Shown here: positions 1-39,254 of the stretch, one piece after another
Layout: each line of letters begins with the position of its first letter
How positions within the stretch are numbered: the first letter of the stretch is position 1
Origin: Eubacteriales bacterium
GTDB lineage: Bacteria > Bacillota > Clostridia > Saccharofermentanales > DTU023
DNA: 39,254 nt
Assembly (NCBI GenBank): GCA_030537595.1
Contig: JAUNVR010000015.1
Coordinates: forward strand, 1 to 39,254
Direction: 5' to 3'
Notes under the pieces: generated by a model
Told to the model about the DNA's origin: nothing
Seen by the model: the letters and a program-made list of their open reading frames with translations, nothing else
Database searches by the model: none
Translations under genes and position numbers: made by a program

Positions 1-668
<668 letters not shown>

Positions 669-772
669 CAAGTTCATGGTTTCAAGTCTATAAATTTTGA
701 CACGAAGCCCTTGATTTAGTTTTAAATATTGAAAGAATCTTATGCGGTAGTGAAGGTGCGAACCTTCAACAA

Positions 773-889
773 TTCCGGCGATGATTAGCCTGAGGCCACA
801 CCTGTTCCCATCCCGAACACAGAAGTTAAGCTCAGCGCTGCCGAAAATACTTGGCTGGAGACGGCCTGGGAAAATAGGTATTGCCGGAT
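773..889 (+). rRNA. 5S ribosomal RNA
   Basis: This is a complete 5S rRNA of about 117 bases. The 5' TCCGGC pairs with the 3' GCCGGA to form helix I. The typical core CCCATCCCGAACACAGAAGT is present near 812-831. It follows 23S by about 100 bases and precedes tRNA-Asn, the normal order 23S-5S-tRNA of a bacterial rrn operon. Ends are set from the helix I pairing and may be off by one or two bases. Confidence 0.95.
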
Positions 890-894
890 TTTAT

Positions 895-969
895 TCCTCC
901 TTAGCTCAGTGGTAGAGCATTCGGCTGTTAACCGAAGGGTCGTTGGTTCGAATCCAACAGGGGGAGCCA
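895..969 (+). tRNA. tRNA-Asn (anticodon GUU)
   Basis: A full cloverleaf can be drawn. The acceptor stem is TCCTCCT (895-901) with AGGGGGA (959-965), the anticodon stem is TTCGG/CCGAA with the loop CTGTTAA (925-931), and the T arm is GTTGG-TTCGAAT-CCAAC. The anticodon GTT lies at 927-929. CCA (967-969) is encoded in the gene. It begins six bases after 5S and is most likely transcribed with the rRNA operon. Confidence 0.97.
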
Positions 970-1003
970 CAAAGGACTAGTGTATAGCTAGTCGCCTTGA
1001 AAC

Positions 1004-1037
1004 GGCCGTCTATCAATGTATAGGCGGCTATTTCTTT
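1004..1037 (+). terminator. Intrinsic terminator of the rRNA operon
   Basis: A nine-pair stem, GCCGTCTAT (1005-1013) with ATAGGCGGC (1020-1028) and one G-U pair, is followed by the T-rich stretch TATTTCTTT. A smaller hairpin, GACTAG/CTAGTC (975-980/988-993), lies just after the tRNA and may be a processing structure. Position and shape fit the end of the rrn transcript. Confidence 0.75.
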
Positions 1038-1143
1038 GGTTCGGATATAATCCATAGCTAAATCTAGTCCATCGCGGGGTTATGATTGCTTTGTGCAAAA
1101 GTGCGGAAATTATAGCGTGCAGCTCGTGCACATTATCTAAATC

Positions 1144-1548
1144 TTAGTTTCTAAATTCCTTGAAAAAGTAAATAATCTCTTCTTTGCCGAGGTTTAAGCG
1201 GGCTACTTCACGCTCTTTTACCGTACATTGTAGCTTCTCTATCTCCGCTTCAGTTTCTGCTAGTTTGTCCAGTAGCAGCTGGGAGTCTGCACCTCGGGCG
1301 AGTAGATTAGTTAGGTTATCAGCTTGCTTTTTAGCTTCTTTTATTTCCGTGAGCATCGAGCCAAGCTAGTATTTATTTCGGGCTTTGGCCGTTTCTATAC
1401 CAGCTTCATATTCTAGGAAATCTTCTAGCGTAGCATGTTTTCCTTCCAACTTCTGAATTAGAGTAGTAGAATCTTTGAGATGCGAGCTGGGGGTATATAG
1501 GGGGCCGGTGCAGATGCTATTAAATCTTTCAATAGTAAACTCCTTAGT
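1144..1548 (-). pseudogene. Serine recombinase C-terminal remnant (broken)
   Basis: Reading the minus strand downward from about 1548 gives one frame of about 135 codons, interrupted by a TAG at 1366-1368 and ended by TAA at 1144-1146. The downstream part is a charged coiled coil (for example LLARGADSQLLLDKLAETEA) ending in LNLGKEEIIYFFKEFRN. This pattern resembles the C-terminal coiled coil and tail of large serine recombinases. No catalytic resolvase domain, no DNA-binding domain and no convincing start remain upstream, so this is probably the relic of an element once inserted beside the tRNA/rRNA locus. The family call rests on pattern only; a small unrelated coiled-coil protein is the alternative. 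Confidence 0.45.
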
Positions 1549-1790
1549 TCAACATTTATCTAAATACTAGATTATAGATTTCTTTAGTTCAGTAAATCGG
1601 ATTTTAATAGACTATAGATATTTTTGCTCTAGTTTTTCTCTTTTCACTATACTATCTAAAATCAGATATTTTCTCCTAGTTTATTGACTAAGAGCAGAAT
1701 GATGCATTTACTCGTCCTCGCAGCACCCGCAAATTTTCGGAGACGGCTTTTGCTTTATGTAATAAATACCACGGTTTTTATGCTGGTGAA
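1549..1790. other. AT-rich intergenic stretch with no recognisable gene
   Basis: This is very AT-rich sequence between the recombinase remnant and the sodN promoter. I see no open frame with a ribosome binding site, no clear RNA fold and no long repeat. Together with the broken recombinase it looks like decayed accessory DNA. Confidence 0.4.
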
Positions 1791-1797
1791 TAATACA

Positions 1798-1806
1798 TGT
1801 TATAAT
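1798..1806 (+). promoter_or_regulatory. sodN promoter, extended -10
   Basis: A perfect extended -10 element (TG at 1798-1799, one base, TATAAT at 1801-1806) sits 49 bases upstream of the sodN start codon. No good -35 is visible at the usual distance (TTTATG at 1777-1782 is weak), as is common for extended -10 promoters. Expected transcription start is about 1813. I see no obvious operator palindrome next to it. Confidence 0.65.
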
Positions 1807-1854
1807 CAAAACAGAAGTTAAGGAAACTTATAAAAAACCTTTAAGGAGAATTTA

Positions 1855-2337
1855 ATGAATATTTTTGAAAAATTGTTAAGAGTTGAAGAAGTTAGTGCCC
1901 ATTGTGATATCCCTTGCGGAATTTATGATCCCATTACTGCTCAGATTGCCGCTTTAACCACAGTTAGAATGATTGACCAGATGAATGAAACATTTGAATC
2001 AGGTCTAGATACTATGGAGAAGCAGAATAAATTCTCTCGTTTGGTTGCCGTTAAGGAAGAGCATGCAGAGAAGGTAAAGCATGAGATTAGAATTATTTGG
2101 GGTGACTTCATAAAGGCTCCTCAGCTCGAGAAGTATCCAGAATTACATGAGCTGACTCATGACATTATGCTCATTGGTTCAAAGGTCCGTCAGGGCTGTG
2201 AACGTGAAGATGCAGTCGCTTTAGTTGATAAGGTAAATGACTTTGCACGTATCTTCTGGGAAATTAAGGGTCAAGAAACCGTCGAGGCAGAAGCACCCTA
2301 CGCTCCTAATTTAAAGCTTGTATACCGCAAGGTCTAA
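1855..2337 (+). CDS. sodN: Nickel superoxide dismutase precursor (Ni-SOD)
   Basis: This enzyme converts superoxide to oxygen and hydrogen peroxide using a nickel ion held by the N-terminal 'nickel hook'. The hook motif HCDIPCGIYDP is at residues 16-26: His16, Cys17 and Cys21 correspond to ligands His1, Cys2 and Cys6 of the mature family member. The 15-residue leader ending VSA must be removed to free His16 as the new N-terminus, which is the job of the SodX peptidase encoded next. The rest is predicted helical, as expected for the four-helix bundle. At 160 aa it is somewhat longer than the Streptomyces enzyme. AAGGAG at 1843-1848 precedes ATG 1855. It heads a two-gene unit with sodX. Ni-SOD is known mainly from actinobacteria, cyanobacteria and marine proteobacteria, so its presence here is unusual and suggests transfer. 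Confidence 0.93.
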   Translation: MNIFEKLLRVEEVSAHCDIPCGIYDPITAQIAALTTVRMIDQMNETFESGLDTMEKQNKFSRLVAVKEEHAEKVKHEIRIIWGDFIKAPQLEKYPELHELTHDIMLIGSKVRQGCEREDAVALVDKVNDFARIFWEIKGQETVEAEAPYAPNLKLVYRKV

Positions 2338-2341
2338 GCTC

Positions 2342-2626
2342 GTGTTAAAAATTATTAAAATTAAGGGTGCCAGTATGGCACCCTTTTATATGCCGGGAAA
2401 ATATTGCTTGTGTAGACGCATTAATCCCCAAAAGCTAGCAGTCGGTGATGTCGTTGTTGCGGAATTGCTAGGTTTAGGCAAGGTCATTAAAAGAATTTCT
2501 GAAATAGATCATTTGACCTCTAGTATTAAGTTACGAGGAGAAAACCCCAGTAGCATTTCTACGGAAAAAATGGGCTGGGTCTCTTTTGAGCAGCTTCTTT
2601 GGAAAGTCATTTGGCCAAAAGCTTAG
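2342..2626 (+). CDS. sodX: Ni-SOD maturation peptidase, S26 signal peptidase-like
   Basis: A small S26-family serine peptidase of 94 aa. The motif KGASMAPFYMPG near the N-terminus contains the expected Ser nucleophile (GxSMxP), and VIKRI in the middle supplies the candidate Lys of the Ser/Lys dyad. No membrane segment is apparent, unlike ordinary signal peptidase I and like SodX. Its expected role is to cut the sodN leader after Ala15 so that the nickel hook can form. I chose GTG 2342, four bases after the sodN stop with AAGG at 2329-2332 as ribosome site. An upstream TTG at 2318 would extend the frame into sodN and lacks a better site. The tight spacing indicates co-transcription and probably translational coupling. 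No clear terminator follows. Confidence 0.88.
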   Translation: MLKIIKIKGASMAPFYMPGKYCLCRRINPQKLAVGDVVVAELLGLGKVIKRISEIDHLTSSIKLRGENPSSISTEKMGWVSFEQLLWKVIWPKA

Positions 2627-2729
2627 CTAATCTGGGCTCTTCAATACAGATTTTAAAATAATGGTATATTGGTATTGATATCTCCAGCTTTGACTTGTGC
2701 TGAGCGGAAAGTGAAGATGGCCTAGATAG

Positions 2730-3791
2730 ATGATTAATTTGGAGCAATATTTTGAATCTGCATTAAGCTTAGGAGAGCTCATGAATGAGTTAGAGCTTGC
2801 CGCGGAAGCAGATAAAGGCTTAATCAGGGATAAAATTTTAAGCTCAGAATATATGCAAAATCTTCGCTCAATGCAAAGTATGTCAAATAGTCAATTTACT
2901 GATTCTAACGCTTCTTTTCCTGAACAACAACTTAACTCAATCCGCAAGGATTTCCTGATAAATCCTGCTGTGCCGAGCCGGAAGCAAGCCCCTTCAAATC
3001 AGAAAAGGCTTATGAGCTCTGGCTATCATTGGCATGACTATTACGAGTTTGTTTTAGTTTTAAAAGGCCGGTATGTGCATTTCATTAATGGCAGTAGTTA
3101 TGTTCATGAAGCTGGTGAAATCTGTCTTTTGCCCCCACATCTTACTCATCGTGAAGAGGCTCTAGAGTGGGAAGAACGAAGCTTATTTATTGGTCTTGAT
3201 TCTAGATTCTTTCAATCGGAGTGCCTTGATTTATTTTCCTCTAGCCCTGATTTATATGATTTTATCGCTCGTAAGGGCACTAAATCTGAAAGCATTTTCA
3301 CAGTCTTTAAAACTAAGAAAATGGAGAGCTTATACGGTCTTTTAGAATTTATTTTGGAAGAAAGTAGGGAGCAGAAGGCAGGCTCTGATTTTCTGATTAA
3401 AGGTGGAATTATTCGATTGATAGAAACTCTAATGGAGAATTCCACATATTCCATAATTGAGCAGTCGAAGGAAGAGCGAGAGAAAAACCTAAGTCGTGAG
3501 ATTATTGCTTATATTGAGTCAAACTTGGCGACTGTTACTCGCGAGAGTTTAGCCGCTTACTTTCATTTCAATCAGGATTATTTGAATCGACTATTAAAGC
3601 AGACTACGGGATATACCTATTCCGAAAATTTGCGAGAGATACGCTTACGAAAGGCTTCCGAAATGTTGCAGGAAGGTGCAAACATTAATCAGGTCATGGA
3701 GGAAATAGGCCTTGTCAATCGAGGCTATTTCAATCGCATTTTTAAATCTGCATTTGGGTCTTTGCCGGGTAGCTACAAAAAGACACAATAA
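2730..3791 (+). CDS. AraC-family transcriptional regulator
   Basis: A 353-aa regulator. After a nonconserved region (residues 1-90) comes a cupin-like sensor domain (about 95-180, with GYHWHDYYEFVLVLKG and the later pattern GEICLLPPHLTHREE typical of AraC ligand-binding cupins). The C-terminal 100 residues hold the double helix-turn-helix, with the family pattern INQVMEEIGLVNRGYFNRIF followed by FGSLPGSYKK. It lies directly upstream of a GH2 glycosidase in the same direction, so it probably senses a sugar or glycoside and controls that gene. Two direct repeats 30 bp apart in the 3792-3970 gap are possible binding sites. The ribosome site is weak. The ligand cannot be read from the sequence. 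Confidence 0.88.
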   Translation: MINLEQYFESALSLGELMNELELAAEADKGLIRDKILSSEYMQNLRSMQSMSNSQFTDSNASFPEQQLNSIRKDFLINPAVPSRKQAPSNQKRLMSSGYHWHDYYEFVLVLKGRYVHFINGSSYVHEAGEICLLPPHLTHREEALEWEERSLFIGLDSRFFQSECLDLFSSSPDLYDFIARKGTKSESIFTVFKTKKMESLYGLLEFILEESREQKAGSDFLIKGGIIRLIETLMENSTYSIIEQSKEEREKNLSREIIAYIESNLATVTRESLAAYFHFNQDYLNRLLKQTTGYTYSENLREIRLRKASEMLQEGANINQVMEEIGLVNRGYFNRIFKSAFGSLPGSYKKTQ

Positions 3792-3833
3792 TCTAAAATT
3801 ATAATTCAGGATAAGGGATATTGATTCAGGTAT

Positions 3834-3871
3834 GAATTGGTAACCCTTTTTTTACTTTGGTCGGAATTGGT
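3834..3871 (+). repeat. GAATTGGT direct repeats, 30 bp apart: possible AraC sites
   Basis: GAATTGGT occurs at 3834-3841 and again at 3864-3871. The starts are exactly 30 bp apart, about three helical turns, so both copies lie on the same face of DNA. They sit between the AraC-family gene and the GH2 gene, with a possible extended -10 (TG, one base, TAATAC at 3878-3883) just downstream. AraC-type proteins bind direct repeats, so this is a reasonable operator candidate, but nothing else proves it. Confidence 0.35.
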
Positions 3872-3970
3872 TAGTGTTAATACTTAGATTGAGAAATTAG
3901 ACTGGAGATAGCAGCTATTATTAAAGAACTAGAAGCACGAAAAGCTAAGTAAAAATGATAGGAGTATAAA

Positions 3971-6379
3971 ATGCAAAGACTAATACCTTTTAATCGTGAG
4001 TGGTGGTATAAGGAAAACTTTCTTCCGACTGACAAAGAGTGTAGCGCTGATACTACCGCCTTTGCAGAGGTTGAGCTACCACATACTAATAAAATTTTGC
4101 CTTACAACTGCTTAGATGAGCAAAGCTATCAATTTGTTAGCTGCTATAAGAAAATCTTTCATCTAGATAATTTCGATGCAGATAAAATCTATCGCTTAGA
4201 ATTTGAGGGTGCGATGATTGCGTCTGAAATCTTTCTCAATGGCTCCCAGATAGGGCAGCACAAGGGAGGGTATACTCCATTTACTGTTGAGCTAAATCCA
4301 GCACTCAAAGAGGGAGAGAACATCTTAGTAGTAAAACTTGATTCTACTGAAAGAGCAGATATTCCACCCTTTGGTGGGGTTGTTGATTATCTGGCCTATG
4401 GAGGAATTTATCGTGAGGTAAATTTGCGAGTTTTGGATTCCGTCCATATAGAGCGGCTCTTCTTGGATTGCCCTGAGCCTTTGGCTGAGAGTAAAAAGTT
4501 GAATTGCAGAGCTGAGATAAGTGCTAAAGAAGAGCAAAAAGCCAAAGCTCAGCTCAGCCTCTTTGATGCAAGTGAGCAGCTCCTTGCTGAAAAGGAATTT
4601 GATTTACTTTTAGAAGCTGGTGAGAATCTAATCAATTTAAGCTTAGATGATTTACGCGGGCTTGAACTTTGGTCAATTGATGATCCAGTCTTGTATCGGC
4701 TTGAGCTAAAACTTGAGACTTCTGAGCTAGAAGATCTTTTGAGTGATCGCTTTGGCTTTAGAAAAGCTGAGTTTAAGGCTGATGGTTTTTATCTAAATGG
4801 TGACTTGCTTAAATTGCTTGGCCTGAATCGTCATCAATCGTGGCCTTATGTTGGCTATGCGATGCCGCGCCGTGTTCAGCGAAAAGATGCTGAGATTATA
4901 AAGCAGGATTTAGGCTGTAATATCGTACGTACTAGTCACTACCCCCAGTCTAAACATTTCCTGGACGCCTGCGATGAATTGGGGCTTTTGGTCCTCGAGG
5001 AGATGCCGGGTTGGCAGTTTATTGGTGACCAAGAATGGCAGGATCAGGCATTGGAAGACATTCGGAAAATGATTACTCGGGATTATAATCGTCCCTCTAT
5101 CATCCTATGGGGTGTCCGCATCAATGAATCTCAGGACAATCATGAATTTTACAGCCGGACTAATGCTCTTTCGAGGCAAATTGATCCGACTCGACAAACA
5201 GGTGGAATCCGTTACTGGAATGGTAGTGAGCTCCTAGAGGATGTATATACCTATAACGACTTTAGCCATAGTGGCGGTGAGTTAGTTTTTAGACCTCAGC
5301 AGGAGAGTACCGGTCTAGACTATCTGGTGCCAACTCTGGTTACTGAGAGCAATGGACACATGTTCCCGACTAAATCCTTCGACCATGAATATCGAGTTGT
5401 GGAGCATGCGATGCGCCATCTTAGAGTCATCAACGAGGCGAAGGCTAGAACGGACTTAGCTGGTGGGATTAGTTGGTGTGCCTTTGACTACAATACTCAC
5501 GGTTGTTTCGGTTCGGGTGATAAAATTTGCTATCACGGTGTTTGTGATATGTTTAGAAATCCCAAATATGCGGCATTTGCTTATGCTAGCCAGAGAGCTC
5601 CCGAAAATGCTGTGATGCTCGAAGTAATAACCCGAGGCTGCCGTGGTGAATTTGATGGTGGCGGGACGGTTCCATTCACTGTCCTGACAAATTGTGATTT
5701 CATTAGGGTTCATAAGAACGGTAGTTTAGTTGGTGATTTTTATCCGGATCATTCTGAATTCAAGAGTTTAGACCATCCACCAATTATAGTAAAGCATCTG
5801 ATTGAGGCTGATTCGGACTTTGGTATGTCAGAAGAGGATGCTAAGGAGTTTAGAGATTTTCTTAGGGAAAAAGTAAGTCAGGGTACTTTATCTACAGCTG
5901 AACAGAGCGATTTAGAATATATAGCGCAAATGGCGGAGCGCTACAGCTTGACCACTAAGCAGCTATTCCGAATGGCTGTTCGGGCTGCAGGAGGCTGGGG
6001 GGATATTGAAAATGACCTATTAATTCAGGGCTTTATCGGCACGGAACTTGTAATTGAGCGAAGGATTGGCGAGGCGAAGTACTTTGAAGCTTTAGTTTTA
6101 GAAGCTGATGATGCTGTGCTCCAAGCAGATGGTCCTAGTTATGATGCAAGCCGGGTTAAAATAACAGCTATCGACAATATGGGCAATCCCTTAGCCTATA
6201 TTCAAGATTGTGTTGAGCTTGAAATTGAAGGGCCGGGTAGGATTCTCGGGCCTAAGACTTTCCCTTTATTAGCAGGAACATCTGCATTCTGGATTGCCAC
6301 GACCGGTGAAAAAGGGACGATTAAGATTCGAGTCAAGGGGATGCACGGAGAGGCAAGAACGGAGATTAAAGTGGAGTAA
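3971..6379 (+). CDS. Glycoside hydrolase family 2 (beta-galactosidase/beta-glucuronidase type)
   Basis: An 802-aa GH2 enzyme that should remove a beta-linked sugar from the non-reducing end of a glycoside. In order: a jelly-roll sugar-binding domain (about 1-160, with GGYTPFTVEL), an immunoglobulin-like domain (about 165-270), the TIM barrel (about 275-560) and extra C-terminal beta domains. The barrel shows NRHQSWPYVGYAMP, the acid/base Glu386 in INESQDN and the nucleophile Glu459 in VTESNGH. No signal peptide is seen, so it acts in the cytoplasm on imported glycosides. AGGAG at 3960-3964 precedes the ATG. The neighbouring AraC regulator probably controls it. Galactosidase, glucuronidase and mannosidase activities cannot be told apart by eye. 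Confidence 0.9.
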   Translation: MQRLIPFNREWWYKENFLPTDKECSADTTAFAEVELPHTNKILPYNCLDEQSYQFVSCYKKIFHLDNFDADKIYRLEFEGAMIASEIFLNGSQIGQHKGGYTPFTVELNPALKEGENILVVKLDSTERADIPPFGGVVDYLAYGGIYREVNLRVLDSVHIERLFLDCPEPLAESKKLNCRAEISAKEEQKAKAQLSLFDASEQLLAEKEFDLLLEAGENLINLSLDDLRGLELWSIDDPVLYRLELKLETSELEDLLSDRFGFRKAEFKADGFYLNGDLLKLLGLNRHQSWPYVGYAMPRRVQRKDAEIIKQDLGCNIVRTSHYPQSKHFLDACDELGLLVLEEMPGWQFIGDQEWQDQALEDIRKMITRDYNRPSIILWGVRINESQDNHEFYSRTNALSRQIDPTRQTGGIRYWNGSELLEDVYTYNDFSHSGGELVFRPQQESTGLDYLVPTLVTESNGHMFPTKSFDHEYRVVEHAMRHLRVINEAKARTDLAGGISWCAFDYNTHGCFGSGDKICYHGVCDMFRNPKYAAFAYASQRAPENAVMLEVITRGCRGEFDGGGTVPFTVLTNCDFIRVHKNGSLVGDFYPDHSEFKSLDHPPIIVKHLIEADSDFGMSEEDAKEFRDFLREKVSQGTLSTAEQSDLEYIAQMAERYSLTTKQLFRMAVRAAGGWGDIENDLLIQGFIGTELVIERRIGEAKYFEALVLEADDAVLQADGPSYDASRVKITAIDNMGNPLAYIQDCVELEIEGPGRILGPKTFPLLAGTSAFWIATTGEKGTIKIRVKGMHGEARTEIKVE

Positions 6380-6405
6380 GTGGATCCTTTGTCCTGGACT
6401 ATACT

Positions 6406-6534
6406 TAGAGGGTAGGCAGAAAATATGGTTAAGTGTTAGAATAAAATCAATTATTGCTTAACCAGGACTACTCCTACCCGACACACTGAGCCTGGTTAAA
6501 GGGAGTGCAGTAAATACACTGTACTCCCTTTTTT
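6406..6534 (+). ncRNA. Candidate structured RNA or long folded 3' UTR
   Basis: The gap after the GH2 gene holds two nested stems. The outer one is GGGTAGG (6410-6416) with CCTACCC (6473-6479); the inner one is TGGTTAAG (6426-6433) with CTTAACCA (6457-6464). A competing nine-pair helix joins TTAACCAGG (6458-6466) to CCTGGTTAA (6491-6499). The segment ends in a strong terminator. A possible -10 (TATACT, 6400-6405) lies just before, without a good -35. It may be a small RNA or only the 3' UTR of the glycosidase. I do not recognise a known RNA family. Confidence 0.35.
6499..6534 (+). terminator. Intrinsic terminator
   Basis: A 13-pair stem (6499-6511 with 6518-6530, one G-U pair) with a six-base loop is followed by a run of six T ending at 6534. 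It ends transcription from the GH2 gene or from the candidate RNA, and insulates the pyrophosphatase promoter that follows. Confidence 0.9.
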
Positions 6535-6556
6535 ACGTGCGATTTGTATATTTGAC

Positions 6557-6586
6557 TTGGCTTATATTAGCTTATGATTGTATAAT
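6557..6586 (+). promoter_or_regulatory. Promoter of the membrane pyrophosphatase gene
   Basis: TTGGCT (6557-6562) and a perfect TATAAT (6581-6586) are separated by 18 bases. The predicted transcript starts near 6593, about 30 bases before ATG 6623. It follows immediately after the terminator at 6534. Confidence 0.6.
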
Positions 6587-6622
6587 GTAGATAATATAGG
6601 AATTACGTACTGGAGGTCTAAC

Positions 6623-8683
6623 ATGAACTTGCCCCTGTATTTCGTTTTGGCCGGAGGTGTACTATCTCTGTTTTTCGCCTTGGCCAAAACCCGCTGGATT
6701 TTTAAACGTGAAGTCACTGACGAGGTCTTAAAAAAGACCGGAGGCTATATCTCTGATGGTGCTATGGCCTTTATGCGACGAGAGTTTACCGTGCTAACGC
6801 CTTTTGTTTTAGTAGTAGCAGCGCTATTGGCAATCGCAAATAGCGGGCCGCTGAGAATGCAAGGCCCGGCTTTTATTTTAGGTGCCTTAGCTTCGGCTGG
6901 TGCCGGTTATATCGGGATGAAGGTTGCAACTGCAGCGAACTCTAGAACTGCTCAAGCTGCTCATGATTCGGGTCTGAATGATGCACTGAAGGTTGCTTTT
7001 GCCGGTGGTTCCGTAATGGGTATGAGCGTGGTTGGATTAGCTCTGGTTGGACTCTTTATTGTCTTTATTGTCGGTCTTAGACTTTACGGTTTAGACGAAG
7101 AGACCTTAGGTTCCATTATTTTGCCCTTGGGTACGGCTTTTTCACTTGGTGCCTCATCGATTGCTTTATTCTCAAGAGTCGGTGGTGGTATTTATACCAA
7201 GGCTGCTGACGTTGCTGCAGACTTAGTGGGTAAGGTAGAAGCAGGTATTCCTGAGGATGACCCGAGAAACCCTGCCACAATCGCCGATAACGTTGGTGAT
7301 AACGTCGGTGACGTTGCCGGGATGGGGGCTGACTTATTTGAGTCCTTTGTCGGTTCAATTGTCGGTTCAATGATTCTTGGCTTGACTGTAGAGGCAGACT
7401 TTGATCAGCGCTTAAAACTCGTTGTCCTGCCTTTATTAATTGCTTCTTTTGGTGTCTTAGCATCAATTATCGGTACTTTCTTTGTCAAAACAAAGGAAGG
7501 TTCAGATCCGCAGAAAGCTCTAAATCTAGGAACATTTACAGCTTCTGGAATTGCCACCCTGTCGACCTTCTTAATCATGCATTTCTGGTTGGGTGAGCTG
7601 AGCTTTAATGGCATTGGCAAGTATCATTTACTAGGTTCAACAGTTACTGGTCTGGTTGCCGGTATCATCATTGGCCAAATTACAGAGTACTATACAGGTA
7701 CTGATCGCAAGCCTGTTGTCGCAATCTTAAAGTCCTGTGAAACTGGGCCTGCTACAACCATTATCAGCGGTGTCGGTGTCGGTATGATGTCGACTTTCCC
7801 AACTGTCATTATCATTGCAATTGCTGTCTTTACCAGTTTCAGCTTAGCTGGGTTATATGGTGTCGGTATTGCGGCAATCGGTATGCTCGTGACTCTTGGT
7901 ATCCAGCTTGCGGTTGATGCTTACGGTCCAATCGCAGATAACGCTGGTGGCTTGTCCGAGATGGCCAGTTTCCCACACGAAGTTAGAGAGATTACAGACA
8001 GTCTGGATGCTGTCGGAAATACCACAGCAGCTATCGGTAAAGGCTTTGCAATTGGTTCTGCAGCCTTAACAGCGATTATCCTCTTTGCTTCATTTAATGA
8101 CCTTTCAGGACTGGGCGAAGTTAGTGTGACCAATACCAGTGTTTTGGTTGGTATTCTGGTCGGTTCAGTTATTCCTTTCTTATTCTCATCATTAGCGATG
8201 TCAGCAGTTGGTACTGCGGCCTTTGAGATGATTAATGAGGTACGTCGCCAATTCCGTGAAAAACCCGGGATTTTAACTGGTGAGGAAACTCCTGACTATG
8301 CTCGTTGTGTTGACATTTCAACTCGCTCGGCTTTGAAAGAGATGATGGTACCTGGTTTAGTTGCCATTCTCAGTCCTGTATTAGTTGGCTTCCTGGGTGG
8401 TCGTGAGATGTTAATCGGCCTCTTGGTTGGTGTCACAATCAGCGGTGTCGCTCTAGCAATCTTTATGTCTAACGCTGGTGGTGCCTGGGACAATGCGAAG
8501 AAAATGGCTGAAGCAGATGAGCGTACAGGTAAGCAGTCAGAAGCTTATAAAGCTGCAGTTGTAGGTGATACAGTAGGTGACCCCTTTAAGGATACTGCAG
8601 GACCTGCACTGAATATCTTGATTAAAATTATGTCCATGGTGGCCTTAGTTATCGCCCCCATGTTGAAAGCATTTGGAGGATAA
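6623..8683 (+). CDS. hppA: K+-dependent membrane-bound pyrophosphatase (ion pump)
   Basis: An integral membrane enzyme of 686 aa with about 16 membrane helices that hydrolyses PPi and pumps Na+ and/or H+ out of the cytoplasm. The PPi-binding motifs are intact: [35 protein letters not shown] and, near the C-terminus, [15 protein letters not shown]. In [11 protein letters not shown] (from residue 465) Ala469 occupies the position where K+-independent pumps have Lys, so this belongs to the K+-dependent class, which includes Na+ pumps. I place the start at ATG 6623 behind GGAGG (6612-6616). A start at 6578 would lie inside the -10 box. The next gene is translationally coupled. A soluble pyrophosphatase lies at 13479-14084. 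The pumped ion cannot be decided from these motifs alone. Confidence 0.95.
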
Positions 8684-8684
8684 A

Positions 8685-9476
8685 ATGTCAAATAATTACG
8701 AACCGCATCTCTACATGATTTGCTATCCCAACCGGGCCCTGGTCCTTTCACAGTTATCTCCCGATGACTTTGGCTTTAAGTACAATTATGGATCAGCCAG
8801 CTATTATTCCGGAAAATTGATTTTCGCCGAGATTGATATCAATTACAGGAACCCATATTTCCGGATAGACGAGGCGATGAAGAGCCTGAAGCCTCATGAA
8901 GATGGCAGCCCAAAGGCGACTAAATACGTCTCAAGCTACCGGGTCTTAGAACACATCGAAATTGATGCGATTAAGACTTTGTACCTAGCTAATGCCGATG
9001 GAACGAGCCTCGCGCTTGAAGAGACTAAGTATGAGCCATCGCCAGCAGAAAATGATATCAAGGTTTATGCGGAGTTGACTCCTCTAACCATGTTGACCTT
9101 ATCAAAGTGGGACTTGCGTAAATTTGGTCATCACTTTACTAACCCTGAGAACATTCTTGGCGTTCCGCGCCTCTTGTATTTGCAGGTCGAGCTAAAGGTC
9201 GATGAGTTCTTACGTGAGTTCGACATGAACCCCTTCATCACACCGCCGCTGGAGGGTGTCCACCCCTCAAAACTGCGGGATGCAATTTTAGATTTGAGAG
9301 CCAGGCCGGATAAGTTCATGAAGGGTATTACTCTGGATACCTCATTTACTAAAGAGTCATACCTGAAAATTAAAAATGGCTTCATGTTTATGGATAGTAA
9401 GCAGGAGAAATACTTCAAGATGCCAAGTCATGAAGAAATTGAAGAGCAGAACCTGCGCTTTTTCAAGGGGATGTAA
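8685..9476 (+). CDS. Protein of unknown function, coupled to the membrane pyrophosphatase
   Basis: A 263-aa soluble protein without signal peptide or membrane helix. I do not recognise a domain. Visible features are an N-terminal beta-rich region with repeated aromatic residues ([31 protein letters not shown]), the stretch [20 protein letters not shown], and a charged C-terminal half. The start is ATG 8685: its ribosome site GGAGG (8675-8679) lies within the last codons of the pyrophosphatase gene and the stop is one base before the ATG, so the two are translated together. It may assist, regulate or simply accompany the pump. It ends at a strong terminator (9517-9547). Confidence 0.8.
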
Positions 9477-9516
9477 TTAGTCCTAAGCTTTATAAATTAA
9501 TGTTATGCTCAAGTAA

Positions 9517-9547
9517 AGAAGAACTCGGCTAGTAGCCGAGTTCTTTT
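9517..9547 (+). terminator. Terminator shared by two convergent genes
   Basis: The core stem GAACTCGGCT (9521-9530) with AGCCGAGTTC (9534-9543) has a three-base loop and extends by A-T pairs to 9517/9547. It ends in TTTT on the plus strand and in a U-rich run on the minus strand, so it can work in both directions. The stop codon of the minus-strand hydrolase (9529-9531) lies across the stem and loop, so the hairpin also encodes that protein's last residues. Confidence 0.85.
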
Positions 9548-10353
9548 AATTCTGTTGCAAGTTTTAAGAATAATTCGAGAGTGGAATAAGTTTTATCCGC
9601 TTCAGTGCTTCTGATGATTTGAATATCGCGGCGGTGAAAGTCACATAGATCGTGATGTGTGACACCGGTTCCTTCAGCAGCTCGCCAGATTTCATGGCGC
9701 GGCCCCCAGAGGGTAGACTCGAGCGGCACCAGGCCATCGCTGATAGTTTCTGATAATTTGTAGATGTTGAATGAGATTGTTAAATCCAAACAAGAACCTA
9801 AGCTCTCAACTTCGGATCCGATGGCTCTAAAATATACATTTTCCGGTAAGCTCAACTCACGATTGCGTTTCGCGCATGCTTCAGTTGACATATCTGCCAA
9901 GGCAAGTCTACTCTGCGGCGCATCATCGCCGACTAAGCCTGCAAACCAGTCATTAATCGTGAGGGTGCCATGCTTTATGGGGTGGGGCAGACGGCCTAGC
10001 TTATCGATGATATCAATCCCATGGTGAGGAGTACCAAGGGTGGTTAATGAAGCTACCTTATCGGCCATTCCTGGCAGAGCCAGCATCTCACGGGAGTCGA
10101 GACCACCCTTAGAGTGGGCGATAATGTTTACTTTATCACCTGCTTCGGGGCAGATCTCCATAATTCGCTCAGCGATTTGGCGTGCATTATTTGTAGCAGT
10201 ACCGTGTCCATCATGATGACTAAGATAGCAGTCGAAGCCATTCTCTTGGTAGAATTCGGGTAATCTGCCCCAGTATTTTAAAAAGCTTTGGTCGCGTGCG
10301 CCGTAACCGTGAACTAACAGTAATGGATAGCTTCCTTTTTGGCCTTGTTTCAT
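9529..10353 (-). CDS. Lipase-like alpha/beta hydrolase
   Basis: A 274-aa alpha/beta hydrolase resembling bacterial triacylglycerol lipases of the Pseudomonas/Burkholderia type. Visible family features are the oxyanion-hole strand LLLVHGYGARD (from about residue 11), the nucleophile elbow IIAHSKGGLDSR, LTTLGTPHHG after it, the acid in SDGLVPLES and the His in GVTHHDLCDF. Substrates are therefore probably carboxylic esters. There is no signal peptide, so unlike most of the family it should be cytoplasmic. Lys instead of the usual Gln or Met follows the nucleophile Ser. The ATG at 10353 is preceded by AGGAG. A minus-strand TATAAT (10404-10409) may be its -10. The gene ends inside the shared terminator hairpin. 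Confidence 0.85.
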   Translation of the reverse strand: MKQGQKGSYPLLLVHGYGARDQSFLKYWGRLPEFYQENGFDCYLSHHDGHGTATNNARQIAERIMEICPEAGDKVNIIAHSKGGLDSREMLALPGMADKVASLTTLGTPHHGIDIIDKLGRLPHPIKHGTLTINDWFAGLVGDDAPQSRLALADMSTEACAKRNRELSLPENVYFRAIGSEVESLGSCLDLTISFNIYKLSETISDGLVPLESTLWGPRHEIWRAAEGTGVTHHDLCDFHRRDIQIIRSTEADKTYSTLELFLKLATELKELGY

Positions 10354-10416
10354 TGATTTCTCCTACTCTTGATTTTCAGCTGCCAATTTAAGGCATTAGT
10401 AGGATTATACCTTTTT

Positions 10417-10569
10417 TCAGGCCAAGTAGAGAAGATAGTAGATTAAAGCGAGAATTAAATTGACTAGGAGTAAGCCAGGGGCTCTTTGCCCAAGTCCTTT
10501 GATTCTTTCTTTTTGATCTTCCTGAAATAAAAACTGCGGGCAGAATCCTGCCCGCAGGAAGCGAAGTAA
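10417..10569 (-). other. In-frame extension beyond the YeeE-family stop, hydrophobic end
   Basis: After the TAG stop of the YeeE-family gene (10570-10572), the same frame stays open for 50 codons to a TGA at 10417-10419. The last part looks protein-like: a charged segment (QEDQKERIKGLGQRAPG) followed by a possible membrane helix ending IYYLLYLA. No ATG, GTG or TTG lies in frame with a ribosome site, and an intrinsic terminator (10529-10557) lies within the stretch. It may be a decayed gene end, an old C-terminus cut off by the stop, or chance. Confidence 0.25.
10529..10557 (-). terminator. Intrinsic terminator of the YeeE/YedE gene
   Basis: Read on the minus strand, a perfect ten-pair stem CTGCGGGCAG/CTGCCCGCAG (10548-10557 with 10534-10543) with a four-base loop is followed by TTTTTATTT. 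It lies 13 bases after the stop codon of the transporter gene. Confidence 0.9.
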
Positions 10570-11847
10570 CTAGCTTAGTTTATCGTAAATTTTCTTTTGC
10601 AATTTATTGCCAATAACACCGCCCAAGACCATCATTAGGAACCAGATCCAGCCTGAGAGTGAGAAGTTAGCAATTGGGGTGTAGAGAGCACCGACGTTAC
10701 AGCCATTCGCCAAGCGGGTACCAAAGCCCATGCTAAGCCCACCCATTGCAAAAAGCAGGAACTGCCACCAGTGCAGTTTGAAGGCTGACTTTGCAGTCTC
10801 GACCAGCTTGCCAGCGGTCAAAAGATAAATCGCTGTGCCGAGGATAATGCCAAAGTTTTGAACGTTGCTGGGAATTGAGAAGAAGGGGTTAACGAAAGGA
10901 TCAGCAGAACCCTTGGTAAAAGTTGCCAAAGCATCAGCGTCAACTCCGAAGCTATAAAGAAGCTTTCCGAACCAGTTGCCGAAGGGTGTTGATGCACCCC
11001 AGCCTGCACCAGTTACGGCCATTAGTGAAGTGAAGATTAAAGTGAGGATAACTGCGCCTGTGGCAAGACTCCAGGGGTCGACAAAAAGTTTCTGATATGT
11101 CTGATGGGAGAAGAGCTTGAAGTCTTCAACTTTAACTTTTTCAAGATTATCCTGTAAGGCTTCAGCAGGGACCTGATGTAAGCGACCCTCTGATTTGCGC
11201 TTTTTCTCATAGGCGAAAGAGCAGGCTACAACAATACCTGCGAAAAGGAGGGTCAGTAAAACTGCAGCTAAGTATCCTGATAAAGGTCCGCCTTTGAACC
11301 AATCTACTAAAAAGACTCCGTTTTCAAAGGAGCTGCTGTGGAACCATGACTTTTGCACCCAAGCGGCGCTGCGCTGAATGGGGAAACCGATAAAGACACC
11401 CAAGCCGAAGAAAATTAAGGTGACAATTGCTTTCGGAAATTCCGTGACCATATCGGTTAAGACACCAGAAGCACAGCAGGAAGAAAAGGTCATCCCATAA
11501 CCAAAGAGCAGACCGCCCAGCAACAAGCCAAAATTAATTGGGTTGATCCAGAGATCGAAATCTGCTGCTGGATCCTTAAAGAGCAGAAGGGCTGCAGTAA
11601 AAGTTGCGCTCAGACTAAACATGTACATCAGGGTTCGCATCAGTCTGGTTGAACCTGTTGCATAGGCGCGGTTCACGGAACCGGCAAAACCAAGATAGCT
11701 ACGGGTTAAGGTATAACCTAGACCGATGCCGACTACTAGCTTAAAAAAGAGCATGGGGCTGGCTAAGCGGCTGGCACCTAGCCATAAAACTAAAACTAAG
11801 ACAGCAAAGCCTAAGATATATTCGACTGTCTTTTTTGACTTATTCAT
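10570..11847 (-). CDS. YeeE/YedE-family transporter (sulfur or selenium compound uptake)
   Basis: A 425-aa polytopic membrane protein of the YeeE/YedE family, whose characterised member TsuA takes up thiosulfate; YedE-type members are linked to selenium use. The two family half-repeats each carry conserved cysteine motifs: FSSCCASG (Cys124, Cys125) and ANGCNVGALYTP (Cys383). About ten hydrophobic segments are visible, with a charged cytoplasmic loop near residues 210-250. AGGAGG precedes the ATG at 11847. Upstream there is an extended -10 and a 5' leader able to fold into nested stems, which suggests RNA-level control. The gene ends at a strong terminator. No sulfur carrier (TusA/SirA) gene lies beside it, so the substrate is unproven. 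Confidence 0.85.
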   Translation of the reverse strand: MNKSKKTVEYILGFAVLVLVLWLGASRLASPMLFFKLVVGIGLGYTLTRSYLGFAGSVNRAYATGSTRLMRTLMYMFSLSATFTAALLLFKDPAADFDLWINPINFGLLLGGLLFGYGMTFSSCCASGVLTDMVTEFPKAIVTLIFFGLGVFIGFPIQRSAAWVQKSWFHSSSFENGVFLVDWFKGGPLSGYLAAVLLTLLFAGIVVACSFAYEKKRKSEGRLHQVPAEALQDNLEKVKVEDFKLFSHQTYQKLFVDPWSLATGAVILTLIFTSLMAVTGAGWGASTPFGNWFGKLLYSFGVDADALATFTKGSADPFVNPFFSIPSNVQNFGIILGTAIYLLTAGKLVETAKSAFKLHWWQFLLFAMGGLSMGFGTRLANGCNVGALYTPIANFSLSGWIWFLMMVLGGVIGNKLQKKIYDKLS

Positions 11848-11880
11848 CTGAAAGCCTCCTACTTATTTTTGATGATTCAA

Positions 11881-11956
11881 CTTAATCCTCAGTAAACTAA
11901 GCAAAAGCCAGACTCCGAAACGCAGGAGCCTAGTCAATTAGCTTAGCCAGATTAAG
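11881..11956 (-). promoter_or_regulatory. Folded 5' leader of the YeeE/YedE gene (candidate riboswitch)
   Basis: On the minus strand the leader can form three nested helices. The outer is CTTAATC (11956-11950) with GATTAAG (11887-11881), the middle is CTAAGC (11946-11941) with GCTTAG (11902-11897), and the inner is AGGCTCC with GGAGTCT. The fold starts a few bases after the expected transcription start and ends 33 bases before the start codon. I do not recognise a known riboswitch class. Nested pairing in a short leader of a transporter gene supports a regulatory role but does not prove it. Confidence 0.45.
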
Positions 11957-11969
11957 ATGCGATGAATTT

Positions 11970-11978
11970 ATTATATCA
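11970..11978 (-). promoter_or_regulatory. Extended -10 promoter of the YeeE/YedE gene
   Basis: On the minus strand TG, one base, then a perfect TATAAT (rc at 11970-11975) forms an extended -10. No strong -35 is visible. The start would be about 11963, giving a leader of roughly 115 bases that contains the fold at 11881-11956. Confidence 0.6.
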
Positions 11979-12070
11979 AAGTGGCTCGAGAATTTCCAGA
12001 ATCTATAAATTTTCTGTTTGAAGCTAGGTAAAAATTGTGGAAAATACTAAAGCTAAGGCTTAACAAAAGA

Positions 12071-12088
12071 TAATTTAGGCCTAAATTA
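12071..12088. repeat. Perfect 18-bp palindrome TAATTTAGGCCTAAATTA
   Basis: A perfect inverted repeat without a loop lies just after the MATE gene and about 90 bp upstream of the YeeE -10. It is too compact to be a good hairpin in RNA and has only a short T run after it on the minus strand. It could be a protein-binding site or a weak end signal for the MATE transcript. Confidence 0.3.
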
Positions 12089-12110
12089 AACTCTAAAATA
12101 TAGCTATTAT

Positions 12111-13469
12111 TTAGCGTGGACTTTTGACAACCCGCTTCCACATCGTTAAATAACAGGCCGTGCCGCCAATAAGTTGAGATAGGGCTTCGGCCAGATAGAC
12201 ACCAAAAACTCCCAGGAAACTGAGTTTTGGTAAGAGCAAGGTTAAGGGGAGGATCAGAAAAACCTTGCGGAGCAGGGAGAAAAAGCTTGCTTCTTTGGCC
12301 ATGCCCAGAGCTGTGAAAGTGCTTTGACCGACCATTTGAAAGCTCATAAAAAAGAACATTGAGAAATAGATTCGTAGCGGCAGCACTCCAGCTGAGATAA
12401 ATTGGGGATCTGAATTGAACAAGCTGAGCAGTAATTGAGGGACAGCGAAAATTATGGCTGTAGTTAGAATAGTCAGAACCGCACAAATTTTCGTCACATA
12501 TTTAATCCCTTCAACAACTCGATCCTTCATTTCGGCTCCATAGTTAAAGCTGAGAAATGGTTTTGCAGCTACTGCCAGACCGTTAATGGGCATCGAAAAC
12601 ATTTGCCGAATTGAGATGATCACAGTCATTACGCCAAGATGCAAATCTCCACCATATCTGAGTAAAGTTGTGTTAGCCACAGCCAGGGTTAATGAGTTGG
12701 TTAGCTGGAATATAAAGTTTGCAAAACCCAGAGTTAGAATTTGCGTTAAGACAGCGAGCCTTGGTTTTAGAGCTTCATGACTTAAACGAACGGGTGTCTT
12801 CTTTGCGCTTAAAAAGTGCAAAATCCAAATTGCAGAAACCGCCTGTGAAATAACGGTGGCAATTGCGGCGCCTTTGATTCCGAGTTGGAAATAGTAAATC
12901 AGAAGCGGGTCTAAGATGAGATTTAAGACAGCGCCAATAATTACTGTCAGCATGCCTTTCTTGGGATAACCTTGAGCGCTAATAAAGGGATTTAAGCCGA
13001 GCGAAATGGCATTGAAAGGCACGCCTAATAGATAGATTCTTAAATACTCTCCAGCATAACGATAGCTGCTATCGGTAGCACCAAAAAAATGTAGTATAGG
13101 ATTTTCAAAAAGATAGGAAATCAGGCCTAATAGCAAAGCAGAGCTGAGTAGGAAGAAGAGGGCATTACCTTGGATCTTGGCAGCTTTCTGATCATCGCCG
13201 TGACCGCGCTCGATGGCAAAGATCGCGGCTCCTCCTTGCCCGGCCCAGTTGGCAAAGGCGATAAATAAGGTGACCAGGGGGAATAGAATTCCCAGACCAG
13301 TTAGAGCCTCTTTGCCTAATTCTGGGTGGTGACCGATAAACATGCGGTCGACAATGTTATAGAGGACACCGACAATCTGGGCCAGGATCATCGGGCCGGC
13401 CAGGCGGAGGATTCCGTCCTGGACGCTGCCCTGTGTAAAGTCACCAATCGAATTCTTCTGCTTGGCCAT
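12111..13469 (-). CDS. MATE-family multidrug/cation efflux pump
   Basis: A 452-aa membrane protein with about 12 helices in two six-helix halves, the MATE family (drug:Na+ or drug:H+ antiport). Typical features are the N-terminal LAGPMILAQIVGVLYNIVDR, the early loop GHHPELGKEALTGLG, the helix-boundary pattern NPFISAQGYPKKGML after the middle of the first half, and INGLAVAAKPFLSFNYGA in the second half. The start ATG 13469 is nine bases after the stop of the soluble pyrophosphatase, so the two form an operon. The drug or metabolite it exports cannot be read from the sequence. Confidence 0.9.
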   Translation of the reverse strand: MAKQKNSIGDFTQGSVQDGILRLAGPMILAQIVGVLYNIVDRMFIGHHPELGKEALTGLGILFPLVTLFIAFANWAGQGGAAIFAIERGHGDDQKAAKIQGNALFFLLSSALLLGLISYLFENPILHFFGATDSSYRYAGEYLRIYLLGVPFNAISLGLNPFISAQGYPKKGMLTVIIGAVLNLILDPLLIYYFQLGIKGAAIATVISQAVSAIWILHFLSAKKTPVRLSHEALKPRLAVLTQILTLGFANFIFQLTNSLTLAVANTTLLRYGGDLHLGVMTVIISIRQMFSMPINGLAVAAKPFLSFNYGAEMKDRVVEGIKYVTKICAVLTILTTAIIFAVPQLLLSLFNSDPQFISAGVLPLRIYFSMFFFMSFQMVGQSTFTALGMAKEASFFSLLRKVFLILPLTLLLPKLSFLGVFGVYLAEALSQLIGGTACYLTMWKRVVKSPR

Positions 13470-13478
13470 AAGCTACTG

Positions 13479-14084
13479 CTATTTGCTGTGCGCAGCTCGG
13501 AACTTTGCAATGGCTTTATTAATTACATCCATCGCCTCAGCTCTTCCACCGCTGGTTGTTAGAGAAGTCTGCTTACCCTCTAATTCTTTGTAGACGGAGA
13601 AAAAGTGTTGAATTTCATTGAGCAAATGATTCGGTAATTCACTCATATCGTGCCAGGCATTCATCTGAGGGTCGCCAAAGGGAATAGCGATAATCTTATC
13701 ATCTTCTAAGTCCTGATCAATCATCGTAATCACCCCGATGGGATAACAGTTGACTGTGCAAAGTGGCTGGAGAGCCTCGGTACAGAGGACTAAGACATCG
13801 AGCGCATCTCCATCTTCTGAGAGGGTCTGCGGAATGAAGCCGTAGTTTTCAGGGTAGTGGGTTGAGGTGTAAAGAATGCGATCTAGGCGCAAGAGCCCTG
13901 TTCGCTCATCAATCTCGTACTTCTGCTTACCGCCTTTTGGAATCTCAATTACAGTTGTAAAGCTCTCTGCTTGAATTTCTTCTGGCGGAATACGTTCCCA
14001 GGGATTACCGTACTTAAAAGGTTGCTTTAATGCTTTCTTACGACTCTTCTCTTCTAATTTTGCGAACTTTTCAGATTTCAGCAT
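13479..14084 (-). CDS. ppa: Soluble inorganic pyrophosphatase (family I)
   Basis: A 201-aa cytoplasmic enzyme that splits pyrophosphate to two phosphates with Mg2+. The family I signature is DGDALDVLVL (about residues 90-99, Asp metal ligands). The conserved lead-in IEIPKGGKQKYEID (substrate Lys) is present, as is the region LDRILYTSTHYPENYGFIPQT. About 40 N-terminal residues precede the core, a short extra extension compared with E. coli Ppa. GGAG precedes ATG 14084. It is the first gene of an operon with the MATE pump and is transcribed away from purC. A membrane pyrophosphatase at 6623-8683 means the cell can choose between losing PPi energy as heat and storing it. Confidence 0.95.
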   Translation of the reverse strand: MLKSEKFAKLEEKSRKKALKQPFKYGNPWERIPPEEIQAESFTTVIEIPKGGKQKYEIDERTGLLRLDRILYTSTHYPENYGFIPQTLSEDGDALDVLVLCTEALQPLCTVNCYPIGVITMIDQDLEDDKIIAIPFGDPQMNAWHDMSELPNHLLNEIQHFFSVYKELEGKQTSLTTSGGRAEAMDVINKAIAKFRAAHSK

Positions 14085-14191
14085 CTTCTACTCCGTCCTA
14101 GTTAATTAGGGAGGCAGACAAAGTGCTGCGAAGCGCCAATTGTCTTTGCCTTCTAAACCTTAATATACTGCTCATTTTTAGGTCAAAATAT

Positions 14192-14220
14192 ACTATACAG
14201 TATCTTTTACTTTTCGTCAG
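14192..14220 (-). promoter_or_regulatory. ppa promoter, overlapping a palindrome
   Basis: On the minus strand CTGACG (rc at 14215-14220) and TATAGT (rc at 14192-14197) are 17 bases apart. The -10 lies within the near-perfect palindrome ATACTATACAGTAT (14190-14203), which by symmetry also offers a plus-strand -10 (TATACT, 14189-14194) toward purC. The palindrome could be an operator for both directions. Confidence 0.5.
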
Positions 14221-14324
14221 TTGTGCGCAGCGTAAAAAATTTCTCAAGCTAGCTTTGAAGGCCCCGTTTGAGCTCCGTAATGTGGTAGTATTAATCATGA
14301 TACGAATGAAAGTGAGGCAGGCAA

Positions 14325-15005
14325 ATGCAAGCTGTTTTCAAAGGTAAGACAAAGGATGTTTATCAACTAGATAATGGTAACTATCTGCTAAAATTTAAGG
14401 ACGATGTGACCGGTGTCGATGGCCAATTCGATCCGGGCGCAAATCAGGTTGCCTTAAGTATTGAGGGCATTGGTAAGGCCGATTTAGCCTTAAGTAAACA
14501 TTTCTTCGAACGGCTAATCGCAGATGGAATTCCAACTCATTACATTGCTGCCGATCTGGAGGCTGGGGAGATGGAAGTTTTACCGGCCAAAGTTTTCGGC
14601 CAGGGAGTTGAAGTGATTTGCCGCCTGCGTGCTGTGGGCTCATTTATTCGGCGCTATGGCGCATATATCAATACCGGGGACAAATTATCCGAGTACGTGG
14701 AGTTGACGTTAAAAGATGATGCCCGCCAAGACCCTCTAATTACCAAAGAAGGTCTAGAAGCCTTAGGCATCATGACAGCAGATGAATATACTGAAATTTT
14801 GGAACTGACGAAAAAAATTACACGGCTACTGAGCTCTTATTTAGCCGAAAAGGATTTAGAACTATACGATATCAAGTATGAGTTTGGTCGCACAGAAGAT
14901 GGAAAAATAATCCTAATTGACGAACTGTCAGGCGGGAACATGAGAGTCTTTAAAGCTTCTGAACCAGTCGAACCGATGGAACTATCCAGGATTATCTGCG
15001 AGTAG
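14325..15005 (+). CDS. purC: SAICAR synthetase
   Basis: A 226-aa enzyme that joins aspartate to CAIR in purine synthesis, using ATP. Typical features are the N-terminal glycine-rich FKGKTKDVYQL, the stretch DGIPTHYI, the motif EVICRLRAVGSFIRRYG, the active-site region LKDDARQDPLIT and DIKYEFGRTEDGKIILIDEL. After DEL the usual ISPDSMRLW-type segment is replaced by SGGNMRVFK, so the C-terminal end is atypical; it is otherwise normal in length. GAGG at 14314-14317 precedes ATG 14325. No other purine gene is adjacent. The pyruvate kinase gene starts 49 bases after it in the same direction and may share its transcript. Confidence 0.9.
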   Translation: MQAVFKGKTKDVYQLDNGNYLLKFKDDVTGVDGQFDPGANQVALSIEGIGKADLALSKHFFERLIADGIPTHYIAADLEAGEMEVLPAKVFGQGVEVICRLRAVGSFIRRYGAYINTGDKLSEYVELTLKDDARQDPLITKEGLEALGIMTADEYTEILELTKKITRLLSSYLAEKDLELYDIKYEFGRTEDGKIILIDELSGGNMRVFKASEPVEPMELSRIICE

Positions 15006-15054
15006 AGCTAAGCTTAATTAATGAAGATTGAAAGTAAATTTGAAGGAGAGAACA

Positions 15055-16803
15055 ATGCGCAAAACTAAAATCGTGTGCACAATCGGTCCGGCCAGTGATG
15101 ATCCGGAAATTTTAAAAGCCTTGATGTTAGCCGGGATGAATGTCGCTCGATTAAATTTTTCCCATGGTGACCATGCTGAGCAAAGGGCGAGAGTTCAGAG
15201 GATCAGAGATGCTCGGGAAGAGCTCGGTCTACCTGTCGCACTCTTATTGGACACAAAGGGGCCGGAGGTGCGGACTCAGTCCTTTTTAGAGGGTCGAGCA
15301 ACCCTGGTACCAGGGGAGACTGTAGTCATAGTTTCAGAGGAGGTCCTCGGCACCGCTGAGCGCTTTTCTGTCACCTATTCAGATTTACATAAGGATTTAG
15401 TCCCGGGCAATCATATTTTAATTGATGATGGTTTAATTCAGTTAAAAGTTAGCGAGATTGTTGGCGATGAAGTTCACGCTGTAGTTGAAACAGGCGGTGA
15501 GGTCTCTAACCATAAGTCAATCAATTTGCCCGAGGTTGAGTTACACTTGCCGGCTTTGACCGAGAAGGATATTGAGGATCTGCGTTTTGCAGCTGAAGAG
15601 GACTTTGACTTTGTTGCAGCTTCCTTTGTCCGCAAGGCATCGGACGTGCTCGAGTTAAGAAAGGTGCTGGAAGATGTAGGCGGTCAGGGCATCCGTTTAA
15701 TTGCCAAGATTGAAAACCGTGAGGGTGTTGAAAACTTCGAAACAATTACCCAAATTGCTGACGGCATTATGGTTGCACGTGGAGATTTAGGCGTTGAGAT
15801 TCCTGAACACGAGGTTCCCTCCGTCCAGAAAAAATTAATTCGCGCCTGTTATAAAATGGGTAAACCCTGTATCACAGCAACGCAGATGTTGGATTCGATG
15901 ATCCGCAATCCGCGACCGACCAGGGCAGAGGTTTCTGATGTGGCAAATGCAGTAATTGACGGAACTTCTGCAATTATGCTCTCTGGTGAGACGGCAATTG
16001 GTAAGTATCCTCTACAGGCAGTCCAGATGATGGATAAGATTGCGGTCTACACAGAAGCGGAATTTGATTATTGGGGTAGCTTCCGGGCGGAAGACTACGA
16101 TGGGTCTACCATCCATACTGCAGCTGATGCAGTTTCCCATGCCTGCTGTATGACAGCGATGGATCTTGAGGCAAAGGCAATTGTTACAGTTACCCACTCT
16201 GGTCGGACTGCCAGAATGGTCAGTAAGTATCGCCCGGCTTCACCAATCCTAGCCTTTACCGTGACAGAAAGATCACGGCGACAGTTAGCTCTGTCCTGGG
16301 GGGTTGAACCTTACATGATTGAAGAATACACAAACACAGACGAACTCTTCGATCGTGCAGGTGAGCGAGCCTTAGAAGAAGGTCGGGTTGAGATTGGCGA
16401 TATCATTGTCGTTTCAGGTGGCACCCCAGTTGGGATTTCGGGCACTACCAATACCTTGAAGGTGCAAAATGTTGGTGAGATGCTCTGCCGTGGCCAAACC
16501 GTCTTTAAGGGTCCTCCGATGTCCTTCTCTGGAGAGGCTTTGGTCTTAAGTAAAGAGCATCCTGAGATTCCTGATTATGCCAGTGATTTTATCCTGGTTA
16601 CGGAATCGACAAAACATGAGGACCTGCCTTTAATCAGAAGAGCGAAGGGCTTGATTGTCGAGGATGAGAATCCGAACGGTCATGCTGTAACTGCTGCTTT
16701 AGCCCTCGGTATCCCGATAATTTACGGAGCAAAGATGGCGACTAGGCTAATTAAGGCAGATCAGCAGATTGTGATTGATTTAGATACGGGTATTATCCGT
16801 TAG
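15055..16803 (+). CDS. pyk: Pyruvate kinase with C-terminal PEP-utiliser domain
   Basis: This enzyme converts PEP and ADP to pyruvate and ATP, the last step of glycolysis. It begins MRKTKIVCTIGPASDDPE and has LNFSHGDHAEQ, LLDTKGPEVRTQSF (Val for the usual Ile) and the catalytic/metal region IMVARGDLGVEIPEHEVP followed by ITATQMLDSMIRNPRPTRAE. The alpha/beta C-domain spans about residues 355-475. The last 100 residues form the extra PEP-utiliser-like domain seen in Bacillus-type enzymes, for a total of 582 aa. The start is ATG 15055 behind AAGGAG (15043-15048); an upstream TTG at 15028 would include the ribosome site. It follows purC closely. Only a weak hairpin (AATTCC/GGAATT near 16826-16841) follows. 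Confidence 0.97.
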   Translation: MRKTKIVCTIGPASDDPEILKALMLAGMNVARLNFSHGDHAEQRARVQRIRDAREELGLPVALLLDTKGPEVRTQSFLEGRATLVPGETVVIVSEEVLGTAERFSVTYSDLHKDLVPGNHILIDDGLIQLKVSEIVGDEVHAVVETGGEVSNHKSINLPEVELHLPALTEKDIEDLRFAAEEDFDFVAASFVRKASDVLELRKVLEDVGGQGIRLIAKIENREGVENFETITQIADGIMVARGDLGVEIPEHEVPSVQKKLIRACYKMGKPCITATQMLDSMIRNPRPTRAEVSDVANAVIDGTSAIMLSGETAIGKYPLQAVQMMDKIAVYTEAEFDYWGSFRAEDYDGSTIHTAADAVSHACCMTAMDLEAKAIVTVTHSGRTARMVSKYRPASPILAFTVTERSRRQLALSWGVEPYMIEEYTNTDELFDRAGERALEEGRVEIGDIIVVSGGTPVGISGTTNTLKVQNVGEMLCRGQTVFKGPPMSFSGEALVLSKEHPEIPDYASDFILVTESTKHEDLPLIRRAKGLIVEDENPNGHAVTAALALGIPIIYGAKMATRLIKADQQIVIDLDTGIIR

Positions 16804-16888
16804 TCAGAAATTAGCAGGATAAGATAATTCCAGAGGGAATTCTTAGCTGCAGAGAAATAATCAAAGATGATGAGTGGGGGATTAGGTG

Positions 16889-19417
16889 ATGAAGAGGCTG
16901 TGCTTAGGTTTAAGGGGAGAAGCTGGAAAGTTTGGACAGGATAAAGGCGGCAAGCTTTTTGTCCTGTGGGAAAAGAAGCGCTTACAAAGCTTAGTCTTAA
17001 GTTTTTTGCTAATCGCAGGCTTAGTTTTTCCAGTCGGCTGTAAACCAGGTGCAAAAGAGGCTGGCGAAAAGCAGGGTGTAGAAGTAAGTGAAGATACACC
17101 CCTAGTCGATCAGTCAGATTCGACTGCTGATGATTCAGACTTAGGAGTCGAGCCTGAAATACTCCCGGATGGCTTTGATCCTCTAATCAAAGATTATTCA
17201 GAAACTGAGCGCTATCAGCTGCTTTGGCCTGGAGATTTAAGCTATTTTCAGGCCGGCAAAAGTCCGGAGGCAAAACTGTTTCAAGGGCTTTTCTTTGCTG
17301 CGCCTTTGCGCCAGATTAGAAGCGAGGCTGGCTTTAGCTTCGTACCTGAACTGCTCGCTGAATTACCAGAGTTTTCAGAAGATGGACTGGAAGTAATTTT
17401 GCGCTTTAGAAATGAGCCTTTAGCCCCAGGTCTTGAGCCGGTGACAGCGACAGCTTACCATGATTTCTTGAAGCAGATGCTGAGTGCCAAACGCCATAAT
17501 CCCTTAGCTCTTGAAATTATCAATAAGCTTCCTTTAGAAGGTGCTTTGGAGTATTACCGTGGAGCCATTAGAAATAATTATAATCCCAGTGAATTAGCGG
17601 CCGAGGCGGAAGAGTTAAGGGCGGACTTACTAGCCTATAATCAGAGTAGACCCGAGTCTGAGCGTTTAGGTCATGGCTTCTTGACTAGTGCAGAATTGTC
17701 TGCCGAGCCAGAGCCTGAGCAGGATTCTGCTGCTGAGGATAATGAGGCTGAGGATGCTGATGGTCAAGCTGAGCTGGATTTACCCGCCGAGGTCGATTCT
17801 GAGCTTGATCAGGAAGCTGATCTAGACAGTGAGACGGATTCAAATGAAGAGGCTCAAAATCCAGATGCTGAAGCTTCTGAGGAGGCCGCAGAGGATGCAG
17901 TTTCAGAGCAGGAAGAGAGTAGTCCTGAAGCGCAAAGAGAAGCCCTAATTGAGCGTCTTCAAGCCTATCTTGCGAAGGAAGCAAAGAACTTTGGGCGTGG
18001 GATTTCTCAACGCGTTTACGAGCAGTTGCCAGAAAAGCGGCCGCTTTGGGCAAGCGTAGGTATTAGTCTGGTGGAAGTTAATGCGGATCCTTTAGAGGCA
18101 GAGCTAGCTGACAGCGAGCCTAGCGGTGAGCAGGAGGAAGCTGATGCGGAGGCCTTAACTGAGCCTGAAGACATAGATGAGGCTGATTTAGAGGAAGATC
18201 AGACTGAGCTTCCTAGTGGTAAAGACTATGAGCTACATCTAAGATTCACGCGAGCCGTAAATAAGCTAGATATCTATCATCTGCTTTCACAATATGGTCC
18301 CTTAGTCTATCGTGCTGGGCTGAGCGAGGATAGTGCAAAAGCACTGCTAGACGGCCAGATTCCTGCTCATGATTGGCGCAGCATTAGTTCGAGCCTGGAG
18401 ACTTCCTATGGTCCCTATACCTTGGCAGAATTAAGTGATCAGACCATTGTCTTAGAGCGTAGACCTGAGCATCTATCTGCAAGTTATTCCAAGCCAGATC
18501 ATTATCTCTTCAGAAAATTCAAAACTGCTGAGGAGATGGTTGAGGTCTTTAACCAGGGTGGCCTCGATGAATATCGCTATCGTGGAGTCTTTAATTTAGA
18601 CCGCCACCATGAGCATGCTAAGGCTTTCCCGGGAGCAACTTGGTCAGTTTACTTTAACCGTCAGCCAAGCCCGGGTCGAGAGTACCTAAGTACGGATAAT
18701 TTCCGCACGGCACTGGGCCTATCCTTACATCGCCCTTACTTAGTTTCCTCGATTATCCCCCATATGCAGAGTACAACTACCTTGTTTAGTGAGTCGGCTT
18801 TAGATCCTTTCGATTGGTCACTAAGCTATCGTGATTCCTTAGAGGCAAAAGGCAATGTTGCACCAAATGATGGTTTAGATATGTTGGCTGCAGAGGCTGC
18901 ATATACTAGCCTTTTAAACAGTTACGGCTTAGCAAAGATTGACTGTAGCTTGATTTATCCTGCTGGCTCGGAAGACTTAGCAAAAGTTGCTGGAGAATTA
19001 AAGACCCAGTGGGAACTTTTCTTCAAGGCAGAGCGAATTGAGCTGGAGCTTATTCCCTTAAGCTTGGATGAATTATCCATTGCCATGCTGAGTGGGCAAT
19101 ACGATTTAGCCCTGGCACCTTTTGAGTACGATCCTTTTGACCCATTGGCAGCTCTAGAGAGTTTTACTTACCTTGGCTTCGATAATCTAACAGCCTATGA
19201 GAATTCTGAATTTACTGCTCTTTACAACGATATGCGGCAGCGTGAAGGTCTCTTAACTGAAGGGGAATGGCGTGGGGGCTTGGCTCGTTTAGAGCAGATG
19301 CTTCTGTTGGATAGGTCAATCTTGCCGCTCTTTATTGCAGATGAGTACATCGTCTTCAGTGAGCAGGTTGACTATGCTGAAAAGTGGATTCCGGCGATAG
19401 AATTTAGGACAAATTAG
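16889..19417 (+). CDS. Peptide-type solute-binding protein with acidic inserts
   Basis: An 842-aa exported protein. After a basic N-terminus, a hydrophobic stretch (about 35-47) ends in PVGC, a poor lipobox with Cys51 as the likely lipid site. The remainder follows the oligopeptide/dipeptide-binding (SBP family 5) plan: LLWPGDLSYFQAGKSPEAKLFQGLFF early, RTALGLSLHRPYLVSSIIP and the late QWELFFKAERIELELIPLSL. Two stretches rich in Asp and Glu interrupt it (about residues 267-349 and 399-446). ATG 16889 or GTG 16886 may be the start; both leave an unusually long leader, and no better start lies nearer the hydrophobic region. No permease or ATPase is adjacent, so it may be an orphan receptor or serve the importer at 23231-26687. 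The next gene starts six bases later. Confidence 0.75.
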   Translation: MKRLCLGLRGEAGKFGQDKGGKLFVLWEKKRLQSLVLSFLLIAGLVFPVGCKPGAKEAGEKQGVEVSEDTPLVDQSDSTADDSDLGVEPEILPDGFDPLIKDYSETERYQLLWPGDLSYFQAGKSPEAKLFQGLFFAAPLRQIRSEAGFSFVPELLAELPEFSEDGLEVILRFRNEPLAPGLEPVTATAYHDFLKQMLSAKRHNPLALEIINKLPLEGALEYYRGAIRNNYNPSELAAEAEELRADLLAYNQSRPESERLGHGFLTSAELSAEPEPEQDSAAEDNEAEDADGQAELDLPAEVDSELDQEADLDSETDSNEEAQNPDAEASEEAAEDAVSEQEESSPEAQREALIERLQAYLAKEAKNFGRGISQRVYEQLPEKRPLWASVGISLVEVNADPLEAELADSEPSGEQEEADAEALTEPEDIDEADLEEDQTELPSGKDYELHLRFTRAVNKLDIYHLLSQYGPLVYRAGLSEDSAKALLDGQIPAHDWRSISSSLETSYGPYTLAELSDQTIVLERRPEHLSASYSKPDHYLFRKFKTAEEMVEVFNQGGLDEYRYRGVFNLDRHHEHAKAFPGATWSVYFNRQPSPGREYLSTDNFRTALGLSLHRPYLVSSIIPHMQSTTTLFSESALDPFDWSLSYRDSLEAKGNVAPNDGLDMLAAEAAYTSLLNSYGLAKIDCSLIYPAGSEDLAKVAGELKTQWELFFKAERIELELIPLSLDELSIAMLSGQYDLALAPFEYDPFDPLAALESFTYLGFDNLTAYENSEFTALYNDMRQREGLLTEGEWRGGLARLEQMLLLDRSILPLFIADEYIVFSEQVDYAEKWIPAIEFRTN

Positions 19418-19423
19418 ATTTTT

Positions 19424-20578
19424 ATGAAGCAAAAAGTTAAAAAAGCAAATCTTCTGCCTCTAGTCCTTTTAATCCTGCTTATTTTCATTCATCCTGACCA
19501 AAAAGCAGATAAGGATGAGAGCCCAAGCACAAACGAGAAGCCACGGCAGAGCTTTTCTCTACCTCAAGTAGCTGAGGGTCAGGGCTTGGTTTTATTCGAC
19601 CAGGCTCATGGGCAGACTGCCGGCAATGCTGACTGGGTAATTAATGGCGCTTTCTCCGACTTTGCAGATAGCTTGATTGACAGCGGTTTTGAGATTGCAG
19701 CCCAGCCCGAATTGATTCGTCCTGAACTTTTAAGCAACTGTGATATTTATATTATTCCCGAACCCAATATACCTTTTAAAGCTGCAGAACAGGCTGCTCT
19801 TTTAGATTATGTTGAAGGTGGAGGAATTCTCTTTATAATTGCCGATCATTATAACGCGGATCGAAACTTTAATCGCTGGGATGCGACAGAGATATTTAAT
19901 GGTTGGCGCCGCGGAGCTTATGCTGATCCTGGCCGAGGCATGGATGAGGCAGAACGCGCTGCAATCCGGGGTGTTGAATCCAGTGAATGGCTCTGGGATA
20001 ATTTTGGCTTTGCATTCAGATATAATGCGATTGATTATCAGAAGGCGGTTTTCGAAACTGCTGAGGGTTTTTCTGATTTACAGGGTCTAAAAATCATCTC
20101 TCATGGTGGAGCCACAATTATTTTGGCGGATGAGCGTAAAGTTTCAGGCTTGGCCTATGCACAGAATAATTTACAAGCCTGGGAACATGCGGTAGACCAA
20201 GGTGTTTATTTTGGTGGCCGCAAGGAAGGGCCTCTATTGGCTCTGGCCCAGTATCATTCTGGCTATGTTTTGGCCTTGGCAGATTCTTCACCCTTAGAAG
20301 ACCAGACAGCGGCCTACCGAAATGAGGAGACAGGGGCGGAAAAAAGGACCTACGCAGGTTACAGCCAAGGTGACCATAAATTACTTTTCCCCAAGCTTTT
20401 AAAGGCTCTTTTAGAGCGGCGGCCCAAGCTAGACTTGAATTTGGAGCCGACCCCGACGGAAAGCTGGGAACTGCCTGAGCACAGCCAAGAGCTCGAATCT
20501 GAACCATGGCGAAAACCCCGGCGCAACTATCGCTGGTATGACCCTGAAAGCTTTGCTGAGGGAGCTTATACTGGCTGA
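19424..20578 (+). CDS. Membrane-anchored or secreted protein, glutamine-amidotransferase-like fold
   Basis: A 384-aa protein with an N-terminal signal or anchor (about residues 10-23, leucine-rich), then a hydrophilic linker. The core begins with GLVLFDQAHGQTAGNADWVI and continues through CDIYIIPEPNIPFKAAEQAA and VEGGGILFIIADHYNAD, a beta-alpha pattern like class I glutamine amidotransferase/ThuA-type domains without a recognisable catalytic Cys. The C-terminal 50 residues are Pro, Glu and Trp rich. Start ATG 19424 lies six bases after the preceding stop with only a weak ribosome site, implying coupling to the solute-binding protein. Function unknown; the domain call is tentative. Confidence 0.65.
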   Translation: MKQKVKKANLLPLVLLILLIFIHPDQKADKDESPSTNEKPRQSFSLPQVAEGQGLVLFDQAHGQTAGNADWVINGAFSDFADSLIDSGFEIAAQPELIRPELLSNCDIYIIPEPNIPFKAAEQAALLDYVEGGGILFIIADHYNADRNFNRWDATEIFNGWRRGAYADPGRGMDEAERAAIRGVESSEWLWDNFGFAFRYNAIDYQKAVFETAEGFSDLQGLKIISHGGATIILADERKVSGLAYAQNNLQAWEHAVDQGVYFGGRKEGPLLALAQYHSGYVLALADSSPLEDQTAAYRNEETGAEKRTYAGYSQGDHKLLFPKLLKALLERRPKLDLNLEPTPTESWELPEHSQELESEPWRKPRRNYRWYDPESFAEGAYTG

Positions 20579-20634
20579 TATTTTTCCTGATACATGCTAG
20601 AATCTGTCTAATGATTTAGACAATCATAAAAACT

Positions 20635-20660
20635 ATCAGCCTCAATTTATAGAGGCTGAT
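20635..20660 (+). terminator. Hairpin after the 19424-20578 gene, possible weak terminator
   Basis: ATCAGCCTC (20635-20643) pairs with GAGGCTGAT (20652-20660) around an eight-base loop. A smaller hairpin TGTCTAA/TTAGACA (20605-20611/20616-20622) lies before it. The T run after the main stem is short, so termination may be weak and the region could also be the leader of the lipoprotein gene at 20708. Confidence 0.45.
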
Positions 20661-20707
20661 TTGAAAGTTAACTTGCGAATTTATTAGCGTTCGCGAGGGA
20701 GGTAGAA

Positions 20708-21622
20708 ATGAAAAAATTAGGCTTAATTATACTCAGCTTGCTGCTGCTTTTTGCACTAGTTGCTTGTACTGAGAAGAATGTTGAAAATGTAGAGAATGAT
20801 CCCACTAAAGGGGATACAGAAGCTGCAGTAGAAGATAATCAAGAGGAACTTGATGCTGAAGTAGCTGATCCGACAGAAGAAGAGGCAGAGGAAAGTGATG
20901 CTGCTCTTTCTGACGATAATGAGGACAGTGAAGTTGAAATTGAAAGAGTCTATGAGCAGGCTAAAGATTTAATTAGCGCGCTATTGGAAGCAGTAAATAA
21001 TAATGACATTGCTTTATTGCGTTCAACACTTAGTCCTGAATTACAGGCGGAATTTGCAAGTCTTAAGACCCTAGTTGCCAAGCCAGTTATCCAGGAGATT
21101 CTCTGGGATGACGGTTTCATCGAATTTTATGTCGAATCTGCAGACGGCGAAGGTGCACTCGATATTAAAGAAGCTGATTACTACTCATTTTATTTCACAG
21201 AAAGTGATGGCAAGTGGCAGGTCAGCAAATTCGAGTCAACAGCTGAACTCTTCAAGCGTGAAGATAAAACTATCTTAAAAGAAGAAGGCAAGCAGGCTAA
21301 CGTAAAGAAGTGGCATTTCAAAAATCTGAGCTCATTCCCAGCTGCCTATGCTGATTTAAATAACTCCGGCGAGTTCATCGTTAACAACTACGAGAATAAG
21401 AGAATTTTTATTTTCGAACGCTGGTCAGCAAATAATCAGACTAAGATTTTCGTTAAACTCTTAGAGTTGAACGGTCAGTTAATCCCTGCAGAGCTAGTTT
21501 ATAAGCGCGATGGCGAAGTTTACACAGAGCAGAATCAGGCTAGTGATTTTGGTCTTTATATCTATGATCAAGAAGGCAGTTCAGAACCCCTGGATCGTCT
21601 TGAGAAGCTTTTTAGCAGATAA
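20708..21622 (+). CDS. Acidic lipoprotein of unknown function
   Basis: A 304-aa lipoprotein. The signal peptide MKKLGLIILSLLLLFALVAC has a clean lipobox (LVAC, Cys20). Residues 21-80 are a linker very rich in Glu and Asp (for example EEEAEESDAALSDDNEDSE), then a folded region of about 220 residues beginning VYEQAKDLISALLEAVNNND. Its start resembles DUF4878/NTF2-like lipoproteins (a helix, then 'SPELQAEFASL', then beta strands), but that is a guess. The linker composition resembles the inserts in the binding protein at 16889-19417, suggesting both act at the cell surface. A good ribosome site (GAGGGAGG) precedes the ATG. The malQ gene follows closely. Confidence 0.75.
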   Translation: MKKLGLIILSLLLLFALVACTEKNVENVENDPTKGDTEAAVEDNQEELDAEVADPTEEEAEESDAALSDDNEDSEVEIERVYEQAKDLISALLEAVNNNDIALLRSTLSPELQAEFASLKTLVAKPVIQEILWDDGFIEFYVESADGEGALDIKEADYYSFYFTESDGKWQVSKFESTAELFKREDKTILKEEGKQANVKKWHFKNLSSFPAAYADLNNSGEFIVNNYENKRIFIFERWSANNQTKIFVKLLELNGQLIPAELVYKRDGEVYTEQNQASDFGLYIYDQEGSSEPLDRLEKLFSR

Positions 21623-21655
21623 CTTATGTCAAATATAGAAAGTGGAGAAAAGGGC

Positions 21656-23251
21656 ATGCCAGAACAGCAGAGCCGTAAGACGCAGTTTCACTTTGGCGGA
21701 CGGGCATCGGGGGTCTTATGCCATATCAGCTCCTTGCCTTCCCCCTATGGCATTGGTAGTTTCGGGCAGGCTGCGCGAGATTTCGTAGATTTCTTGCATG
21801 CAGCAGGGCAGAGAGTTTGGCAAATTTTGCCCCTCGGGACAACTGGTTTCGGCGATTCGCCTTACCAGAACTTTTCGATGCATGCAGGAAACCCCTATTT
21901 TATCGATTTAGATAATTTAGTGGAATTAGATTTGCTGGAAGCTGAGGCTCCTGGCCAATTAGATTTTGGTCAGGATCCGAAGGCTGTAGATTACGGCCAA
22001 TTATGGGAGAACCGTCGCACCATTCTGACCTGGGCATGGGAGCGCTTTAAATTCACTCAACCGCGAGAGTTATTAAAGGAATTTCTGAGCTTTCAGGAGG
22101 ACTCTTTAACCTGGCTCAATGATTACAGCTTGTTCATGGCGATTAAAGAAGAGCAAGGTGGGAAGAGTTGGTCAGAATGGCCCCGTGATTTAAAGTTCAG
22201 GGAGCAAGACGTCATCCTCGATTTTCAGAAAGAGCATAGTGATAAGATCGAGTTTTATGCTTTTGTGCAGTTTTTATTTTTCCGCCAATGGAAGGAATTA
22301 AAAGATTACGCAGAAGAAAAGGGCGTATTGATTATGGGTGATATCCCAATCTATATCGCTGCAGACTCGGTCGAGACCTGGAAAGAGCCAGAGTTATTCC
22401 TCCTAGACGAGAACTTGAGCCCCTCATTTGTGGCCGGTTGTCCCCCAGACTTCTTCTCCGAGGACGGTCAATTATGGGGTAACCCTCTTTACGATTGGGA
22501 TAAGATGGCAGAAAGTGATTATAGTTGGTGGGTCGAGAGAATCCGTTTCTCCCTCTCGATTTACGATTTAATTAGAATCGACCACTTCCGTGGCTTCGAG
22601 TCCTTTTGGGCGGTGCCTTTTGGCGACCTTACAGCGCGTCGTGGGACCTATATGCTGGGCCCGGGATCTGCTCTGTTTGAACGCCTGATCGAGGTTTTAG
22701 GCCCCCTGCCTCTGGTCGTCGAGGATCTAGGTGTCTTAACAGATGCTGTGCACGAGCTGCGAGATGAGTTTGACCTACCCGGAATGAAAGTGATGCAATT
22801 TGCTTTCTGGCCAGGAGCAGATTCGGAGTACTTACCCCATCACATGATTCAAAACTGTGTGGCTTATCTTGGCTCACATGATAACGATACGCTGAAGGCT
22901 TGGTTGGAGCAGATTTCAGAGCCTGAGCTAGACTTTATTCGGCGTTATCTGGGCTTGGGTCCAGAGCGTGATTTAGCCCGGGAGCTTTTGCGGACCTTAC
23001 AAATTTCTGTGGCCGATTTGGCAATTATGCAAATGCAGGATCTATTAGCCTTAGGCAATGAGGCTAGGATGAACTGGCCGGGAGAAGCTACAGGAAACTG
23101 GCGTTGGCGCTTTTTAGCCTCAGATTTAACTGCAGAATTAGCCAAGGAATTTAAGGATTTAGCTACTTTAGCGGGACGTTGGTCAGATCAGAAAGCTGAA
23201 GTTAATACAGAGGAGAGTTCTGATCATGAATTAGATCTGGAGCTCACTTAG
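21656..23251 (+). CDS. malQ: 4-alpha-glucanotransferase (amylomaltase, GH77)
   Basis: A 531-aa cytoplasmic enzyme that transfers alpha-1,4-glucan segments between maltodextrins. GH77 features are GVLCHISSLPSPYGIGSFG near the N-terminus, WQILPLGTTGFGDSPYQNFS, the nucleophile Asp in IRIDHFRGFESFW, the acid/base Glu in VVEDLGVLT and the third Asp in LGSHDNDTLKAW. I prefer ATG 21656 (GGAG at 21644-21647) over ATG 21626, which sits three bases after the previous stop with no good site and would add ten residues. The C-terminus (about 20 acidic residues) runs past the end of the converging ABC gene: the two coding regions overlap by 21 bp on opposite strands. No phosphorylase or maltose transporter is adjacent. 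Confidence 0.95.
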   Translation: MPEQQSRKTQFHFGGRASGVLCHISSLPSPYGIGSFGQAARDFVDFLHAAGQRVWQILPLGTTGFGDSPYQNFSMHAGNPYFIDLDNLVELDLLEAEAPGQLDFGQDPKAVDYGQLWENRRTILTWAWERFKFTQPRELLKEFLSFQEDSLTWLNDYSLFMAIKEEQGGKSWSEWPRDLKFREQDVILDFQKEHSDKIEFYAFVQFLFFRQWKELKDYAEEKGVLIMGDIPIYIAADSVETWKEPELFLLDENLSPSFVAGCPPDFFSEDGQLWGNPLYDWDKMAESDYSWWVERIRFSLSIYDLIRIDHFRGFESFWAVPFGDLTARRGTYMLGPGSALFERLIEVLGPLPLVVEDLGVLTDAVHELRDEFDLPGMKVMQFAFWPGADSEYLPHHMIQNCVAYLGSHDNDTLKAWLEQISEPELDFIRRYLGLGPERDLARELLRTLQISVADLAIMQMQDLLALGNEARMNWPGEATGNWRWRFLASDLTAELAKEFKDLATLAGRWSDQKAEVNTEESSDHELDLELT

Positions 23252-25690
23252 TTTTAGCAGTTCTTTTCCTAGCTCGCTTTCTGCGCTAGTAAAGAAATCT
23301 ATTTTCTCCTGCTCTTCAATAATCTGCCCTTGGCTTAGGACGGCGATTCGATCAGCCAGTTTAGCCAAAACTAAGGGTTCATGAGAGACGAAGAGACAGG
23401 AGAATTTTAATTCTGATTTTAAGTCCAAAATTAAATCCAAGATCTGTTCTCTGCTTTCGGGGTCGAGGGCAGAGACCGCCTCATCAGCGAGGAGGATTCT
23501 AGGGCGGGTGATGCAGGCAGCAGCTATTGCTACACGTTGGCGCTGTCCGCCAGAGAGCTCTGCAGGTAAACGCTGATGTAATTGTTCTTGGATGCCTACT
23601 TTAAGGAGTAAATCTCTTGCTTCGGCAAGAATTTCCGCATCTGTTAGTTGATGTAGTGAGCTCAAAGCGTAAAGCGGAGCCGCGACATTACTGAGTAGGC
23701 TATGGCTAGGATGTAGCGAGCTGTATGGATTCTGATAGATCATCTGAAGGCCAAGCTTACGTCTTTCAAGCTTTTTAATTGCCTGCTTACTTAATTCAAT
23801 AGCTGACTTAGTATTCGGATAAAAGCAGAGCTCACCACTACTTGGTAGGACTTCACCTGTAATTACTCTGAGTAGGGAAGACTTACCAGAACCGGACTCG
23901 CCGAGCACGCCGAGAATACTATTAGCCTTTAGGCTCAAATTAATCCCACGTAAAGCATCAACCCTGCGCTTCTCATCAGCGTAGTGTAACCACAGATCCT
24001 TAATTTCTAAGGTTTTAATTTCTGAAATCTGGCGCTCTTCCTCGCTTGGCTGAGCTGGGCTCTTTATTTCTGCGCTTAAATACTGACTTACGGCACTGTG
24101 GGGGTAGGGGCTGAGTTTACCATTATCTAATTTTAGAATCCGCTCAGAAATTTTTGCTAGAGCTCTTAAATCGTGTGAGATGAAAATCATGCTCAGTCCG
24201 GTTTCTTTTTGTCTTGCTTTTAGAAGCTCTAGAATATTATTCTCCAAGGCCAAATCTAAGGCTGTCGTTGGTTCGTCTGCCAGGAGCAGCTTGGGTCGGT
24301 TGATTAAGGCGAGGGCAATTAATGCACGCTGGCGCATGCCTCCGGAAAGCTGATGTGGGAACTTATGATAAACAGCAGCAGGATTCAGACCACAGGCCTT
24401 TAGTTCTGCTTCGACTAAAGCTCTGCGGGCTTTTCGACTAAGCTCCGGGCGTTTTAACTTTAGGCCCACAGCCAGCTGACTACCAATTCTTTTCAGCGGA
24501 TTCAAAGCCGTCAAAGAGTCCTGAAAAACATGGGCGATTTCAGTTCCTAATAGTTTCCTACGTGCCTTCGTGTCACTTGCTGCATAAGTCTTTCCAGCAA
24601 AGCAAATCATGCCGTCTGTATACTTGCAATGCCGCGGAGCGAGGCCTGAAATTGAAAGTGCGGTGAGACTTTTGCCACTGCCTGATTCACCTAAAATACC
24701 TAAGCATTCCCCCGGATTAAGATCAAAGGATAGCTGATTTAGGATTGGGCGCTTTTGGCCGGGGAAATAAAGGGTAAGCTGATTTACGCTAAGCAGGGCT
24801 TCCTCTGATTTGCATGGATTTGGATCGACGTAATTTAGCTCTTCACTCGAAGCTAGTTTACTCGGCGCTACTTCTCCTTCGAGATTACGGTATAGCTCGC
24901 TTAGCCCGGAGAAGAGCAAATAAAAGCCTAGGCCGGTGATGGTGATAGCCAGGCCAGGGAGTAGGGCCAAGCGGGGTAGCGAGAAAATATAGCTCTGGGC
25001 ATCTTTCAGTAGACTACCCCAAGATGGCATAGCTGGTGGCAGACCTAAGCCGAGATAAGACAGCGCAGCCTCGGCTAACATCGCATTGATTAAACCGATA
25101 CTCAAAGCGGAGAGGAGAGGTGCCTTTAAAAAAGGCATAAGTTCTCTCGTGATCAGGAAATAATCACTGGCCCCTAATAGTTCCAGGCGTTTGACAAAGA
25201 GCTTTTCTTTGACCTGCATTACAGTTGCGCCGAGAACTCTGGCAAAGCTTGGCACAAAGGCGAGACCGAGCGCTAAAACTAGCTCGGTTAAACTGTTGCC
25301 AAACACCGCAGTTGCGACAAGGGCTAAGAGGACTGCCGGAAAGGCTAGGAGAATATCGTTTAAAGCTTGGCAAAGGCGGGCTAAAAAGCCGCTAAAATAA
25401 TTGTTCCCGAGCGCCAGTAAAAGCCCGAAAAAGGCTCCGAAGGCGACGATTAAAAGGGCCGCAGTGATTGAATTTAAGCCGGCTAATAAGAGTCTTGCTC
25501 CATAATCTCGGCTCAGCATATCAGTTCCAAAGATATGCTCTCGCGAAGGTCTTGCAAGCTTACCAACTGCTTGAAGAGTGGTGGGGCTATGCCCTTTGAG
25601 TAGAATTACAATGGCCAAAATTGCCAGCAGTGTGAAAATTACGGCAGCAATCCGTAGACGCCAGCTAGCCTGCTTATTTCTCTTAATCAT
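23231..25690 (-). CDS. Fused ABC importer subunit: permease plus two ATPases (DppC-DppD-DppF type)
   Basis: An 819-aa fusion of three subunits of an oligopeptide/dipeptide/nickel-type ABC importer. Residues 1-270 are a DppC-like permease: first helix about 12-31, FGTDMLSRDYGARLL, and the EAA loop LELLGASDYFLITRELMP. ATPase 1 (about 297-540) has Walker A GESGSGKS (334-341), signature LSGGMRQR (448-455) and Walker B LLLADEPTTALD. ATPase 2 (about 557-800) has Walker A at 597-604, LSGGQRQR (712-719) and LLADEAVSALD. All catalytic motifs look intact, so one chain gives both nucleotide-binding domains. It starts in an 8-bp overlap with the DppB-like gene. Two-way fusions are known; this three-way form is less common. 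Peptides are the most likely substrate, nickel is possible. Confidence 0.93.
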   Translation of the reverse strand: MIKRNKQASWRLRIAAVIFTLLAILAIVILLKGHSPTTLQAVGKLARPSREHIFGTDMLSRDYGARLLLAGLNSITAALLIVAFGAFFGLLLALGNNYFSGFLARLCQALNDILLAFPAVLLALVATAVFGNSLTELVLALGLAFVPSFARVLGATVMQVKEKLFVKRLELLGASDYFLITRELMPFLKAPLLSALSIGLINAMLAEAALSYLGLGLPPAMPSWGSLLKDAQSYIFSLPRLALLPGLAITITGLGFYLLFSGLSELYRNLEGEVAPSKLASSEELNYVDPNPCKSEEALLSVNQLTLYFPGQKRPILNQLSFDLNPGECLGILGESGSGKSLTALSISGLAPRHCKYTDGMICFAGKTYAASDTKARRKLLGTEIAHVFQDSLTALNPLKRIGSQLAVGLKLKRPELSRKARRALVEAELKACGLNPAAVYHKFPHQLSGGMRQRALIALALINRPKLLLADEPTTALDLALENNILELLKARQKETGLSMIFISHDLRALAKISERILKLDNGKLSPYPHSAVSQYLSAEIKSPAQPSEEERQISEIKTLEIKDLWLHYADEKRRVDALRGINLSLKANSILGVLGESGSGKSSLLRVITGEVLPSSGELCFYPNTKSAIELSKQAIKKLERRKLGLQMIYQNPYSSLHPSHSLLSNVAAPLYALSSLHQLTDAEILAEARDLLLKVGIQEQLHQRLPAELSGGQRQRVAIAAACITRPRILLADEAVSALDPESREQILDLILDLKSELKFSCLFVSHEPLVLAKLADRIAVLSQGQIIEEQEKIDFFTSAESELGKELLKLSELQI

Positions 25691-26687
25691 CGTAGCCCCC
25701 CTGATTCGAGCCGAGGGCTTTTAAAGTGACTGGGGATGAGCTGCGGCTTTTGATGGTAAGGCGCGGATCTAGGCTGCGATTTAAGAAGTCAACAGCACGG
25801 TTAATGCTGATTATTAAGCAAGCGAGTAAGAGGATAATACTCTGGGCAAGCGGGAAGTCGAGTTGAGCAACTGCTGCAAATAATAATTGGCCGATTCCCG
25901 GCAGCTTGAAGACTTGCTCGATAATTAGGCTACTGCTGAGGATTTCGGCAAAGATCAATCCGCTGGCAGTGATAAAAGGAATGAGGGCATTCGGTAGAAG
26001 TTGGCTTAAAAGGATCCTAGCTCTTCCTGCTCCCTGGCTACGTGCGGTTAAAACATAATCTTTTGACCATTCGGCAACTAATGCATCACGCAGAAATTGG
26101 AAGGCTTGGGAAAGGCGTGGCAGGGCGATCGCTAAGGCTGGGAGTGCTAAGGCTTTAAGGCGTTCTGAAAGTGCAGCATTTTGCGGGTAGAAGCTAGGGC
26201 GATAGTAATTAAAGAGCGTGGCCAGAATTAAGGAGAGTAACATCGCCATGAAAAATGGTGGGATGGCTTGCATGATCCTAGTTAAAATCCCACTCAGCCA
26301 GTCAGCAGTACGGCCGTCATAGTAAGCTGCTAAGAGTGCTAATGGTATGGCAATTAGGAGGATTAAGACAAAGGCGAAAAGCGCTAGACTCAAGCTGAGT
26401 GGCAAGCGAGCTTTGATTAAATCTAAGACCGGTTCCTTAAAGCGTAAAGAGAGTAGCGGCTTATCCTGCCTAAAAATCCCAAGAATAGACTGTGTATATT
26501 GTTCGAGCAATGGTTTGTCCAAGCCCAGCTCATGGCGCAGCTCCTGAACCTTAGTTTCCTCGGCAGAAAGTCCCAGCATGGCTCTGGCAGGATCTCCGGG
26601 CAAAAAACGGAAGGCCGCAAAAAGCAGGATGGAGATAGCCAAAAGCAAAGAGATAAATGCAAGTAGATTTCTTAAAATTCGCCGCAA
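25683..26687 (-). CDS. ABC importer permease, DppB type
   Basis: A 334-aa inner-membrane permease with about six helices. It begins with the typical DppB N-terminal helix ending RFLPGDPARAMLG, then ELRHELGLDKPLLEQY, and has the EAA loop TARSQGAGRARILLSQLLPN (about residues 220-240), followed by the helix with EILSSSLIIEQVFKLPGIG. These are standard for the oligopeptide/dipeptide permease B family. It lies 12 bases after the binding-protein gene and overlaps the fused DppC-DppD-DppF gene by 8 bp, so all three form one operon. It pairs with the permease domain of the fusion. Confidence 0.93.
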   Translation of the reverse strand: MRRILRNLLAFISLLLAISILLFAAFRFLPGDPARAMLGLSAEETKVQELRHELGLDKPLLEQYTQSILGIFRQDKPLLSLRFKEPVLDLIKARLPLSLSLALFAFVLILLIAIPLALLAAYYDGRTADWLSGILTRIMQAIPPFFMAMLLSLILATLFNYYRPSFYPQNAALSERLKALALPALAIALPRLSQAFQFLRDALVAEWSKDYVLTARSQGAGRARILLSQLLPNALIPFITASGLIFAEILSSSLIIEQVFKLPGIGQLLFAAVAQLDFPLAQSIILLLACLIISINRAVDFLNRSLDPRLTIKSRSSSPVTLKALGSNQGGYDD

Positions 26688-26699
26688 AACTAACCTCTC

Positions 26700-28340
26700 T
26701 TAGCGTGATTTACTCTGCTCCAATGCCTCTGGGTCGGTAAAGAAGACAAGACTTAAATCTTGGACATAGGCCGGATATTGCTGATAGCCAGCAAGGGTTT
26801 TCCGGACCGCTGTTAAGGAGGCCGGATCCTGGAGGAAGGCTGAAGCTGCGTTTTCAGTCAAGATTTTCTGTAAGCCCTGATAAGATTCAATTCTTACTTC
26901 AGGATCGGTACTGTTTAAAGCAGTTTGCAAAAGCTTGTCATAATCTTCGTTCTTAAAGTTGATGAAGTTGTTCTCTGCCGTTGAAGCATAGCGCTCTAAG
27001 GCACAACGTGCGGTATATTCATCATAGGTTAGGGCAATGATAGTAGTGCTGTAATTGCGATTTGCATAGACTTCTTCCAACCAGCTCAACCAGTCCACCC
27101 GTTCAATTTCTAAATTGACTCCAACTGCGGCCAGTTGAGAGTGGAGAACCTCGGCAGTATCGACATGGATAATGTAGTTGCCGGGCACCTTGCAGCTTAG
27201 ATTTAAACCATTAGGAAAGTGCTTTTTAATGATGGCCTTGGCTTGCTCTACTTGCTGCGGAATTAGCCCTTCTAAATCATCTGCGTAATATTCGTGTAGG
27301 GCAGGCGAGAGGCCAGAATAGATTGCCTGGCCGTGGCCATCCATGACTAAGTCGATAATGGCCTTGCGGTCAATTGCCATCAGTAAGGCTTTGCGGATCT
27401 CAGGATTGTCAAGGGGAGGCTGGGCGTTATTGAAGGCCCACAATTGAACCATATTGGCAGAGCCTCCGACGATATTGTATAGCTCTGAGAGCTCGTCAAT
27501 CTTTTCTGGGCCGAGGTATGGGAAAATATCGATTTGTCCGGAGCGCAAATCAATTGTTGCAGCATCCCGGTCAGCTAAAATCTGAACTAGAACCCGATCT
27601 AAGTAGGCTGCTTTCCCGTGGTATTCAGGAAATTTTTCGAGTACGAGGAGGTTTTGACTCTGGTAATCAGTAATTTTGAAAGGGCCTGTACCACAAGGGT
27701 TTTTATGCAAGCCCTTGCCTGAACCTGACTTGATGATGCCGACAGAAAGACTCGCTAAGAGGTCAGGATTAAATTCCTTACTACTGATGACCAGGCTTTG
27801 TTCATCTAGAGGTTTAAATTCGAGTGCAGCAAGAGCTGGACTCATCGGGGGGATATCCTCCTTGCCAGCAGCTCGAGATAAGGAGTAAAGTACGTCATCG
27901 ATATTTAAAAGACTACCGTCATGGAATTTAACATTCTCAGCCAGATGAATGATTAGACTTTTCCCATTGTCTTCTACTTCGTAGCTTTTGGCCAAAGCAG
28001 GGGTAAAAATTCCTTCCGGATCTAGCTTAAACAAGCCCTCGTAAACATTAAAGAGTAGTTCCTTAGTGCCTGCTGAAATGGCGCGGTGTGGGTCCAAGTA
28101 GTCCGGTTCCTGGGTGATGCCTAGGACAATGGTACCGCCTTCCAAGGCAGGGCCTGAGGCAATAGCGGAGCTGCCATTACTGATGGCTGAGCTCGACTCA
28201 GCTGGGTCAGCATTGGCTGGCTCCTTATTTGCATTACTTTGACAGGCTGTTAAAGCCAGAAAACTTAAACTCAAAAGAATGACTGAGACAAAAAGGAGAA
28301 CTTTTCTCGGGAAAAGTTGTTGGACACGGCTATCTATCAC
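26700..28340 (-). CDS. Peptide-type ABC solute-binding lipoprotein
   Basis: A 546-aa lipoprotein of SBP family 5 (OppA/DppA type), the external receptor of the importer encoded downstream. The signal peptide ends in the lipobox LTAC (Cys33), then a Ser/Ala-rich linker. Typical features are GTIVLGITQEPDYLDPHRAI at the start of the mature fold, ESLIIHLAENVKFHDGS-like sequence near residue 130, GTGPFKITDYQ, and NPEIRKALLMAIDRKAIID. It starts with GTG at 28340 behind GGAGG (rc at 28347-28351). A minus-strand extended -10 (TG, one base, TATATT) lies at 28398-28406. First gene of the operon; the substrate is most likely peptides. Confidence 0.93.
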   Translation of the reverse strand: MIDSRVQQLFPRKVLLFVSVILLSLSFLALTACQSNANKEPANADPAESSSAISNGSSAIASGPALEGGTIVLGITQEPDYLDPHRAISAGTKELLFNVYEGLFKLDPEGIFTPALAKSYEVEDNGKSLIIHLAENVKFHDGSLLNIDDVLYSLSRAAGKEDIPPMSPALAALEFKPLDEQSLVISSKEFNPDLLASLSVGIIKSGSGKGLHKNPCGTGPFKITDYQSQNLLVLEKFPEYHGKAAYLDRVLVQILADRDAATIDLRSGQIDIFPYLGPEKIDELSELYNIVGGSANMVQLWAFNNAQPPLDNPEIRKALLMAIDRKAIIDLVMDGHGQAIYSGLSPALHEYYADDLEGLIPQQVEQAKAIIKKHFPNGLNLSCKVPGNYIIHVDTAEVLHSQLAAVGVNLEIERVDWLSWLEEVYANRNYSTTIIALTYDEYTARCALERYASTAENNFINFKNEDYDKLLQTALNSTDPEVRIESYQGLQKILTENAASAFLQDPASLTAVRKTLAGYQQYPAYVQDLSLVFFTDPEALEQSKSR

Positions 28341-28397
28341 AAAATACCTCCGTTACACCGCTTTGATTTGCTAAAAACAGTGCTAAACTCGCTTAGT

Positions 28398-28406
28398 AAT
28401 ATAACA
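28398..28406 (-). promoter_or_regulatory. Extended -10 promoter of the ABC importer operon
   Basis: On the minus strand TG, one base, TATATT (rc at 28398-28403) forms an extended -10 about 58 bases upstream of the GTG start. I see no good -35. A plus-strand TATAAT (28446-28451) for the divergent phosphoglycerate mutase gene lies 40 bp away. Confidence 0.45.
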
Positions 28407-28445
28407 TATTAAGCTCAGCTATTTTCATCTCTCGGACTTTTTCAC

Positions 28446-28451
28446 TATAAT
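28446..28451 (+). promoter_or_regulatory. Candidate -10 of the phosphoglycerate mutase gene
   Basis: A perfect TATAAT lies 52 bases upstream of the ATG at 28503. The hexamer 17 bases further up (TTTCAT) is a poor -35, so the promoter call is moderate. Confidence 0.4.
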
Positions 28452-28502
28452 AAGCTTGATCCGGGTAATTTCACTTACCTGAGAATCCAGATGGAGGTAA
28501 GT

Positions 28503-29192
28503 ATGTACAAATTTGTAATGGTCAGGCACGGACAAAGTGAGTGGAACCTTGCTAATCGCTTCACAGGTTGGACCGACGTAGATTTAAGCGAGCAAGGCGT
28601 AGAGGAAGCGAGAGCGGCAGGGCGCGCGCTAAAGAAGGCAGGTTACGAATTTGACTTGCACTTCACCTCTGTACTGAAGAGAGCAATTAAAACCGGGCAG
28701 ATTATACTCGAGGAGATGGATCAACTCTGGGTACCTGTGCTTAAATCTTGGCGTCTAAACGAGCGCCACTACGGTGCACTGCAGGGCCTTAACAAGGCTG
28801 AAACTGCTGAGAAATATGGTGCAGATCAGGTTCATCAATGGCGTCGTTCATATGATACCTTACCTCCTTTACAGGACATTGATGCTGAGTTTGCAAGCTT
28901 CAATGATCGTCGATATGCACTAATCCCAGAAGAGTCCAGAACACGTGGAGAAAACCTGAAAACTACTCTGGAGAGGGTCATCCCTTTCTGGGAGGATGAA
29001 ATTGCTCCGGCAATTTTAGCTGGCCACTCGATTTTGATTGCTGCGCACGGTAATTCACTAAGAGCCTTGGCGAAGCATATTGAAAGAATCTCTGATGATG
29101 ATATAATGGGTTTAGAAATTCCTACCGGTAAGCCTCTGGTCTATCATTTAGACGAGCACCTTAATTTTGTTAGCAAGGAATATTTAGAATAA
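28503..29192 (+). CDS. gpmA: 2,3-bisphosphoglycerate-dependent phosphoglycerate mutase
   Basis: A 229-aa glycolytic enzyme interconverting 3- and 2-phosphoglycerate. The phosphohistidine motif [11 protein letters not shown] is at residues 5-15, followed by [41 protein letters not shown] and the second His motif [15 protein letters not shown] complete the family pattern. The length is slightly short of E. coli GpmA (250 aa). I chose ATG 28503 because GGAGGT (28493-28498) sits just upstream; an ATG at 28491 would overlap that site. It is transcribed alone between its own promoter and a strong terminator. Together with pyruvate kinase it supports a glycolytic cell. Confidence 0.96.
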
Positions 29193-29235
29193 GCTAGATT
29201 TAATAACTTATTCATTTCCTTTCTTCTTACTGTAG

Positions 29236-29274
29236 AGAAGCCTCCGTTCAAAGTAACGGAGGCTTCTGCTTTTT
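29236..29274 (+). terminator. Intrinsic terminator of gpmA
   Basis: A 13-pair stem (29236-29248 with 29255-29267, core GAAGCCTCCGTT/AACGGAGGCTTC) with a six-base loop is followed, after two bases, by a run of five T. On the minus strand the sequence after the stem is less T-rich, so it works mainly for gpmA. Confidence 0.88.
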
Positions 29275-29347
29275 ATGACTTATTATTTTATTGTAGCTGG
29301 GCTTGTCCTAGCTTATATTTCTTGGACCGCATAGAACTAGGGCAGTT

Positions 29348-30346
29348 TTAACGGCCAATAGTTGCTACCATTACAGCCTTAATTGTATGCATGCGATTTT
29401 CAGCTTCAACAAAGACCTTGGAGTGTTTGGAGCGGAAGATCTCATCTGTAACTTCCATTTCACTGATCCCAAATTCTTCGTGAACACTGCGGCCAATACT
29501 AGTTTCTAAATCATGGAAGGCGGGTAAGCAGTGGAGGAAGATGCAGTTCGGATTATTGCTTAGATCAAACATCTCACGATTGACCTGGTAGGGCTTTAGC
29601 TGCTCAATGCGCTCGGCAAACTTATCTTCTTCACCCATTGAAACCCAGACGTCCGTATAGATAACATCTGCATCCTTAACTGCTTCAGCGACTGTATCAC
29701 TGAGTTCAATCTTTGCCCCGGTCTCTTTAGCAACTTCCTTCATTTCGGCTACTAGTGCCTCATCAGGCCAGAGTTCCTTAGGTGCTAAGGCAACAAAGTG
29801 GAGGCCTAATTTTGCAGAACCAATTAAGAGGGAATTACCCATATTATTTCTTGCGTCACCAGCGTAGACCAGCTTGACTTCGTTCAGTGGTTTATTGACC
29901 TCTTCTTGGATAGTCATCATGTCTGCTAAAATTTGGGTCGGATGGTAAAGGTCGGTTAAACCATTCCAGACTGGGACTCCTGAGTGTTCTGCTAAAATCT
30001 CTACAGTTTCTTGTGCAAAGCCGCGGAACTCAATCCCATCAAACATTCTCCCTAGAACCTTAGCGGTATCCTCTAGAGACTCCTTTTTGCCCATCTGTGA
30101 ATCCTTTGCGCCGAGGAAAACAACACCTGCTCCTTCGTCCATAGCTCCGACTTCAAAGGCGCAGCGAGTTCTGGTCGAGGTTTTCTCGAAGAGCAGGACG
30201 ATGTTTTTGCCGGCCAGTAAATCCCCTTTAATGCCGGCGCGCTTCTTGGCCTTCAGATCCTTGGCCAAATCGAGTAAGTAGTGGATTTCTTCTGGGGTAA
30301 AATCTTTTAAACTAAGAAAGTTTCTGCCCTTTAAATTTACTGCCAT
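29348..30346 (-). CDS. arcB: Ornithine carbamoyltransferase
   Basis: A 332-aa enzyme. In the arginine deiminase pathway it splits citrulline with phosphate into ornithine and carbamoyl phosphate. Motifs: carbamoyl-phosphate site [14 protein letters not shown] (about 54-67), [12 protein letters not shown] (about 135-146), and the ornithine-binding Cys motif [10 protein letters not shown] near residue 270. The length fits catabolic OTCases. AAAGGAG precedes ATG 30346. It lies 50 bases after arcA on the same strand, which argues for the catabolic role and the name arcB rather than argF. No carbamate kinase follows; the next sequence is the gpmA terminator. Confidence 0.95.
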
Positions 30347-30396
30347 TGTCTTTGTCTCCTTTATTTGGACTCTGTTGTGGATTTGCTCGAAAGCAC

Positions 30397-31614
30397 TTAG
30401 ATGCCTCTACATAGGGGCATGGACATACAACGGGGACCGCCGCGACCCCGTGAAATTTCTGAGGAGGGGATAACGTGAAGCTTGACCCCATGCTTGTCAA
30501 ATAATTCATTGGTGATTCGATTTCGGTCGTAGACGATAATCTCGTTCGGTGCAATTGCTAAAGTATTAGAACCATCGTTCCACTGTTCGCGCTGGGCGTC
30601 CATCTTTGAATTACCACCACAGCGGATGACTCTAATACCATCGATTCCGGTGTAGTGTTCGAGAATTTCTTCCAGCTTGCCCCGCCGTTCACTCAGCTTA
30701 AACTCGCCTGCTTTGGCCGTGCGCTGGAAATCATAGACGACAAGACTTTCCTCAATTTCCGGATGCACCACAAAAAGGTCGCGGTCAATCTGTGTAAAGA
30801 CAGTGTCTAAATGCATGAAGGCTCTTTTGGCCGGGATTTCAAAGCCGAGAACGTGCTCGATGTTCTCACCATTAGTGAAGATCGACTGGGCTAATTGCTC
30901 AACGGCAGCTCTCGAGGTTCTTTCCGAGATGCCGACAGCCAGTGCTGTTGGGCATAATTGGATAATATCTCCGCCTTCTAAAAAGTCATCGTATTCGCGC
31001 TCATAGTAGTGTTGAATGTTTCTAAACCAGGGGTGTTCCTCGAAAATTAACTTAGAGAAGAGAGTTTCGCGCCTACGGGCAGTCGAATACATCTTGTGGA
31101 TTGAGACCCCCTGGCCGATAATCGTGAATGGGTCGCGGGTGAAGTAAAGGTTAGGCAGAGGATCTAAGATTAAGGGATAGTCAAGGCCGCGATGCTCAGC
31201 ATAGAGTTGGGCTCTTGCACCATTTACTTCCTCTTTGCGGAGGCCGCAAATTAGGCGCTGGACTAAAGCTTCAGGCTCTAGCCGGGAAAGCTCCGCTCCT
31301 AAGTCTTCGATTTGCTGTTCATTAAGCGCTGACTCGTAGAGAAACTCCCGGATAAAGACTTCCCGGATACCGCGATCACGCAAACATTCGACGACAAAAT
31401 CTTCGAGGAAGAAAACCTCTGTGCCATTTTGCTTAAACACATCAATGAAGGCATCGTATTCCCGACCTGCTGCAATGGCGTCGGGAATATCATCAAAGAG
31501 TAAGCTTTGCATGATTTGGGGAGTTAGGTTTTCTAGCTCCAGACCAGGTTTGTGCAGTAAAACTGCATTCAGTTTATCAATCTCGGAATAGACATGTAAT
31601 TTAGCCTTGGACAT
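30397..31614 (-). CDS. arcA: Arginine deiminase
   Basis: A 405-aa cytoplasmic enzyme that hydrolyses arginine to citrulline and ammonia, the first step of the ATP-yielding arginine deiminase pathway. Motifs: [36 protein letters not shown] and the catalytic Cys396 in [10 protein letters not shown] at the C-terminus. The start is ATG 31614, with AAGGAGG just upstream; a longer frame to 31656 would run through that ribosome site. The order arcA-arcB is normal. arcC (carbamate kinase) and arcD (arginine/ornithine exchanger) are absent here and must lie elsewhere if the pathway is complete. Ammonia released also protects against acid. Confidence 0.96.
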
Positions 31615-31760
31615 CAAAGCCTCCTTCGCTAATGCTGTCAAAGAGAAATTCGACATTGCTCTGCATAAGCTATACTATTTTTATCCAAGTTCAGCTTAAC
31701 AAGAAGTCGGAAAGCTTGCAAGATAAGGCTTTGCGCAAATCTGACCTAGGCTGAAGATGC

Positions 31761-31789
31761 TGTATAAATTCTGTATGGAGCTTTGCCAA
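31761..31789 (-). promoter_or_regulatory. arcA promoter
   Basis: On the minus strand TTGGCA (rc at 31784-31789) and TATACA (rc at 31761-31766) are exactly 17 bases apart. The leader to arcA would be about 140 bases. The spacer and -10 contain TATAAATTCTGTAT on the plus strand, partly like an ArgR box, but the match is too weak to call an operator. Confidence 0.55.
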
Positions 31790-31878
31790 AAGCGCTATAA
31801 AACACCCTTTCTGAAAAAGAGAACTGATAAAATGTCTTTATTCTAGCTAAATATTCTTTTCTTAATTTTAGCAGCTTG

Positions 31879-31898
31879 TTAGCAAAATTTTTTGCTAA
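31879..31898. repeat. Palindrome with 9-bp arms between the response regulator and arcA
   Basis: TTAGCAAAA (31879-31887), two bases, TTTTGCTAA (31890-31898). It lies 31 bases after the stop of the response-regulator gene and about 90 bp upstream of the arcA -35. It could be an operator for the arc operon or a weak hairpin ending the regulator transcript. The 315-base gap 31615-31929 holds nothing else beyond the arcA promoter. Confidence 0.4.
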
Positions 31899-31929
31899 GT
31901 GTTATGACTTGTTTAAAGCGCACAAAAGA

Positions 31930-32547
31930 TTAGGGGACAATATAGCCCTTGGAGACAGCGAAAATAGCCAACTGCGCAATTGAGTCGTAGTTGGTCTTCA
32001 TCAGTATCCGATTGATATTATTTCTAATCGTATTTTCGGAAAGGAAAAGAGCCTCGGCAATTTCCTTACGGTTTTTGCCTTGGCAAACTAGGCGTAAAAT
32101 ATCGTTTTCACGATCGGTTAAGTCAAAACGATCTTGTTGGCTGCCATCTCGATCTTCAGGGAAGGAGGAGTAATCTAAGACTGTATTGTTAATCGTGCTG
32201 ATGAGCTCTTCTTTACTCACGTTCTTGTAGACAAAGGAATCAGCTCCGGCATTTTTACCCTCGCTGACAAAACTTTGATCCGGCATGCCAGTCATCAGGA
32301 GTACTTTAATTGTCGGTAAAGCCTCTTTAATTTTTCTAGTTTCACTAAATCCGGTGTTGCCATCAGCAGAGCAAATGTCCATCAGCACTAAGTCGGGGTT
32401 AAGAGAGCGGCACAAATCTAGAGTCTCTGAGGCATCAGTAGTTTTCCCGACAATTGTAAAGTTGTCGACTAAGCTCAGGGATTCTGCTAGAGCATCTAAG
32501 AGTATGGTTTGATCTTCGACTATTAGAATGCGCACTTTCTTTGCCAC
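31930..32547 (-). CDS. NarL/LuxR-type response regulator
   Basis: A 205-aa two-component response regulator. The receiver domain (1-125) has the acidic pair Glu11-Asp12, the phosphorylation site Asp57 in LVLMDICS, Thr in LLMTGMPD and Lys in FVYKNVSKEEL. The C-terminal helix-turn-helix (about 143-205) shows LTDRENDILRLVCQGKNRKE and LFLSENTIRNNINRILMK, the LuxR/NarL DNA-binding pattern. It starts with GTG 32547, GAGGTGA upstream. It is transcribed away from the two sensor genes, and its natural partner is the HisKA_3-type kinase at 35340-36761. Targets are unknown; the arc operon next to it is a candidate. Confidence 0.93.
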   Translation of the reverse strand: MAKKVRILIVEDQTILLDALAESLSLVDNFTIVGKTTDASETLDLCRSLNPDLVLMDICSADGNTGFSETRKIKEALPTIKVLLMTGMPDQSFVSEGKNAGADSFVYKNVSKEELISTINNTVLDYSSFPEDRDGSQQDRFDLTDRENDILRLVCQGKNRKEIAEALFLSENTIRNNINRILMKTNYDSIAQLAIFAVSKGYIVP

Positions 32548-32573
32548 TAAAGTTCACCTCTGCTGACTGCTAA

Positions 32574-32603
32574 TTGAAAGTAGGTAGTCTTTGCGTTTAA
32601 TAT
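32574..32603 (+). promoter_or_regulatory. Candidate promoter of the sensor genes
   Basis: TTGAAA (32574-32579) and TAATAT (32598-32603) are 18 bases apart in the short divergent region between the response regulator and the sensor genes. The 91-bp gap leaves room for a shared operator. Confidence 0.4.
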
Positions 32604-32638
32604 AGCAGTATTATAACAAAAGTTCGAGGCGTGTGATA

Positions 32639-35347
32639 ATGAGAAGACTTCGTGGAGAACCCTATCGGCGAATACTTGCATTCAGTATTTTGCTCCTACT
32701 TGCTGTCCAAATCCTGTTTTTAGCTGGAGGCAGTTCAGTTCAGGCGGCGCAGATAAAACAATTGAGTATAGTCCTGACTGATGGCCCTGATTCGCCTCTG
32801 GCTGAGTTTTTTGGTGAAATTTTCCCTGAAGCTGAGATTACTTATCAGTTGACCAAGGATGAGTTGGATGTTCATCAGCATCCTGCTCTAATTTTAATGC
32901 CTGAACACCAGGCCTACCCACTTTTAGAGCAAGGTATTGGGAGTGGTTTTCTACCTTTATTTAGAGCTTCGCTGATTTATGGTGAAAAGGAAAGTGGAGC
33001 GCTCAATCAAACTGCCTTTGAACAGAGTGCTAAGTCATGGGAAGACCTACTGAGTGAGGATCGCTCAATTGCGGCAATCGTGCCTCAGCGTTATTTAATC
33101 TCAGCACTTCATGAAAAGCTAGATGAGGCCAAGGCTAAAAAACTAATTGATCGATTAGGAGAGCTTTATGCTGCCAATTATTACGAGATCTATGATTCTC
33201 AGGAAACTGGAACTTATCGACCGCATACTGAAATAGCTAAAGCTGAAAACTTACCTGATTTAATCCTGGCCTGGGATTACCATATAGTACAGACCAATGA
33301 GCAATTAAAGGCGGAAAAGAGAGATTTCCATTATCGCTTAGCAGTGCCGCAAGAAGGCTCAATGTTTGTCGATTATGGCTTCTTTGCAACAGACCGCAAC
33401 GCCTACAACCTACTAGAGCAGCGCCTGGGCAGCAGAGCCTCAGAAAATGGGCGAGAAGAGTTGCTGGCATTGGGCTACAGATTGCCTGATGGGGCCAGCG
33501 CAGAGCGCTTTGCCTATCCAGCCCAAGAAGACTACTACACAATCTCGCGGATTAAAAACTATTACACCTTTAATGAAAGTGAAATGTCTGATCTGGCAGA
33601 GTTTCGTAGAGGAATCTTAGCTTATTCGCCCCTCACACCTGCAAGCATAGAGGGTGAGTTCTTGTCCTACCTGCTCTTAACCATAGTTTTCATGATCTGG
33701 ATGGTCTTTTTATTCTACCGTCTTGATGAGCCGCGAATCAGGTTGCCACTACGCTTGTATCTTGGTGCCTTGGCAATGTGGATCTTAGTTAGGATGGGCG
33801 AGTTACTGCTACCCCAAAAGAACAGAATTTATGCTTGGTACACCTATGTTCCGGTCTTTTTGGTTGCAGCAGCCTGGCTCTTTTTGGCCTGGCGTCAAGT
33901 CACGCGGCGCAGAGTAGAAACAAAGCGCTTAAAGATAATGCTCTATAGCTTTGTCGTCCTCTTACCAGCAGCTTTAATTTTGGCTTTAAGCAATCGCTAC
34001 CATCACTTGATTTTTAATTTCGAGATAGAGTCATCGGCCTATGAAGCTTATGGAATCAAACCACTGATTCATTTGAAGGCAGGACCCTTGCTCTATCCAT
34101 TAGTGCTGCTTTTGTGCTTGAATTTCATTCTCGGATATTACTTTTTATATCTGGCGCGGGAGCAGAAGACAAAGTGGTATTTAACCTACAGTCCCCTAGT
34201 CTTAATCTGTGTCAGTTTCCTTTATAATGCATTTTTCTTATTGCAGAAATTAAATGTTGAGGGCAGTGCCTTCACTAGAAATAATGCGATTTTAGCGGCC
34301 CTATTATTAGAGCTAACGATTCAGGTCAAATTCTTGCCGGTCAATACTAAGTATTTCCGCTTCTTCCGTTATAATCCGCTCAGCATGAGATTGATTTCAA
34401 GTAGCCTCGATGATGTTTATGCTCCGGATGATTTGGAAGATTTAAGCCGGAGTGAAAAAACTAGTTTGCGCCGCCTGATTCATCAGGAATTTGATCAAGA
34501 GGAAAAACGCGTCTCAAGATTTGGCTTACGGAAGGTTAATCGCCCTCGTAAAATTTCCGACAAGGTGGCAAAGCTGGAGCTGGATTCTGAAGATAAGATT
34601 CTTTCCTTAAAGGAAATCCACGGTGGCTATCTACTCTGGCTTGAGGATGTTTCGGATTTACATATCTTGCGTAGTCGACTAACCGATTTGAGTGAACGAT
34701 TGGAACAGCAGCAGAACATTCTTCGTCAGGAGCAAAATGTGCAAATGCAATTGGCCTCGCAAAAAATTCGCCGCGAGCTCTTCGGTGCGCTTGAAAAACA
34801 GCTTTCTGAAAAAATGGAAGAAATCGCTGCGGAGATCAAACTCTTGAAAGACTATGAAGCCAAGGGTGAAAAGGAGCGGATTAAACCAACCTTAGCTCGG
34901 CTTAGAATGCTAGTCTCCCAAGCCAAAAGGAAGAGCAATCTACTCGTCAGACAGGAGCCTAGCCTGGAATTAGATGAGCTCAGACTAATCTTTAAAGAGG
35001 CGCTGCAGGATGCAGAAAGCGCAGGTATTACAGGTATTGTCCTAGTCCAGGGAGAGGGGCGCCTAGATACAGAAAAGGCTATTTTCTTCTACGACTATGT
35101 GCAGGAACTTCTACAAAATAATGCAGATTTGGAACGCCTGTCAGTCTTTATGATGCTTGCAAAGAGCAAGGAGAAAGTGCAGCTTCGCTTGATCCTAAAT
35201 GCTGATCAGCCACTAGAGCCGGATCGCTACAACTTAAAAGCTGATTTACAGCAACGCTTTGAGCAAATAGGAGCTAGTATTGAAGTTTCAAGTGAGGATC
35301 AGGACTTGCGTCTGCAGCTTGAGATAAAGGAGGAGCCAAATGCTTAG
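32639..35347 (+). CDS. 7TM sensor protein with binding-protein-like domain, degenerate histidine kinase
   Basis: A 902-aa membrane sensor. A signal/anchor segment (about 13-33) precedes an extracytoplasmic domain to about 325, which resembles a solute-binding protein (SWEDLLSEDRSIAAIVPQRY, later FHYRLAVPQEGSMFVDYGFF). Seven membrane helices follow (about 335-565), as in the 7TM histidine-kinase N-terminal region, then a PAS-like piece and coiled coil. The kinase part looks dead: where HisKA_3 kinases have ELHD, here is RELFGALEKQL with Phe715 in place of the phospho-His, and the ATPase N-box reads YVQELLQNNADLERL with no clear G-box. I chose ATG 32639 (GAGG nine bases upstream) over GTG 32633. 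It overlaps the next gene by 8 bp and probably acts as its sensory partner. Confidence 0.75.
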   Translation: MRRLRGEPYRRILAFSILLLLAVQILFLAGGSSVQAAQIKQLSIVLTDGPDSPLAEFFGEIFPEAEITYQLTKDELDVHQHPALILMPEHQAYPLLEQGIGSGFLPLFRASLIYGEKESGALNQTAFEQSAKSWEDLLSEDRSIAAIVPQRYLISALHEKLDEAKAKKLIDRLGELYAANYYEIYDSQETGTYRPHTEIAKAENLPDLILAWDYHIVQTNEQLKAEKRDFHYRLAVPQEGSMFVDYGFFATDRNAYNLLEQRLGSRASENGREELLALGYRLPDGASAERFAYPAQEDYYTISRIKNYYTFNESEMSDLAEFRRGILAYSPLTPASIEGEFLSYLLLTIVFMIWMVFLFYRLDEPRIRLPLRLYLGALAMWILVRMGELLLPQKNRIYAWYTYVPVFLVAAAWLFLAWRQVTRRRVETKRLKIMLYSFVVLLPAALILALSNRYHHLIFNFEIESSAYEAYGIKPLIHLKAGPLLYPLVLLLCLNFILGYYFLYLAREQKTKWYLTYSPLVLICVSFLYNAFFLLQKLNVEGSAFTRNNAILAALLLELTIQVKFLPVNTKYFRFFRYNPLSMRLISSSLDDVYAPDDLEDLSRSEKTSLRRLIHQEFDQEEKRVSRFGLRKVNRPRKISDKVAKLELDSEDKILSLKEIHGGYLLWLEDVSDLHILRSRLTDLSERLEQQQNILRQEQNVQMQLASQKIRRELFGALEKQLSEKMEEIAAEIKLLKDYEAKGEKERIKPTLARLRMLVSQAKRKSNLLVRQEPSLELDELRLIFKEALQDAESAGITGIVLVQGEGRLDTEKAIFFYDYVQELLQNNADLERLSVFMMLAKSKEKVQLRLILNADQPLEPDRYNLKADLQQRFEQIGASIEVSSEDQDLRLQLEIKEEPNA

Positions 35348-36761
35348 CTTATATCTTTTGGATCAGCCGGTCAGGATCTTCCTGCTGGTTTTAGTATATA
35401 TTGGAATCCTGGCTCAGTTGGGCTCAGTTATTTTTACTTGGTATCTACAAAAAGATCGGCGTAGAATTTGGCGGATTATCTTTGAGAGTTTTATTTTTCT
35501 GCACTTTTTCGTGCTCTGCCTTTCGCTCTCTGTAATCCAAGTCCAATCTTTAAGTGCTCAGTTAACCGCACCATATCTCGCGCTGCGCTTTGCCCTGATG
35601 ATCGCCCCATTAAGTGGAGTTCCTTTATTATTTGAGGAACGGCAAAACTCCGATGCCTTAGCGATGATCGCTTTAATCTTTACCCTGCCATTTATGGAGA
35701 ATATCTTTGGCAGCGAGTATTATTTGAGCTTGATTTTCTCGACCATGCTTTTATTACTAAGAGCTATTGCCCAGGTTTCGCAGCTGCGCGCTGAGCTCAA
35801 TACTAGCATTACGAGAGTTGCGATGAAGGAAGCCTTTGATAGCTTTCCTCAGCCTCTGGCAATCGGCTTGCAGGATGGCCGGATTGACTTGATGAATTCG
35901 GCTATGCGTAAGCTGATACTGGAGCTGGAGCTAGCGCCGAAGGATATTAAGGGCTTAGAAGAGCTGCTTCTAGCGAAGGCAGATTTACATGAGGGGCCAC
36001 CTAGAGTTTATGCTCTAAGTCACGGTGATTGCGTCTACCATGTGCAAGGGGAAAGCTTTGCGGCGCCGCATCGGAAGTACAGGATCTTAATCTTAAACGA
36101 TATTTCTGATGAGGCCGATTTAATTAACGAACTTAAATTAAAAAATAGCGAGTTAATTCACTCAAATGAGCAGATGGAAGCTATCTTAGCTCAGACTGAG
36201 GACATCATCATGGAGCGCGAGAAGACACGTTTACGTAATCGAATCCATGATGTCATGGGGCAAAGACTCTCGATTTTACATCTCTACATTCAGCAGATGG
36301 AAGAGGGCAAGGCGCCGCCCTTAACCGAGATTACAGAACTTTTAGATTCGATGCTGGAGGACTTGAGTAAGAGTGCAAATACCGAAGTCACTGCGACTGT
36401 GGATCAGATTCGGGATGCGGCACAACTAGTGGGCGTACAGTTTTCCTTTATTGGGAAGTTACCGACTGATCCTAAACGCGAGCGCTTGATTTTAAATATC
36501 ATGAGGGAAGCGGTGACCAACGCAATTCGCCACGCCCAGGCTAAAAACATCAAGGCTAGTTTGGTCGAGAAGACAGATGAATGCATACTCAGCATCAGTA
36601 ATGATGGCCGTCCTCCGCTCTTACCAATTTCTGAGGGCGACGGCCTAAAAGGCATGCGTTTTCAATTAGAGCAAATTGGTGGCAGTTTGGAACTGCCGCA
36701 CAAACTGCCTTTCGAATTAAGGGCAGTGATTCCTAAACTCGAAGCAGAGAGCGCAAAGTAA
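35340..36761 (+). CDS. Membrane sensor histidine kinase (HisKA_3 type)
   Basis: A 473-aa sensor kinase. About five membrane helices occupy residues 11-143, followed by a PAS-like region (about 160-260), a coiled coil and the HisKA_3 dimerisation domain with REKTRLRNRIHDVMGQRLS, phospho-acceptor His303. The ATPase domain has the N-box IMREAVTNAIRHAQA and the G-box GDGLKGMRFQLEQIGGSLEL, as in the NarX/DegS group that pairs with NarL-type regulators such as the one at 31930-32547. AAGGAGG within the end of the preceding gene precedes ATG 35340. The 8-bp overlap implies coupled translation and a fixed ratio of the two sensors. Its signal is unknown. Confidence 0.93.
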   Translation: MLSLYLLDQPVRIFLLVLVYIGILAQLGSVIFTWYLQKDRRRIWRIIFESFIFLHFFVLCLSLSVIQVQSLSAQLTAPYLALRFALMIAPLSGVPLLFEERQNSDALAMIALIFTLPFMENIFGSEYYLSLIFSTMLLLLRAIAQVSQLRAELNTSITRVAMKEAFDSFPQPLAIGLQDGRIDLMNSAMRKLILELELAPKDIKGLEELLLAKADLHEGPPRVYALSHGDCVYHVQGESFAAPHRKYRILILNDISDEADLINELKLKNSELIHSNEQMEAILAQTEDIIMEREKTRLRNRIHDVMGQRLSILHLYIQQMEEGKAPPLTEITELLDSMLEDLSKSANTEVTATVDQIRDAAQLVGVQFSFIGKLPTDPKRERLILNIMREAVTNAIRHAQAKNIKASLVEKTDECILSISNDGRPPLLPISEGDGLKGMRFQLEQIGGSLELPHKLPFELRAVIPKLEAESAK

Positions 36762-36767
36762 GAAAAC

Positions 36768-37745
36768 TTAGTTCTCTTGCCGTAACTCTTCCAAGCCGTC
36801 GAGGAACTCTTCTTCGCGGCTTGATTTATTATCATTATTTTTACGTTCGCTTCTAGTTTTTTTGATCAGCTGCTTTTTGAAATCATCACCGAGCTTCTTT
36901 AATTCTGCTGGGGAGTACTCCAGTAATTCAGGGAATTCGAAGAATTCATCGCACATTTTAACTGACTTCATTAGATAGAAGCCATCGCAGATTCTTTCAT
37001 CTGCGGTGATGCAAATATCTACGCAGCGTTTCCACTCAATGCTGTCATCGAGGGCTCTCTTAGGTCGTTCATAAACCTTGCCGATGGTGATAAATAGTGA
37101 GCAGGTACCAAATTCATAAAGGTGGTGATAGGGGGCTGGGCCGCCGAGTGAACCGATGTGAGAAAAGAAAACTGAAGCATAAAGAGGGATAGCTTCCATT
37201 AGCTTTTCGCCCATTAGCCCGTGAAAGTCCATGAAGGTCAAAATCTGTGCAAATGCACGTAGGAACCAACGTGGTAACTTCGAAGTAATCGAGATAAATT
37301 TGTCGTCTGTTTTTTCCCGGCCCTCACGAATATCCTGAATGATTTTATCGGTTCTGGTGATAATCTCGTTCAAGTCCTCGCTACCGTCAAATTTTAATTT
37401 AGAAGTAGATGAGTATGCGTCGTCCCGCATTTCTGTCTTGACCTCAAATAAAATCTCGAAATCTTTACGCTGGTAGAGTCTGCGGCCGGCAATAAAGCGA
37501 TTTAATTGGGGGCGTAAGTAATAGAGATGGTTCAAGGTTGCCATCAGAAGATGCATCATCGTAATTCTGCGCCCCTCGCGCCGGTTTTTACGAATAAAGT
37601 TTTGCATCTGGTCAACATCAATTGTGTGACGCAAATAGACGCAGGATTCATTCCTTCCGCGCATTAAATAAGGGAGAACAATATGTTTAATATCCCCGTC
37701 TGAGACGAGTTCGCCGTCACGCCTTTTCTTTGTAAATAAATACAT
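36768..37745 (-). CDS. E2-like (2-oxoacid dehydrogenase acyltransferase) homologue, catalytic His replaced
   Basis: A 325-aa protein resembling the catalytic domain of 2-oxoacid dehydrogenase E2/chloramphenicol acetyltransferase proteins. Matches include ITMMHLLMATLNHLYYLRP, FFSHIGSLGGPAPYHHLYEF, GTCSLFITIGKVY and VDICITADERICDGFYLMK. There is no lipoyl domain and no E1-binding domain. In the signature DHRxxDG the His is Glu (Glu250 in DERICDG), so ordinary acyltransfer is unlikely unless another residue serves. The C-terminal 40 residues are highly charged. A 17-base-spaced minus-strand promoter lies at 37839-37867. No E1 or E3 gene is nearby. Similar lipoyl-less homologues occur in Bacillota, function unknown. 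Confidence 0.75.
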   Translation of the reverse strand: MYLFTKKRRDGELVSDGDIKHIVLPYLMRGRNESCVYLRHTIDVDQMQNFIRKNRREGRRITMMHLLMATLNHLYYLRPQLNRFIAGRRLYQRKDFEILFEVKTEMRDDAYSSTSKLKFDGSEDLNEIITRTDKIIQDIREGREKTDDKFISITSKLPRWFLRAFAQILTFMDFHGLMGEKLMEAIPLYASVFFSHIGSLGGPAPYHHLYEFGTCSLFITIGKVYERPKRALDDSIEWKRCVDICITADERICDGFYLMKSVKMCDEFFEFPELLEYSPAELKKLGDDFKKQLIKKTRSERKNNDNKSSREEEFLDGLEELRQEN

Positions 37746-37838
37746 TCTTAAACCTCTTAATTTTTATCTCTATCCGGAAAATACCGGCAAAATTACTACT
37801 TAATCACTCTCGCAGTTGGAGAGATTGCTAATTCTTGC

Positions 37839-37867
37839 AGTCTATGCTAGCACAAATTCTTTCTCAA
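37839..37867 (-). promoter_or_regulatory. Promoter of the E2-like gene
   Basis: On the minus strand TTGAGA (rc at 37862-37867) and TAGACT (rc at 37839-37844) are 17 bases apart. The leader to the ATG at 37745 is about 90 bases and contains a small CTCTC/GAGAG hairpin. Confidence 0.5.
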
Positions 37868-38012
37868 GATACATCTTTTGACTAATTTTTGACTAGCCTT
37901 AGATGGCATTGCCGAGAAAAGAGCAGCTTTAGGCTAAAAGAAAATCCTTATTCTCAACATAGCCCTGCTGAGTAAAAGTTTAAGAGCAGGAGTAAGTAAA
38001 GGGGGACAAGTT

Positions 38013-39254
38013 ATGTATGGCTTGATTCTAAAAGAAAAACTAGAACGAAAAAACTTTTTCGAGAAAATGTGGAGGCTGAGTCTAATTCTCATATTGCTCC
38101 TTGGCTTGGTGCTTGGATCTGCACTTCCAGCTCGGCGAATTAGAGCTGAGACTATCGCTGAAAATGGCCTGATGCAGGAGGCAGAAGGAGCAGAAAATCA
38201 AGCTCTTGATGAACCTGGTATAAGTCGGAGAACAGGCCCTGGGCCGAGTGAAATTCTGGAGCATGTAATTAATCCCTATGCTTATCATGCGACATCTTTT
38301 CCGGCATCAGGAAGCCTGAGGCTGATGGATGAATTCTATAAGCGGGATGATTTAAAACTAGCTAGACTTTGGGGGCTGGACAGAGTGCCCGGAGCTTCAA
38401 AGCAAAGTAGAATTAACCCTTCCTTATACTTGCGCTATGAATTCAATTCTGAGGAGGCTAACTACTATGATTTTGTGGCGCTGTGTGCAGATCATAACCG
38501 CAAATTTCCAGTCGAGCGAGACTTTGTGACTGAGCCTTTGTCCAGAGGCCTGAGCAAGTTACTGTCCTACAATGTAAGAGAACCAGAAGAAATGGCCAAG
38601 CAGCTTACCCGTGGGATTCAAATACTCTGGCTCGCGGTGAGAGCTGAAGGTCAAAAGCATCTTCCGGGCATACCGACTGAGCATTTTGCTGAAAACCTCG
38701 CACAGAAGTATTTATGGATGAGATTAAAGCAGAGTAATCTGGAGTACTTATCATTGCAGAACCCGGAATCTTATGAGCGTGATTATGGCACGCCACCGAG
38801 TGATGAAGCATTAACCCAGTATGCGATTGAGCTCTTTGCCTCTGTGGATGAAATGGTCTCAGTCTGGGAGCAAGAAGTGGAAATTGATGGTGCCGAGTTT
38901 ACTTATTTCCCTGGGGAGTATTTGGACATAGCAATGCCGGAGCAGGTGATTAATTTATATAGTCTTTCTGGAGGCTTCGAGCGCGGGAGGTATTATGAGA
39001 TAGAAAGTGGAGTATATCTTGCTTTTATGTCAGATCACCTGTCCTTATACTTTACGGATCAAGCGGCGGAAAGAATCACTTTAAGCTTTAGCACATCACC
39101 AAGCCTGCGCTCTGAGGCGGAGGTGCCTGAGCCGCAAATAATTTTTGACTATACGACTCAAAGCCTGATTCCCTTAACACAAGAGGCCAAACCAAGGACT
39201 TTCTCTTTTACTCTGTTGAGAGGAGAAAGGGAGCCAGACCCTGAGCCAGACCCT
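38013..39254 (+). CDS. Surface protein with thioester-type adhesin domain, partial (C-terminus outside window)
   Basis: An open frame of 414 codons runs from ATG 38013 to the window end with no stop. A ribosome site (AAGGGGG, about 38000-38006) precedes it. The N-terminus is an unusually long signal peptide: basic residues 1-20, a hydrophobic core about 22-36, and a likely cleavage near residues 37-46. The following domain has FVALCADHNRKFP (Cys158) and, 45 residues on, RGIQILWLAVR (Gln203, Trp206), resembling the Cys and the TQxAIW motif of thioester domains that bind host surfaces covalently. The last residues form the repeat EPDPEPDP, probably a proline-rich stalk. An LPXTG anchor would lie beyond the window. 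The thioester call is by motif only. Confidence 0.65.
   Translation, partial: MYGLILKEKLERKNFFEKMWRLSLILILLLGLVLGSALPARRIRAETIAENGLMQEAEGAENQALDEPGISRRTGPGPSEILEHVINPYAYHATSFPASGSLRLMDEFYKRDDLKLARLWGLDRVPGASKQSRINPSLYLRYEFNSEEANYYDFVALCADHNRKFPVERDFVTEPLSRGLSKLLSYNVREPEEMAKQLTRGIQILWLAVRAEGQKHLPGIPTEHFAENLAQKYLWMRLKQSNLEYLSLQNPESYERDYGTPPSDEALTQYAIELFASVDEMVSVWEQEVEIDGAEFTYFPGEYLDIAMPEQVINLYSLSGGFERGRYYEIESGVYLAFMSDHLSLYFTDQAAERITLSFSTSPSLRSEAEVPEPQIIFDYTTQSLIPLTQEAKPRTFSFTLLRGEREPDPEPDP

Follow-up and report, generated by a model that had tools for sequence, protein, structure and literature searches.

In the window, meaning the whole stretch of 39,254 nucleotides that was analysed, two adjacent genes on the same strand encode a receptor-like pseudokinase (gene 1, P1) and a histidine kinase (gene 2, P2), which probably form a single sensor whose functions are shared between two obligate partners, a "split receptor kinase". 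P1 carries a binding-protein domain, seven membrane helices and a kinase-like end that has lost its catalytic residues, while P2 retains them and, in some relatives, has no membrane part at all. The two proteins are obligatorily paired across the genomes sampled and co-diverge; we infer that they touch, that P1 binds a ligand and controls P2, that phosphate is passed to a divergently encoded regulator, and that the pair arose from a single-chain kinase.

Architecture of the locus and of the two proteins

The features of the locus are as follows (position, strand, description and basis).

31930..32547, minus: NarL/LuxR-type response regulator, 205 aa, probable output (Pfam Response_reg 5.9e-18, GerE 5.6e-14)
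32548..32632, no strand: divergent intergenic region, 85 bp (sequence)
32639..35347, plus: P1 gene, putative binding-protein/7TM/pseudo-histidine-kinase receptor subunit, 902 aa from ATG 32639
32639..32749, plus: P1 signal peptide or N-terminal hydrophobic segment (hydropathy segment 14-32; AQA-A cleavage-like site)
32750..33628, plus: P1 extracellular ABC-type solute-binding-protein domain, residues 40-332 (fold and profile)
33641..34342, plus: P1 seven-transmembrane (7TM) domain, HisKA_7TM-like, residues 337-570 (Pfam matches of relatives, hydropathy)
34346..34648, plus: P1 PAS-like linker (weak hhalign match to the P2 PAS domain, probability 73%; beta strands in model)
34652..34948, plus: P1 pseudo-DHp (alignment, hhalign; model helices 674-744 and 747-772)
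34781-34783, plus: Phe717 codon of P1, in place of the phospho-His (aligns with P2 His303)
34925-34930, plus: P1 family motif K765-R766 (alignment)
34961..35329, plus: P1 pseudo-CA (ATPase-like), without usable N-, G1- and G2-boxes (alignment; Foldseek)
35326..35333, plus: Shine-Dalgarno sequence AAAGGAGG of the P2 gene, within the P1 gene (sequence)
35340..35347, plus: P1/P2 gene overlap, 8 bp, ATGCTTAG (sequence)
35340..36761, plus: P2 gene, active HisKA_3-type histidine kinase, 473 aa
35340..35804, plus: P2 membrane region, about five TM helices (model, hydropathy)
35814..36101, plus: P2 PAS domain (model; Pfam PAS in 3/19 relatives)
36246..36263, plus: P2 His303 with DxxxQ, HDVMGQ (family alignment)
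36507..36653, plus: P2 N-box (E390-N394), G1 (421-423) and G2 (433-438) (family alignment)

The P1 reading frame opens at GTG 32633 (32633-35347; 904 aa), yet ATG 32639 appears the better start, because a GAGG lies 9 nt before the ATG and only 3 nt before the GTG. Residue numbers of P1 nevertheless count from the GTG, so that Phe717 corresponds to Phe715 from the ATG. The preliminary description of an overlapping pair, in which a binding-like, membrane-spanning protein with a dead kinase end precedes an active kinase, is borne out by the reading frames, profiles, fold and hydropathy. Its further claim, that the 8-bp overlap implies equal amounts of the two proteins, is not supported, since the P2 gene has a strong ribosome site of its own.

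Residues 40-332 of P1 adopt the two-lobed periplasmic-binding-protein fold according to both VIA-align and the profile, and the suspected binding-like character of this domain is thereby confirmed. Among the best 50 matches, VIA-align Z scores range from 17.7 to 19.1 over 253-286 residues and include SpuD, PotF, AfuA, FbpA and 5t1p, the highest being 5t1p (19.1), SpuD (18.9) and AfuA (18.4). The P1 family profile also matches 5t1p (E 1.6e-8), and SBP_bac_6 is matched in 5 of 21 P1 relatives by Pfam. The fold does not name a ligand, as polyamine, sugar, hexose-phosphate and iron binders tie in VIA-align. Nor is this domain essential to the design, being detected in only 16 of 126 P1 proteins. 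Behind the signal, hydropathy reveals seven hydrophobic segments in P1; HisKA_7TM (PF16927) is matched by 16 of 21 relatives at E<0.1 (best 2.2e-11), with no match for the window copy, and N454 and H457 are invariant in the first 21 sequences compared.

The kinase-like part of P1 is homologous to that of P2, and hhalign places Phe717 on His303 (probability 93.5%, E 2e-7), in agreement with the preliminary assignment of this Phe to the phospho-site. DesK is a Foldseek match for the C-terminal portion of P1 (E 3e-6). No PDB entry was matched when the window P1 was searched with phmmer, and P1 proteins go unrecognised by the kinase models of Pfam. Across 122 non-identical P1 proteins the phospho-site is occupied by Tyr in 89, Met in 8, Phe in 6, His in 6 and other residues in 13, so that His is absent in 116; the dead DHp is not universal, because six proteins keep it. 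The N-box pattern ExxxNxx[KRQ][HYF] occurs in none of these 122 proteins, as against 104 of 122 P2 proteins. The window P1 does contain an N-box-like ELLQNNAD, which its closest orthologues lack, and its G1 and G2 boxes are missing. The ATPase boxes had been called degenerate from the single copy, and the absence of a usable ATP site now extends to the whole set of homologues. The idea that P1 is active through a His or ATP site that went unnoticed is ruled out by alignment, hhalign and these family statistics together. Among the 122 proteins, K765 and R766 (120 each) and E789 (119) are near-invariant, and these residues are unrelated to catalysis.

P2, conversely, has the His, N-box and G-boxes of a HisKA_3 or NarL-type kinase, its G1 and G2 boxes reading NDG and GDGLKG and its DxxxQ being a phosphatase motif. 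The intactness of these elements, noted earlier for the window copy, proves invariant in the family, with His303 in 116/116 homologues and the N-box Asn394 in 114/114 where readable. In the window copy the Pfam matches to HATPase_c (3.9e-4) and HisKA_3 (6.5e-3) both lie below Pfam's cut-offs, while HATPase_c is found in 18 of 19 relatives, and the NCBIfam matches are UhpB/NarQ-like. With about five TM helices of its own, the window P2 may sense something itself. Thirteen P2 proteins (316-368 aa), most of them starting in a 4-bp overlap, have no hydrophobic segment and are cytoplasmic PAS kinases; in those pairs the membrane part must be supplied by P1. All of them fall within a single region of the tree, and between one and three events may account for them.

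The regulator comprises a receiver with Glu11/Asp12 and Asp57 and a GerE/LuxR DNA-binding domain, and is 60-64% identical to the regulators adjoining the three closest orthologous pairs. The 85-bp divergent region presumably holds the promoter and regulator sites. No target gene adjoining the window pair is evident. A SpaA-domain surface gene adjoins two of the three closest orthologous pairs, and a gene of like size stands beside the third; no match to it was obtained in the window's genome, in a search run without a positive control.

Recurrence and co-divergence of the pair

The same gene pair is found in other genomes. The contig scan used a four-row alignment. Of 126 P1 homologues, 122 are directly followed by a P2 homologue, 81 of these with a 4-bp overlap; the remaining four are broken copies or stop at, or close to, the end of a contig. 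The arrangement thus recurs in at least 121 further loci beyond the window (a few being identical copies), and the window pair is not a product of chance. In the reverse direction, a P2 search of 391 genomes placed P1 upstream of all strong matches with complete context. Orthologues without the partner were therefore seen in neither direction, and this two-way co-occurrence rules out either protein as an orphan that is adjacent here by accident. Of the two outcomes that the preliminary description had named as refuting it, a usable His and ATP site in P1 and orthologues lacking the partner, neither was obtained. The carriers are Firmicutes, mostly Clostridia and many from guts, among them Ruminococcus bromii and Coprococcus comes, and the regulator is present at 113 of the 126 P1 loci.

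The P1 domains diverge fast (mean identity 25-29%), and in a mirror-tree comparison of 95 triads the P1 pseudokinase correlates more closely with the P2 kinase (r=0.913) than with its own TM domain (0.842); the higher value is suggestive only, because operon partners co-diverge without touching. Over the same triads P1-P2 correlations span 0.85-0.91 and P1-regulator correlations 0.71-0.79, with P2 against the regulator at 0.776. We lean slightly towards the view that Firmicutes have a widespread, undescribed family of receptor kinases built obligatorily from two subunits. Its receptor would be a 7TM pseudo-histidine-kinase with exchangeable outside domains (none, a binding protein or a second 7TM), and its catalytic subunit a HisKA_3 kinase, sometimes wholly cytoplasmic, with a stand-alone pseudo-receiver as a fourth part at many loci.

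A proposed division of labour and its alternatives

In the proposed arrangement P1 would serve as the receptor, its binding-protein domain taking a small solute outside the cell, its HisKA_7TM-like domain relaying the change across the membrane, and its catalytically dead DHp/CA pairing with P2. As the catalytic subunit, P2 would bind ATP, phosphorylate its own His303 and then donate this phosphate to the divergently encoded NarL-type regulator at Asp57; it may also dephosphorylate the regulator, as the DxxxQ motif suggests, with P1 setting the balance of the two activities. The simplest assembly would be a P1:P2 heterodimer or a 2+2 complex formed via the DHp helices. The heteromeric receptor envisaged in the preliminary description, with its presumed contact and phosphotransfer, is strengthened by the membrane-less P2 proteins and by the co-divergence. 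The pair probably arose when the receptor and catalytic functions of a single-chain 7TM-PAS-HisKA_3 kinase were parcelled out to two proteins. In favour of the proposal, there are single-chain kinases that fit the P2 profile well and, weakly, those of the 7TM and the pseudokinase. The P2 membrane region is not supported as a diverged copy of the P1 7TM (hhalign 2%), and since the two are not recognisably related, the data do not establish that one kinase simply duplicated.

Possible, though less probable, is that P2 forms a normal homodimer on which P1 acts as an accessory modulator, much as RetS does on GacS, with P2 sensing and signalling alone and ligand-bound P1 docking, perhaps through the membrane, to switch the kinase/phosphatase balance. 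P2 does have all the catalytic motifs and mostly its own TM and PAS domains, and the pseudokinase RocA works through CovS (PMC7028121), yet the inseparability of P1 and P2, the 13 P2 proteins without a membrane part and the closer co-divergence of the P1 pseudokinase with P2 than with its own TM domain speak against this reading. An unlikely reversal of the information flow, from regulator to kinase, would have the pseudokinase end of P1 bind the response regulator and report its state to P2, as a DivL-like reader would. A repurposed histidine kinase of this sort in Caulobacter (PMC4211667) and the frequent presence of the regulator speak for it; however, a reader that is purely cytoplasmic would not carry the large sensing domains that P1 has outside the cell and in the membrane, and P1 co-diverges less with the regulator than with P2.

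The abundance of Tyr at the phospho-site, together with the few His, and the proposal for FasBC that one subunit's kinase phosphorylates the other's His (PMC12675982), could also be read as phosphorylation of P1 in trans by P2, making P1 a phosphorelay or alternative phospho-acceptor. This is very improbable, as the window protein has Phe at this position and further members have Phe, Met, Leu, Trp or another residue there, so that a phosphorylatable side chain is not conserved. Scarcely credible is the reading of P1 as a pseudogene-like remnant in decay that merely happens to have stayed next to a working kinase: the lost catalytic residues and fast divergence of P1 would fit, but its frames are open in many families, it is never lost from any complete pair, and its near-invariant non-catalytic residues (K765, R766, E789, N454 and H457) refute such decay.

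Relation to known sensor systems

The usual picture of a sensor kinase is a homodimer, and pseudo-histidine-kinases are commonly regarded as rare accessories. In a survey of Pfam-recognised HisKA_3 domains the His was missing in only 0.3% (56/16,025; PMC12632262), and proteins such as P1, unrecognised by the Pfam kinase models, would be missed by Pfam-based surveys. If the pairs are truly heteromeric, a large group of gut-bacterial sensors relies on a dead kinase together with a live one, sensing and catalysis residing on separate chains, and the natural pairs with a membrane-less P2 make the direction of control directly testable. Searches of the open-access literature turned up no account of clostridial 7TM histidine kinases of the tandem or pseudo kind, though a subscription paper may exist.

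P2 resembles DesK and the NarL-family HisKA_3 kinases in its HisKA_3-type H-D-xxx-Q and its N-, G1- and G2-boxes; DesK-type kinases are generally known as homodimers. A binding-protein-like receptor lies upstream of a histidine kinase in XylFII-LytS. There and in HptA-HptS-HptR the binding protein is a separate protein, and we know of no pseudokinase subunit in either. The Fas system of group A Streptococcus, like the P1/P2 locus, has two adjacent sensor-kinase-like genes and a regulator (FasB/FasC/FasA) and, to our knowledge, neither a binding-protein nor a HisKA_7TM domain. In keeping with a FasBC-type pair, the adjacent kinase-like genes of P1 and P2 always occur together in the genomes sampled.

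The known cousins FasB/FasC and RocA/CovS differ in layout from the P1/P2 pair. In two-hybrid assays the evidence favours a heterodimer of FasB with FasC over homodimers of either, for which there is no support, and one partner is proposed as a pseudokinase; this protein, FasC, keeps the phospho-acceptor His246, its CA being dispensable (PMC12675982), whereas here the His and the ATP site are both gone from P1 and both present in P2. A pseudokinase that retains the phospho-His while its partner supplies the CA is thus not the pattern here, only six P1 proteins having the His. FasA, moreover, binds a ComE-like site (PMC12675982), while the regulator here is NarL-type. RocA is similarly a membrane pseudokinase with a degenerate CA, yet it is an accessory of an otherwise ordinary CovR/S in which CovS homodimerises (PMC7028121), whereas the genes here overlap and are inseparable. 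In GacS-RetS (PMC12675982) and DivL (PMC4211667), too, kinase-like proteins govern a kinase pathway for which they are not the phosphodonor, although GacS and RetS can each also homodimerise (PMC12675982) and DivL is a repurposed kinase that reads the regulator (PMC4211667). In HptA-HptS-HptR of Staphylococcus aureus, finally, a binding-protein-like receptor stands upstream of the histidine kinase (PMC6291074); here, unlike that system and XylFII-LytS, the binding protein is fused to the 7TM domain and the pseudokinase.

Organisation and anatomy of the gene pair

Both reading frames of the pair lie where the preliminary description had placed them, and the regulator gene diverges from them.

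32639-35347, + strand: P1, the binding-protein/seven-helix/pseudo-histidine-kinase protein; ATG 32639 preferred, frame opening at GTG 32633
35340-36761, + strand: P2, the HisKA_3-type kinase
31930-32547, - strand (divergent): NarL/LuxR-type response regulator (Response_reg 5.9e-18, GerE 5.6e-14)

The ATG is preferred because the GAGG spacing fits it; P1 residues are numbered here from the GTG. In the window sequence the two frames overlap by 8 bp (ATGCTTAG), which suggests coupled translation, yet the equal amounts of the two proteins formerly read from this overlap are not indicated, since P2 has a separate AAAGGAGG, placed six bases ahead of its start.

Single-sequence searches of Pfam and PDB gave no convincing match to the window P1. 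Among 21 relatives, however, 16 matched HisKA_7TM (best 2.2e-11) and 5 matched SBP_bac_6, and the family profile matched 5t1p, a Campylobacter periplasmic binding protein (E 1.6e-8). In the predicted model (pLDDT 78.7), residues 40-332 form a two-lobed binding-protein fold, in agreement with the binding-like domain proposed earlier. This fold aligns with 5t1p (Z 19.1), SpuD (18.9) and AfuA (18.4), as well as PotF and ferric-binding proteins; rows within Z 1 are tied, and thus no single ligand class is picked out. Hydropathy recovers the expected seven membrane segments beyond one signal segment. The C-terminal part, which Foldseek matches to DesK and other kinases (E about 3e-6), is modelled as a DHp-CA fold. 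Profile-profile alignment (probability 93.5%) sets its Phe717, the residue previously numbered Phe715 and taken to replace the phospho-His, upon His303 of P2. The window P1 has lost the G1 and G2 boxes, and its ELLQNNAD stretch, resembling an N-box, is absent from the closest orthologues.

In the predicted P2 model (pLDDT 80.8), some five membrane helices are followed by a PAS domain and by DHp and CA. The kinase motifs of P2 are present: His303 with a following DxxxQ motif, E390/N394, NDG and a second glycine box. Where readable, His303 (116/116), N394 (114/114) and G435 (112/112) are invariant across the family.

Distribution and division of labour

Of 98 relatives, 22 have a P1 homologue. 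Among 391 genomes sampled from the class, about 26 gave strong matches (E below 1e-50); among 398 from the phylum, 12 matched at E<1e-20, several of them outside the class. A named genome collection yielded 167 stretches with homologues, hosts including Ruminococcus bromii ATCC 27255, Coprococcus comes, Allobaculum mucilyticum, Mogibacterium kristiansenii and Pseudoflavonifractor phocaeensis. Most genomes searched are draft or metagenome-assembled. Three matches whose bins are assigned to Bacteroidia, Myxococcales and Proteobacteria (L171, L182, L190) are probably mis-binned, from contaminated or mislabelled assemblies, as L171 barely differs from Coprococcus comes.

The search for the same pair in other genomes, which the preliminary description had called for, covered 126 P1 homologues with their flanks, a few identical copies among them. 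In 122, a P2 homologue follows immediately on the same strand, with a 4-bp overlap in 81 of these; the other four are at or near contig ends, or broken. The regulator was seen at 113 of the 126 loci; it is divergent in the window and in four relatives, and nowhere else. In reverse, every strong match of the P2 profile among the 391 genomes (E up to 1e-58) has an upstream P1-type gene or its broken remains, and one further match (E 5e-49) begins at a contig edge. Orthologues lacking the partner were thus found neither among complete P1 loci nor among strong complete P2 matches. The matches examined in the tier below (L218-L222; E 1e-25 to 1e-32) are other kinases; three are single-chain proteins with an additional weak match to the 7TM profile, plausible as an ancestral type of the pair.

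Among 122 non-identical P1 proteins, the phospho-site residue is Tyr in 89, Met in 8, Phe in 6, His in 6 and another in 13. The six His-bearing proteins sit in two places of the tree, all without ATP-binding boxes, and the N-box pattern ExxxNxx[KRQ][HYF] occurs in none of the P1 proteins versus 104 of 122 P2 proteins; a usable His and ATP site was therefore not found in P1, consistent with the degenerate boxes first described. One subclade (L088, L090, L092, L095, L096; 716-779 aa) carries additional HisKA_7TM-containing sequence at the N-terminus, in two stretches in L090, and keeps the His (NRLHDELH), yet lacks the ATP-binding boxes. Constraint at other positions, on K765 and R766 (120/122), E789 (119/122), and N454 and H457 (both unchanged throughout the first 21), shows that P1 is maintained as a pseudokinase and is not decaying.

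Probable joint action of P1 and P2

Three lines of evidence, none direct proof, argue that P1 and P2 act together. One is the obligate pairing in both directions. Another is that thirteen P2 proteins of 316-368 aa have no hydrophobic segment; most begin within the 4-bp overlap, which leaves no space for a membrane part, and to judge by sequence a cross-membrane signal could reach them only via P1. Their clustering in one part of the tree implies one to three events rather than thirteen. Finally, across 95 triads (P1, P2 and regulator), the P1 pseudokinase domain and the P2 kinase have correlated pairwise distances (r=0.913), against 0.842 for that domain with P1's own 7TM domain and 0.776 for P2 with the regulator; co-inheritance by itself yields high values, and the informative part is their rank order.

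A split receptor kinase is the reading with the best support: P1 would be the sensing and P2 the catalytic subunit, P1 adjusting the kinase and phosphatase activities of P2 through paired DHp domains, and phosphate passing from P2 His303 to regulator Asp57. Its main rival, by analogy with RocA acting on CovS (PMC7028121), is that P1 may be an accessory modulator of a P2 that still homodimerises.

Associated genes and described systems

Near 28 non-redundant triads lies a free-standing receiver-like protein (about 127 aa) with no Pfam match. It was found at about 25 loci besides the four listed.

L133:8304-8687, receiver-like protein
L114:8706-9092, receiver-like protein
L036:8561-8944 and 2817-3206, two receiver-like proteins
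L159:7901-8317, receiver-like protein

Usually Glu takes the place of its phospho-Asp and the acidic pair and conserved Lys are lost; this pseudo-receiver is possibly a fourth component. At several binding-protein-type loci one such gene immediately precedes P1 and a second lies downstream of the regulator; none adjoins the window's pair. The window's genome has a second, paralogous triad (contig C24; L032:4565-8170), whose 516-aa P1 lacks the binding-protein domain. The three closest orthologous loci carry a 690-720 aa gene after the kinase, on the same strand.

L033:2009-4135, 690-720 aa gene
L034:10479-12548, 690-720 aa gene
L035:10865-13030, 690-720 aa gene

Two of the three match a SpaA prealbumin-like fold, making a surface protein a possible target. 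Secreted leucine-rich-repeat-like surface proteins, BspA-like by eye, recur near 21 triads (e.g. L189:3291-5114). At L101, a binding-protein plus 7TM protein with no recognisable pseudokinase end (3903-6200) overlaps a 272-aa partner weakly matching the P2 profile (6197-7015), possibly a further reduced form of the pair. In the window, arginine deiminase and ornithine carbamoyltransferase genes (29348-31656) adjoin the regulator on its strand, and an arginine link is possible. An 819-aa frame (23231-25690), fusing a BPD_transp_1 permease domain to two ABC_tran domains, adjoins a permease gene and an SBP_bac_5 gene; this is a transporter of oligopeptide type in which a single chain unites three subunits.

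No description of the P1/P2 family was found in the open-access literature searched. In one survey only 0.3% of HisKA_3 domains lacked the His (PMC12632262); surveys of this type miss the P1 proteins, since these go unrecognised by Pfam's kinase models. The nearest described case is FasB/FasC of group A Streptococcus, likewise encoded by adjacent kinase-like genes, which in two-hybrid tests form a heterodimer without homodimers and of which one is a proposed pseudokinase (PMC12675982); that partner, however, retains its phospho-His, whereas P1 has neither the His nor an ATP site.
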